Assembly: GCA_021234155.1 (NCBI GenBank) | Contig: JAJEKV010000523.1 | Span: 96,368-160,367, forward strand | DNA length: 64,000 bases | Source of the DNA: Isoetes taiwanensis | Taxonomy: Eukaryota; Streptophyta; Lycopodiopsida; Isoetales; Isoetaceae | Direction: 5' to 3' | Part shown: piece by piece, positions 1 through 64,000 of the stretch | How the letters are laid out: each line of letters opens with the position of its first letter | Numbering within the stretch: position 1 is the stretch's first letter | Notes under the pieces: model-generated | The model's input: only the letters and a program-made list of their open reading frames with translations | Databases searched by the model: none | What the model was told of the DNA's origin: nothing | Made by a program: the position numbers and the translations under genes

Positions 1-1010
1 ATAAGTTTAATGGTAACTAATACTAGTTATGGTGCCCGGCGTTGCCGGGCTTTAGCAAATGTGGATTGTAGAATGGTTTTGCATTAGTAGGCTTTAGAAT
101 AGTGTCATAAGGATGCCATGAGTGAATTGGCATTTGTAGACTTGAAGGTGCACTACAACATAGGTATGCAAAGATTTGGCAGCCGATGCAATTCCAATCT
201 CGAATCTCGCAAGGATCTACCTCATTTCTATACATGAAACCTCATTCGAGATATCCTAAAAGGATTGAAGTACCTAACTGTTTAACGACGTTTTAACAAC
301 CATTTATCTAAAGAAGAAAATTGGAAGTCATGACATGATTAAAAGCGCTTAGTCTAGTGGTACTTTTTGCAAGATGGAAATTGCGTAAATAGTTTTATAT
401 TATTTTGTGCTGCTCAAATCTAGTACCATGAAGGCTATAGAATTTGAGATCGCAGACGTCAAAGTAGTAACGTGTCCATTTGCCATTGAAAACATAATGT
501 AGATAAGTGATCCCTATGGATGTAACTTGTTCATTTGCTATTGAAAACATGATGTTGATATGTGATCCCTTAATGTATGGATATTTTGTTATCGTATATG
601 CAAATGACTTAAAATCCTTCTAGGTCTTCTTATTCCAAATCAAAGTAATCATTACAAAAGAAATGATAAGCATTCATAGCAACATTTATTGGTCGATTAC
701 ATATACTTCGCTTTGTAATGCCATAAAGTTGCAATGCTGCAAGTGAGGAACTCGTTTCTATAAAACTACTAACCTAAAAAGGATGAAGATATAAAACTAC
801 TAACTATATTAGAGATTAGTATTCTATCCAATCAAATGCAGTTTGGAATGGGCTAGCCAATCTCATGCAAAATGGTTCAACAAAAGAATACACACATGTG
901 ACCGTTTGTTGCATAGCAAGTGACATGGCAACTTGGTTGTTCGTGCTCATGTACACAGAAAAAAAGATCGGTCAATATAACCATCAAAGGTCCCAAGTTC
1001 ATTTCGTCTA
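1..1010. other. No gene recognised; one 56-bp direct duplication
   Basis: AT-rich sequence with no recognisable coding exon. A segment around 476-515 recurs at 531-571 with a few substitutions, both copies reading roughly 'ccatttgccattgaaaaca' and ending 'gtgatccct'. This looks like a local tandem duplication. The stretch could be 3' flank of the inositol monophosphatase gene that lies on the minus strand to its right. Confidence 0.5.
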
Positions 1011-1012
1011 GT

Positions 1013-1241
1013 AAACATGTCAACTAATTTATCAAAAAAAAGGGAAAGGAAAATACTAAACATGCATGCCAACTAATTCGATAGTAAACATGCATGTCAA
1101 CTAATTTATCAAAAAAAAGGGAAAGGAAAATACTAAACATGCATGCCAACTAATTTATCGAAGAAAAAAGAAAAAATACTTTTCTTGCCTGCAAACAAAG
1201 ATCTTGCAATATAAGGCAAACAAAGATCTTGCAATATAAGA
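1013..1241. repeat. Two adjacent tandem duplications (about 77 bp and 25 bp units)
   Basis: A block containing 'caactaatttatc', an A-run and 'gggaaaggaaaatactaaac' appears twice with a period near 77 bp between 1013 and 1165. Just downstream, the 25-bp unit 'gcaaacaaagatcttgcaat' plus 'ataag' is repeated head to tail at 1191-1215 and 1216-1240 without mismatch. These are simple local duplications, probably from replication slippage. Confidence 0.85.
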
Positions 1242-1629
1242 CCTGTCATAAGATCCAATTCATAGGCTAACCAAGGATCCAAGTCCAATCAACTCCAAGC
1301 CCCATAACCAATTCGTGATACGTTTAAAACATGACTAAGCCAAAGACAAACTTGCCCCAAATAAAGTTTGAAACAGAAACAAATAATGAAGTATGCGTGG
1401 CATTTTTGTTGCTTTCTTCATTTCCTCGGTTAGTTTGCCAGCTCATTGTCATGTCCTGAGATTGCATATTGTCACTTAATGTTTCTAGACTCAAGAAAGG
1501 GCTTCTTGGACTTTTGGATCCCACCATTACAATCTTTATTGCATGTGGTAGGAGAAGAGATATTGCAACCCCAGTAGCATTTTGTCCAGTTACAGAACAC
1601 TGGGCCATTGTTACTCGTAGGTGGTCTAA

Positions 1630-3344
1630 CAACAACGTTCCTGCGATTGTCTGCGATAAAGCTTCAAACCAAAATTTGTGAAAATGACATCAGCCTCATT
1701 GCTACATCTTCTCCACCAGCAATGGTCATAACGTGGGGACTAAAAATCCTTGTCCCGCGAACCTGCTAGGGCATGCACATATGATCTACAACATATAGAA
1801 TAATTACAGAAAGGAAGTGAACCAAATGTGCAAAACCTCCTCCTCCAAGTCGTAATCGCACTGAACAGCAAGGGTGCAAAGAAGCTAAATGTATATGCTT
1901 GTCACAACACATCTGATGCACCATATCAAAAAGGTACAAAAGATTTAATGGTTGTCCTCATCTGCAAATTCGGAAGTAATGTTAAACCTCAAATATAAAT
2001 TCAAGAGCAAGAAAGCAGAAAGCAAGCTAAACACGGATCAAACACACGACCCCTGCCTCTTCAACAATGATTACTCCAGCGCAATGTCCCTGCCAAGGAA
2101 TGTAAAATTGGTATTGAATATACAATTTAAGTTGTTCTACAAAGATGAGCCTACCATTGGCCACCAAACCCCAACTCATAGAACAGGTCTAGCCTTCCAC
2201 AAGGAATGCCACAAGGTTGAGAGCGCATGACCCCCATGCTAAATCTAACGTATCTAGAGTTTCAAAAATTAGCACAGTGCTTTATGTCTAAGGGAATGAG
2301 CCAGAGTACCTCGTAAAAGCAAAGAATTGATTCTTCTGTTGTTGCATCTACCGTGGCCTTGTCTCTTTTAGTTCCAACCTGTGAATATCTCATTTGACTA
2401 ACAACTCAGAACAACTGCCCACCACAAAGTAGATGCTAGCATGTCTAAGAGTATTTTATATACCTGTGGCAAGCGGTGCTTTACCAAGTTCTTTTTGTTC
2501 AGAAGTCAGATGCCAACAAAGATATGTATGTCAAGATATACACATAATATTAAGAGCCATCTGTATGGAAGTCACCTTTTAATCTATCGCCATTTAAAAA
2601 GCACTGCTCCTTTGGTTGCCGCGGAAGAGCTACAGATTTTATATATTCTCGGTTTACAACTTCCATAGATCATGCTTTTTGATAGATAGTTCGATAGATA
2701 GATCAAAATGAATGGAATGCCCACCTCATTTAAAATTGGGTTGTAGACCACGCCCACAACCTGGTTCATGTTTAATAACCAGGCCAATTGATATGCACAC
2801 AAATGGATACCTAATGAAAAAGAAATTTAAACTCATAAATTGTCATGCCCTGCATTTACGATCTGGATGCAAACTACATAAATTATGAACAGACCTGTGT
2901 CAAGAGGATCAACGACCCAAGTAGGGGTATCTGTAAGCTCTGGTAGTCCATTGGCAGCAGTAGTTTCCTCCCCAATAAAGTGGTACACTATGCTATAATA
3001 TTAGCAAACGTTGAGAAAATACCAAGAGAATAAAGAAGAAAAATGAACCACCGATGAGCGGGATAAGAACTTTTTAAGTGTTGAAATATAAGTTTCTCAC
3101 AATTTTTATCGGGGCCAGAACCAAATCAACCTGAAGGAAAAACTTCAGTTCTGAACAACATTGCTCATATCATAAATGAATAAAGTAATATCTTCCCCTT
3201 TATGCTCCACTGCCTTTAGTATTGTTGAAATTGCTTTGAATAATCTATAAAATAAGAAACCGCACATTATATTGCAAGTATGACCACACGACATAACAGA
3301 TTATAAGGCGCATTACACCCGCCCCTTCTTTGCAGCTTCAACCG
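1630..3344 (-). CDS. Inositol monophosphatase-like gene, about ten exons, with frame-breaking indels
   Basis: This encodes an inositol-1-monophosphatase of the plant VTC4/IMP type, a Mg-dependent enzyme that releases myo-inositol from inositol 1-phosphate and also L-galactose from its 1-phosphate. Exons read on the minus strand, in order: 3318-3344 (VEAAKKAG), 3192-3244 (ends VEHKGE), 3052-3130 (VDLV, then a [14 protein letters not shown] helix), 2895-2992 ([19 protein letters not shown]), 2725-2810 ([22 protein letters not shown]), about 2577-2629 (FLNGDRLK), 2464-2510 (EL.KAPLAT), 2310-2378 ([14 protein letters not shown]), 2155-2253 ([20 protein letters not shown]) and 2035-2089 ([13 protein letters not shown]). 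A last exon near 1630-1735 is tentative. GT/AG borders fit most exons. The metal-binding GEE and DPLD motifs are present, but GTTNF is not readable after DPLD. Several exons carry one single-base indel each. The first coding exon was not found. Confidence 0.85.
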
Positions 3345-4830
3345 CTACAAATACAAGGTAAGCACTAAAGTTATCTGCATATTCAATAGATGTTCATCGT
3401 ATCTTTGTTGATTGACTGTTTTCCTTGCTAAAGTGCTTACAATGATGATTTCACAACAAAAGAGTACCTAACGGTTATCATCACTTCAGTAAACCTCTTT
3501 TTATCAAACCACAACATGATTTTGCTGGAAACTTATCATCATTCCACAAACTTCAAACTGCCACAACATTAGCCAGTCGGCTTTACGGTTTAAATGCCAA
3601 AAACAAACTCCCCTTCTGCTACAACAGTGAGAGAGCAGACAGAGCATTTATAGATATTAGAACGCTTACCCTTTTGCATATGCGGTACATGTTTTAGATT
3701 GTGCAATCGTCATTGCTGCATACTCATTCCAGTAATTCTTTCTGCATAATGTGTTTTGACATATCTGAACAATCTGCAGCCATTTTGGAATGTATATCAA
3801 TGTATATTGAGAGAGGAGCAAAAAGTGCACTTATCTTTGTTGAGATGTATTGTATTATAGAGCATCAGGTCCAATATATATAAAGTATGAGAAGAGCAAA
3901 ACTCATAATTTTGAGTGGTTTTCCCAAGAATAATCAAGTCATATATGTTATTCAGAAGTGCTACAGCTTCACTAATAAGATGATCTATATTACACAATGA
4001 CACAAATCAACAACAATCAAGTACCTGGAAAGAAAAGGCTAATCAACTACTTGGAAACTTGCAAATGTTAGATTTAAGAATGTGAGCCTAAGGAGTTTCG
4101 AACAAAAAGGCAGATGGACAAAGGAGTTTAAAAAGGAGATGGACAAAGAAGTTGAATTTGTGGAGCTAGAGCCAATCCAGATATAGCATCTTTTGACAAA
4201 GCTTACAAACCAGATATGTTTATTAGACCGGTCAAGTACCACATTCATCAAATCTAATTAATATGCTCTAAGAAATGCTCTTGATCCACGGATTTGAACA
4301 ATCGATCAGAAAAAAACCCGATACCTCTAGGGTATTAGCATCTTAAAAACGTCCACATAACAACCTGAATGTAGCTTCGAAATCCAAATCTGGGAACATG
4401 AGAAGTGATCCGAGATGGGCATCTATGATTAGTCCCAAAACCGTTTTTTCCATCTGTTACATAAGCTCAAAACAAAAACAAAGCATGGGCTTACGTAAAG
4501 CTAAATAGCTAGAAAAGAAACAAATCTGCAAATTAATTACCATCGGCATTAAAGGGAACTTAGATGCGATATAAGTTGGAGCAGAAGGGATTCACTCTTT
4601 GGAATATTGGAATTTGCTGGCCACGTCCTAGATCCATCCAACCATTGCATCAAATCAACTTCAACCAAATCCCTCTTCAATTTATTTGCTCCTACCTGCA
4701 GCAAAAGAAAAGTTATTCAAAACAATAGCGGCGTAAAAAGGAATTTAAAAAGAGATAATCCTGGCTTGGCAATATCAGGTCTTGGCAAATTAAAACATCA
4801 CAGCGCTTCTCCTATACAGACCCGGCTCCT
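3345..4830. other. Probable first intron or 5' region of the inositol monophosphatase gene
   Basis: No exon could be assigned. The N-terminal exon of the neighbouring phosphatase gene should lie here or further right, because the most 5' exon found begins mid-helix. The sequence is AT-rich and intron-like. A short duplicated motif ('aggagatggacaaag' and a near copy) occurs near 4110-4150. Confidence 0.35.
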
Positions 4831-5090
4831 CAAAGGCCACAGCGAAATCTTCACTTAGCTCACCTGGATAGTGCCGGATCACCTGGATCTGCGAAATCTC
4901 AAAATTTCTTTGCCGGATCACCGGATATCGCGAGGGTTTGATGCCTTATATTCCAAATATCCTCAAAGGCCACAGCGAAATCTTCACTTCGTGGCATGGC
5001 ATAAGCCGGGCCTCCTCGCCACCTGCAATCGAGCCCAAAGAGGCATAAGCCGGGCCTCCTCGCCACCTGCAATCGAGCCCAAACAGGAAA
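4831..5090. repeat. Nested short duplications
   Basis: The 43-bp segment beginning 'ggcataagccgggcctcctc' is present twice head to tail at about 4999-5042 and 5042-5084 with almost no change. A second unit ('cctcaaaggccacagcgaaa') occurs at 4831 and 4963, and 'ccggatcacc'-type motifs recur between them. No gene is evident. Confidence 0.8.
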
Positions 5091-5489
5091 CAGACAAAAA
5101 ATAGGGAACCTAAAATCGTAGGAGGAAGGGAAAATTAGAGCCTGGAAAAAAAAATCGAGAAAAACATCCCGATTTTTGATAACCGGGAATGTGTGTGCCG
5201 GCAGCCAAAATCTTCATAATCTTAGGAAATTAACCTTAAAAAAAATTCCAAAAACTTTTCGGGACCTCGAAAAAACCGAATTTAAACAATAGGATAGAAG
5301 CACCCTTGCCTCGACCAGGATCGTGCACCATGTCATCACGTAGAGAGAAGGTCTTGACTCTTTTAGATCATTCCTTAAAAGTCTTTCGAAGCAGCTTGCC
5401 CCAAAAATCCACCTCAAAAGTCCTGGCAATGAGCAACTCCCCCACTCTGGAAGTGTGAATAGGCTCCGCCAATGGATGAATAGGTTCTG

Positions 5490-6300
5490 CCACCTTGGCT
5501 CAATCATGACACGTGGCTCAAACATGCCAATAAGCTCAAATATGACACGGGGCTCAAATATGCCACATAGGCTTGAAAATGCCACCCTAGCTCATGACAC
5601 ATGCCATAGGCTCAAAACATGCCATCTTAGCTCAATCATGACACGTGGCTCAAACGTGCAAATATGTCATGGGGCTCAAACATGCCACATAGGCTTAAAC
5701 ATGTCACCTTACCTCAAACATGACACGTGGCTTAAACATGCCCCTGGGCTCAAACATGACACGTGGCTCAAACATGCCACTCATGCTTGCCATCTTAGCT
5801 CAAACATGCCACATAGTATGAAACATGCCACTAGGCATAAAACATGACATGTGGCCCAAACATGATACATGGCTCAAACATGCCACTAGGGTCATAAAAA
5901 TGCTCCTTCAAATAATTTATTTTCTTGGACGGATGAAATATGATTTCGTATATTATGGTTGTGATGTTGTGCCCCTAGGCTTGAACATGCCACATGGCTC
6001 AAATATGCCACATGGCTCAAATTTACTACATTGGCTCGAACATGCCAGACATGCTCAAACACACCATCTCGGGTCAAACCTGCCACATAGGCTCAAGAAT
6101 GCCATAAAGGCTCAAGCATGCCATATAGGCTCAAACATGCCATACATGGTCAAAAATGCCATATAGGCTCAAACATGCCACCTAGGCTCAAGCGTTGACC
6201 CTAGGGTCAAACATGCCATAGGCTCAAACATGCCACCTAGGCTTAAACATGACACGTGGTTCAAACATGCCCCTAGGCTCAAACATGCCACTTGGGTCAT
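5490..6300 (+). repeat. Minisatellite of about 19-bp units: ggctcaaacatgccac(at)a
   Basis: Dozens of degenerate copies of a roughly 19-bp unit, consensus 'ggctcaaacatgccacata', run through this interval. A common variant reads 'catgacacgtggctcaaa', which contains an ACACGTGG G-box-like core. A higher-order repeat is visible: the phrase 'gggtcataaaaatgctc' followed by an AT-rich spacer occurs at about 5889 and 6296, some 407 bp apart. Reading frames across it give artefactual repetitive peptides, so no coding is called. Confidence 0.93.
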
Positions 6301-6867
6301 AAAAATGCTCTTTGAAATGATGTATTTTATTTTTTAAGAATAGAATGCAATCAATCCGAAAGCATCGGATCAGTATTCTCGAATAGCGAAAGCACGCGAT
6401 TCTCCCATGCATGCATGCATTGCATGCATTTTATGGGGGCTCGTTGTTTGGGGATCGCTTATTTCTTTGCGTGTTCTTCATCGGCTTTCATCGGCTTTTT
6501 CTCCTCTCAAGTAGTTCCCTTTGACTCCCACCCGCCATCTCTATATGTATATTGTAAATGTTGTTGTTTTTGTCGCGTGGCTCGCGTGACCATCCCCTCG
6601 CTCTTTCGAGGTGTAAATGTTGTTTTTTGTCGGTGGTACGCGTGGACCTAAACTTTTCGGAGTTTTTCTCTATTAGTTTTTTTTGATGCGGTGTCCGGGG
6701 GTGATGACTTCGATATTCTCTGTGGAGCGTGGGTTTTTTTTTGTGGGAATGTTTGGTATCCTTGCATTGTCCAAGCCTCTTGCCGAGATTTTATTGCTAG
6801 GGTTTTTCCTCGAAAACTCGAAAGTGCGGGGTTTTAATCCCGGCGATAAGCTCTCGGCAGGTACACT

Positions 6868-7228
6868 AGGCAACATTTGTAGCACACAATTTTATTTGGG
6901 GTCCAGGTGTTATAACTGGATATTCCCTATGTTTTTCATTTTTTGGGTAGACTGCGATGTGCAGTTACCCACTATGCCATTGTAGAAAAACTGCTGAGAT
7001 GAATGAAAAGCCTAGCTAGCAGGAGCTTTTGTCTGCTTTCAAAGCGCAGCCAACATTTGTAGCACACAATTTTATTTGGGGTCCGTGTGTTATAACTGGA
7101 TATTCCCTATGTTTTTCATTTTTGGGTAGATCATGATGTGCGCTACCCACTATGCCATTGTAGAAAAACCGGCCGAGATGAATGAAAAGCCTAGCTAGCA
7201 GGAGCTTTTGTCTGTTTTCAAGCGAGCC
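6868..7228 (+). repeat. Tandem duplication, about 180-bp unit
   Basis: Two head-to-tail copies, about 6870-7045 and 7051-7228, both start 'caacatttgtagcacacaat' and end in a 'gcctagctagcaggagcttt' block. They differ by a few substitutions and single-base indels. The unit has no recognisable coding potential. It lies between two blocks of the CATGCCAC minisatellite, so it may be part of one larger repeat. Confidence 0.9.
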
Positions 7229-7289
7229 CTATTCGAGAATAGAATAAAATAGAGAAATATGATTTGATTTGTTTTTTTATGGTTAAAAT

Positions 7290-7410
7290 GTTGTGCCCCT
7301 AGGCTCAAACATGACACGTGGCTCAAACATGCATCTTGGCTCAAACATGACATCTTGGCTCAAACATGACATGTGGCTCAAACATGCCCCTAGGCATAAA
7401 ATTTAGGGGG
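7290..7410 (+). repeat. Second block of the CATGCCAC minisatellite
   Basis: Five to six copies of the 5.5-6.3 kb minisatellite unit ('ggctcaaacatgacacgtgg') resume here. They are preceded by the same 'aatgttgtgcccctaggc' phrase that precedes a block at about 5960. The shared leader suggests that all the blocks are pieces of one higher-order repeat split by the 180-bp duplication. Confidence 0.85.
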
Positions 7411-7544
7411 CCAATCTCCTTAATTTTTTGTTGAAATTTTTATTTTCCATTCCGAAGTTTCAGTTGCCGGCAAAATATCCATCCGACCACAATTCACACT
7501 TGTCTTGGGCTTGGAAGATGCATGGAGCCTAAATAGCGAAAATA

Positions 7545-8740
7545 ACTTAAGCAGAACATAGTAGGAGCATAATAGCCAATAATTCATATTCCATCCTTCA
7601 ATGAAAATCCATTATCCTCTTTGCACCAAGTCTGAAGCAATGCCACATAACATAGCGGGAACACATTAGCCAATAATTTATATTCCCTCATTCAAGGAGA
7701 ATTTATAATCCTGTACGAAGCAATAGAGCGATACTACAACATTGATACATGTGAACAAATAGCTTTCACTTCATAGAAATATTAGACCAGCAAAGCCAGT
7801 GAAGCATGTGAACAAAAAGCTTTCACTTCATATAAGCATTAGACCAGCAAAGCCAATGCACCATATGAACAAACAACTTTACATTCATATAAGCAATAGA
7901 CCAACAAAGCCAGTTCTATTAAAACATTATTCTAGGACAGAAATAATGAACATCCCTTAAACTTTCAAGATGTGTACACCTTGGTATCCGTAAGAGCAGA
8001 GCTTTGAAAAACCAGCTTGAGCTTCTTCAATGATCTATGCAATTCAAACGGTGATCTTCCTCATCCTTCAAAATAACAAGGGCACAGAAAACCGAGTTTC
8101 TTTATAGAACTTAGAGCAAGCTTTGCGGTAATAGCCATTACATATACATGCGATCCATTTTTGCTTAGTAATATTTTGAACTCCTATTGAGCACTCTTTG
8201 AACCAGATTACCGAGCCATATCTCTAGATAAGTTGGGAACGAAGAAACCAAAATCAAGACCAGGCAGAAACGGTATCTGTCATCCATTCCTAGTTGGTCA
8301 CTAATTTATGAGATATATTCATCTGTCAGAGTGTGACCATTTGGATTGACGCAATTAGCAGTTCTCGTCTGAATAAACAATGTCTTTGTTGCTTCAAAAA
8401 ACAAGAAAACACTAATTAGAGGCTTCAAATATTCAAGTAATAGACATTCTTAAACCAGCTAACATGACGAACCCAAAAGAACCACTGAAGGAGAACCAGA
8501 ACATACCCAAAGTGGTAGCATAACCCTAGAATGCCACCATATAATCTAAATAGATGATGCAAAGATCCCCAGAAAAGGTCTAAATCTAGCAATGGCAGCC
8601 CCCTTTAGAACTCGCAACCCCCTTTATAAGTACCAGAATGGCGATGGTTTTTGCTCAGGACAGGTCTGAATCCAATGATGGTAGCCCCTTTTAGAACTTG
8701 TAGCTCCCTTTAGAACTGTCAGAATAGGCATAGGAGAGAT
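7545..8740. repeat. Three small tandem duplication clusters
   Basis: Around 7560-7715 a segment with 'agccaataatt.atattcc' is duplicated. At 7749, 7807 and 7865 there are three copies of a 58-bp unit with 'gaacaaa.agctttcacttc' and 'agaccagcaaagcca'. At about 8590-8725 a unit with 'ccctttagaact' is duplicated. No gene is seen between 7410 and 8960. Confidence 0.75.
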
Positions 8741-8959
8741 GAACGGCTTGCTTGTTTGAGCAGCTTGCTTATTTTAAAGTGTTTTGAATGATTTTATTGT
8801 AATGGTATTAAAAAAAAAAAATCCGTCTCATTTAAAAACATTAGAAACCCAGAGACAATGGTGTTAGTTTGTTTATCCTCAGTTTTGGGTGATTGTGCAG
8901 ATTACCGTGCAGACAATTTGTGGGTGTTTATGAGTTTCCAGTGGAGTTTCTCTTGTTTT

Positions 8960-9700
8960 AACAAAATCAGTGATGCTGTTTTGGGGCTCTGGTGAGGCCG
9001 TTGTGGCTTGGAGGTTCAATTTCTTTGAGTCGTTTTTGAAGGCCGGCTATGTTATCCGTGTCGCCGTAGGCCCGCATCCGCAGTCGTTCGGCCTATGTTT
9101 CATCTTCAAAGATCCGTATGGCGATCGCAAGCATCGCACCGCAGTAAGAAGTTCTGATGCATTTTTAATTCCAAAACCGCATATCTATTGGCATATCCGG
9201 CCTAACACAAAGTAATCATCTCGCTTTGGGATGGATATGTCAATTTGTTTCGCTAGGGCCAATTTGTTGCGTGGGAGGACCGAGTTCCAACGTCCAGGTG
9301 ATTTATTGTGATCTTGCAAGGCAGGATGCGAGGGCAGCTGTGCAAGAGATGCTAGAAATAGGCAAGAAGAGGAAGTGGAGCTTCCTGGGTTCCAGCCTAT
9401 TTACTTCCACTGGAGCTTCGTTCCTTCTTGATCCTGCAACAGATCCTTGTTGGTCGGTAGGGCTTCACACTATGTTAAAGCATGGGCAGGGCTCCCATCC
9501 TATTTTGTGTTTGTGTTGAGGGTGCGCGGGTAGCGCCGGATGTGCTTCTGGTGTGGAGGTCCTGGTCATTGCCATCACATGCTTTTGTGATGTGTTTGAT
9601 TTCAATGGTGCAACACTGCAAATGGTTCGTTTGCACCATTGAAACTTTCGTTGGGGTGAATAAAAAAAAAATCCGAGGCTCTTGATCTAGCATAATCTAA
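8960..9700 (+). other. Coding-like stretch of unknown origin with a 3' inverted repeat
   Basis: Two short open frames, 8970-9215 and 9226-9519, have more balanced composition than the AT-rich surroundings, but no family was recognised. The stretch ends with a perfect inverted repeat and then an A-run at 9661-9670. An insertion of transcribed or element-derived sequence is possible but not shown. Confidence 0.25.
9600..9644. repeat. Perfect 14-bp inverted repeat (stem-loop)
   Basis: The arms 'tttcaatggtgcaa' (9600-9613) and 'ttgcaccattgaaa' (9631-9644) are perfectly complementary around a 17-nt loop, and an A-run follows 16 nt later. It could be an element terminus or an RNA hairpin; the sequence alone does not decide. 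Confidence 0.85.
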
Positions 9701-9770
9701 AGAATATTCTGCCCATCAATGGCCCATAATGAAAGAAGAAAACATCCCAACATTACAAGAACTTTAGTTC

Positions 9771-9810
9771 AAATTATCCCGCCCTCCCACCCCACGGGCG
9801 GGATAAATTT
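9771..9810. repeat. Inverted repeat, about 14-bp arms
   Basis: The arms 'aaattatcccgccc' (9771-9784) and 'gggcgggataaattt' (9796-9810) pair, with one extra base in the right arm, around an 11-nt C-rich loop. It sits about 90 bp upstream of an ATG at 9903. Confidence 0.8.
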
Positions 9811-9902
9811 GAAATGCATGCTTTATTTTCTTTTTTCTTCATCTAGGCTACCTCAATCGAACGCCTAACTCACGCAAGCCGCCTTGCTCCAACTCCGCCC
9901 CA

Positions 9903-10150
9903 ATGGCGATTCAACTCCAGCCCTCCTCCCCGGCGGATCCAACTCCCGCTCTTCTCCTGGTCCCTAGTTTACATCCGATACCAAGAATCACGGCGTTTCT
10001 AAATTTTGTGCCAAGATTCTATTTTTGCTCTAGCATTCAAGTGAATGCCAGATCCCAGCCACGAGGGCCTCCATGGCAACATCCCCCTTCCTCCTTCTCT
10101 TGGCTCCCTTGGCGATGCCACCTGTGTTTTTTGAAGAAACATTTTAGGTA
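9903..10150 (+). CDS. Possible first exon of an unidentified gene
   Basis: A C-rich leader precedes an ATG at 9903, and a roughly 80-codon open stretch (MAIQLQPSSPADPTPALLL...) leads to a possible GT donor near 10149 ('ttttaggtatg'). The composition resembles a plant exon 1 with a Ser/Pro-rich start. The frame stays open to 10391, so the splice site is only a guess. No homology was recognised and no second exon was found. Equally it could be chance open sequence in a moderately GC-rich stretch. Confidence 0.2.
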
Positions 10151-10399
10151 TGTCTTGCCTTTTTTTGTCCGTACATCGAGTCCGCTAGGAGTTCTTCATT
10201 CGATTCATCCTGTTTTATCTTGGTTCGATCCGATCTTTCTCATCGATGCTTCATTCGATCATTCACCAATCAAATCTATGGTCACCAAGCTTCTCCTATC
10301 TCTCGAACAGATTCTCAAGCAGCCCATCTGCCGTAAATGCGCCAGAACCTTTTTCATCATTCAGATCCCATTTTCCAAAGACCTATTTTAGTTTAGCTT

Positions 10400-11285
10400 A
10401 CTTGGCGCATGCCGATCTTCCATAGCTTTAATTCCATCCACATTTCGCTTTCAAGGACAGGACGCATATTTCTCGTGATTCAATAGTATCAAAAAGCGCT
10501 TTTTGCTTCCGGGCGGCTTGATCGGATTTGAAGGACGGAGGACTCAAAGCTAAGCATTTGGTTCTGATGGCCGGACCCCTTCATTCGGTAGTTACTTCTT
10601 TGCTTCCGCTTTTTCCGCTGACGAGCCGATTAGGAAGGATTGGATCTAAGACTTGCTTCCGATATCATTTTGGCGGTATTATGCTTGATGTTTTCCGACA
10701 TGTTTGCATATTTCGCCGCCTCTTCTCCCGGCTTTGGAAGCATCCGGCCTATTTGGCATCCACTTGCCTTTTTTCATGTTTTTTTTTTTCCGAACGATTT
10801 CAGCTTTCGATTTGGGCTTTTCTTGTGCATAACACTCGCCTCGTTGGGGAATCGATCGCCTTCGAGATAGACTATCATGTTTGGCCCTCGCTAAGATCCC
10901 CACGGAGACGAAGTTGTAATTCGTTTGGTTGAATTGAATCTTTCTAAAAATCTTCATCATGTTATAATCCACATTCATTGTTGCTGAATCATTTGCTAGA
11001 GATTACAATCCCAAAGATATGTAAGTCACAATTACATTGATGCTGATGTGAATGATGGCATTTTTCCTGATTCGTTACCTAAGGAAAATGGCGCAGAGAA
11101 TACATTTGGAATTGTAAAGCTTGGAATTTTTATTTGAAATAAGATCATACTTCAGAAATGAACATGTGACAGTATACTTTGAAATTCAAACTGGAAATTC
11201 ATGCTTCTGTATACTCATTTCATATAAAATTCCTTTGTTTATTATTGCAATGTAATTTGGAGCTATTTTTTTGTTGTTTTCCTTT
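10400..11285. other. No gene recognised
   Basis: Short overlapping frames occur on both strands (for example 10528-10932 plus and 10679-10978 minus), but none resembles a known family. A short palindrome 'aaaaagcgcttttt' lies near 10491-10506. The interval turns AT-rich after about 10930. Confidence 0.4.
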
Positions 11286-11289
11286 AATC

Positions 11290-11830
11290 CAACATTGTTT
11301 TTAGTAAAACTACAATAGACAAAATATTGTGTCTAGAAAAAATTGTATGAAAAACAATACTGTGGTTGCATTACAAACAACAAAAATAACATGCTAAAAA
11401 ATACATGTAAAGACCACATATTGATTTTAGGAAAAACAATACGTGGTTGCATTACAAACAACAAAATTAATGTGTGGACAATTAAAGAAAAACTATGCTA
11501 AAAAATCCTACATGTAAAGACTATACATTGGTTTAGGTGAAGACCATATTTAAAAACTATGTGATGTTTTTGTTTTTGAGTGAAAACTACACATAAAATT
11601 ACGTGTTGTTTTTATCTAGAAACAACAGTGAAAATACACCTAAAAACTACGCATTGTTTTCGTTTGAAAGCCACGCATGAAAACTATGCGTTATTTGTGT
11701 GTGAAAAACCACACTAAAAAACTATGCCTTGTTTCTAGTATTTTCGGAACAATACTATGGGTAATTTTTATGTGTTGTTTTTTGCCAAAAAAGACACAAA
11801 AAAACTACACATTGAGCAGATTTTGGGGTT
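11290..11830. repeat. Degenerate A/C-rich array (aaaaccacac / aaaaactacac type)
   Basis: Loosely repeated motifs such as 'aaaaactatgcgtt', 'gtggttgcattacaaacaac' (twice, about 11360 and 11440) and 'aaaaaccacac' recur every 25-50 bp. The same style of array occurs at 19.9-20.5 and 29.2-30.1 kb, so it appears to be a repeat family that keeps company with the unassigned minus-strand units. Confidence 0.65.
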
Positions 11831-12639
11831 ATAGTGTATCAATTCCTTATCAAAAATATAATTGGTTTGGCTCCAACACAAAGTACTTTGAAGATACGAA
11901 GCCACCACTAAATCGTATAGTATAAGAGGTTGGTTTGCTTCCAACACAAGATAGGTTTAAAGACACAAAGCCACATTTGTTTTGATGGAAAGCTTCTCCA
12001 CTATTTTGGTAATAAACTTGAACCATTTATCTTGTAGAACAACAATAATTTTATTGGAAAACCACCATGAATTGCAAATTCCTTAAAGTTAAATCTACTA
12101 TTGGTTTAAAAATGTAATGTCTTAATTTATATACTAAACTAATATCAATTGTTTAATCCAAAATATGATTAGTTTGTTTCCAGCATAGAGTACTATAAAG
12201 ATAGAAACTACCACTAGTATGATGGATAAATTGTTACACCGTATAATGAGAAACTCGAAGCCTTTATTCTATGCAACTATAATAGTTCATGTAACAAGAC
12301 ATTCATGAGCTTGATTAAGATACTACTATGAGTTGCATAATTCTTTTAAGGCCAAAGCCATTAGTGATTTATAACATATACCATTAATTGGCCCACTTGT
12401 CACATAGCACCAAACCAAGAAAGAACCATAGCGGGAAACTATAGCAACAAACCACAGTAAAAAACTTTAGATATTTACAATATGGATATAGCATGTTGAA
12501 AAACCTTAAACATAAACCACATGACTTAACTGTCTACGGTTATTCAACACATTAACCCACTTAGTAATATTAGTTTATTTTAGTGGTTTAATACAAAAAG
12601 TAACTCATAAGATAACAGTCTTTTTTTGGGGGCCTTGTG

Positions 12640-13700
12640 TTTAAAGAGACCTAACCATCAGGTGTCATCTTCAGATTGACATGAGAACCATTTTTCCGCA
12701 CGCTTCTTCTCCTCGTCCGTCACCTCTACATCTTTTTTGTTATTCTTGTTGCTCTTGATTTAGCATGTGCAATTGCATTCTCAATTGCTCTATTCATGAT
12801 GACAACGGATACCCTCTCATACTTCTCAAACTTGGTCCGCTCCATTTCATCCAATTTTATGCAAACTTCAATCTCACCATTAGTTTCTCAAAGAATCGTT
12901 AAGTCATAATATTTGACAAGGAATTGTAAGAGAGTAACCAGTCAACCCAAAGATTATTATGCTCATTCATTCCAACTATATCACAACAATCCTTGCCATT
13001 CTTATCTTTTATGGCTATGGTGATTCAAAGACATTCAACGTGGTGCATCTCTCCTAATATGGCATACACCATCTTTTGTCCTAGTAACCCTTGTATTCTC
13101 GACAATTTGTGGACGGGTTTTAATACTTTTTGTGCCCATTCTTTTCAACGCCGTGGAATGGCTTGAATAGAGAACGGTAAACAAGCCTCATTGATGCCTA
13201 CATCATCACAAACAAGTACATCCGCCGCTTCTAACTTCTTTGTAGATCTCCCCTAGTACCATTTCCAATACCATCTTCTTGAGAGGAGAGTTGTAGGGCT
13301 GACAAATCATGTCCACTATCTCCCCCGCTCGTCGCTAGGTTCTTCACCACGAACCAAGATTGCTTCTAGTTTCCCTGCATCTTAACTGCCTTTGCTAGTG
13401 TTGTAAACGGACCTTGTGGCCGCGGACCGCTGGGCTCCGAATGCACCTTGATCCAAACTTCAGCCTCTATCTACGATAATGCTTCTTTCCTTTCTCGCAA
13501 GCCAAGGGTGTTTTTTCAAATTCTTTAACCTACATTGAAGCTCCAAAGTTTGCTCTTCGAGTTTGGATCTTTTCCTTGCAGCTGCCCTATCACCAATTTG
13601 GACTTCTCCACTTCAGATCTCAAAGAAGTTTCCTCCCCAAGTCAGTTATTCCTTTTCTTCATCACAAAGGAGTAATGAAGTTTAGAGAAATAAGAGCCGG
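12640..13700 (-). pseudogene. Unassigned coding-like unit, fragmented
   Basis: Read on the minus strand, successive frames give protein-like segments joined by indels, for example DDVGINEACLPFSIQAIPRR, KEWAQKVLKPVHKLSRIQ, then a helical charged stretch near 12770-12880 (DEMERTKFEKYERVSVVIMN) and a basic tail ending near 12660. No known domain was recognised. It resembles the units at 16.4-17.5 and 17.8-19.3 kb in strand, length and position beside repeat arrays. It may be an ORF of a repeat family or a decayed host gene. No stop-free frame longer than about 60 codons remains. Confidence 0.4.
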
Positions 13701-14107
13701 TTTAAGTTATAATTTCTTGTGACAATCGGAAGCAGCTCATCTCAAGGAACCAGATTCGATTCCAATGCCTTTCATCCTCTCTCAATCTCTCACAATATCC
13801 TTAAGAGGCCAGAGTTACCGCCACCACAAAATCGATTAAACTTGAAACGCCCCAAATGACGCTTTCCCCGCCACTCAACGGATCCAATGGATATAAACCG
13901 CCATCCGCCAGATGTCGACACTTTTTGAGCCTCTGCAGGCGTTAAATATGTCGAGGTCTAAGTTCTTATTTTTAGACCTTTTTTTGGCGATTGAAGACCT
14001 GGAGCATATTCCCCGAAGTCAGCTTGATCCTTATCCACACATCATTTGGAGCTTCCATACCGCTGCGGATCGTGACGACGCCAAAATGAATGTGTACAAT
14101 TTGTATG

Positions 14108-14660
14108 CCCCAAAGACAATTCGCTTCGCTTGAGGCTCAAATTGCACTAACCTCGCTTTTGAAATTTGTAACGCAGATATGGAAAAGTCCATTCTCCTAC
14201 AATCCATGCTTTTATACAAAAGCAAATTCAAAATCGAATTGTAGGGGGGGGAAGCCTGTATTGGGATGAAGTAAAGATCCCCGGTTACGAACTTTTAAGG
14301 CTAATCGCAGTCTCTTTAAACGAAAAGTCTAATACAAAGCTTCAACCTACACATTCAAATTTTGAAATGTAGAAGGCGGAATGGACTCTAAATGAAAATA
14401 GGGCAAGACAAGAATCGGTGGATGCATGATTGGTATCCGACAAACCAAGAGACACCGCCATGAGTTGCCGGTATGTTATAATGCAAGTGGCTTTTTAGAA
14501 GCGCACGGTTAAGGCCAATCTGTTCCGACAACAAGAGAACTAAATACATATGGCCATAGATATGCGATTCCCTTATTCGGAGAATATTCCAAGCAAACCG
14601 ACGGGAAAAAAGGGCGGAAATATGACGGAATGGTCGATAGAGGCCATTTTAGTTCATAAA
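14108..14660. repeat. Direct repeat, copy 1
   Basis: About 500 bp here is repeated in the same orientation at 16081-16620. Shared landmarks are 'tccattctcctacaatccat', 'gcttcaacctacacattcaa' and 'gagttgccggtatg'. Two small inverted repeats inside are conserved in both copies (cctacaat/attgtagg, and ctacacattcaa/ttgaaatgtag). A further shared segment ('cttgtgttta', 'gtttaatttgacaacaa') follows copy 1 at about 14720 but precedes copy 2 at about 15998. Confidence 0.85.
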
Positions 14661-14859
14661 ACATAATATAACTTGGAATGATAGATATTTTATATGCAAA
14701 TGGGAGACTATTGACGAGGGACTTGTGTTTAGTTTTAATTTGACAACAAATAAGAAAGTGGATCACACGATGCGAATTTAGTGTGTTCCATTTTGTTGCA
14801 TATGTACTATTAGCTTGGTGTGATCCTTTGAAAATAATATGCTCTTTGAAAAGGGATAA

Positions 14860-15990
14860 TGACTTATGTACTTAAGAGTGGTAACACATGTACTGAAAAA
14901 AAAGTTAGGTATTCAAATGGAATTAGAAGCAAAAAACTTTTACATTCAAAATTTTTATGGTCGTATGGCTTTACATCATTTTGTAAATTTAAATGCCCGG
15001 AGGCTTCAACTATTCACAACAAAAAAGCCCGGAGGCTTGCAGTCATATGGTAAGAAGCTGGAGGCAAGCTCGACTAAGAACAAGGAAAAAAAAATAAGAG
15101 GTGCTCTGCCCTAACAAATTTCATTCATCTGCTTCATCATCCGCAAAAAAAAAATAAGAAATAACCAAGTAGTTGAATGCTTAAGAAAAGAAAGAAAACA
15201 TGCATGTACCATGAACTAACGCCATGAGCTCGGGCCAGTCGCAGATTCGCCTTCAACTTCTTCATCTTCTTTCATCATCTTCGCTTCTTCTCTCCGGGTA
15301 GACCACTCATTTTCTCAAGAATCTCCTATCCAGCCCTTCAAGAACACTGTGATGAACTCCTCGCTCGAAATTTCCTCTCGATTCCTCATTCTCGATTCCT
15401 CGCCAAAGGAATCGGAGGAATCGTGAGGAATCGTGAGGCATTCGTGAGCAAGAACCGTGGGCAGCGGAGGGAACTGGCGGAGGGAACACCTCTTCCAGCC
15501 CGTAATAGGCGCCTCTTGAGGACACCTCCAAGGCTCTTCCGTAGCTGATCTCTTCATGGCGATGGACTAGAGAAATTTGAGGATCTAGCAAAGATTGGGG
15601 GAGATTGGGGGAGAATGGGCCAATCTAGGCTGGAATAGATATAGGTTGGATTAGGGAAAATCATAGGAATGATTCGTATTCCAGTCCTATCAACCATCAT
15701 TACATGCCATTATGTGCATATCTCGAAATTTGAGCCATATCTAATATCTTCCTTTTTAACCTTATACCTAAATATCCAATATCTTCCTTTTTTAACCTTA
15801 TTCCTAAATAGCCAATATCTTCCTTTTTTAACCTTATTCCTAAACCTATATGATTTGAGTTTAACCCGAAAATGAACAATCGATATAATTCGAATTTAAC
15901 ATACTATTTAATACCAAGATGCTACGTCACACTATGTCGATAGTGGGATTTAAAAAACACCCAAACCCTCCTCGAGAAAACCACGTAAGT
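14860..15990. other. Spacer between direct repeats; 44-bp tandem repeat at 15735-15847
   Basis: No gene recognised. Three copies of a roughly 44-bp unit with 'ccaatatcttcctttttt' and 'aaccttattcctaaa' lie at about 15735-15847. Near 15360-15440 short 'gaatcg' repeats create low-complexity frames on the minus strand (15307-15591), which I do not call a gene. Confidence 0.55.
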
Positions 15991-16625
15991 GCCGACCTCA
16001 CTTGTGTTTAAGTTTAATTTGACAACAAGCAACTTCCATATCGGTAGATCGCACTACAAATCAAGGTGTGGTATTTTATGCCCCAACACAATTAAGCCGT
16101 GTGAGCCGAACGTCCGAATACTAACTTCATTTTGAAATTTGCAACGTGCATATGGAAATCGAAAAGTCCATTCTCCTACAATCCATGCTTTTATACATTA
16201 AGCAAATTCAAATTTGGAATTGTAGGGGCGGAAGCCAGTATTAGGATGAAGTGAAGATCGGTTAAGAAGAAAATGCCCTACCAAATGAAAGTCCGATTCG
16301 ATACAAAGCTTCAACCTACACATTCAACTTTTTGAAATGTAGAAGGCGGTGACGCCAAGACGCCACTAAGAGACACCGTCATGAGTTGCCGGTATGCTAT
16401 AATGCAAGTGGCATTTTAGAAGCGCCACGTGTTGCATCCGTCAGGTCGACAACCAAATGTAATTAAATACATATGCGCCATGAATGTGCAATCCCCTTAT
16501 TAGGAAGAATATTCCAAGCAAATCTGTAATTATGAGAGTTTGGTATCCTAGGTGGCATGGGAAAAGGGGGCGGAAATATGGACGTGGAATGGCTGATGGG
16601 AGGCCATTTTGGACCCCAGATCCGC
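15990..16625. repeat. Direct repeat, copy 2
   Basis: Second copy of the 14.1-14.66 kb repeat, at about 80-85% identity by eye with many 1-3-bp indels. Its right end merges with the C-terminal part of the minus-strand unit at 16.4-17.5 kb. The pair could be LTRs or a duplicated element end, but I see no clean TG...CA borders, primer site or target duplication. Confidence 0.8.
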
Positions 16626-17462
16626 CTAATGCCTTTCCTTTGTCTTGGAAATACTGTTGCCTTGGTGCATGCTCTTGCGGTCCCCGTTCCTTACGGCTTA
16701 CGGCCTTTGATTCTGCCTCGACACGGTCTTTGGGTTTATAGCCCTTACAAACTGCATGGATTTCTTCATTCAACCCTTCAATATAGCCCTTCTACCGGCG
16801 TGCCTTTCACTCAACTTTGGCACATAAAGCCTTAGATCTCATGAATTCCTCCGATTGTATTTACGATTTGATTTGTTGTCTTTGCTGCAACCTCAGAATC
16901 TTTGATCATGTTGCACTTATGTTCCCCTTGGTACGTAATGGTGTTTGAAGCTTTTAGCAAACTTCCCGAACTTGCAACCGCCCCTACTTTCGACCCATCC
17001 ATGTGCTTTTAGCATATCCCTTCCACCATATTCTGGCTTCCCCTTGAGGGTTTTTTGCATTTGCTACCCCGCCTTTATCCTTATCCTTCATGCCATAGCG
17101 TTGCCATACTCACTCATCTCGTCGAGCCAAGCCTCACTTCCATTTGGGATCTGTTGTCTCGAGAGCTGCTCTGGCTTTCGGCTTTCCACACATTGCTAAA
17201 GCGGAATCAACCTTCTTACTTGTCAGTTGTGATCTATCCACATCCGCGGTTTGGATTCTCCGTTCTCGTCTCTCTTTTCTCTGTTCCTCGATTGATGCAT
17301 TATGCGAGCTAGAGTCCAAAATCGAACTAGGCGATCTTCTCCGCCCGGCTTCTCTTCCTTTGTTGCCTTTGTTGACCCGGCCGTGTTGTTTTAGGAGCAA
17401 GGGGTACATTCGATCTTGCCCTCTTTGCTCCTGCTGCCCCGCTAGCAATGCCCTTATGTCAT
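16441..17462 (-). pseudogene. Unassigned charged, coiled-coil-like coding unit, frame-shifted
   Basis: A minus-strand ATG near 17462 opens a Lys/Arg/Glu-rich protein (ALLAGQQEQRG..., then EEQRKERRERR about 60-70 residues in). The frame breaks near 17134, and coding-like segments continue (GYIEGLNEEIHAVCKGYKPK, then GKALGGSGVQNGLPSAIP) to about 16500. The mixed-charge composition suggests helical or coiled-coil structure. No family was recognised. The opposite strand holds a longer open frame (17144-17599), but its composition reads as the antisense of this charged protein. Confidence 0.4.
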
Positions 17463-17800
17463 GGATGTCGGATCACGATCACGGGATAGCTCCTCCTACG
17501 ATTATTCTTGCCTCAAACTACGGTGACGTTTTCAATTTAGGCGGCAGTGGGGTCTGCAGCTCACCTTTCAGCGTTGTCTCTGTTCATCAAGATTTCTAGG
17601 TACTCTTGCTGCATGCACATTAGAGTGAGTTCTGATCATTAGTTTCTTGTTTTGGGTGTTACGTTGCTTGTTTGTTTATGCAATTTGAAGGGACAATTGT
17701 ATACAAAGAGACATATTTTATTATCATAATTTATATTCATATATATGATAATATTTTTAACATTCGAACATATGAGGAAAAAAAAATAACAATCCTAATT

Positions 17801-19306
17801 CTACTCTTGGAACTTCTTCAAATAATCTGGGTTGTCTTGGAGGAATTTGTTCACTTGGGCTGTACCAATAGTTCCCCCTAGGTTCCTGAGGACATTCGCG
17901 GACGTACCTCCTTGGAGTGCGTTCAGCAAGTCTTCAATCTTCCTGTCCGACGTATAGGCTGCAGTTTCGCCAATGCGTGCGTGCCGATGCGTAGGGAGGG
18001 CCCAGTCGAAGACACTCAATGCTATCGTTCTCTTGACTAGGATGACATGGTCGATGTTTGAGGCCATGCGAGCATGACTTCCAAATAGGAGGTGGGCGAT
18101 AAGCATGAAAACTCCTTCTCCCCAGCGGGCTGCTGGGCGGTGTATCTTTGCTATCCTTCCATCTAAGAGCAAGGGAAGGTAGAACCTAAGGGCTTTGTCA
18201 TGCCCGCTTCTCGCCTGAAGTGATGGCTTCGGTGTCTCCCGAGAATACTAGATCGTCGGCACTTCCATCAAGTCCCATGTAATTGTAGATGGAAGATGCA
18301 AGGTTGATACTTCTCTTTCTGGGATCTTTGGTGTTGATGCGGATGAGCTTGGCGGGGAATGCGATGATGTTGACTTTCCTTTGATTCCCATGCTCTCGAA
18401 TCGCCAAGAACTCTTCTTCCATCGGTAGCTCTTGCTCGGCCATCATCGTACGATGCTTGGGTCGGAGCCGATATGCGTAGATGTCTCCGGCGGTGTAGGT
18501 TCGGCTTCCCTTATACCGATGGGGAAGTCTTGCATTTTCCACATCGATGAAGTTGTCGAAGCAATGGGGTCTTGTCATAGGAGATCTGACAATTCATCGA
18601 TCGTAGCCTCCGTCACCGAGCACTCGGAAAGATTCTTGATATCATGGAGGCTCAAATATGGCTCTCCTTGTATGATCCTTGGGGTCAAGCTTGTGATCCC
18701 TTGTCCCGGTGGTGGGGCTCTTCGTTGCTTTCGATTCGTCCTCCAAGCTGGATCACATTTGCTCCACCGGTTGCCCTCTCGAGCTAGGTCGATGTCTTCC
18801 GAGTCGACTCTTGCTCTTCTTCTTCTTCTTCTTCTTCCTCGTTCGGCGCATCATCTGCCCTCCTCTGTACTTGCCATGGCCATTGGCTCAATGTCCTAAG
18901 GGTTGTCTTGAAGGCTCTCCTAGCTTAGTTTGACCCAGGAGGGATAGGAATATGGCGGCGGTACGCATTGTAAGAGAAGTATCTCCTCTTATTGGGGTGA
19001 GACCGACATATAATCGAGGCGGTTGGTTTGCTTTGTTTTCTAGGTACTTTTCTACATTTGGGATGTCAGGAGGGCTATCTTGAGGGTTGTATTGGGTGCA
19101 AAGTATCCTATGCAAGGTGGGAGTTCTACTAGGAATGGTCCCTATCTTAGCATGGAACTCGGACATAATGTCCGGTAGAAAGGTGTGGCATTGATGGTGG
19201 CCTCCACGTCGATCACCTTCGAAAAACATTGAAGGCGGGAAATTGATGTCGGCCTACCGACCACATGGGCGTGTATTGTACCATCGCTGAACATAGAAGT
19301 TGCCAT
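17801..19306 (-). pseudogene. Unassigned multi-segment coding unit with its own core promoter
   Basis: The best start is the ATG at 19306 (MATSMFSDGTIHAHVVGRP), 109 bp downstream of a CTATAAATAG box. Protein-like segments follow with frameshifts: about 19230-18890 (FLENKANQPPRLYVGLTPIR-like), an acidic/Lys-rich low-complexity stretch near 18840, 18578-18198 (LPHRYKGSRTYTAGDIYAY, INLASSIYNYMGLDGSADDL) and 18172-17801 (KIEDLLNALQGG, ending NPDYLKKFQE). The total would be about 480-500 residues. No known fold was identified. It is not a gag, polymerase or transposase that I know. The two upstream stem-loops place it with the 31-kb and 61-kb cassettes. A virus-derived capsid-like gene is conceivable, but nothing specific supports that. 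Confidence 0.5.
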
Positions 19307-19414
19307 GGAGTATGGCGGTGAGGATGATAAGCGGAGATGCAAAGCTTTAGGGGGGCTGGAAAATGGCTTGGAGTGAAGAAGCGTTGGTGTAGGGCTCAAA
19401 TGGCCCCCATGATC

Positions 19415-19424
19415 CTATTTATAG
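19415..19424 (-). promoter_or_regulatory. TATA box CTATAAATAG upstream of the 17.8-19.3 kb unit
   Basis: On the minus strand this decamer reads CTATAAATAG. It lies 109 bp 5' of the proposed ATG at 19306, as expected for a TATA box about 30 bp upstream of a start with a 75-80-nt leader. The identical decamer occurs at 31876-31885 and 61630-61639 in the same position relative to an ATG. Confidence 0.7.
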
Positions 19425-19582
19425 GCAAACCCTAAATTTGGGAAATTTCAAGATTGGGAAATATCTATGATTCTAGGGTCTAGGTGTAGAAAACTATGCT
19501 AAAACTGCTTCTAAGGTTAGGTATGACAGCAATTTTTCAGCTATCCCGCGGAAAATGTGGATGGATTAGGGCAATTTTGGGG

Positions 19583-19648
19583 AACCACTCCACGGTCTTG
19601 TGAGAGCTAGTTAGGAAAAATTCTAAGTGTGTCACTGCGAGGGGTTGA
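19583..19648. repeat. Stem-loop repeat, family A copy 1
   Basis: The outer arms 'aaccact...cacgg' and '...cgaggggtt' pair imperfectly. The centre carries 'ctagttagga' and 'ttctaag', which form an inner stem. The same layout recurs at 19782, 30290, 31990 and 32203. Confidence 0.7.
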
Positions 19649-19781
19649 GCTCCTGTTTGGGTCCGGGATCATGCCAATCTTCGCCAACTAAAGGGTGAAT
19701 TCTACATATCTCAAGGAGATTGTTTGAATTAAGCCCCCTTTACTTCTTCCACATTTGGACAAGTTTTGGCCAAGATTAGGG

Positions 19782-19861
19782 GTCAACCACACTCACAACG
19801 GTCTTGGCGAGAGCTAGTTAGGAAAAATTCTAAGTGTCTGGGACGCACGTGAGGGGTTGAC
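19782..19861. repeat. Stem-loop repeat, family A copy 2
   Basis: The outer arms GTCAACC and GGTTGAC pair perfectly, followed inward by CTCAC with GTGAG. An inner TTAGGA/TTCTAA pairing is present. It is about 200 bp from copy 1, forming a pair upstream of the CTATAAATAG box. Confidence 0.8.
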
Positions 19862-19899
19862 TTCCTGTTTGATTTGGTTGGCCCACTACCACCCCAAAA

Positions 19900-20560
19900 C
19901 CGGGTCCACATGTTGTTTTTCGGTGTCTTTTTTGCTAAAAAACAACACCAAAACACGTGTTGTTTTTTGTCGGGATTTGCTAGAAATAGCGTGTAGTTTT
20001 TTAGTCAAACTTTTATACTGGACGTGGTTTTTTGCGGTAAAAAGTCTGGCGTTAGATTTTGTCAAGATTATCTACGCGTGAAAAGTAGCATGTGTTTCTA
20101 CATGTTTTCTAAATGTAGGCTGTGGTTTCAAAGCGCTATGCGTCCAAAAAATAGACATGGTTCTTAATAAAATTTGAAAGTTCTACATGTTTTTTTTAAC
20201 TGTTGTTTTGCAAAAAAAAAACAACACTAAAAACCACGAGAGAATTTTGTCGGAGACTTTGCTAAAACTAAGCATAGTTTTCTTAAACTATATCATTTCC
20301 ATGTGTTGGCTTTCTCAAAAAATAATACGTGGTTTTAAGCAAAAAGATGTGGTTTTTCAAAAATAGCTATTGTTTTAAGTATTGTCTTGCATAAAACCTA
20401 CATTGGTCTTATAAAAACAAATGTTTTCTATGTGTTGTTAACATATTTTCTAAAGTGGTTATAACACGTGGCTAATAGACATGTCTTAAAAATAAACGAG
20501 TTGAATATTTGAAAATAAGCATTGGTTTTACCATAACATTTAATATCATTTATTGCTTTC
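19900..20560. repeat. Degenerate A/C-rich (T/G-rich) array
   Basis: It starts directly after a family-A stem-loop. Motifs such as 'acatgttgtttttcgg', 'aaaacaacaccaaaacacgt' and 'aaaaccacg' recur in both orientations, alternating with T-rich complements. The composition matches the arrays at 11.3-11.8 and 29.2-30.1 kb. Confidence 0.7.
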
Positions 20561-21833
20561 AAGCATTGTAACTTTTACACAATTTTCATCAGTTTTCAAA
20601 TCCTTTTTCATCAATGTAAAGTTTACACAATTTTCATCATTTCTGAATCCTTTTGCATCAGGTGCAAATTTGAGATCATATACAACCCATTTGTATGGGA
20701 TTCTAGAAGGAAAAAGTACAAGCGCAATTTTTAGAAGCGTGCCACAAAGAATGAAGGGGTGCCAGCTTTTTTGTGCAAAGAGCAAATTCATCATTCTCGT
20801 CCTCTAAAACGAGCTTTTACCTTTACCAACGTTTCATTTCTTTCTGGACCTTGAAACTCGTTCATCATCATCATTTTCAAACCGATCATTATCAACAACA
20901 AAATCAACATCTTTGTCTTGGACATTTGATCTTCTGCAGGGGTTGTTCTCTGCCTCCAACTTCTAGTTAGGGTTGAACAATGCTATCTGCGCAGGGCATC
21001 CTCTATGGCAGCCAAAGAAGATGATTTTTGCCTCTGCATTATGTTTGCCATCTTCCAGAAAACAGAGGCTCCCCATATCATAAAAAAAAAAGGAAATCTG
21101 AGCATGACGAAACCTGAGTGTCAGATCTTATGGTGAGGTTGTAAGTTCGTGCCCGCATGGCTATGACGGCATAAAGAGCTTCGCTTATCATTTTGCCTGC
21201 AGATTCAAAGCTGCTTCAGCCTTTTGTTGAGGTAATTCAGACCCCTGTCTGCCCTAAAATCTCATGCACAAAGCCTCCCACTACCAGAATCAAACCCAAA
21301 AAAGCTGAAATCCCCTTCTTGAAGCCATCTATCGAATATATGAAGATGATTCAAATCAGTAGCAGCCTCTACAAGTAAGATAAAACATTCACAGAAATCT
21401 TACACTGGCAGGGATCTTGGCAGCCTTCGTCTTCAACGACGATGTCGGTTTTGCTAAAGCCTTCAAGCCGCTGCCGGATTTGCCATCGCTATAGCCAAGA
21501 AAGCTTCGACGATGGGAAAACCTGCGCGCCAAGGCCGAGCAGGGAAAATCGAAGGCAGGATATGAGCTTTGCCATGGGGAAAATTTGAGCGCCAAGGCCT
21601 GAGCAGGGCAAATCGAAGGCAGGATATGAGCTTGCCATGGGAAAATTTGAGCGCCAATGCCTGAAACAGGCAGAGTTAGGCGGCGACCAAGGCGGGAAAG
21701 TATCGACCAATCACATGAGAGGATAAGGATCGATATCTAAACCGTTCATTTCATGGCAATATCTGGACCGTCCATCTTGGCTAAAATTGCTTTGAACAAA
21801 AAGGAGTAGATCGAGCATATATCATTTAATTTT
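20560..21833. repeat. Mostly unassigned; 65-bp tandem repeat at 21510-21665
   Basis: No gene recognised. Near 20560-20660 a 66-bp unit is duplicated ('agtttacacaattttcatca' and a close copy upstream). At about 21513, 21575 and 21639 begin three copies of a 63-66-bp unit containing 'aaaatttgagcgccaaggcc' and 'gaaggcaggatatgagct'. The frames across the latter on the minus strand are repeat artefacts. Confidence 0.7.
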
Positions 21834-23980
21834 CTAGTATGGAACAAAATATTTTACCCCGGTTATTGTGATTCCATCGCCAAAATTCCATCCCGCGGAA
21901 TCACCAAGCCGGAGACAGTTATCCGCATACAGAGCCCCTCGTTATCAGGACACCGGTGGTCGCTTTCGGATCATTTATACCTTCGGGAATCACAACTTTG
22001 CTATTCACGATGGAATCACCAATTTTACGATTCTTCGAGATGGAATCTTTGCTCATGTATTCCGCGGGGCGAGTAATCACAACCGTATTATTTATTCACG
22101 CGAGGCGGAATCACAATCGTGTTATTCCGCTGCATCGGAATCACAACCCTTGCTATTCCCGCCGGATGGAATCGAACGCCCGATTCCGCGGAGATGGAAT
22201 CACCACTCACGGATCCCACCGACATTTAATCACAACATTGCTATTCCAGGATGGAATCACAACCATGCGATTTCGGGCCCCGCGGGAATCAAAAATGTAA
22301 GATTCTTCGAGATGGAATCACCATTTAATGGTTCACCGACCCGGTATCAAACCGCTTATTCGTGGGCGGATGGTTCAATCCCAGGTAAGTTAAAAAATGG
22401 TTGAGGATGGTTTAAGCTAAGCCTACGTTACTTGAAGATCATGAATGGTGCAAAAAAAGATTGGCTATTCCATTTTTTTTGTGCATGTCCATTGTTATGC
22501 TATGCAATCGCCCAAAATTTTTTGTTGGGGATTTGAACCCCTTGCCAATATCGGCAATGCCATGGGTCGCTTCAAAGCAAGAGCAAGAAATAAGCCCGAT
22601 TTTTAAAGCAAGAAATAGAATAGCTTACCACAAAATATTGTCCGGCTCTAATCTTTGTTGGGTTTGTTGGGAATCCCATGCACAGGAGGGGATTTTACCC
22701 CGGTTGCCACTATACCGCCTGCCGACCAAATTGGTGGCATTATTGCCACATGGCTGTGGCTCGTGGGCGAAATCCCCGATTTTTGCTTTTATGCGGTCAT
22801 CGACTGGTGTAGATCATCGAGAAGGAAACAACCGCCAAGTGGGAACATCTTACGCCATTTGGATATTTTATGGGATGGCTTGGATTACGAGGGGAGGCTT
22901 GGAAACCATCACAACCGTTGAAAAAGTTGTGCAAGAGGGTCTAGATGCTATCTGGGGTGGAAGAATAATGGCGATGGCGCAGGATCGATGGGAAGCAAGA
23001 AAATGCTTAGAATCCCGACCCGGCACTTCTACATGCAAGCTGCCGTAGAATAAAAACCTCAACGGTTTATTCTCGCTATATAAGCATAGTTGTCCCGCTT
23101 CAAATCTCCTCTCATCCGCCATCAGCTGCCACAATGCGGATGATACAGCTTTCTTTCTTGCTTCAAACATCCTCCCGCCATGGCCATGCCAAACCTCTCT
23201 CGCCATGCTTGCGGCTTCTCACATTAACCCGGCCATGCTTGTAAAACAACACGGAAAGAATCGACCATGTTTGCGACTTCTTTGTATGCAAATACAATGA
23301 GCACAAGCCGCATTAATCCTATCTCATGTTCCATCCAAATACTCATTAAGCTTCATTATATCAAGAATTGCGTGAATCCATCCGGTACTGCAAACTACCG
23401 TTTCTGTTCTAACGTAAAAATGGTTTGTTCTAACCCCCTGTTACTTTGCCATAGCGCAGCATCTACGCACGGAAAACAAGAAAACAAGTTGAAAAATGGT
23501 AGCCAAATCGTTTATTGCCGACATTTGTATGTGCTCCCCCAAGCACCGCTTCAGGCGTCCCCAAGCTCAAGGTCTTTTACCTTTAAGCCCAACGCATTTC
23601 CTCAACTCCGGGCCCTCCTTATTTCCGCCATAGTCAGCCGCTTTAGCAAGCAGCCCTAACGGACGCCAAAAAAAAATTTGAATTTTCTTTGGAATATTCC
23701 CTCGATGGTGATTTTGGCATGGAATAGCGGGGAATAACAGGCGGTGATTCCGTCCGGTGGTATTTGGCGATGTGATTCACGGAAGGTATAAAATGGGCGG
23801 CGGGATGGACCCTATTGACTCCGGATGGTGGGATCCATCGAAAAGGTACACCGGACGTTGTCGCACGACATAACAGGCCTCCGGAACGGATCCCGTTGCG
23901 GGTCTGTGATTGATTAGGAGGGAATATCTTGGCGATGGAATCACAATAAGGGGTAAAATATTTTCACGCTTCTAGTAGAG
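21834..23980. mobile_element. Non-autonomous DNA transposon with long, repeat-filled inverted ends
   Basis: The left end (21846-21905) and right end (23925-23970) are inverted copies: both read inward 'aaaatattttacccc', then 'ttattgtgattccatcgcca', then a variant of 'attccatcc'. Both subterminal regions are packed with GGAATCAC motifs, about ten at 21.87-22.33 kb and their complement at 23.7-23.95 kb. The outermost bases are less alike (ctagtatgg versus ctctactagaagcg). Possible target duplications are 'atttaatttt' at 21824 and 'atttatttt' at 23981, which would fit a 9-bp Mutator-type duplication if one base was gained. No transposase was seen inside. Confidence 0.85.
22420..23060 (+). pseudogene. 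Captured coding-like interior of the transposon, possibly a LINE C-terminal zinc region
   Basis: Inside the inverted-end element, plus-strand frames give segments like FFCACPLLCYAIAQNF, KARNRIAYHKI and WLWLVGEIPDF. The first two resemble the zf-RVT-like tail of plant LINE polymerases (a cysteine/histidine cluster followed by a W.ARN motif). The match is short and frames shift repeatedly, so this is only a suggestion of transduplicated LINE or host sequence. Confidence 0.3.
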
Positions 23981-23984
23981 ATTT

Positions 23985-25735
23985 ATTTTAGCTTGGTGTT
24001 GTTAGAACCCCCAAGTATTATGGACATGTGTCTTTGTCTTTGTCGAGGCATGAATATAGTGAAGGTGTTTTTCTAAATTCATTGGGCATTTCAAGATGAA
24101 ATAATTTCTAATGCAGAGAGAGATAATTATTCCCTCGCCATATAGATTGTGGGTGTATAGGGAAGGGATTATATGTGTATGCCTGCAATTCTGATGACAA
24201 TCTTTTGGGACGATTGGCTTTTAGTTGAATGGTATGGGTCCTTTAAGAGATTCTACAAAACTATGGGAAGAGAAACGTGGAAAAAGACATGGGGTGCGTA
24301 GTCAAGGTGTTTATTTTAATTTACAAAGCGACGTAACAAAAATACACAAAACAATAACTGGAAGCCAATTTCATCCCTCCACCTGCTTTGAAGCTGGCCG
24401 CTGGGTTAGATGGGTTCTTTTCCTTCTCTAGATAAGTTCAATTCTAATATTATAAAACCCTAGAAGGGTTTAACCAATACGAAAAGACAAGTGGACATGT
24501 AGTTTTCAAATAGCTTGCCATGTACTAGTAAAAGGTGCAAGAATGCGATTAAAGAACTATACATCCTAATCCAATAGCTAATGCCAACATATTTTCAACA
24601 CATTGTGTGTGTGCACGTGTTGATTTAGTGATAAGGGAAGGTAGTGTCAAAAAGTATTGGCAGTGTTCAGTGTTCAAACTTGAAAATTCTTTCAAGTCGT
24701 TAAACTTAGTGTTCTTTTTATGGTTCTAAGACGTCATATGAATGTGCCATGGATAGCCACATGATTCTTAACACTACAGTTAGCCAATATTTTTGAAACA
24801 ATTGTTCGATCTTAATACATATGTCACCAATGTTTAAACTATAACAAATTCCTACGAAAAGAAAAAAGGATGCAAGATGCTTCTTTTGCCATAATGTTTT
24901 GAATATGTTAGCCATATATAGTATCATGTTGCTAAAAAATTAATCCTCAGATAGACATTCAATCCACATCGGGACCTATGTTAAAGGAGATTATGTTGAT
25001 GGGAACAATAATATCACATAGATTATCATCATGCCCTTTTGGAGGGAATAATTAACAACATATATATCTGTTTGCCTTAAATCGCTTCTTCGCCTTAAAG
25101 CCCTCGAATTTTTCTTTTGTCGAAAAGGCCCTTTTGTAAATCCCTGGTATGTTGCATTCTTGATCAATTCCATTCAATTTTCTGTCTTTTTGTACATTAA
25201 ACAAGATTATTCGGGAGGTTTGGAGACGATTAGTTAATTTCGAATCGACCGGATCTTGGCATTCGTTGTGTTTAGGGTTCTTGAAAATCTTCTGGCCGAT
25301 TTATCCCAGGAAGTGCATTTAGGTCCGACGAAGCCAAGATATATAAGGAATAACAAATTCCTTATTTATAATTATTGCGTGCAATATCCACGTGATTCGG
25401 TGCCCTCCACCACACGCTTCGGATGTACCGCGTGGCATGGGGGAGATTCAATGGGAGAAAAATAGGTCGAGGGCGGTAGATGGAAATTTTTTTTTTTTTG
25501 CCCCATGGACCATGGCACATTTCCTAATTTATTTTTTTTGTACTAGCCATGACCTATTATCTCCCGTGGGCGTTAAAAAAAAACTATTCTATTCTATTAA
25601 TGGCCAAAACAAATGAATTTTTTTGATTTCATTTTTTTGCAATGGGAATCTTTTTTTTCATGCTCTAAAAGATTCGGAATCTTTTTGTGAATGGGCATTT
25701 TCAAGTTTGGCTTAAAATGGCTCAAAAAAAGATGT
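23985..25735. other. No gene recognised
   Basis: AT-rich with short frames on both strands, none resembling a known protein. Homopolymer T-runs cluster at 25480-25660. No repeats stronger than background were noticed before the 'gtgacatgg' minisatellite begins near 25735. Confidence 0.4.
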
Positions 25736-26900
25736 GATGTGGCATGTGAGAATAATGACATGATAATTAGGGGGTGACATGGCAACTTGGCTTAGAATAT
25801 TTTTTTTCTAGTCAAAACCTCAAATGATGTGAACATGATGTGCGTGACATGTGGATGGTGATGTGGAGGTGCTAAAGATGATGTAGCAAGGTGATGTGTC
25901 ATCTTATGGATGTAACTTGAAGGCTTTTGACAAAAATTTGAAGTATGATCATGGAGATAAGTGCATGACATGACATGGCAAGGAGGGTGGCGTGTGTGAT
26001 GACTTGGCATTTTCAATGTGGTTTTCATGGGTCAATTTTGCTATAAATGCAAATCATTGGCATTTTCTAGGCAAGCTTGACTTTTGAATGTTTCCCTTAG
26101 GGTCTTTATGATTTTCTCTCTTCTTTGACTTTGAAGGAGGGAGTATTGACCTTTTGACCACATGCAAGACCAAGTCAAGTGAAGTTTAGGACTTTGAATG
26201 ATGTAGAGTTGGTGTGGTGAGCTCATGGCATGTGAATGACTTTGAAAGTGTAGTTTGACTAGAAAAAATCTTCAAGGCCAAATTTGACTTGGAAATGAGT
26301 TGTAGGCATGGAATTCAAGATCTCATGGGTATTTCATGGTGGTGGAAGGCATGGGAGGTATGGAATGGGAATCAAAGCATTACAATAATAATGCCAAGAA
26401 CTCAAATGATCACATACCAAAGAGATCTTCTAGGGGTCTTCATCCTTTTGCTTGATTCTCCTTTTTGCCTCATTTGTGTGACTCGAAGTCAATTGTCCTC
26501 ACCTTGCTCTTCAAGCCTTCAATGAAGCATTCTTCTTGTGCCTTAAAATTCAGATCAAAGTGTGAGGATTACTCTTCAAAACATGTCTTGTTCTTCCATG
26601 TCGCCTATAACATGGCGACACCCCCTGACATGTCCAGAGCCTAGGGGCATGATTAAGTCAAGTGGCATATTTGAGCCCGTGTATGTGGCATGTTTGAGTG
26701 TATATGGCATGTTTGAGCTAATGTAGCATCCTTGAGACTTGTGGCACCAACAAACAAACATGGAAAGATGATGTGGCACTCAAGTGGTGACATGGCATGC
26801 CAAGTAAGCAAGGTCAAGTTTTAACTAGGCCAAAAATGAAAAGATGTTCATCTTTGGTCTTTTTATTGGGTGATGTTGGCAAATTTTGGGTGACATGGCT
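25735..26900 (-). repeat. CATGCCAC minisatellite family, inverted orientation
   Basis: Between about 26620 and 26800 the text reads 'gtggcatgtttgagtgtata' and relatives, the reverse complement of the 5.5-6.3 kb unit. From 25735 to 26300 looser motifs ('gtgacatggcaacttgg', 'gatgtggcatg', 'gatgtgtcat') continue the theme. Low-complexity frames in this stretch are not called as genes. Confidence 0.7.
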
Positions 26901-27189
26901 AGATCAGACCGCCATCTCGGCTCCCAAACCGACTAGAGCAAACGGGGAGGATTCACTTGGGTTTAATGGTAGTTCCTTCACGAATTCCCCTAATCGGGTG
27001 CCATCTACGCCTCGCTATGAAGCCATTCTTGAAGTTCATCAATATCTGAGACCAAATATGGTAGGTGACAAAGGGCGACCTACCTATGGTGCTATATATC
27101 TAAGGGCCCGATGCTCTAGTTCCCAACTTGATAATCACTTTTCTCATACGATATTTAGTAAACCAATGCCCTAATGACTCCGTCTTTGC

Positions 27190-28960
27190 TTAAAAAGGTC
27201 GCTTCTTACATCGATCAAATCTTTATACCACTTTGGTTTAATTCTAATACCTTTTGCTTTTACGCAGGGCTCTCGACAATCATGGTCCCATCACCTATTA
27301 CAATGATGTCCTAGTTTTCTGCTTTGTATATCAAAAATTTACTGCGGCATGGATCATAACCACGGTAACATGGCAAAGATCCTTGCTTAGAGCCACGACC
27401 ATTTGATCGGCGAGCCCATCGACACGACTTGTTTTGAAAGCTACTCCTTTTGTATAGTCCAAACTTTAGCTTAGGTTGGAAAACCACGTCAATTTGCTAT
27501 TTAATGGTAGTCCCTTCTAAGACTACTTTCAAATAGGCATGATTAGATTATGGTAACTTGGTACCTATTTCAAAGTCGTGACTAGGTGCAGTATCGAGGG
27601 GACATTGCATAGTCATCGTACTTTCCCCAAAGGGTAAAACAAGTAGCCTCCCGAGTTTGGAAACCTCGATTCCATTCATGATGGAGAGAGCATATTGTAC
27701 CCAATTCAAGCGGATAATCCCCCATTAGATTCTTAAGCATCATTTAAAATTTTGAGAGCACGGATCCACATATTGGGACAGCGGACATCTCCGGCTGCTC
27801 AAATATGACCGGATTGAGCCCCTTTGGTTCGGTGCATTAAAGTCTCCAACGATTAGTACTTCTCCCAATTCAATGAATTCCATGATATCTTTGCAAAGTG
27901 CATGTAATGGATTCCTCCTGTCTAGATCTTGCTGGTGGTATAGACTCATATTTAATGGTGCATAACAGCATAAAGCCATGTGAATCACCTTATCCCGCAT
28001 ATTCACCCTTATCCACATATGCTGATTATGTTCTTGTACTCTCACAATTGAGATATAAGTCTGCGGCCTTATATAAACTGCCAACCCTCCGTTACCTCTA
28101 TCTACACCAAGGTGGTTTTAAATTCTATGCAAAAGCCTAACAAAATGAAGCTTGCAATATCTGGTAGAGCTTCGGCTTGGTGTTCCCAAGTTTTACAAAA
28201 GCGATTACCATATCAAAATGCTTAATTTGTTCCGCAACTGCTTTTGCTTTTGCTTGTGTAAGCCCATGTATATTCCAGAACATGATCTTCAAAGTCCTAA
28301 ATTCCTAATCCTTCTTTCTTTTTGTTAGAACTGCCTTTCCATTCTTATCCAGATATGCTACAAAACCCTCGACCCTTTTTACGCTTTCATTTTCCATTCT
28401 ATTTTCCTAGCTTCCGGTTAGAGGGTTAAGTACGGATCTAGATAGAACTTCTTTCCCTTCAAAATAGCCATGTTCTACGTAATATCGGTCTTGTGCTTCC
28501 ACACTGCGAATTTAACCAAGATCGGTCTATTATACCCTCCTGGTTTTGCCTAGTCTTACGCCTTGCACAAATTGCGGTTCATGCGGATGCATAACATCGA
28601 AGAATGTATCAAAAACGCCCGGTGAGGTCTTCAGACTTCCTACTACGCTATGCCCGGAATTTTTTCAAATTTGGACGCGGGATGTTGATTTGTTTGCTCG
28701 CTAAAATTCTCTCATGATCTATGGTCATCTACTCCTTTGGTTGATTACGCAACCAAAGATACCATGCTTTGCACATCAACCGTTTGGGTTTCCCAGTCCG
28801 CTTGATGCTTCTTTTAATTCAGTTTTGGGTTGTTAGTGTTTTGTTTTGCTTTACCACTTCTTCAAGCAAACTTCGAGCCACAATCTGGTTTCATTTCAAG
28901 TAGCATGGCAAGCATCTCGGCAGAGTTCCCTTCATACTCTGCCGGATCCCCCGGGGAGGG
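27190..28960 (-). mobile_element. LINE fragment A: ORF1 tail plus endonuclease
   Basis: Minus strand. Near 28560-28380 the text RPILVKFAVWKHKTDI and LNPLTGS resembles the end of a LINE ORF1. At 28283 begins MFWNIHGLTQAKAKAV, the usual start of an exonuclease-endonuclease-phosphatase domain, and 28084-27740 includes MWIRVNMRDK, YAPLN and LIVGDFNA, the catalytic GDFN region. Coding similarity continues to about 27540 (FEIGTKLP) and fades by about 27190. No reverse transcriptase follows. The endonuclease would nick target DNA to prime integration. Frames are broken, so the copy as read is inactive. It is homologous to fragment B at 45.1-46.5 kb (shared MNGIE and YAPE/YAPL segments). Confidence 0.85.
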
Positions 28961-29164
28961 ACGGCTTTTTTTTAACGGTCATATAAGCGGTGAGAAATAG
29001 CTCTTGCCGTAAAACCCTAAATCAAGTATCGGGGAAGAGAAGCGAAGCAAAAATTGCAAAAGCCCGATGCAGAAAATATGTGAATGATGATCGAAGTGAC
29101 AGGAAGTGTTCGAACATCCGAACAAATCCGATATGTGTTCTTTTGTTTGCCTGGTTTTGGGTCA

Positions 29165-30115
29165 AAACCGATGTACAAACTACACCACTTCATAAAATCA
29201 TACTTCCTTAAAAACAACCATTTAAGAACTACACCTACTTATAAACCACACCTCAAAAAACCATATTTCCTTAAAAACTACACCTACTTATAAACTACAC
29301 CTCAAAAAACAACACCTCAACTTAAAAAATCACATCGCTTCAGAAAACCCAATGCTACTTGAAAACTACACCTACTTATAATCCACACCTCAAAAACCAG
29401 GATACTTGGGTCTACGACCTCAAAAACCATACTTCTTAAAAATAGCTATTTAAAACTACACCTAGTTATAAACCACACCACTTCAAAAACTACATTCTTT
29501 AAAAACAATCCTTAAAAACTATATCTACTTATAAACTACACCTCAAAACCATACTTACTTTAAAATAGCTACTTAAAAAACTACACCCTAGTTATATAAA
29601 ACCACACCTCAAGAAAACCATACTTCAGCAAAAAAATGGCTTCTAAAAAACTACACCCTAGTTATACATTACACCACTTCAAAAACGATGCCATTGAAAT
29701 GCGACCACTTATAAACTACACTTCAAAAACCACTTCTTTTAAAAAATAGCTATTTAAAAAACTACACCCACTTATAAAACCACACCTCAAAAACAACACC
29801 TCAATTAAAAAAATCACCACTTTCAGAAAACCATACTTTCTTAAAAATAACCATAAAAACTACACCTCATTATAAACCACACCTCAAAAACTATGCTTGC
29901 ATAAAAAACAACTCTTAAAAAACTACACCTAGTTATAAAACCACATCTAAAAACAACACCTTCTTAAAAAAACAACATGCCCTCAAAAAATAAAACGACA
30001 CTTCCTTTAAAAAAAAACCACACCTCAAAAAAGACCACACCTTCAAAAAACTATAGCTCTTAAAATAACTACGCCTCCTTAATAAACCACACTTCCACAT
30101 AACCACATGTAGATT
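29165..30115. repeat. A/C-rich tandem array, roughly 50-bp units
   Basis: The clearest of three such arrays. Units run like 'aaaaactacacctacttata', then 'aaaccacacctcaaaaac', then 'catacttccttaaaaa', with more than 15 degenerate copies. It ends abruptly near 30115 and a family-A stem-loop follows at 30290. Confidence 0.93.
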
Positions 30116-30289
30116 TTTTGAACAGCGACATGTGGTCTTTTTTTCTTGTTGTTTTTAAGTGTGGATGGCGGTAATTGGGATTGGTTGTGGCCAATTTACA
30201 CAAACTAAGGATCAAATCCTATCAACTAGGTCGAGTTGAGTCAATGGTGTACTTACTTTACGCATTTGGTCATGTTTTGGGGCGAGTTC

Positions 30290-30376
30290 GGTGCTCAACC
30301 ACTCACCACGGTCTTGTGAGAGCTAGTTAGGAAAAAAAAAATCCTAAGTGGCACGAGGCTCGTGTGGGGTTCGACC
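30290..30376. repeat. Stem-loop repeat, family A copy 3
   Basis: The outer arms GGTGCTCAACCACTCACCACG and CTCGTGTGGGGTTCGACC pair with a few mismatches. The inner TTAGGA/TCCTAA stem encloses an A-run. It lies on the 3' side of the histone-like gene, so that gene is bracketed by this repeat family. Confidence 0.8.
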
Positions 30377-30518
30377 AAAACACTCTTGAGTTTTGCTCCA
30401 ATTTTGCTAATTTTAAATCTGCGAGAGGTTTGTAATGCACCTTAATTAAAACGATTCAACACATTAACTTGTCCAAAATTGCAACTTATATTTACAAAAG
30501 CATACTTACAATGACTAA

Positions 30519-31775
30519 TTATAATTCTTTCTTAATGAACTTAGCAAGCCTCATTATCCTTTGGCATACTGCGTTACTCTTTTGCATGCATAGCACATGC
30601 AATTGAGTCTTGACTGCACTATATGTTGCTCCGCCGCCTCTGTGGCGCGGAAGTATATCGTCCGTAACTCGCTTCGACTTGTCGAACTCTGTAGAACTTC
30701 CTTGTGAGTCGTGCAAAGGAGGCTCTAGGGATGAGGAAGCCGTAGCTCTGCTGAAAATGCTTGATCACCTTGGCGCTCTCGGCTTTTAGGTCGCATGTCT
30801 CTTCATTGGCTTCTTTGGTGGCTTTGGGTTTCGGTGGCCGGTTTGGCGTGTTCTTCTTTGACCGGCCCTCTCCTTCTACAAAAGTCACCTTATGCTCCTC
30901 GTAGTATTTGGAGTATTCTTCGTACATTTTCATGAGCGAATTATACTCTTCGGCTCCCTTCCCGGTACTTGAGGTCACTGTTTGGTAGCGTGGGACTCCC
31001 TTTGTGGTTTTCGGCTTCTTTGTCTTTGTCATTTGGGATGCTTGGGTGTATGCCACCTAGAGTATGGGGTGCGCTTGCTACAAGCGTCTTCCTCCTCCCC
31101 TTGGCTGTGTTTGAGGGTCCGGAGCCCAGTGGGTCGGGTCTTCTAACTTCTCTATCGACTCGTGTCGGATGAGGATGCGGTTTCTCAGTGCGGCTCACGG
31201 ATCGTTACTCCCCTTGGTAGGGTCTTCTTCTTTTAGGTTTTCTCGCCCGGTCGCTCACGGATCCTTCCCTTCTCGGCTCTCACTCTCTCCGGCTCTTCCC
31301 TAAGCTTCTTCTTTTCCTCCTTTCTCTGTTTCTTTTCTTCTTTCTTCTTGCGCCCGCAGCTCCTCCTTTTGCTTGCGGCGGCTCCTCCTTGGTTTTTTCT
31401 TCTTCGCCTTCCTCCTTTTTCTCTTCCCTTTCTTGTGCTTTGCTTCGTGTTAGTGCCGTCTCGAAAATTTCTCTCTCCGGCTCCCCTTCAACTCCTGCGG
31501 CGTTCATATCAACCCGATCTCCTCCGTGCCTCGAGATCTTGGGTTGTTCCTCCTTCGCCGATTGTTAGGGTTAGGCTGATCCTCCTCTTCGGCGTTAGAA
31601 TTAGGTTGATCTACCTGTTCCTCCTCTTCGGCATTAGGATTAGGTTGATCCACATTCTTTATTGCTCTTTCGGTTCGCTCGATAGTCGTGGGCCTTACGT
31701 TGGCTGCTTTCTCTCTGGCCCGACATATCTAGGGGGCACAACTTCCCGGCGGTCTTACGTTTTCGTGCGTGCCAT
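30519..31775 (-). CDS. Divergent histone H3 / centromeric H3-like protein with a very long tail, frame-shifted
   Basis: The ATG at 31775 opens MARTK, the invariant H3/CENH3 start. A roughly 290-residue tail follows: three DQPN(P/S)NAEEE-type repeats (about 31560-31650), a Glu/Lys/Arg-rich stretch (31507-31280), then SLMKMYEEYSKYYEEHK near 30950. The C-terminal part has the H3 fold blocks in order and spacing: VIKHFQQSYGFLIPRASF (alpha-N/alpha-1), then in the next frame TEAAEQHIV (alpha-2), CKRVTQYAKG, and in a third frame IMRLAKFIKK (alpha-3). 'LIP.ASF' after 'HFQ' is the CENH3 rather than canonical H3 version. Such proteins form nucleosomes, CENH3 specifically at centromeres. The span (about 417 codons) greatly exceeds CENH3's usual 150-180. 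At least two frameshifts fall in the fold and an early stop follows codon 6. Confidence 0.75.
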
Positions 31776-31875
31776 GTCTTTGTTTGGCCAATTTCGAACT
31801 CGGCTTTGAGAAGATCGTTTTCTTGAAGTATTTGTTCTCAGAGTCTTGGGGACAAAATGGGAACCCTAACTTTCT

Positions 31876-31885
31876 ATTTATAGGA
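31876..31885 (-). promoter_or_regulatory. TATA box CTATAAATAG upstream of the histone-like gene
   Basis: The minus-strand decamer CTATAAATAG lies 101 bp upstream of the MARTK start at 31775. It is identical to the boxes at 19415 and 61630 and holds the same place relative to each ATG. This supports the chosen start and suggests transcription from its own promoter rather than only from an LTR. Confidence 0.75.
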
Positions 31886-31989
31886 AGGGAAGATTTAGGG
31901 TTTGGACCTGCAATTCCATATGGGAAAAAAAATCTAGGGGCATTAGTGAAGATATGAGAACATTGGGTTTAATTAGCCAGAAAGTGCCT

Positions 31990-32062
31990 ACCACTCACAT
32001 AGTGCGCGAGAACTAGTTAGGAATATGATCCTAAGTGGCCTAGGCGCACTCTGTGAGGGGTT
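31990..32062. repeat. Stem-loop repeat, family A copy 4
   Basis: CCACTCACATAGTGCGC (31991-32007) pairs with GCGCACTCTGTGAGGGG (32044-32060) over 17 bp with two mismatches. Inside, TTAGGA and TCCTAA pair again. This is the most stable-looking member of the family. Confidence 0.88.
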
Positions 32063-32202
32063 GCCTCTTTTTGGGTCCCATTTTTTTTTTTGTTACAAGG
32101 GGTTTATTAGTGTTTTAACATGCAAAACTAGCTAGAACTTAAGCATTAAGCGAATTACATCATTAGATTAGCTCAATTATGCATCTAAGCGGGTCAAGTT
32201 GG

Positions 32203-32282
32203 GCCAACCACTCACCACCCACAGTCTTGAGGCGTTAGGACCATAATCCTAAGTGGCCTGGGCACACTTTGTGAGGGGTTCC
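32203..32282. repeat. Stem-loop repeat, family A copy 5
   Basis: The arms CCAACCACTCAC... and ...GTGAGGGGTTCC pair, with a further inner match (CACAG with a CACACTTTGTG segment). It lies about 215 bp from copy 4, repeating the paired arrangement seen at 19.6/19.8 kb. Confidence 0.8.
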
Positions 32283-32481
32283 CTCTTTTTGGCCAATTTA
32301 GGTTTGTCTAGCTCTAAAAATGATCTCTATTGCTAGCATTGCCTTACTACTGCACTACAATTGAGAAAAATTTTCCCAATTTTTGAGGTTCTTGCTTGGG
32401 ATGTTGTTCCCAAGGCCGAAGTTCTCTTGTTAGTCCTAGGAAAATGGTCGATTGCTTTCGATCTTGGTCTACCAAGATCAT

Positions 32482-32491
32482 GCTCTGATAC
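32482..32491 (-). promoter_or_regulatory. Primer-binding site for initiator Met tRNA
   Basis: On the minus strand GTATCAGAGC begins four bases after the end of the adjoining LTR. It matches the core of the plant retrotransposon primer site TGGTATCAGAGC, complementary to the 3' end of initiator Met tRNA. It fixes the orientation: the element's interior lies to the left of 32482, which includes the stem-loops and the histone-like gene. Confidence 0.7.
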
Positions 32492-32495
32492 TGCT

Positions 32496-33990
32496 TGTGG
32501 CGTCCCCTACTCCCTATACGATGCACACATCATATCTGAAGGAGGAGCCTTCCCCTGGCGGACCGGGGGGCCATCCTGACTCCACTCGGTGGAATGAGCC
32601 GACAAGGGAAGAGTGGATGTGTCATTCACCCGTCTTCCATCGGGATTGACCTATCCTGTGAGCCTTGAATAAACAAACATGAGCACAAACTAACGGTGTA
32701 CATAAATACAACCACCCGGTAGGGGTGAACATAGCGTCAACATCACAAGAGATAACAACATCAATCATAAACAATAGCGAAAAGGGGAATCCTACCCAAG
32801 GCTCGGACTCAAAGGGGATGGGCGGCGGTTTGGGCCTCGGAGGTCATTGCGCATGAGAATTCATGGCAATGGATTTGGCTGGCATAGAACATAGCTTAGG
32901 GTAGTCCACACCATCGCCCCTCCACACACTTTTGCGAGTAGGTTGAAGAGCTTTGGGACCTAACAGTAGCTTGCAGGGTGAATAGCCCGGAGGGGCTACT
33001 ACTCTTGGGTTGCATCTCCCCAGCCCGGATGAGGCGGGGAGGGAAGTCTCCTCCCTCGGAAGCAACCATGCCCTTCAAAGGCGGCTAGAGAGCCCCTTTG
33101 CTCTTATTAGACTTCAACTCAATGGAAGGTGGCGCATCACCCACAGTGTCGAGCCCATGCCTTGCCCTGCGCGGTGACAAGCCATTAAGCCTAGCCCTTG
33201 AGACCCCGGTAGGCCTTACACACACCCGAGGAGGGTCGGGCGTGTAGGGACATGTTCTTCCTTGTCGGCCGGTGGGATCCCTCCACCCACAACGGTGGGC
33301 TCATTATGCAGGCATGCAAGTAATTGGGAGCTATTGGTGCTAACTAGGATCATCTTCTACACGACTTTAAGTCTCTACCCCCTTCCCAAGACATGGAAGT
33401 CACAGAATGAAATACATCCAACATCATAGGCGGAAATAGAGAATATCATCAAATCAATCTATCTACACCTTGAGTTAGATTGATTAGTTAGAACTTATGG
33501 CCTCGGGATCTATAAGGCTTCTAGAGTTGATCCTAACACATCAATTCGGCCTATTGCCATGCCCAAAGGCGGTTGCACAAATGAACAACTAGATTACGCT
33601 CCTTGACTGCTGGCGATCCTCGGGCGTCCATGATCTTGATCTTCTTTGGAGATGGCTCCGAATCGGTATCTGTTGGGCAAATCCGGTTTTGAGGCTAAGA
33701 ATGCGGATTGGAGATCTGCCTTGGCCAAAATGACCCAAAGAGAACCCTAAATGAGAGGATGGGAAGGAAGCTCTAGAAAACCCTAAATGTTAAAGATGGA
33801 AAAGGGTTTAGGGTTTAAGGGGAAAGCCCTTTTATAGAAACCCTTAGGGTTAGGTTAGACTTTGGCCAAATGGGATTTAGCCATTTGGCAATGGGGTCCA
33901 TGGGGTTATTAATTGTGTATGTTTATTTAACATGCACAACATTCAATGTTGCCCCTAGGTGCAACTCTTGCACCTAGGTGCAACCCTATA
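32496..33990 (-). mobile_element. LTR of a retroelement family (copy A), minus orientation
   Basis: About 1.5 kb homologous throughout to 62203-63680. Shared landmarks are 'cctacccaaggctcggact', 'attcatggcaatggatttgg', 'gggttgcatctcc', 'cacccacaacggtg' and 'ctacccccttcccaa'. The boundary next to the primer site begins tgtgg. A TATA-like box (minus CTATAAAAGG) lies at 33829-33838 in the LTR's upstream half. The far edge near 33950-33990 is set by the last shared motif 'gcccctagg'. A perfect 9-bp hairpin (taggtgcaa/ttgcaccta) lies at 33957-33977. No matching second LTR for this copy was found in the window. Confidence 0.75.
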
Positions 33991-34220
33991 CATCTCGCAA
34001 GTACATGTCATTCGGTGACATGCAGTGTGGACGTGATGTATAATATCATTATTCGGGTATATATCATCTTTGGAGCGTCACATTATACCATTTTGGTTTC
34101 ACCTTAATCCCTTAGGTGGCGATCCCTTGCTGTTGAGCATTCCATGTCCCACCATGTGTTGCATGGGACTCCTGCTTCACGGGTCTTGTGTACCCAAAGC
34201 ATTGCCCGACTTCCCTCATG

Positions 34221-34225
34221 ATGAT
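34221..34225. repeat. Target-site duplication ATGAT, left
   Basis: ATGAT directly precedes the 5' LTR start TGTTAGTC at 34226 and recurs at 45121-45125 directly after the 3' LTR. A 5-bp duplication is standard for LTR-retrotransposon integration and fixes both ends of the element. Confidence 0.9.
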
Positions 34226-34769
34226 TGTTAGTCTGTGCCTCACAGTGCAGGGACTATTCCTCTGACGGACGGGTCAAGCTCAAGGATCCCGATCAACCCA
34301 CGGGTCAGCCATCCAAGGCCCCGCAGAAGACCAGCGGCGACCTATCAAGAGGCGCCGCTCGGACAAGTGAGGGCCGTCACCGCCCGCGTCGGCGTCGCGT
34401 GATTCTAGGCACTTCAAGAGGCGCGCCAACATTCCAAATCGGGGCCTCCTTCCGAGTCGGCACGAGATCGGTCGAGTGTCTATATTGGGCCAAAGGCCAT
34501 TGTACTATATATATGAGTAGAGCTAGCATATGAGGGCTAGATGAGTTTTGAGTCTTGTCTCTCTTGATCTTCTCGATTCGCGAGAGCTCATGTATGTTCA
34601 TCATTGATATCAAAAGCATATCATTTTCCTCTCATTGTTCTTTTCGTTCCGTTTTTCTTCTTCTTGTTCTTTTCTTGCAAATCCGGCCGTGACATAGTCC
34701 CCAGTTCTCTGTTAGATCAAGGTCCTCACGGAGGCGTCTTGGGAGTTCGAACCAGAACCCCCAAACGCA
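34226..34769 (+). repeat. 5' LTR of the gypsy element
   Basis: It starts TGTTAGTC and ends CAAACGCA. It shares with the 3' LTR the blocks 'gattctaggcacttcaagag', 'tgtctatattgggccaaagg', 'gagctagcatatgagggcta' and 'gtccccagttctctgttaga'. A TATA-like 'actatatatatgag' at about 34504-34517 is the likely promoter. A tRNA-T-arm-like 'gagttcgaacc' occurs near the end in both LTRs. Confidence 0.93.
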
Positions 34770-34969
34770 TGCGCTGCGGGGGTGCGATTCGTTTTTCCCC
34801 TTCTTACGTGCGCCATGCGTAGAAACTTCGCCCGGAAGAACTTCTTTCCCGGAGGCGCGTCTCGATTGGGCGCCATCATCGGCGGGGAAGGCTGTTGCGT
34901 GACATGTATGGATCGCTTATGACATTGAGGAGGCCACATTAGGTCTAGGGCTCGGTCGAGCGCCACCCA

Positions 34970-36600
34970 CCCTCGTGTCATGTCTCGTCCAAATTCTCCA
35001 CCTCAAAGCGTGCAAACATTGCTCCACGACCTCGGTCTCCTCATCACTATCGGGAGCCCTATCCGGCTCCACCGCTCAACCTTACTTTCATACCCCGAAC
35101 ATGCCTTCATCCATCACTCTTCTAGCCATCGCCTCTGCCCTTCACAACCATCATCTCCTAAGGGTGAAGCGGGGATATCCACATGTCTCTTTTTGCTCCT
35201 CCCGGGATTTTTCCTTCCCTACCTTTCCCACCCGCTCTTCACGTTTTACAATCTTGCAGACCTCAAACCCAATGATCGGGCACCTCCGGTAACCCCACCT
35301 CCGCCACCCCTTGGTAGAGGTCTTTCCGGCACCATACCCCCTCAACTCCATCTCAATATCCTCACTATCATGTTCGGTCCAGCCCGGCACTTTTACCTCT
35401 ACCTTTCGGACCCTTAAGGCGACTTATCCCACCTTTGGCAACCACGAAGGCAAACCTTTAGACCAAAGTGCTCGGGCCCACATGGAAGAATTTGAGGCTC
35501 ACAACATCGAATGGTCATCGCAACCTCAACTGAAATTCCACATCTTTTCCACCACATTGCGTGGCTCCCTCATCAATGGCTCATGTCCAGCAAAAAGCCC
35601 TTTGGAAACAAGATTGGTCGAAATGAAAAACTTTTCTTTCTCACTATGGGACCACGGATGATGATCAACTTCATCTCAAGCAACTCAATGACCTTCAACA
35701 AGAGCCCACAGTTCCGCGGGGATTTTGCAGGCCGTCTTCACATTACGCTTTCCGGCAAACTCAAGGAGTACCCCCACAGAGCGGATCTTGGTCGGTTTCT
35801 CCAGGACTTCCTCCATTCTCGGACTCATGGTGAATACACCTAAGACTTTGGAGGGGGCTATCGATCTTGTCAATCACTTTCGGTCAATGTTTCCTCGTGG
35901 CGTGGCTCTTGAGAGCTCCCTTTCATTCCACCCGTCATGGTTCCCCAGACTGGCTACTATTCAACCTCAACACGCCAATCCATGGGTTGGTCCCGGATCT
36001 GGTGCCATATCGCAAATATCAAAGGCCACTTGGCGAATGAGTGCAACTCCACCAATGGCCCGCCTCATTGTAAACGCAACATGTGCAATCATGCCACGGA
36101 AGAATGCACTGCGCACTCATCCTACACCTTTCGCAACAAGATGGTTTATCAAGTGCAAACAACACCTCGGCACCAATGCGCCATATCGGCCACCACCACT
36201 GCGCGAGCAACCCAATCAACTCTATCGGCAAGCGGGCAACAACGGGGACCCAACACCACGTTCTCCTTTTGATCCGCAAAAAAGCTTCGGTGTTATCGCA
36301 TCAAGAATGGGGTCATACCACCACGGCGTGTCCTCAACTTCCCAAGTTTGGTGCGGCTTTCGACACGAATCGGACCACATCGGTCCGCCTCACGGCTTAC
36401 CAACTCTCGGCTTGCTAATGGCAAACAAGGCCAGCGTCCGGTTGCCGGAAGCCACCTAGCGCCTCGGCAATCGCGGCTATCAACTCCGCTCCCGCCAATC
36501 AACCTGGATGGATCAACAAGCCACACGGGAAGAAATTTTTCGGGCTCTTAATCCTCCGATCCGGCCATCAAATTGGGTTGGTTTGGTTTCATGCCGGAAC
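34970..36600 (+). pseudogene. Gypsy gag (capsid and zinc knuckles)
   Basis: Gag coats the RNA inside the virus-like particle. Coding segments in shifting frames include LEGAIDLVNHFRSMFP near 35850 and, about 36000-36130, cysteine/histidine clusters of nucleocapsid type (KGHLANEC; CKRNMCNHATEEC). A further CCHC-like motif (C...KNGHTTTAC) is at about 36292-36337. The longest open frame here (35725-36459) follows gag only in part before drifting into another frame. Protease is expected immediately downstream, consistent with a gag-pol order. Confidence 0.8.
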
Positions 36601-37049
36601 CGAGGCGTCCGTCCTTAACCGTTATTCCTAATGGCCCACGCACTTGCCTTTGCGTCCGGCGCCATTCCTCATCACCGAAGACAAAAGGTCCATTTTGCCG
36701 GACTTGGAGAAACTCATGCGAATGTCATGCCTAAAGTTAGCCAAAGCATTTTGAACCTCATGCAAGCTGGCGAAGGCCGCGACGTTGGCTAATGTCCATG
36801 CCACCACGAGCTCAACAACGACAAGGCGCACCTTCCGTCTCAACCTCCGGCTCTCGGATATATCCCAATATGTCGCTGCGGAGGTTGACCTACTCAAAAA
36901 GTTCTTTGCTTCCTTACCCGCGCTCTCACGCACTGTGGATCCGGCCCGATCCTTTTTCTCATGTGCCTCACGGAACTCCAAGAGGAGCTAGCCAAAATCA
37001 AAATTCCTTTAAGCTTGGCTACAATTTTGAAACTCATCACGCTCTCAAG

Positions 37050-37330
37050 GACCGGTTACCACTCATTGTTTTGGTTGGGGCTGTTGCTACCTCTACTCCC
37101 ACGGTCCATGCCACGGTGGGCAATCAACAAGTCAATCATGTTCAAATTGGCCGGAGGTAGGTCAATCTCACCGGATAAACTCCGGAAAACAAATGGGCAT
37201 CAAACAACTCTATAGGTGCCCCATATGACATCAAATTGGCCAATGGCCATATCCGAGACCTCAAGGCGTCACACCTCTTCTTCACATCAACATAGGTGAT
37301 CTGATTCCCCTTGGAATTTGGTGTTTGGAA
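37050..37330 (+). pseudogene. Gypsy aspartic protease region
   Basis: Between gag and RT, segments such as VGNQQVNHVQI followed by a GG.S-type turn and then GAPYDIKLANGHI fit the retropepsin-like fold of gypsy elements: a strand leading to the D.GSS catalytic loop, then the flap-like 'LANG.I' strand. The catalytic Asp is not readable because of local base changes. Assignment rests on position as much as on motif. Confidence 0.6.
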
Positions 37331-37865
37331 GGTGGAAGATCGGTGATTATGAAATGTTGGTCGGGAGGACCTTTTCTCCGCCGGGCCAAGAGCATTCATT
37401 CTTTGGGGCCGCGGATGGGTTAGTCATCAGCGATGGTCACCTCAATGCCACCATGGACTTGGAAGCCGGCAAAATCATTTCCGTTGACAATGCTGAACCC
37501 TCTCTCTCTCCGAGCCGAGAGGACTAGGGGGCCAAGAATATTTATCAAGTTGGGCTCCACTGCGAAGCGCCTCTGTCATCCTACCCCGGTATGCTGATCC
37601 TTGGGGAGAAATGACTCTTGATCGGGACGGTTGTGGGCTTTGCTTGACCCTTACGGCTCCTTGCAATGAATCCAACGTGTTGATCACTTTTCGGAGCGAA
37701 CCTCCTAGCGGCTCACATTGCGGAAGTACATGCTGTCATGAAGCAACCTGCTGCTTGAGGCTTCGGCAACCTCTCTTTTCACCACGCGAGCGCCCGCATC
37801 CTGTTATGTTTCAACCTCCTGCTCATATTGTCCAGGACATGGAAGTTATCCCCATATTCGAGACT

Positions 37866-37990
37866 CACTACTACAAAAATAGGTAGAAATGGCACAAAAG
37901 TGACATTTATCCTCCTTTACAGGGCATAGCGTCACTTTTGTGCCAGGTCATAAATGGCACAAAATGGCGAATAAATGTCGGCCACTGTCC
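37866..37990. mobile_element. CACTA-type end or MITE-like hairpin inside the gypsy element
   Basis: CACTACTACAAAAATAGG (37866) is a typical CACTA-family terminus. It is followed by a perfect 14-bp inverted repeat, ggcacaaaagtgac (37891-37904) and gtcacttttgtgcc (37931-37944), and then a partial third copy (aaatggcacaaaa). The gypsy pol frame is interrupted here and resumes by about 38040. No opposite terminus was found, so it may be a fragment. Confidence 0.65.
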
Positions 37991-38039
37991 GGATCGCGCC
38001 AATCTTCCCACACCCTATCATTAACGGGCCGTCCGCTTT

Positions 38040-39410
38040 TTCAAAAGTTCAAACACATTTTTCGCCGAGCTTCTGAGAGATCTTGGGGGATCAACAAAAC
38101 CTTGGGAGAACTCACCATTCCTACCAAAGTCGATGCGCCCAGTCTAGCAGCGGCGATGCGGCTCAACCCCAATTCAGTGATGCGTCAAAGGCGGAAATTG
38201 ACAAAATCCCTTAGCTGCGCGGGTTTGATCTATGAGGTCAAACATTCTGAGTGGGTGAGCCCCATCGTCATTGCACTCAAACACAATGGTAAGATCCGCG
38301 TTTGTGTGGACTACAGAAAACTCAATCGACCCGCGGGCGTGATCATTTTTCCCCTTCCCTTCCGAGACCGGGTTACGGAAGAGGTTCTTTGGACATGAGA
38401 TGTACTCCTTCATGGATGGTTTTACGGCTACAATCAGATCTCAATCAAAGAATCGATCAACTCAAGACTACCTTCACCACCCAGGTAAAGTTTTTGCCTA
38501 CAAGGTGGTTCCTTTTGGATTATCAAACTCTCCATCCACGTTTCAGCGTATCATGCTCTCGGATTTTTCATGATTTTATGAAGGAAAATCCCTTCTTGCA
38601 AATTTTCAAGATGACTTCTCCCTCAGATTCCATGGCTGACCATTTTGGATAAATTGGAACTTCGTCTTTCGAAATGTGATGAGTCCCGGCATTAGTCTCA
38701 ATCAGAAATGCACCTTTGCGTCGCCGAGGTGTTGTTGGGACATGTGGTCGACAAAGCGGTATCACCACCGGATCTCGCCAAAAAATCGGGTGTGCTCAAG
38801 GCTCAAGCACCGGCCAATATCAAGGAAACACGCTCTTTCTTGGGTAAGGTCAATTATTACTCCACCTTCATTCACGGACTCGCAGGCCATTGCGGATCCC
38901 ATTCATAAACTCACGGGTGATGAATCCACGGGCTTGGAATTCCCGGGCGGATGCGCCTTCCAAGGTTGAAGCTCTTGCTTACTCGAGGCCCGGTTCTTGT
39001 TCCTCCTCAATGGGACAAAGCCCTTTTCATGTCCATAATCGATGTCTCGGCCTTTGCTATTGATTTGTTCTTTCTCAAGCATATGATGCGCGCAGCGACA
39101 AACCAAACCGCTTCGCCGCCGGAAGGAAACTCAATTAACGCAACTACTCGCCCGCAGGAGCGAAGCCTTGGGTTTTATTTTCTGCGTCCAACGCTTAGTC
39201 ACTATCTTTTTGGCGATCAAATCAAATTCTTTGTTGACCACCGGGCACTTCTTTACTTGATCAACAAATCCGCCCAGGGCGCATTGCACGTTGGGTCCTA
39301 CTTACCGCAAGAATTTGCACCTTTTGAAATTGTTCACAAGGTAGGCAAATCTCATGTTGTCGGATTATCTTTCACGCATCACCACGGATGATCCCTCTTT
39401 GGCGTCTCGG
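38040..39410 (+). pseudogene. Gypsy reverse transcriptase and RNase H
   Basis: Reverse transcriptase: KIRVCVDYRKLN at about 38293-38330, then FMDGFYGYNQISI-like and LKTTFTT segments, PFGLSNSPSTFQR near 38510-38550, and an F.DDF catalytic-loop equivalent near 38605-38620 (the second-position residue is altered as read). RNase H: DVSAFAI at about 39040 and ALGF/HYLFGDQIKFFVDHRAL (39170-39260), ending KVGKSHVV near 39355. These copy element RNA into DNA and remove the RNA strand. At least six frame changes occur across the 1.4 kb. Confidence 0.92.
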
Positions 39411-39439
39411 GCGCCTTTCTCGATGCTCAACTCTTTACG

Positions 39440-40620
39440 GTCACGGCAACACCACATTGGTTCCATGACTTTCAGCATTATCTCCTCACGCGCTCTTCCA
39501 CCAGGGCGCCCGCGCTCTCTCCGATAGCGACAATCCCGTCGACATCAATTTCTCGCGGTGGTCCGTGGACTACACCATGGTTGCGGGCCATCTTTACAAA
39601 AGGGTAAGGATACCATTCTTCGGTGTGTTTCTCCCTCATGAGGTCGGATATTGTCAGAAGCCCATGAAGGGCTGGTGGTGGTCATTTTCATGGTGACACT
39701 ACGACATAAAATCTTCTTCTTTGGTTATTTTTGCCCACGCTCTTCAAACTCGCTCCCCGCCGCGTGTGATGCTTGCCGGCGTGTGGGGCGACCACTGACC
39801 GCGTGGCGCTCTTCCTTTGCCAGCGCCGTCGCCGCGCCACTTCCCCGACCAAATGGGGAATGGATTTTGTGGGACCCCATCGATCCTCTGGCGGCACACC
39901 CGTGCCCGCTACATTTCAGTTCTGCCGACTTCACGCGCTACCAAATGGGCGGAAGCTTTGCGCGCCATTGACAACAACTGCGGCCGGCCGACCAAGGTCC
40001 TCTATCAACAAATCATCCGCGCGATTGACTGCCCCGCGGGCTGGTCGGTGATCGTGGTGTCCATTTTATCAATTATACCATCAAGGAGCTGCGGATTATC
40101 TCGATACATCATCACAAGAGCACACCTTACTATCCTCAAGGGAATGGTTTTGGCGAAAGCACAAACAAAACTACGGTCACAATTCTCTCAAGAAATTTGT
40201 GATGCTTCTACTTTGATTGGCAAAACAAACTTCCCTCTTGTTCTTTTGGGCTTACAATACTTGTTTCAAAAATAGCTTCGGTCACACCCTTTCAAATTGG
40301 TTTATGGTCAAGAAGCTCTCATGCGTTTGAATACATACTTCCAACACTGGTTTTCAACCGGCTCGCCCATAATCGCCTTTGCACTCAAAGAAAGGGTTTA
40401 TCAATTGGAAACAGTTGGATGAACTTAGAAGAGATGCTTATATTTAGTGTTCTTCATGGACAACGATTGCAAAAATCCTTACATGACAAGCATTTGAAGA
40501 CAAAACATTCAGCGAAGGAGATTTGGTTCTTCTTTATGATTCTCGGTACAAAACTTTTCAGGATGCTTGGATTTCGTTGGCTTGGCCCTTATCAAATTGT
40601 TTAAGTGGTTTCGACCAGTT
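39440..40620 (+). pseudogene. Gypsy integrase
   Basis: The integrase joins element cDNA to the target. Segments in order: an HHCC-like zinc region (HEGL.GGHFHGDTT and a CxxC-type region near 39650-39800), then the catalytic core with KWGMDFVGP (first Asp, about 39850), ATKWAEA (39935), a D.GVHFINYTIKEL-type segment near 40050-40090 (second Asp region) and YYPQGNG near 40125-40145, followed by AES (catalytic Glu). The C-terminal part includes LVYGQEALM near 40300. Frames shift several times. Confidence 0.9.
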
Positions 40621-40799
40621 TTTCAAGCGGCTGGAGTTAGATGGCACTCCATTACCTACAACGGTTAATGGCTTCGCCTCAAAACATTTCATACAGCGAA
40701 AGTGCATCCACACGGAATCTTTGTTCGGACAGCATGCACACAACGGATAATTGACTAAACCAGCGGCATATTTATATTATAGGTGGAATTTTTTACAAA

Positions 40800-43700
40800 A
40801 TGTGGAAGTGACCGACTATTTCATATAGAGCGCGCCTATATACAAAAGCGGGCTCGAGCCCTATCTACTAAAGTCTAGAAGAAAAACCTTTCGGGGTTTG
40901 AGGCGGTGATCTTGAGATGTTGTGAGAGTTACTTTCGGGATCAGCGAAGGTCAGGGAACCACCTCCATCCCGTTGGTCTTGGATTCGGGGATGTTCGGCC
41001 ATCGGCACACCCGATACCGTCCATTCTCCGCCCACGGTGTGGCGGTTGAGAAACAATTCATCTTGGGGTAATCCACTCGGCGGTTTCGTGGGCATAATGC
41101 GGTCCACCGTTCGTTCAAACCGGCGGCATCTTTGGCGCCATCGGATGCCCGTTTACTCGGTTAGTCTTATATAGCCAGCGAGGAAGTCGCTTGTCGGCGT
41201 GGACCAATCCACATAAACTAGCGATGTTTTTTTTACCAATGCCAAAAATTGTTTCGTTTTGGCGAAATCTCTTTTTCCGCCGCATATCTAGCCATGGTGC
41301 CGCCCGACATTCCTTTTAATGATATCCCACGCCGGGTTGTGGCATTAAATGCCATTCCTTCTTTTCAGCCGTCCGAACATTAATGTGTGTTCTTTGGCCA
41401 CTGTCACATCCCATCATTCTCTCACGCCTCATCTCCACCGTTCATTCCTTCTCCTTTGTTGTTTGGGGACTTAGCCAAATTTTGCCTCTCAATCACCTCC
41501 TTGGCATCTTCGACAGACTGGCACCATCAGCGGTTCGCGGCTTAAGCCCTTATCATGCCCCTTAAGCCCACCGCGGCGCCCTAAACCTTCACCCCAAGTC
41601 TCTCTGTAGCCGTCCTCTCCGGATTCTTTGCTTCGTCCTCCGCCCCGCCTTAGAATCTTGTTCTTTCCACCAATCTTTGCCATGGCTGCCCCAAAATTTT
41701 CTACACTTCAAGCCCCTTTGCTCCCGGGGCCCAGCTCTTTTAGAGTTTCATCCAGCGCCCTTTCCATTGACCCTTGTTGGCCCGAATCGTCTGCGTCGCC
41801 GAGCGAACACTCTGGTCTCTCAAATGGAACTCAGGCTCAGAGTGACCAGGTTAAGGCCAGTTCATCGCTAACATGATCAACGTGCATGGATACCACGGTG
41901 GTCAGGTGGCACCACCATTGTTGACTCGCCCACCTAATTCGAGGTATTCCATGCGGCACCAGAAACCTTGTTTATCTTGGTCTGCCATCACGGATCTTGA
42001 TGTCAGCGGGATTTTGGTGCACTGCCCATCCGTCCTAAGCGTGCATCGCCTCCTGAAAATATTAACAAACCCCATGAAACTTTGTTAAAGTTTACGTGGC
42101 ATAATTCTATAGGTATTCTATCAAAAGAACACCCATATCAATAAACCTTTCTATAATATATTAGTCCTTTGCTACTCGCTCAACCCCCACATTGATTGGC
42201 CCCAATTCTTTGTTTCTGCAGTCTTCTCCAAGATCTTGGTACCACTTCTCCCCTCTGAGAAACTTACGTGGGAGGCCATCTTCAAGCCCTCATCTGTGTC
42301 ATTACTTTCCTCCCACAAACTCTCATTCTCAAAATTCCACTTTCAGTGATTCCCCTTCCTAAGACTCATCAAGTTGGCACTTCCGCCCTTCTTCTTGGTC
42401 ATGTCAACCTTCAACCACCATGTCCTTGTCTCCTCCTCCTCTGAGGAAACCAAGCACTCCTGGTCCTCCTCATGTGTCCCAAGCGTCACAAACAAGGCAA
42501 CATTGCGGCTCTCCACCACCACGGCACCCTCGTCGGTTGTTGTATGTCCCGATTATCGAGGATGCTCAAAGGCTGCTTTGTTCTAAAGTTAAAGTCCCAA
42601 GCTCTTATGAATGGGGTTCACCGCGGCCTGATGACTCCGGATGTGGTTGGCCAAGTAACCTTTAAGAAATTTTGCACAAGTTCAAACTTTGGGAAGCCCA
42701 ACTTCCAAGAAAAGCATGGGGCTCTCTTGAGGCAGCATAGATCTCAAAAGTGCCGCGAGGATCAGACCAGCCTACTTGTAGATCCAGGGCTCGGCTTCAA
42801 TCGAACTTGAGGCCTTATTGGAGCAACACAAGTCAAAGACACCCTCCTTAGTGACAAGGAGAAAGATATTGCTAAACTCAGCGCTTTGTACTCGAGCTTT
42901 GTGAAAATTACGGTACTCAAGTTCAACACTACGAGGCCTTCAGTTGCCTCTTTGCCCGGCTCAGCTCTCCACCTTGAGACTTTCATTAACATCCCTCAAA
43001 GATCAAACTTTGGAGGTTGAAAGCGAAAGCAACTTCTTGATGACGGCGAGGAATTTGCGTCTTGACTCAATGCCCACGGGCAAACCTCCTCCTGGAGTTA
43101 ACACTTCTGAGCCGGGGCAGATTGACCCGAACCGCATATACGGTAGAAAAGGACCACGGGTCAGTGACCTCGAACAACGGCTTCATGCAAACTATTGATG
43201 TGGTAGAGCTCGAACAAAACGAAGGCTACATTACCATTGCTCTCAACCTGCTGTTGGCTTACCCCATTCCTTCCGGTTATCACGGGTTATGTAGTTGCCC
43301 ATACCTCTTTCTTACGAAGTGGCATCGGCTGATGGTCCGTTGATGTTCCCTAGCATACCTTGAAGGATTTTCTTCGGATCGGCACGAACTCTGCGGTGAA
43401 GACAAAGGTTTATTTTATTGCCCTTTTTAGTCTTTGATCTCATTCCTTTGTGGCGTCGGGGATCACCTTGAGTTGTTGACCAATGGCATACATTTTCATG
43501 ATTTCTATCGCTTGATACACGGGACAAATTTGAGATGGGCCACATCCAGAACTTCGAGGGGTGACCCACACTTCAATGGTTGCTTTTGGATAACAACCCC
43601 TATCACGTCTAATCATGACCCAGACACATGCTCTTCATCAAGAGTACATCTGGGGACTTGCTCATCATTTGCCTCTCGGCAAGGCGAGCGCTACAACAAA

Positions 43701-44570
43701 TAAAAAATTATCACAGGACATCAGGATCTTCCCTTTGCACAAGTTTACATGCGGCTTTTGGCGGGTTACAATCAGCTGCGTGCTCGCCGGATAAAGGCGG
43801 TTCCCCGGGTTAGGATAAACCCTCTGTTTACTCGGCTCACAGCTTCGAGTGGGATCGTTGGTGCAAACAGATCACTTGCTTGTCGAATAATGGGGAGCGG
43901 GCGCCAGCCCGGCCATACGGTGGCTCCCTCTCGCGTGCTTCTCGGGTGCCCCTCCCACCCGGGTTTCTTACTTCGATTGGCGTCTTCCTTGCGGACCAAG
44001 GTCATGGATGGCGGGGAGTCCACTCGCCTCAAATCTCGGCGGATCTCCGGTGGGATCCCACCCGTCAGGCGATCGGCGGGAGGGATAATGCCACCTTAGA
44101 CCTCTTGAAACCTGGATCTATATTGCCCAATCTTGGCGTGGTTGGCAGCGGCCGAGGATGCCATTTATGGCCTCGACACCTTCTTGCAGCATGCCCACCT
44201 CCCACGACCCTTAGGTCCACGTCGAGGCGGGTTTTGTCTTGCTCTCAAGAGCCTCTGGTCGACTCCTCCTCAAATGCGTCCCATCTTTGCGCAATCCGAA
44301 TGCCGGTCGGTGCTTTTCGGTCTCCAGTTGCCTCCTCATGGAGTGCGGTTTGTTTCTTAAAAGCCCATGCGGCCCCTTGAAGATGGTGGCTCTCATTTTC
44401 TCATTGGCCCGATCACGCCCTTGGGCTCAACCTCCTCCTGCTCTTCAAAAGCGCCCGGGATCTCATTTGCGAGTTTACCATAATGGTGCCGTCCTCCTCC
44501 CGTGAGGATCCTTTGTCGGCCGGGGCTTCAGCCCTGGGAACACTTCCTCCTTTTCTTCACCCGGTGCGTT
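40800..44570 (+). other. Extra 3' region of the gypsy element, coding-like but unassigned
   Basis: Standard gypsy elements reach the polypurine tract soon after integrase; here 3.9 kb remains. Plus-strand coding-like segments occur: an ATG at about 41682 (MAAPKFSTLQAPLLPGPSS), FFVSAVFSKILVPLLPSEKL near 42210-42270, a helical LEALLEQHKSK-type stretch near 42810-42870, LPAQLSTLR near 42950 and further short frames to 44500. This could be an extra ORF of the env-like or transduplicated kind known in some plant LTR elements. No domain was recognised, and the minus strand shows nothing better. Confidence 0.5.
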
Positions 44571-44571
44571 T

Positions 44572-44581
44572 GGTGGGGGAG
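44572..44581 (+). promoter_or_regulatory. Polypurine tract of the gypsy element
   Basis: GGTGGGGGAG abuts the first base of the 3' LTR (TGTTAGTCA at 44582). A purine run in this exact place primes plus-strand synthesis in LTR retrotransposons and supports the LTR border. Confidence 0.85.
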
Positions 44582-45120
44582 TGTTAGTCACGTTGCCTCA
44601 TGCAGGGGACTATTCATGCATCTGACGGACAGGTCAAGCTCAAGGATCGCCGGTCAACCCACGGGTCAGCCATCAAGGCCCTTGAAGACCAAGGCGACCT
44701 ATCAAAAGCCCGCTCGGGACAAGTGAGGGCGAGCGTCAGCGTCAGCGTGATTCTAGGCACTTCAAGAGGCACCGTAACATTCCAAATCGGGCCTCCTTCA
44801 GTCGGCACCGAATCCGGTCGAGTGTCTATATTGGGCCAAAGGCCATTTGTACTATATATATGAGTAGAGCTAGCATATGAGGGCTAGATGAGTTTTGAGT
44901 CTTGTCTCTCTTGGTCTTCTCTCGTTAGAGCTCATGTATGTTCATCATTGATATCCAGAAGCATATCATTTTCCTCTCATTGTTCTTTTACATTTCGTTT
45001 TCTTCTTCTTGTTCTTTTCTTTCGTCAGCGTGACATAGTCCCCAGTTCTCTGTTAGATCCAAGGGTCCTCCCACGAGGAGGGCTATCTTTGCGAAGGAGT
45101 TCGAACCCGGACCCCAAACA
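44582..45120 (+). repeat. 3' LTR of the gypsy element
   Basis: It begins TGTTAGTC and ends CCCAAACA, immediately followed by the ATGAT duplication at 45121-45125. It aligns along its full length with 34226-34769. A TATA-like 'actatatatatgag' is at 44851-44864. Confidence 0.93.
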
Positions 45121-45125
45121 ATGAT

Positions 45126-46490
45126 GCGTAAGTAGGATATAGTCTATGTCTAACTTTTCCATTCCGGAATCTGTGATTTAATGCACGGTTCAACCGTTTT
45201 TGGAAAGCATCTAGCTTAGCATGATCCAATTTCCTTTGGGCTTGAAATGGGTGGGGACTTCTACCACTTAATTTTCCCTTCAAGTTAAAGTTGGCCAACA
45301 TGATGGGACTCCGGTAATTTTATGGTGGAATTCAAGCGTCTCAATAAATTGCTACATGGCGATATGAGCAAGTAATCCACAATACTCTCTCCCATCGGGT
45401 GATACATGTCTTTGGTATTTGTCTGTTTATATTGCTCTATTCCATTCATGATCTTGGGACATGCGATGCCAAAATCAGCGGCTTGTCTCCCATTGCATTT
45501 GACCCTGATCTGTAGGTGGCATATGAAACTCTTGTCGTCCTCTTCTAATAAGAGTGGATTCCCTTTTGTATGTATGATACGGTCTGCGACCCTTTTGTTC
45601 TTGCATTGAAGTGGCCACAACCAAGACCTCTCCTCTATCTTTGTATATTAATGTTTCTTTTTGCTAAGATCATGCGGTGCGGGTTGTCTGTCCAAACCGA
45701 CGATTTGTAAGCGGTCATGTTCAGGGGCGTAATAACATGTGGCTACATACACTTTCGGCGATTCCTCAACTCTACTTGTAACCACATGTCTTTGTTTAAA
45801 TTCATGCTTTGCCACTATTTTATGTGTTTGCGACTTACATTCCAGAGCATACTGCCGGGCCTCCATATCCGATCCTACTCCATGTTCCCTTATGTTCCGG
45901 ACCGAATCTACTATGGTGAGATATGTCTAGGAGTGGCCTAGATTGATGCTCTTATGTCTCAGAAGAAACACGTCCATTTTGCATAACACATCCATGCTGC
46001 GGCTACTTTCTCATTTGAAAGTCCATGTATATCCATGATTGGTGACCTCAAAGGTCCCAAGTTCCTATTCTTTCTTCTTTCTAGGCCTCTTGCCTTTCAC
46101 TGCTCTATCCGGATACGCCAACAAAGCCTTTTGTCACTGGCCTCTTTTACTTTTGCCCATTCCTTTTTCTAACTTCCGGTTATTGTGGGAGTTAGATCCA
46201 TATCAATCGAGATCTTTTGACCTTTCAATGCCCCTCGTTTTTTGTAGGACCCTATTGCGGGGCTTCCTCGATTGCTTCATCGAACTAAAATTGGTGCATT
46301 AAAATTTCTTTGGCTTACCAAGTCTCCTTTATGAATGGCTTGAGGTTCATGTGGATGCATGACCTCCTTGAAAATTGTGCAATGACCTGGTTTGTATCTT
46401 CATTTTGGTGTTCATTGGCGAGAGATCTTGATTTTTACTCAATTACGTTCTTCGGCCTCTGCTGAGATACGTTCATGATGCAGATCCATT
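45126..46490 (-). mobile_element. LINE fragment B: ORF1 tail, endonuclease, linker
   Basis: Minus strand. Near 46300-46090 lies the end of an ORF1 similar to fragment A (AYPD, KRPRKKK). The endonuclease domain follows: SRVEESPKVYVATCYYAPE (45790-45715), and IMNGIEQYKQTN and GESIVDYLLISP (45440-45350), the last matching the conserved 'S.IDY' stretch. DHAKLDAFQKRLNRALNHRF (about 45220-45160) is the linker before a LINE polymerase. The polymerase itself is absent because the gypsy element's target site cuts the fragment at 45125. Whether LINE sequence resumes left of 34221 is unclear. Confidence 0.8.
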
Positions 46491-46493
46491 TGT

Positions 46494-47010
46494 CACTACA
46501 AGAGAATGCATGCTAGACGTCAGGTAAATCGTCAGAAAGCCTTCACAAATCGGGGAGAAGTGTCGGTATTTGGTGGTTTCTCGACTAATAGCGACTAATA
46601 TTATCGGCGATTGTCGCGTCCCGGATGTTTGCGTCGGTGAATCGTCGGATATCGTCACTTCATCAATGTGATTACTCGTCAAGATATTAGTCGGAAAAAA
46701 TGCGTCAAAATAATAGTCGACAATAGTCATCATATTGGGCGGTTTTAGTCAAGGTACTAGTCGGGTGAATGAATTAAGACTTAATCGGGTTTATAATGGA
46801 AATTTTTGGTCGGGTTATTCGAGAATATTAGTGGGTTATTAGTCAAATATTTGTCAACATATTAATCGAGAATATTAGTCGGGAATATTGTTGGGGCTTT
46901 TAGTCAACTTATTGGTTAGGATAATAATCGGGATACTAAATTAGGGAATATTAGTTAGGCTCTTGAGTCGACTTAATAGTTAGTTATTAAGTGGGGCGGT
47001 GGTCACTCAT
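46494..47010 (+). mobile_element. CACTA (En/Spm-like) transposon terminus with subterminal repeats
   Basis: CACTACAAGAGAATG at 46494 matches the canonical CACTA end. The next 500 bp is full of short motifs such as 'attagtcg', 'tagtcggg' and 'aatattagtcggg', both direct and inverted. Such arrays bind the transposase in this superfamily. It starts directly at the end of LINE fragment B. The partner terminus is uncertain; a weak candidate, 'tttttcttgtagta', is at 53960-53973. Confidence 0.75.
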
Positions 47011-47479
47011 TAGTAAGACATAAGCGTCATTATAATAGTAAGGAGATTATTTAGCTCGTGTGAATTCAATTCTTTGGCAAATTGGGTTCAATAATAGACT
47101 AAAACTATGACAGATTTCGTCTTCAAGAAGAAGATATGACAATGGTTACATAATATATACATTGCAAAAATATACGTTATGTAGCCCTATTTTTCACAAT
47201 TGATATATAACTTTTGCATTGCAATTGACTGTCGACTTCCTTCATCACCATGAATGGACCGATGAATAGAACACATATACATTAAAGATATAGATTAATA
47301 ATATGACATAACATTAAAACGATTATTATGCCTTCACAACAAAATAGACTTTCTATTAGTTCAAATCTTGCAAAAACATTTAGTTCAAAGCGTCATTACA
47401 TTGGTTCAAAAGCGTCATTATCATATCGGATCGGATGATGAAGTTATAAACATTTTTAGAAGCGGGGGGTGTCATTGTT

Positions 47480-48176
47480 TCAATGCTAGTTTTATACTTC
47501 AAATGCGGCTTTTGGATTGACTTGTACTTTCTGCAATGTTTTTAATACGGTTTCATCCACGAAGTCGGAGCTCAAGTTTACGCCAATGAGTTTGCGGCTG
47601 CCCTTCTTACCTTTTTTCCTTGAAGTGGGCCGCATTATCACTTGCCTTTCTCTTCCCTAGCAGTCATTTCCTTCTCTCTTGAGGGGCTCTCATCTCAGCA
47701 TCCGGTGACATATCATGTACCCAATTGGGTTATAGCGTCATCATTACCCTCTAAATATTCAATATTTTTCTTCTTCAATATCATCCCTTCCTTCCACTAC
47801 TACGTCTTCTTGTTCCCCTTTATCACCCTCACCTCCATCAACACTTTCATTAACATCTCCCTCACCTCCATCAACAATTGCATTAGCATCTCCATCACCT
47901 CCATTGAATCCGTTGAAGTCATTCCCTCCTATTTCATTGATGTCATTGCCTCCATTTTCACCAATGTCCAAATGATCTTGTCCTAAAACTCCATCCATCT
48001 CGATGTTTACGTCCTAAATAAACACAATATTCAAGTTTAAAATGTTTGTATGAATATATAAGCCATAAGGCATATACTAACCTTCCTTTTCTTTTTGCGC
48101 TCTTGTTCTTCCTCGCCCTTCCTTTTCTTTTGCGCTCCTTGTTCCTTCCTCGCCCCTTCTTTCCTAAATGGTCCAA
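47480..48176 (-). CDS. Acidic, repeat-containing ORF with one intron, probably belonging to the CACTA element
   Basis: Exon 1 (48176 to about 48082) encodes MDHLGKKGRGRNKERKRKGR and a Lys-rich nuclear-localisation-like stretch. A 68-bp intron (48014-48081, GT..AG on the minus strand) leads to exon 2, which encodes an Asp/Gly/Asn-rich repeat (DINEIGGNDFNGF, then GGEGDVNESV twice) and, after frame breaks, KKGSRKLIGVNLSSDFVDE near 47600-47540. Nuclear-targeted, charged proteins of this kind occur in CACTA elements, but no defined domain was recognised. It lies about 0.5 kb inside the CACTA end. No ATG alternative upstream is better. Confidence 0.45.
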
Positions 48177-48179
48177 CGC

Positions 48180-49140
48180 CTTAAACTACAAACAAAACAT
48201 GTCAGCAGCATTAAAAACAGGGATAAATCCCACGAGCGTAATCCCAAGGAAAAAATCCTCGAGCATAATCCAAAACAATCAACCTTCCATTTTACTCACA
48301 AAAGTATAACTCAGAATGTTTTAATACAATGCTCTAAGCCCACAGATCTGCAATAAAAGTCTGTAATCAGGCTGAGCTGAGGCTAGCGATGTGGATTAAT
48401 TTTGTCTAATTTTCTCGGATTGGGCATCATATCTGGTGCACCATATCTATTAAATCTGTTTGAAAATGAGTTGCAATGATCAGTTTTATGAAGTTTGGAG
48501 TAAGAGCAGATCTTCAACAGCATGATACAGCATACAGGATTTACAATTTCTGATTAACAAAGCGTGAATCAAGGTAGATTTAATTCTTTTCGGATGACCT
48601 GCACAAGCTGCAGAATAGAGTCTAGCAAAATCAATACGTTTATTCAATTTATACAGTTGGGAGAAAAAGACGTCAGCGTTTATCCAATTTATAAAGTTGG
48701 GTAGCTTCACAGCGTACAGATGGGATGATTTGCATTATCTGATCAACAAAAGCAGATAGTTGATGGATCTAAGAAACTAAGTTCATAAAAGGGTAGACAT
48801 GATTCTTTTGGATGACGTGCACAAGCTGCAGTATAGACCCTGGGAAAAGCTATGAAAAAATCTCAAACCATACCGCCATACATACATTAATGATTGACAC
48901 AGTACAGTTCCGGCATTGCATTTAGATTTCTAACAGAAACAAAAGGACACATAAGTATAAGTGATAAATAAAACTAACGGGGAAAGGATCGTTAACCATG
49001 GTGCGGTATCCTTCATTTACGCCTTATCCCTTATTGCCTACTCTCAGCCTTATGTTCAAATTTATGATGTCCTAACATGGCAGTGCAGCCATGACTGACA
49101 GAACACATGCCTTGATGGGCTTGAACCATGTCCTTCTCAA
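48180..49140. other. No gene recognised
   Basis: AT-rich sequence with two short imperfect duplications near 48510-48850 (shared 'gacctgcacaagctgcag' / 'gacgtgcacaagctgcag' and 'atccaatttataaagttggg'-like phrases). It could be interior of the CACTA element or 5' flank of the pectinesterase remnant. Confidence 0.4.
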
Positions 49141-49149
49141 GTATGGCAA

Positions 49150-49860
49150 CGCTAACATTCAACTTCTTGGCAAGCTCTTGAGTTAGCAGCATCCTATAAT
49201 TCAACAGCTGCTCGAAGGCGCTTGTTGTCTGCCGGTCCGATCTTGATGCAAATGAATTACCAACTTGGTTTGCCCTTATAACCATGGGAGGCTTTTTGCA
49301 GTCCAACACCACTGTCCTCAAATGTAGTTGTGGATAAAATGGCAATGGAGGTTTAAAACCATTCAGGCTGCAGTAGACCAGGTTCAAAAATGGCATCACT
49401 ACTTACATCATCAAGATCAATGCAGGGATTTATGAGAACAAGGTTATAATACCCAAATCTGCTAAGAATGTGGTGTTTGTAGGGGATGGAATTGGCAAGA
49501 CAATTATTACTGGCAAAAAGCGTTGGAAAGGATTTGACAGTGCAGAACACTGCAGGAGCAGCTATATGAACAGGCTGTAGCAGTAAGGGGTGAGTGCAGA
49601 CAAGGTGACATTCCACAAGTGCCAATTTGAAGGCTTCAGGATACTCTCTACACGCATGTACTGAGGCAATTTTACAGAGAATGCACCATCTACGGCAGCG
49701 TTGACTTCGTCTTTGGCAGCAGCAACGTAGTCAAAGCTGCACCGTCAAAGCCTGATCATAGCTATGCGATTCCAAAATGAAGGACAGATAGCACAGTATG
49801 GTAAAATGCTTCGAATGAGGAACAAGGTGTGGTAGAAGACCAGATATGCCATGATGCTGA
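49150..49860 (+). pseudogene. Pectinesterase (pectin methylesterase) remnant
   Basis: Pectinesterases de-esterify cell-wall homogalacturonan. Plus-strand segments in family order: a pro-region end (NELPTWF near 49250), NGNGGLK and a TIQAAVDQV-equivalent (49335-49380), INAGIYENKVIIPKSAKNVV and GDGIGKTIITG (49417-49510), [15 protein letters not shown] (49590-49640), then in the next frame [16 protein letters not shown] and SVDFVFGSS (about 49650-49725), which holds the catalytic DFVFG Asp. The stretch between GKTIITG and VSADKV is shortened: the GDGF.A.DITFENTAG segment is largely missing. Several frameshifts separate the blocks and the second half of the enzyme was not found. The reverse-strand ORF at 49031-49399 is a shadow of this gene. 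Confidence 0.82.
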
Positions 49861-50459
49861 CTGCTCCATTAATCATGAGTGCATGCCACTGCTTGCATCT
49901 GTACAGTGTACACACACAAAAAGTAGAGACTAGAAATTTGTTTCTTTGTCAAGGAAAAAAGAACTCTTAATCTTGGAAAACAGAGCCCTACTATCAGAAT
50001 TGGAGCTGCTATCAGTCAATCTCTTCAATCAGAGCGTCACTAGACTTTCTTATTATAGGTCACTGGTGTCAGTCCTTTAGTATTATGAGGTTTTTCTTTA
50101 CTTCAATAGACCTTTAAAATTATTGCTGGTAAAGAGGACAAAGCCTTGAATGTGGGTTTTTGCGAGCTGCTAAGGGCACTAATGAAACAAGACAACCGAG
50201 TCATCTGGTGTTTTTGTGCAGCATCACATGGCTCTTCTACAACAGTCCTACAAGTGGATGCTGCCATAATCTCTTTAAATCACTCATTATTAAACCAAAA
50301 GATTGTTTGGATTTTGATGGCCATTGCCATAACCAGCTCCTGCTGAGCCTTTGAAAGACCAATCATTTCATCACAGACTGGAAGTCATAATTTTCTCTGT
50401 TCTAATTCCCAAAAATCACCATCTTATCTACAAATCCCTGAACCTGTCCATTCATCTAC

Positions 50460-50640
50460 GTCTCAACTACAAGTGTTATGACATGTTTAAGTAAAAACCA
50501 GTCTAGCATAGCTCAGCAAGGACATAAAAACCAGTCTAGCTCATAAAAAAGCTCATAAAAACCAGTCTAGCATAGCTCATAGTAAAACCAGTCTAGCATA
50601 GCTCATAAAAAAGAAAAAAAAAATGCTCATAAAGCAAGAT
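50460..50640. repeat. Tandem repeat of 'aaaccagtctagcatagctc'
   Basis: Four imperfect copies of a roughly 30-bp unit containing 'accagtctagcatagctca' and 'taaaaa' occur between about 50495 and 50620. The rest of 49.86-51.06 kb shows no recognisable gene. Confidence 0.85.
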
Positions 50641-51059
50641 TAGTACTTACGTTTCCGGGAACTCTTCTTGGGCAATTAAAAGCATCCCGATAGATCTTGT
50701 ATGGCCCTTTCTCCCACTATTTTACGAAAAGTTTTTGTCGACGGATAACAACCCCAATCTCGATACTACAAGGTCCAAAAAATTAGTTAAAGAAATTTTC
50801 AAAACATTACTTGTATTCTTACATAGTTGACATTGATGCCATCATTATCAGCGATCATCCAGACTCTTGGTGCCTCCACTCTTGAATGGGGCAGCTTTTA
50901 CTTGTTGGCCATTATTTTTAAACAATTTGTGCTACCTTTGATCTATTTCTTTATAATGGCACAAAATCGCTTCCCGCATTTGGTTTCACGATATAAGCAT
51001 ACATGGCATGGTCGTGGATTGGTGATAGGCGATTTGTAGAAATGATAAGCTTTATGCAA

Positions 51060-53600
51060 TTTACAAGTGAAAAGCCTAGAATCGAGACCATATGCTTATG
51101 AGGTTCGTGCTAGATATAGCTGACTATTCAAGGCGCTAACAAAAGCAAAATGGGGATAGAATCTGGATCAATCCATTGAGGGCTAATCTATATCTTTGCG
51201 AGAGATAGAGTCACAATTAAATTAGCGGGGAGAATCATCGGGTGGAAAAAACGATGTGCTTATGCGGACTATAATGGTATTTGTCGCGGAGCGGGTTTTG
51301 GTAAAAGCCATGGGTATAGTGGTGGACATGTAAATCGAAGTGGTGGGATCTTTGAATGCAAGCGGTCTGGCTTCTGCTATCGATCACACTCAACAAGGGC
51401 TGAAAACTCTTCAAAAAGTTTGCGGGGAAAAAGCATGGGAAACAAATATGCACGACTACAAATGATTAATGAGCTAACATAACTCAAAAATTTACGGAAA
51501 GCGTTTAAGTGTAAAAGTGCCAATGGGGCTTTCGGGAATGAGCTACTAGAGTATGCAGCGGGTGTATCATGTACCAAATCTGAGATGGTATGGCACCGGT
51601 GGAGGAGAACATAAAAATATTTTTACGGTGATAATGTAAAGCTAAGCCTTAAGCATATGGCTAATGGGAAAGCAAGAGATTTCGGATGGCCTAGCGGTTG
51701 AAGCTTACGAAATGGGGAGGGACAACATGTTCAAAAGAATAGCGAAATCTTTAATCGGTCCTTACAAGATGGGTTTCGAGAACAATGGTGTGTTAATCGC
51801 GTTGTGCCTATCTTCAAAGCGGTGGCAAATGTCTGGGTGAGAAACTACCCACTATAATGATGGTAGTATCATGGCTAAACTCTTTGGTGCAATGCTTGAA
51901 AAGAAAGTCAATAGGCGAGGAGCATGAGGTAAGGGCATTATTAAGCGGGGTTTAGAAAGGATTTCTCAACCATTGACCACCTTATGACCTTTAGAGTCAT
52001 TGCAGAGAACAAAAGGTGCAAATGGTAATGTGTTATCTTGTTGCTTTGTTGATTTTGCCAAAGCTTTTGCCGAGGGTTTTCTTGAGATGCTTAAGCAAAA
52101 GGTTGGAACCTTTTGCAAGTCCACAGGGGAGTGAGGGAATGGTGTAGCCAGTTATGAAAAAGGTCTTGGTTGAGTTATCATTTCCCATGAATGGACGAGA
52201 AGGTGGCGCAACATAGGGGTGAAACAAGGGTGTCCATTGTCTCCAACTCTTGCGGCCTCTTTATTGATGAACTAGAATCATGGCTAAAAGCGGGAAGGAG
52301 GTGCGGGGAGTTTAGAATTGCGAGGATATGTTATCTGACTCACGCTATATCGACGATGTTATTCTTCTATCTAAAGCGGCATCGGGTTTCGGCAACAATT
52401 AAGCGCTCTCGGTCGTTTTGCATATCCACGAGGCATGCGTGTGAACAAAGGAAAAACCAAAGTGATGGTTATAGGTAGAAGAAAATTTTAGATATGATGT
52501 ATGAAGGAGACTTTGGAACAAACTTCGTACATACAAAGTGTTGGGGATTGAGGGCCGAATGGATACAAATGGAATGTAGGGTAGAAAAGAAGAATAGTAG
52601 GTGGCATCTTGAGAAGACTTTACGAGTACTATAACATATCACCGGGAATAACCATGTGGACAAGTGGGTTTGGGGAAGGCGATGTTTTAAAACATTGGTG
52701 CAACCCGGTTTGCTCTATGGGTGCCAAGTGTGGGGCTGGCCTATCAAAGAAAATGTGGGACAAGGTTGAGAATGTTCAAAAAACGTTTCCTTCTCGGTGA
52801 ATTGTGGGGTCAGCCCAAACACCATATGCAATGCTCTTAAGGAAGTTGGCTTCCTTGAAGGAGAATCACTTTATTTAACCCTTTCTTACAGGCGGTGGGA
52901 AATTAAATGATACTAGAATAACATCTCAGCTAGTAGAATCTCGATTCAAGAGCATTGGGATGGTATCAACAAGTTTGTGATGGGCAAGCAATTGGGGATT
53001 GACATTCATGATATGCGGAATCGGCGGAATCAGATGCTTAGTACATGATAACGTATGCTTTCGAGGCGTGGGAAAAATAGGGAGTGAAAATGGACTTCTA
53101 AGCGTGAGATCAATCAATGTTGGTATATCTTGAACAGGGGTATTTAAATGCAAGCCTTAGCACCGAAAAGTTGATGTCGGAAGCAAGACTTGAAGTAGCC
53201 ATAAGTTGGAAATTGAAGTGGGTGGCTTTTTCATGATGTTAGACAACAGTCACCTACTGTTCTTGTTGTAGAGAGCTCTTGTGGAAGGCGAACAACATGC
53301 TTTCTTAGAATCGTGGAGTTCTCTTATTTCTGAGGGACCAACATGGAATTATGGGTATCTAGTATACATGATCTCTTAAACTTAGATCTTTGTAGTTCTT
53401 GCCGATTTATCTAGATGATTGGTGGGCCTTTAGCAAGGTTATTGGAGCTGAATGAGTTGGTAGATAACCGAGGCCCAATGGCCTTGTTTGATGTATCTAT
53501 ATTTTTATATAGCTTTGTATGTAACATGGCCGCCTATGGACCTGAGGTCTAACCGGCGAGAATAATACATTTACATTTACATTTACATTATTTTTTTACC
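51060..53600 (+). mobile_element. LINE C: reverse transcriptase to 3' end
   Basis: Non-LTR retrotransposon polymerase on the plus strand. From about 51480 there is a linker (NLRKAFKCK.ANGAFGNEL), then a palm start with IMAKLFGAMLEKKVNR (51865-51915), HLMTFRVIAE (51985), CCFVDFAKAF with the first catalytic Asp (52040-52070), LSFPMNGR (52165), the conserved GVKQGCPLSPTLF equivalent (52217-52260) and FIDELE, then a YIDDVILLS catalytic box at about 52345-52375. A C-terminal tail follows (MWDKVENVQKTF near 52755). The 3' end carries (TACATT)n at 53565-53590. Frameshifts are frequent. The endonuclease half is not clear upstream, so it may be 5'-truncated. Confidence 0.92.
53565..53590 (+). repeat. 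LINE 3' tail, (tacatt)n
   Basis: Four units of 'tacatt' end the LINE, as expected for a simple-repeat tail made during target-primed reverse transcription. A T-run follows. It marks the probable insertion end. Confidence 0.8.
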
Positions 53601-53992
53601 AGGTTTCTCGAAATCTATCCCAAACTTTAGGTTTAACGTAATGCAGGGGCAGTTGTTAGCACCACATCAATCAAAAATTGCTTGCATGGTTGTGGCATGG
53701 ATTTCATTTGCCCTCCTTCACAATGCTACAAGATCAAACCCCATCTCTCCTTTGCTCAAGCTCGGGTTGCCAAGTCCATTTACGCTTCATTTTCGAGCAA
53801 GCATCCGGCCTATTCAAAATATGCGAGGCGCTCCGCCAATTATCTGTTTCCCTTTCAGCCAAAGGGCCTCCCTAAAAAAAACCTTACACCATATAGTATA
53901 GATAGCAATGGGTTGGCGACTTTGGCCTCATGCTCTGCTATCTTTGAAATAGACGCTATTTTTTCTTGTAGTAGGAAAAGCTTTGTTCATAC

Positions 53993-54231
53993 TATAACAA
54001 TTTAATCTGATTTAGAAAACGCTTGTAACAACAAATGAGAAAGCACTTGATCTTCTGAGGAAATGACTCAAGAACTTGGTAATATTTCATTGAATCAGGT
54101 TTTCTTTAAGTACACAATGCTTCATAATTCAAAAAGCTGAACTCAAGGAGTAATTTAGGCCAATTTGCTACAATTTAGGAACAGGAACTTCTACTTGGCA
54201 TAACTTAAGGGAATCATTTAATATTCTAACA
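53993..54231 (-). repeat. 3' LTR of the copia element
   Basis: It reads tataacaatttaatctgatt at the left edge and ends 'atattctaaca' at 54231, so the element-sense LTR begins TGTTAGAATATT. It aligns with 58392-58603, the main difference being an extra segment here ('gagaaagcacttgatcttct' region). Confidence 0.93.
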
Positions 54232-54599
54232 CCCCTACTTAAATGATGCTTCTTCAACACCCCCACTCAGGGATGCTTCTTCAGTGCGTGATTCTCCATG
54301 CGAGATGTTTGAAACCCGATGAAACTTAGGCTTTTTCAAGGCCTTGGTCATGATATCTGCTTTGTCATCTCATCGGTTTTGCAATATTTCAGCTTCACAA
54401 TTCCTTTGATAAAAATATCTCTAATGAAATGATATTTTATCTCAACATCTATTTCATACTCCTATGCCCGGATCATGAGCAACTTGTATTGCTCAACATT
54501 ATATCGCCATAATGATTAAAAGTTGTCATTCACATTGTATCATGTAACTCAAAGCCTAACCTTTAAACGGATAGCTTCATTGAAGGTGTGTGCCAAAAA

Positions 54600-55720
54600 A
54601 TATATTGACTTCAATTGATGATTGAGCAATGCCTTTGCTTGTTTCTTCTTGCTCCAACTTCGCGCACCACGCAGAGTGAAGACAAAACCGAGGTTGATCT
54701 TCTATCTTCATCCCGCCAAATGGATCGAGGAATCAAGCATTTCCTTGTTTTTGGCTTGCGATAGTGTATTCCATAGCGTGTGTGCAATGTACTTGGGGCA
54801 CCTTTTCAAAAGCAACACAATGAGTGCGTCTAGGGTCATTTAGAAGCCGACTAAGCTTAGATAATGACAATGCCAAATCGGCCTAGTTGCCTACTATGAC
54901 AAAGTTCATTGATCAATGATGTTCTGTCTTGCTCCAAAATATAATGTTGGTCGAGGATGAGCATATTGGATCATCGTCGAACGAAATCCCAAACTCCATG
55001 GGGTGTGGCCCTTTGTTTGCAAACCATGAACCAAAGGCGAGTTAACATCTTCTTGAATACCGTTCTTCTTGATGAAATCTCTTTGATGACCCTTCCTTTT
55101 TGATCATAAACAATCTGGATCCCTAGAAAGTGATGGATTTCTCAAGATCCTTCATTTGAAATGACTTGACAAATTAGTTTCATATACATCGGATCTTTTC
55201 TGTCTTTTAACCAACTATCACAAGATCATCAACATAACGGATAACAATCATTTGATTACCATTATTGTATTTAAAATACCAGGATCGGGATCATTGTGCT
55301 TATCATCGAAAACCGGATGTGTAAGTACGATTTAGCTTTGAATGCCGACACGGGTTGCCTATTTTAACCCGTATGGTGCCTTCCTTAATCTGCACTTGAT
55401 TTGTTCCTTGCTCAAAACCACGTGGTTGTTGAATATACACTTCTTCTTGCGACTCACCATGCAAAAGGCATTACATACATCCATTTGATGAATAAAAACT
55501 TTGTTGACATGCATATGCTAAGATGGTTCATTATAGAAGTCATCACGGCCCCCTTTGGTGCAAAAGGTTTTCTCATAGTCCACCCTGGATTTTGGGAAAA
55601 ACCTCTTGCTAAAGTCGAACTTTAAACTTCTCAACATTTCCATCACACTTGTGCTTGGTTTAAAACCCACTTTAGGCGATTCTTTGACTGTCGGATGGTA
55701 CGTCTACCAAGATCCAAGTT
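54600..55720 (-). pseudogene. Copia reverse transcriptase and RNase H
   Basis: Minus strand, element sense. The segment at about 55600-55400 contains FSQNPGVDYEKTF, an IHQMDVCNAF box (first catalytic Asp), EEVYIQQPRGFEQG and RKAPYGLKQA-like text. YVDDLVIVG, the catalytic YVDD box, is at about 55237-55210. RNase H follows at 54790-54650, where a DRSTSGF-like and SWSKKKQ segment marks the usual C-terminal part. These make and process element cDNA. Frames change several times. Confidence 0.9.
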
Positions 55721-56399
55721 CACGCTTGTTGAATAGATTCTAGTTCACTCTCCATAGCCTTGATCCATTGCTCCTTCTACGTCTTTTTTCTGACTTCAAA
55801 ATAGGTTAGAGGTTCCAATATTTCATCACTTCCATACATGACATAATCATTCAACCATTTAGGAGGTCTTCTTCTCACTTTCGTGAAGGGCGTGAAGATC
55901 CTTCACATGCGGATGGGTTCTTTGAGACTATCATTCATGTACTCATGTTGCACCATTTTTCTTCATAAGGAAGGGATCTTCCTCAATAGTTTTGCGGTTT
56001 TGTAAATCTGTGACAACATCGAGTTAGAACATATATGCGGGCTTGGGGGGCGAGGAGAACTCTTCATCGGGATTAAAACAAAGGTTGATCTTTGAGTCTT
56101 TTCCCATGGGAAAAGCGGACTTCATACTCATTAAAGCGAGCATGACAACTTACTATGAGCTTATGGGTGTCAAGGTCATAAAAGCGAAATGCCTTTTGTT
56201 GGAACAATATCAATAAACATGCATGTTCTAATCGGGGCTCCATCTTTGGATTTGGTGAGGTAACTTAACAAAGGCTTTACATCCAAACACCTTTAAATTT
56301 GCAAGTGAAATACTTTTACAGCTCAAATTACCTCGAGGAATAAAGGCGATGCTTGCATGAGGGAATCTATTTATCAAATATGATGCGATCGAGCTGCTT

Positions 56400-57000
56400 C
56401 ACCCGTGAAAGGAACATTCATGGACGGACAACAAGGTTCTTGCCATTTCTATCCGGTTCTGATTCACTCTTTACGCTCTTCCATTTTGTTCGAGGAGCAT
56501 ATGGTGAGGTAAGTTGATGCTCAATCCCTTCTTGTACCTGAGAAATTTTGAAAAGCATTTGGCGGAACTCTCCTCCATTATCGATCTCAAAGATATCATG
56601 TATTCTCTCTGCATTCTTCTCAACAAATTTCTTGAGCGGACAAAAGAATTCATAGCTTGTCCCTTATTTTTGAGCAAGAACACAAGCAGTTTCCTTGTAA
56701 AATCATCTAAGAAAACTAGAAAATACCACCGATCCCATTGGTGTAGGTGGATCAATTGGGCCACAAAGATCGGTGTGAACTAGGGCCAATTTCTTTGAAG
56801 CATGAGATTGATTTGGGAAAAGCAAACTCGGTAACCTTGGTGCATAGCATTGAGGCGTTGCAAGGTTTGGAAGGTACCTTGTTTGACTTCATAAACCCTT
56901 GTCTTGCTTAGCATTTTTCCCAACTCCGGTGACCAAACCTATAGTGCCATAAGGATGCATCTTGGAGGTTATTTCTGCATTTTGAATTTCTCCTTCATGG
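56400..57000 (-). pseudogene. Copia integrase core
   Basis: At 56764-56471, minus strand, the text WYFLVFLDDFTRKLLVFLLK gives the D(D)FTRK catalytic stretch typical of copia integrase, then NKGQAMNSF and, about 60 residues on, a FLRYKKGLSINLPHHMLLEQNG region equivalent to the G-I-.H...P..PQQNG box with the catalytic Glu zone. Upstream (56900-56780) lies the H-C zinc-binding end. It integrates element cDNA. Confidence 0.9.
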
Positions 57001-57088
57001 ATAATTTGATATAAATTTCCATTTCTTAGTCTTTGTGAACATCACTTTGTTAGCGACATCAAGAACATCACATTGAGAATTTGAAATC

Positions 57089-57580
57089 TTACTCCAAAAC
57101 ACGCATCGTTAGTCTACTAACGGATATCAAATTTTGGAGATCGGCACATGCGCACATTCCCCGAATCTCCCTTGTAGCATTTGCACATAAAATTTTCCTG
57201 GTGCTTTGTCCCAATAGCGGTATATGATGATCCATTGCATCTTCTTTTTTTGGATGTGCAAGAACTACATAATTTGAGAACGACTTCTTAAGCGGAGTCA
57301 TGTATTTGTAGCTCTGAATCAGCGTACCAAGTATCGGTGATACAATCGGATGCATCGTCTATTGCCATGCGGCTATATTCTTGACTTGTGAGTCATCCCG
57401 GACAAAGCCCCTTGGTTGCAACTTCTTCTTTTGCTTCCTCGGCTATATCACGCATGATGAACATTTTCCCTTTTGTTGGAGGCGGGCCTTCGGCAATCCT
57501 TAGCGGATGTCGGTCTTTTTTTGACATACGTAACAAAGTGGCCTTGGTTGATCAAACTTCCCCTTTTTGGATTGTCTTCT
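57089..57580 (-). pseudogene. Copia zinc knuckle, protease region and GAG-pre-integrase
   Basis: Minus strand. CYVCQKK near 57540 fits a nucleocapsid C..C...GH.... knuckle with loss at the His/Cys end. Further on, 57355-57089 shows a stretch ending ADLQNLISVSRL that corresponds to 'LxNLISVSxL' of the copia protease/GAG-pre-integrase interval. The protease active site could not be picked out with confidence. Confidence 0.75.
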
Positions 57581-57699
57581 TGATTACGCAACCATGAGGG
57601 TCTCGGTATTAATTTGCTTGCTTTGTTGCTTCAGAAGTACCTCGGCTTTTAGCCTCTCTAGAGCCTTCTCAAAGGGTAATCGGATAATCTACCCTCCAT

Positions 57700-58387
57700 A
57701 TTCACCCGCGATCCCTTCAAAGGATCTTTGGCAAGCTGTTTAATAGCATGCAAACTTTTTTCTTCTTCTTGCATGGCTATTCACGTGGATGCCGGTTAGA
57801 TCCGACAATTCTTTCATAAGCACATATGCTCCACAAAATCTCCTCCTTCATTCGGTTGAAGGCCATACAATTTTTTTTCTTAATGCGGGGCGATTTCACC
57901 CTTCATCCAGGGCATAATGACTCATCAAGATTCTCCATACTTCATATGCGGATGAAGCTCCTCTCCTAGAGTCTTCTTTGGGGTTTCATCAAGACTTCAC
58001 GCACATGATTGAAAGCGAGCTTCCGGTCTTTCTCGGCAAAGTCTCGTTCTATATCCCTTGCGAAGCATTCGGCATCCTTACCGCGACTTCCTCCGGATTC
58101 GTGCGGCATTCTGAAGTGACCCAGTTTCACTTCTCCGGGGGTTGAGGGTACACCGCGACTTTCCAAAGCGCCTTGTCTTCAATATCATCGTATCTTCCAC
58201 TTCCATATCGAAAATCCTTTCGGTAAAGCGTGGGATCAAAGCGCCACTCATATGCGCTCAAGGTCCCATTTGTAACAACGGCAAAAGTCCATGGTGACAG
58301 AAGAATGATCAAAGAAATCTGGCGAAATGGAATAATCGAACCCTTGCGTAGGGGCGGAACTTCTGAATTTAGCACCAGTGGGCCCAT
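57700..58387 (-). pseudogene. Copia gag
   Basis: The minus-strand ATG at 58387, five bases inside the 5' LTR border, opens MGPLVLNSEVPPL. The frame continues to about 58127 (NGTLSAYEWRFDP). In other frames EVWRILMSHYALDEG near 57960-57900 corresponds to the conserved 'A.E.W..L...Y' gag helix, and FNRMKEEILW near 57860 to the following helix. Gag forms the particle. Frame breaks at about 58127 and 57966. Confidence 0.75.
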
Positions 58388-58391
58388 AACC

Positions 58392-58603
58392 TATAACAAT
58401 TTAATCTGATTATAGAAAACACTTGTAACAACAAATGGACTCAAGAACTTGGTAATATTTCATTGAATCGATTTTCTTTAAATTACACAATGCTTCATAA
58501 TTCAGAATTTGAACTCAAAAGGGGTAATTTAGGCAAAAGCTGCTACAATTTAGGACCGAGAACTTCTACTTGGCATAGCAAGGAATCATTTAATATTCTA
58601 ACA
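58392..58603 (-). repeat. 5' LTR of the copia element
   Basis: It aligns with 53993-54231 end to end. In element sense it ends ...AAATTGTTATA and is followed by GGTTATGGGCCCA, the expected primer-site position, although the match to initiator Met tRNA is weak. The target duplication CATAC begins at 58604. Confidence 0.93.
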
Positions 58604-58608
58604 CATAC

Positions 58609-60110
58609 GGTGTTGTCTTGATTTTCAATTCGCCAACAATGTCTTGATTCTATGATAAAACCAGTTATGCAATTCTAATGCTATTTCGATCATTAATCAG
58701 GTTGCAAAATGCACACAAAATTGGGTTATTTGTTATCGGATCCACCTCTCGGGCGGTTATGCATAACCGTTCTAAAACCAAAACCAAAACCGGATATTCA
58801 TTGTATAAGGATTTTAAATTATCCTCATGTCATTATTCTCGGCTCCCGCGACGGTTTAGGTTTAATGCCCCGCATTTTGATTTTAGTCCCCTTAGGGCCA
58901 ATTTTTTCAATTAATGGTCGCTCTTCTTATAAAAGGAATAACATTATACTCTGAACTCACTCCATGCTTTCGTGATCATTTCATGAGCTGCCTTGTAATC
59001 GGGCGGTGGTCATCATAGTGCTTTAAATTAATGGTTAATCAATTCTCACTAAGAAAGGGTTTACTTTTGCTCCCATACCCTTCTTTCTACTGAAGTACAT
59101 ATCTTTGCCTTTGCATAAAAAGCGTGATCATCATAAAACCAATATTTAATTAAAGGTTGATTATTCTTATGAAGGAAACTTAGGAAGACACATCCCTTTG
59201 TTCTTTGCAAAATCGGCAATGTTTTCTTAAAATGCTTAAAGGGCTGAAGCTCTCATGCAATCAACTCAAAACATTCAATTGCTACTCATAACAACCTAAT
59301 TGTTGTGGCTCCGGTCCTGAATTCTTATTAGAAAATCAATCTTGTAGTCACTTTATGTGCTCTCGGGGAATAATATTTCAACTTTACATTTCTAGATTTG
59401 TTATGTTCTATGAAAGCTTGATAGAATGCCACAAATGATGCATTTGTCTCGAGCTTACATTACTACAATTCTCTAACATATGCGGAAATGTGTTATTACT
59501 ATCGTAACATTGAAGAAATCATTGAACATTGTACTTATATAGATTTTTGTCTCCACCATTACCTTTATTAGTCTTTTAGCTTACGCTGACAAAAAGCCCG
59601 GCAACCTTTGGAGCTTATGCCTAAATCCATCAATGATGAAGCTTACACTTGAAAAGGCCCGACAATCTTTGGGCACTTTTCTAGTTATATATATAAACAC
59701 ACTTTGATGTGTGGGACACATCGGTTGCTCCCTTTTCCATGCGACTTGTCAAATTCGGGGGTTAAATCTCCCGGGCACATATTTATCCACATCCGGTTTG
59801 CTCCCTTTCCATGCGGGCTATCAAATTTGAGGCGTTAAATCTAGGCCATATATTTAGATGTGTGTACATACATGGGGGCATGCACCCCATCTATGAACCC
59901 GTCGGATCAAGAAATCATAGCCTTTGATTTTTTGTAAGGAAAGGTGCAAGGAAGGTTCCTTAAATGTGATTTGGTGTAACATATCTTAGGCGTTAGATCA
60001 AAAGGTTAGGATAAATCCTAGCCATTAAGTTTTTATATTAAATTACATTTTTCTTTTTTAAATGAGGAGAGGTGACATCCTCATTAATAAAAAATGTACT
60101 AAGGTGGCAA
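58609..60110. other. No gene recognised; an 80-bp duplication at 59720-59860
   Basis: AT-rich sequence with short frames only. A segment with 'ggttgctcccttttccatgcg', a 'tcaaatt.gggg' middle and 'gttaaatct' occurs twice, near 59723 and 59798. A looser duplication with 'aaagcccggcaacctttgg' and 'aaggcccgacaatctttggg' lies at 59592-59680. Confidence 0.5.
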
Positions 60111-60119
60111 AAGCATTTA

Positions 60120-60872
60120 TTGCAAGGGAATCTTTTGAATCTGGTGGAATCCAATGAACCTTACCGTGAAATCTTACTTGAAATCTATGGTACACTAAGA
60201 ATCTAGGGGAATCTTCTTGGGATCTTTGAGAATCTAAAGAATCTTTAGGAATCACAAAGAGAATCTTTGCGAACCTAGAGGAATCTAGTAGAATCTTCAT
60301 AAATCTTTGAGAATCTGGGGAACCTTGATGGAATGTTAGAGAATCTAATAGAATCTACATAGAATCTTGGGGAATCTATGGGAATCTTGGGAGAATCTAG
60401 AATCTATGGGAATCTTCATAAAATTTTTGAGAATCTAGGGAGTCTTAGAAAATCTAAAAGGAATCTTCTTAGAATTTTCACGAAATATGGTAATTTAAAA
60501 GAATCTAGAGGAATCTTTGGTGGGATCTTGAGGAATCTCAATATAACCTTAGGAATCTAGTGGAATCTCAAAAGGATCTTTGATAATCTAGGGGAATCTT
60601 CATGGGATCTTAGAAAATCTTGGAGAATCAACATAGAATCACGGGGATCCATGGGATTCTTGAGAGAATCTTTGAGAATCTAGGGTGTCCTCATAAGATG
60701 TAAGGGAAGCTAAGGGAATCTAGATAGATTCTTGAGGAATCTATAGGAATCTTAGGATAGTCTTTGAAAATTTTGGGGAATCTCAAGAGAATCTTAGGGA
60801 CTATAGGAATCTCAAGAGGATCTATGGGAATGCGGGGGATCTTCATAGAATACTTGAGAATCTAGGAAATCA
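60120..60872 (+). repeat. GAATCT tandem array
   Basis: About 50 copies of 'gaatct' variants spaced 8-15 bp apart, with consensus phrases 'gagaatctaggggaatctt' and 'catgggatctt'. It is a degenerate minisatellite of roughly 18-20-bp units. It abuts the 3' end of the MARTK-starting ORF and may have replaced that gene's C-terminal part. Confidence 0.93.
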
Positions 60873-60884
60873 CTTCCACCTTCT

Positions 60885-61530
60885 AGGTTAGGGTTGAAGT
60901 CTTCGTCATCAGAGTCATCGGAGGAGGCGGAAATTGGTCATTTGCCCGTTCATGATGATGACCTTGGCGTTGGGGTCTTCTTCGTCTTTCTCTTGGGCTC
61001 CTCCACGTGTTTGCCCTTTTTCTTCTTCTTTTTCCTCGGCCTCCTTGGCCTCCTTTTCCCTCCCTCTTCCTCTTCTTCTCATGCTTTTTCTTCTCTCGGC
61101 AGTTCTTTTAGCCTCATGCGGCAGTCCAAGCTTCAAGCTGTTCTTCCTTCGGTCGGCTCGGGGGTTGGCTCCCTCTCTTCTTCTGTACTTTGGTCTCCGC
61201 TCTTGCTCTCGACTTTTCTTGCTTCTCCTTCTCCATATGCTCGATTGTACTCTGCGGATTTTCGTGTCGCCTTCTATTTCCTCGAGAGCACTTACGTGAG
61301 CCTCCGGTGCACCTCGATGTCTCTATCGTCTATCGATCTATCTCACGGTGATGATGTTGGCGGGTTCTCTTGTGATCCTGCTGGGATCCTCCTCGTGATG
61401 CTCCTCCAAAGCTGTCTCCTGGCTTGGTGAAGGTTGGTCTTCTCATGAGAGCGCTCCAGCATCTCCTGCGGTTGGGCCAGTTTGTATTCTCGTCGGGGGA
61501 GTGGGGTGAGTCACGTTTGGTCCTCGCCAT
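60885..61530 (-). pseudogene. Second MARTK-starting ORF, Lys/Glu-rich, truncated by the GAATCT array
   Basis: The ATG at 61530 opens MARTKRDSPHSPDENTN, 100 bp below a CTATAAATAG box. After a frame break near 61330, a charged stretch follows (61136-60915: RRGRGREKEAKEAEEKEEEK), then SSDDSDDEDFNPNLEGG close to 60890. The MARTK start and Lys/Glu-rich middle parallel the 31-kb histone-like gene, but no histone fold was found: the GAATCT array begins where it would lie. It may be a truncated homologue or a different tail-like protein. The opposite strand's 178-codon frame (60894-61430) is its low-complexity shadow. Confidence 0.5.
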
Positions 61531-61629
61531 GTTTTTCGTCTCGTCGATGGGAGAGGTCAGGCGCCCAAAATTACCTCGGCGGGAGCAATTTTCTAAACAG
61601 GAAACCTACAAATGAGGAGGGGTCTAGGT

Positions 61630-61639
61630 CTATTTATAG
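61630..61639 (-). promoter_or_regulatory. TATA box CTATAAATAG upstream of the 61-kb ORF
   Basis: Third identical decamer, exactly 100 bp upstream of the ATG at 61530 on the minus strand. The region between reads as a short leader with purine-rich ends. Confidence 0.75.
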
Positions 61640-61699
61640 TTTGGGTGTGCCAAGGCACCTATTAACCTATGATATATGCTTACTTCGGACTTTTCTAAT

Positions 61700-61778
61700 C
61701 CATTGGTCTCACGGTGATTGTGCTGGGAGGCAAAACCAATTTTTGGTTTTGGGTGCGAAGCATACCATGAGACATTGG
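61700..61778. repeat. Stem-loop repeat, family B copy 1
   Basis: CCATTGGTCTCACGGTG pairs with the reverse of CATACCATGAGACATTGG. The centre holds a perfect small hairpin, aaaacca/tggtttt. Sequence differs from family A, but position and double-stem design are the same. Confidence 0.8.
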
Positions 61779-61919
61779 CGACGTCTTGACTAAATTGTAT
61801 GATTTCTAGACATGTTCTTAGGGGTATAACATACAGATCTAACTAATTCTTACCTTAAAACTCGATTCGGCATGTTAGTTTGTTAAAATTCAGCATGTTT
61901 CAAGGTGATTATGGCCTAT

Positions 61920-61993
61920 GTCTCACGGTGTCTTATTTGGGAGGCAAAACCAAAAATTTGGTTTTTGGCACAGGCACATACTGGAGTGAGACC
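61920..61993. repeat. Stem-loop repeat, family B copy 2
   Basis: GTCTCAC (61920-61926) and GTGAGAC (61986-61992) form the outer stem. The inner hairpin aaaccaaa/tttggttt is preserved although its loop differs from copy 1. It lies about 215 bp from copy 1, the same spacing as the family-A pair at 31.99/32.2 kb. Confidence 0.82.
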
Positions 61994-62202
61994 TTTGCTA
62001 CTTTAGGTCAAAATTTATTCAACTTTTTAGTTTTTAGTTTTCTTGGTTCTTCAATTCTTCTAACTGTTACTAGCTTAGCATATACTACAAAAATGAGAAA
62101 AAAAATTTCCCACTTTTTGGGGTTTGAGAATCCTACTAAGTTAGTACTAAGGGGAACAATTGATACTTTGCTCTTGGTCACCAGAACATAGCTACGTCTG
62201 CT

Positions 62203-63680
62203 TGTGTGATGCCCCCCTACTGCATTATCACGGTTTTGCACTCCGTATACAAATAGGGAGGATTCATCCCCATACCGGCTCCCGCGGCGATACAAGGCCC
62301 TCCCGCGTGTCCCTTTGTAACCTTGATGAGTTCGATTGGGAAGAATGAAGGGTCATTTTACCACATCTCCCGCCGGGGGCCTACCTAAGCTGCTGAGCGT
62401 AAACATACATGTTAGTATACAACATCAACATCCGTGTCCATCCACGAAGAATGGCTCATCACATATATGCATGAAGCGGATATCCGGCACACATATAGGA
62501 GTTCCTACCCAAGGCTCGGACTTCGAGGGATGGCCCGGCGGCTTGGGCCTCGAAGTCATTTGCGGGCAGAATTCATGGCAATGGATTTGGTGGCAATAGA
62601 AACATAAGCTTGGGGTAGTCCACTCCATCCGCCCCTCCCACATTGCACACTGCGAGTGGGGTTGAAAAGTGTTGGGACATTGGTGTAGCCCTCCGGGATG
62701 CATAGCCAAGGGGCTATTCACGGGTTGCATCTCCGAGTTCAGATGGTGGTAGGGATCACTCCCACGCAGATCTACATCTTTGACTCAGGTGACTAGAGGG
62801 CCTTACCCGTGCTTTCGACTTGAACTCCATGGAAGGTGTCCACCACCCAAAGAGTGTCGAACCCATGCAAAGCCCTCCGCGTGTGAGAGCGTGGGTGCAG
62901 TGCACAATAGTCCCCAATAGGCCTTACTACGGGAGGAATGATCATGAGTCGGGCATGAACCTCCTTGTAAGCGGTCGGCCTTCACCCACAACGGTGTGGT
63001 TCTTGTACCAGACGGCAATTTATGGAGTGCATTAAAGGGGCTAGCTAGAAGCATCAACTACCGGGCTTTGGGTTTCTACCCCCTTCCCAATACAATGAGT
63101 CCCGAGAGATACATCATCCATACATATCGCAGAGAAGAACTAAAAGAACAAGATCTAATCTAAATCCGCGAGTTGGGTTCTTTAGTTGGGGCTCGACTAT
63201 CTGGGGATCTAGATGGCTGCTATGGGCAATTTAATAGGCTAAACCTACTTATTCAATGCACGGGAGGCGATTTAGACTATTAAATTGACAAAATACGATC
63301 CTTGGCTGGCTCCTCCTCCTTTCGAACTGCGACCATACTGGCGACTGCTAGAAGGTGAAGCTAGAAGGGGGATGATGAGCTAGAATTCAGAGCAGAGTTT
63401 GGGAGGGTGGGTTTGGCTCTGGAGCAAGTAAAAGCGAGTCCTAGAATGCTATGGGACGAAAAATAGCAAGTTAAAGGTTTCTACCTATATAGACTAAAGG
63501 TTAGGGCTAGGGTTTCCCATTATCTCTTTAAGCATGTGGGATAATTGGGTGTGTACTGCCTTTATTAACTAGGTGGCGTGTCCACATGGGTAAGTGTGTA
63601 CACTTGGATAAATGTGCACATGGGTAAATGTGCACATGAATAATCTTACACACCTTGCAATTTGCCCCTAGGGTCTACAC
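62203..63680 (-). mobile_element. LTR of the same family as 32.5-34.0 kb (copy B), minus orientation
   Basis: It starts tgtgtgatgcccc next to a decayed primer site (minus 'agcagacgtagctatg' where copy A has 'agcagtatcagagcatg'). It is collinear with copy A over about 1.5 kb. A minus-strand TATATAGG near 63482-63490 sits where copy A has CTATAAAAGG. Short repeats 'gtgcacatgggtaaat' occur near 63600-63640. The right edge is set by the last shared 'gcccctagg' near 63665. The interior to its left contains the family-B stem-loops and the MARTK ORF. Confidence 0.75.
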
Positions 63681-64000
63681 GCTTAGCTACCTGCGTCGTA
63701 CGTCGGTCGGGGATGGCGTGTGTGGCGTGGCAAGGCGATGCGATATCGTCTTGGGGCCGGTATCATGGCGTCCTGATCTTATTAGGTGAATTCACTTTAT
63801 CCTCGACCAGGTGCGGTGTGAAGATGTGACCAATAGCGGTATTTGTGCGAATCACATGCGTGGGGCTTGCCTCTATTTTCGGCCATATTATCAATTCTTT
63901 GCTTGAATGTTGGCCATCAATTTTTGCAAAGGGGTGACCATGATTGTTACATGGTTGGCGAGGCATATCGGGTCCCTGCCTTCTAGATGGGACTCTACCC
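63681..64000. other. No gene recognised at the right end of the window
   Basis: Mixed composition with a 67-codon open frame on the minus strand (63763-63966) that resembles no known family. It may be flank of the LTR or part of another repeat cut by the window edge. Confidence 0.4.

Follow-up and report, generated by a model that had tools for sequence, protein, structure and literature searches.

Results

An H3-Like Gene Remnant on the Minus Strand

The window analyzed here, a stretch of 64,000 nucleotides of the Isoetes taiwanensis genome (C245:96368-160367), contains at 30519..31775 of the minus strand the remnant of an open reading frame, ORF1, which starts as a histone H3 tail, continues into a long linker rich in Lys and Glu, and ends with a C-terminal H3 fold, the frame being broken in this copy. 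The tail start (31758..31775, minus strand) reads MARTKT and is followed by a stop codon; the coding region of the fold (30519..30795, minus strand) is delineated by alignment, by profile and PDB matches, and by relatives that retain it in a single frame. Along the minus strand, the landmarks are the ATG at 31775, HFQ at 30759, EAAE at about 30640, HAK at about 30588, KRVT at about 30583, MPKD at about 30567, and the end at about 30519, the H3 blocks being spread over three frames with several frame changes. The first-pass annotation had listed a MARTK opening and a series of H3-fold blocks in the C-terminal part, and every one of them was found; the distance from LIP to EAAE, given there as 92 nt, is 95 nt on recount, compared with 99 nt, all in one frame, in the relative L032.

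A frameshift-tolerant local alignment of the segment 30401-31000 yielded scores of 102, 104, and 89 with the domains of Arabidopsis CENH3, rice CENH3, and H3, respectively, the maxima over 60 dinucleotide shuffles being 42, 49, and 51; the second-best of 318 tiles of the window on both strands, scored against Arabidopsis CENH3 only, reached 47. In a single frame, ORF1 of the window gave a weak match to Pfam PF00125 (15.2 bits, E 0.026). With the frames joined, the fold by itself reached 25.5 bits (E 1.7e-5), slightly short of the 26.4-bit cut-off, and inclusion of the linker brought the match to 31.2 bits (E 3e-7); H3 chains from PDB were matched at E 8e-6. Since the joining of the frames was guided by H3, the real test is provided by the shuffles and by the single-frame relatives. 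In one of these, L036, the fold in one frame scored 76 bits with PF00125 (E 4e-21) and aligned with H3 over 87 residues with zero gaps. The best 60 PDB matches of the joined frames (of 177) and of L036 (of 175) are H3, a few of them labelled only as histone domain-containing protein. Comparison with H3 profiles, earlier suggested as a check, thus agrees with the observation for the joined frames and for L036 alike, and the H3-like character of 30519-31775 is confirmed. An Rfam search produced no match at the gathering score, and a tRNA search found none.

Organization of the Surrounding Element

The remnant follows a 5′ LTR (32495..34003, minus strand), whose outer end is inferred from the point where the alignment of relatives stops and from the TG start. 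Just inside the LTR, at 32482..32490 of the minus strand, lies the primer-binding site TATCAGAGC, which we take to be of the initiator-Met type, and then a leader with 59-nt direct repeats (32016-32074 and 32234-32292; 32016..32292, minus strand). Between ORF1 and the next gene, ORF2, the window copy is interrupted by a nested insertion of about 10.3 kb (19881..30180) flanked by the target-site duplication TTGGTTG on the left (19874..19880) and on the right (30181..30187); the relatives cross this site directly, joining window positions 30188 and 19859 through some 20 nt. The insertion itself contains a weak endonuclease match on the minus strand (27743-28117, Exo_endo_phos, E 0.037; LINE-like by eye) and, at one end, A-rich tandem repeats of the AAAACTACACCTACTTATAAACCACACCTC type (29207-30050).

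Beyond the insertion, all on the minus strand, lie the N-terminal part of ORF2 (18776..19306; 44% to ORF2 of L040, E 1e-30), its C-terminal part (17804..18247; 36% over 64 aa to ORF2 of L025, E 1e-7, with an alignment score of 84 against a peak of 46 in 300 shuffles), and a gag remnant (16660..17141; 31–33% to gag of L012, best E 4e-12). No pol of the H3-bearing element was found in the window, a comparison of the L012 pol with positions 1-16600 being empty at E 1e-3, nor was a second LTR of this element found in the window.

Other repeats are present as well. A second related element lies on the minus strand at 61530-62600 and extends up to about 63700, its segment 62503-63094 being approximately 70% identical to the first LTR; its open reading frame opens with MARTKRDSPHS and has a charged tail, and tandem repeats of the GAATCT type (60197-60871) occupy the position expected for the H3 fold. 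Another Ty3-type element, on the plus strand at 34223-44944, has an LTR pair (34223-34600 and 44579-44944) with 85% identity and pol matches at 38138-40556.

Relatives of the Window Copy

A genome search (1,658,258,908 bases in 1110 contigs) with the DNA segment 30519-32500, in which the best 40 of 1231 first-look candidates were scored, retrieved 12 near-full-length relatives besides the window copy among the matches listed, with DNA identity of 82–88%, as well as others at 68–76%. Eleven of the 12 were fetched (L030–L040, the window copy being L029). The opening MARTKQTARKV, the canonical H3 tail start, is present in ten of these 11, the exception being L035, where a stop replaces K9. The 78 fold codons lie in a single frame in five of the 11 relatives (L030, with a garbled middle, L032, L033, L036, and L038); L040 is also open in this region, with a few codons missing, and the fold region is broken in L031, L034, L035, L037, and L039. 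We refer to this anatomy, that is, an N-terminal H3 tail start, then about 300 residues of charged linker, and a fold 50% identical to the host H3, as the window type.

Sequencing error as the sole cause of the frame breaks is ruled out by relatives that read through at 82–88% DNA identity, and polishing of the locus, proposed in the first-pass annotation, is hence not needed to explain the breaks. Because the fold reads through in relatives, the window copy is best regarded as a decayed member of the family, split further by the 10.3 kb nested insertion.

When the putative LTR (32500-33980) served as the query (best 40 of 7097 first-look candidates scored), 40 dispersed LTR copies were retrieved, many of which bracket copies of ORF1. 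Among the matches listed, an LTR on the same strand lies at most 1.1 kb upstream in ten of the 12 near-full-length relatives, a downstream LTR is seen in seven, and six have both; one relative (C1072:2218468) has no LTR among these matches, and the one on C1077 has the downstream LTR only. The bracketed length ranges from 13.3 to 24.4 kb overall, being about 13.5 kb on C1031, 13.3 kb on C1047, 14.4 kb on C1063, and 16.5 kb on C801; the greater lengths on C1019 and C1064 (22 and 24 kb) are perhaps due to nested insertions. The exact TATCAGAGC is present in all 12 loci of the window family, upstream of the ATG by 709–716 nt in 11 loci and by 1031 nt in L038. The gene order ORF1–ORF2–gag is seen in part in LTR-bounded copies of the window type, an ORF2 start being recognized by motif in six of 11 loci. 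No target-site duplication of a whole H3-bearing element was found in L010, whose second LTR precedes a leader copy, so that it is not a simple element; its two LTR copies are 95.5% identical, with a purine tract before the second one and then another leader copy and protease sequence, and we interpret this as a tandem or recombinant arrangement.

The LTR with its primer site upstream of the gene, noted in the first pass, is therefore real, as the dispersed LTR copies and the conserved primer site demonstrate, and carriage by a mobile element, originally put forward as a possibility, is more strongly supported than had been claimed: the unit is LTR-bounded and multi-copy, and a genome search for copies with the same flanks recovers them. 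On structural grounds, the H3-like gene of the window type is carried by an LTR retrotransposon.

A genome search with the window-type fold (best 150 of 8174 first-look candidates scored) found at least 150 dispersed copies with 77–100% identity, 18 of them with open frames of at least 400 aa, one of these 18 containing a stop (tables counted by eye); of the 150, the H3-tail opening was read in the fetched window-type relatives only.

A Second, Near-Canonical Type

In a search of the genome with PF00125, the best 150 of 8705 first-look candidates were scored, and all exceeded the cut-off. The top 15 loci (164–165 bits) represent ordinary H3 of 136 residues, as read in eight of them and assumed for the remaining seven. 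The other loci, dispersed and at least 135 in number, contain near-canonical H3 domains (144–155 bits), and none of the 150 window-type copies lies within 5 kb of any of these 135; both 135 and 150 are lower bounds, the first-look counts being loose and not copy numbers. Open frames of at least 400 aa occur in 36 of the 135 (tables counted by eye).

We fetched 20 of the 135 loci, many picked for long open frames. In all 20, ORF1 (326–464 aa) has the H3 domain at its C-terminal end or close to it. In this type, an N-terminal part of about 300 residues precedes the domain, and the H3 tail is absent from the N-terminus; in three of these ORF1s, PF00125 matches in a single frame with 142 bits. Three H3 domains were aligned with the host H3 and share 84, 87, and 89% identity with it (11–16 differences in 97 residues). 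The exact TATCAGAGC is found in 13 of the 20 loci. Pieces of ORF2 lie downstream of ORF1 in 18 of 19 loci (excluding L027, the source of the query), L012 being the exception, and of the 19 loci compared with L012, 17 have gag, protease, reverse transcriptase, or integrase further downstream; L012 itself has the domain order Ty3 capsid, protease, reverse transcriptase, RNase H, and integrase. In a genome search with ORF2 (99 of 6582 first-look candidates scored), 37 of the 99 have a near-canonical H3 hit less than 4 kb upstream, with about 0.02 expected by chance according to our estimate, and the ORF2–H3 spacings mostly take two values, which reflect the strand. Taken together, these data argue that a large group of Ty3-type LTR retrotransposons encodes an H3-type protein as its first gene, upstream of gag.

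Residues 1–300 of ORF1 have no relative at E 0.1 or better among 2265 candidates. In a protein search with the full ORF1, 4106 of 7952 candidates were scored, and the 120 matches listed cover 21–44% of the query, consistent with their reflecting the H3 domain. Nine whole ORF1s are 44–47% identical to that of L028 with the H3 domain included, hence their N-terminal parts diverge even more. The gag, protease, reverse transcriptase, or integrase pieces of L024, L025, L026, and L028 are 90–99% identical to those of L012. Given this high identity in gag-pol versus the low identity of ORF1, and saturation of silent sites between the near-canonical subtypes, ORF1–ORF2 modules may be exchanged by recombination, or else may diversify fast. 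The gag of L013, L015, L016, and L020 is only 39–71% identical to that of L012, perhaps due to broken frames.

The ORF2 Protein

By eye, ORF2 was considered as an H2A-like histone; this is unsupported, as four ORF2 proteins have no Pfam match at E 5 or better. The best PDB and PHROGs matches of ORF2 have E-values of 1.2 and 0.5, respectively, and its structure model has a mean pLDDT of 39. Homology of ORF2 between the two types seems clear for the C-terminal part and borderline for the N-terminal part. For the latter, profile comparison of the window type with the near-canonical type is not significant (E 0.27), alignments of the window sequence with L014 and L022 score 32–50 with shuffle maxima of 41–60, being reached by 0 to 35 of 500 shuffles, and six other partners give no better than chance ranks of the 29–126 type. 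Among 7999 scored candidates, the sole ORF2 relative at E 0.01 or better is P0121, a protein of 471 aa with 42% identity encoded on a 2953-base ENA contig, which may come from a transcript or from another lycophyte; no ORF2 relatives were found in viral contigs. Between ORF2 and gag, L027 has a further open stretch of about 157 aa (positions ~6900–7400, oriented), which has no Pfam match, is perhaps bounded by introns, and is frame-broken in L014.

H3 or CENH3

From the residues HFQ and LIP.ASF, the first-pass annotation had identified the gene as similar to centromeric H3. The window type does share with plant CENH3s these residues and a long variable tail; it differs from them in lacking the loop-1 insertion, in being element-borne, and in its many copies. 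The fold is 48–50% identical to the host H3 versus 44–52% to two plant CENH3s, and its loop 1 is without the one or two extra residues of the latter. The ungapped alignment with H3, the absence of the insertion, and the similar identity to H3 and CENH3 do not support identification as CENH3. In total, 44 of 88 residues match the host H3 without gaps, including R83, C110, H113, R116, T118, D123, and L126, which presumably matter for contacts, and the changes at R63, K64, and R129 may weaken DNA binding.

A tree built from 30 H3 domains places the element domains of the near-canonical type in a single clade (support 87) next to H3. The window type (support 100) joins the CENH3s (split 97); its branch is very long, and the set included only two CENH3s. 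This grouping, together with the CENH3-like HFQ and LIP.ASF residues, would be compatible with an ordinary host gene for CENH3 or H3, or a pseudogene, caught between repeats; we consider this explanation exceedingly improbable, given the many dispersed copies bracketed by the same LTR family and the lack of the loop-1 insertion. In particular, copy number and LTRs exclude a single-copy CENH3 with no repeat association, the case named in the first pass as the one that would speak against a mobile element. The origin of the two types fits either two captures or one capture followed by fast change in the window type. We favor assigning both types to one element clan because of the ORF2 homology and the shared gene order.

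Selection and Structure Models

In the two larger near-canonical subtypes, the H3 domain has dN/dS values of 0.050 (over 55 pairs) and 0.024 (over 21 pairs), and the N-terminal part has 0.152 in both. These values are biased low, for the H3 domain most of all, since the sample comprised 20 top PF00125 scorers, many with long open frames; L014, which fell outside the group rule, was excluded, and L028 stood alone. Within subtypes, dS ranges from 0.44 to 1.14, being 0.44–0.61 for the H3 domain. In this sample, the H3 domain of the near-canonical type is apparently under purifying selection. In the window family, dN/dS of the fold is 0.52 (five copies), which is in line with copies in decay and does not argue for selection; we consider these copies to be drifting now.

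The latter value, along with the known ability of plant LTR elements to take up host genes (PMC7264820), would suit a captured host H3 gene carried as a passenger without use. We nevertheless regard such carriage as very unlikely, given the low dN/dS of the near-canonical H3 domain at the above dS (in a biased sample), retention of the fold in subtypes whose ORF1s share only 44–47% with L028, and the presence of hundreds of copies.

The structure model of ORF1 has a mean pLDDT of 53, with low confidence for the H3 domain as well (the alignment contained ten sequences), and a Foldseek search with this model gave no hit at E 0.001 or better.

Discussion

Possible Role of the Element-Encoded H3

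The interpretation that we put first, because of the conserved fold and the precedents of viral histones, is that the window holds a decayed copy of a Ty3-type element whose first gene encodes an H3-type protein that enters host nucleosomes with H4, to the benefit of the element; we consider this proposition evenly poised. The ORF1 protein would be made from the element RNA, would pair with the host H4 through its H3 fold, and would enter host nucleosomes as such a pair. Its extra part could then connect components or DNA of the element with chromatin, and this link could affect integration, nuclear retention, or silencing in favor of the element, the benefit being, for instance, weaker silencing or guided insertion. 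A broader form of the model, which we propose more tentatively and with somewhat less than even confidence, is a retrotransposon clade with its own selfish H3 variant that is put into nucleosomes with the host H4 and builds or marks the element's own chromatin and thereby evades silencing or directs insertion; in the window type, the tail motif with H3K4 and H3K9 on a long arm would be both a mimic and a part of the nucleosome.

Alternatively, the protein might form no nucleosomes at all and act as a histone mimic or decoy, with the H3 tail start and the fold occupying the host's H3 writers, readers, or chaperones and thus weakening silencing. Two features of the window type agree with this: in the 11 relatives, the first ten codons show only synonymous differences apart from one stop (L035), whereas codons 12 and 14 have residue-changing ones, and half of the fold residues are changed. 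On the other hand, the near-canonical type has no N-terminal tail and an almost unchanged fold, and a pure tail mimic needs no fold, so that we find this explanation rather unlikely.

Similarly doubtful is the suggestion that the H3 part serves only as an integration or nuclear tether, anchoring Gag or integrase complexes to chromatin, as has been proposed for chromodomains. ORF1 does join an extra part and a chromatin part in one protein and is positioned just before ORF2 and gag, and targeting by chromodomains has been described (PMC3350952 and PMC12786077). Insertion positions, however, depart only weakly from uniformity (P 0.047 and 0.041 across a set of 15 contigs that had been selected in part for carrying copies), and no clear clustering was seen on these 15 contigs, a small sample with unmapped centromeres. 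The lack of clear clustering counts against the model of entry into nucleosomes as well.

Comparison with Known Systems

Among the matches listed in the open-licence literature of PubMed Central, no title reports a histone-bearing LTR retrotransposon, and the available portions of the main text of the I. taiwanensis (PMC8566536) and I. sinensis (PMC10541799) genome papers do not mention histones. Several known systems are similar in part.

Plant LTR retrotransposons with additional open reading frames, where such frames are most frequent between pol and the 3′ LTR according to PMC7264820, resemble the Isoetes elements in having a conserved extra frame beside gag-pol, but in the H3-bearing elements ORF1 and ORF2 precede gag, and the available text of PMC7264820 is without any histone term. 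Ty3/Gypsy elements of Phalaenopsis carry an m6A RNA demethylase domain, again a captured host domain kept by a Ty3/Gypsy lineage, although an enzyme and not a histone; the screen of 121 angiosperm genomes in the same study revealed 15 unusual domains, with no core histone domain named in the available part of the report (PMC9289625).

Among viruses, single histones such as the bracovirus H4 and the singlet viral H3 likely enter host nucleosomes, and the bracovirus H4, with an extended tail and a conserved fold, does so (PMC9145170). Here, too, one host-derived histone resides in a selfish element; unlike the Isoetes case, these histones belong to DNA viruses, and the terms retrotransposon, retroelement, and retrovirus are absent from the available text of that source.

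Finally, chromoviruses, that is, chromodomain-bearing Ty3/Gypsy elements, present in the lycophyte Selaginella according to PMC3350952, are similar to the Isoetes elements in being Ty3/Gypsy elements with a chromatin-related domain. The difference is that chromoviruses carry a domain able to read H3 marks, located at the end of pol, whereas the Isoetes elements carry H3 itself.

Implications

Elements that read histone marks via chromodomains and DNA viruses with histones are thus known, but the literature matches listed include no retroelement with its own H3. If the protein enters nucleosomes, the element would replace the very molecule that the host uses to silence it. The window type would offer a direct test of the effect that an H3 tail on a long arm has upon silencing. 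More practically, histone counts in the I. taiwanensis genome need masking of these elements. The element-encoded H3s constitute a natural set of H3 variants apparently shaped by selection in mobile elements, and plants might gain new H3 or CENH3 variants from them.
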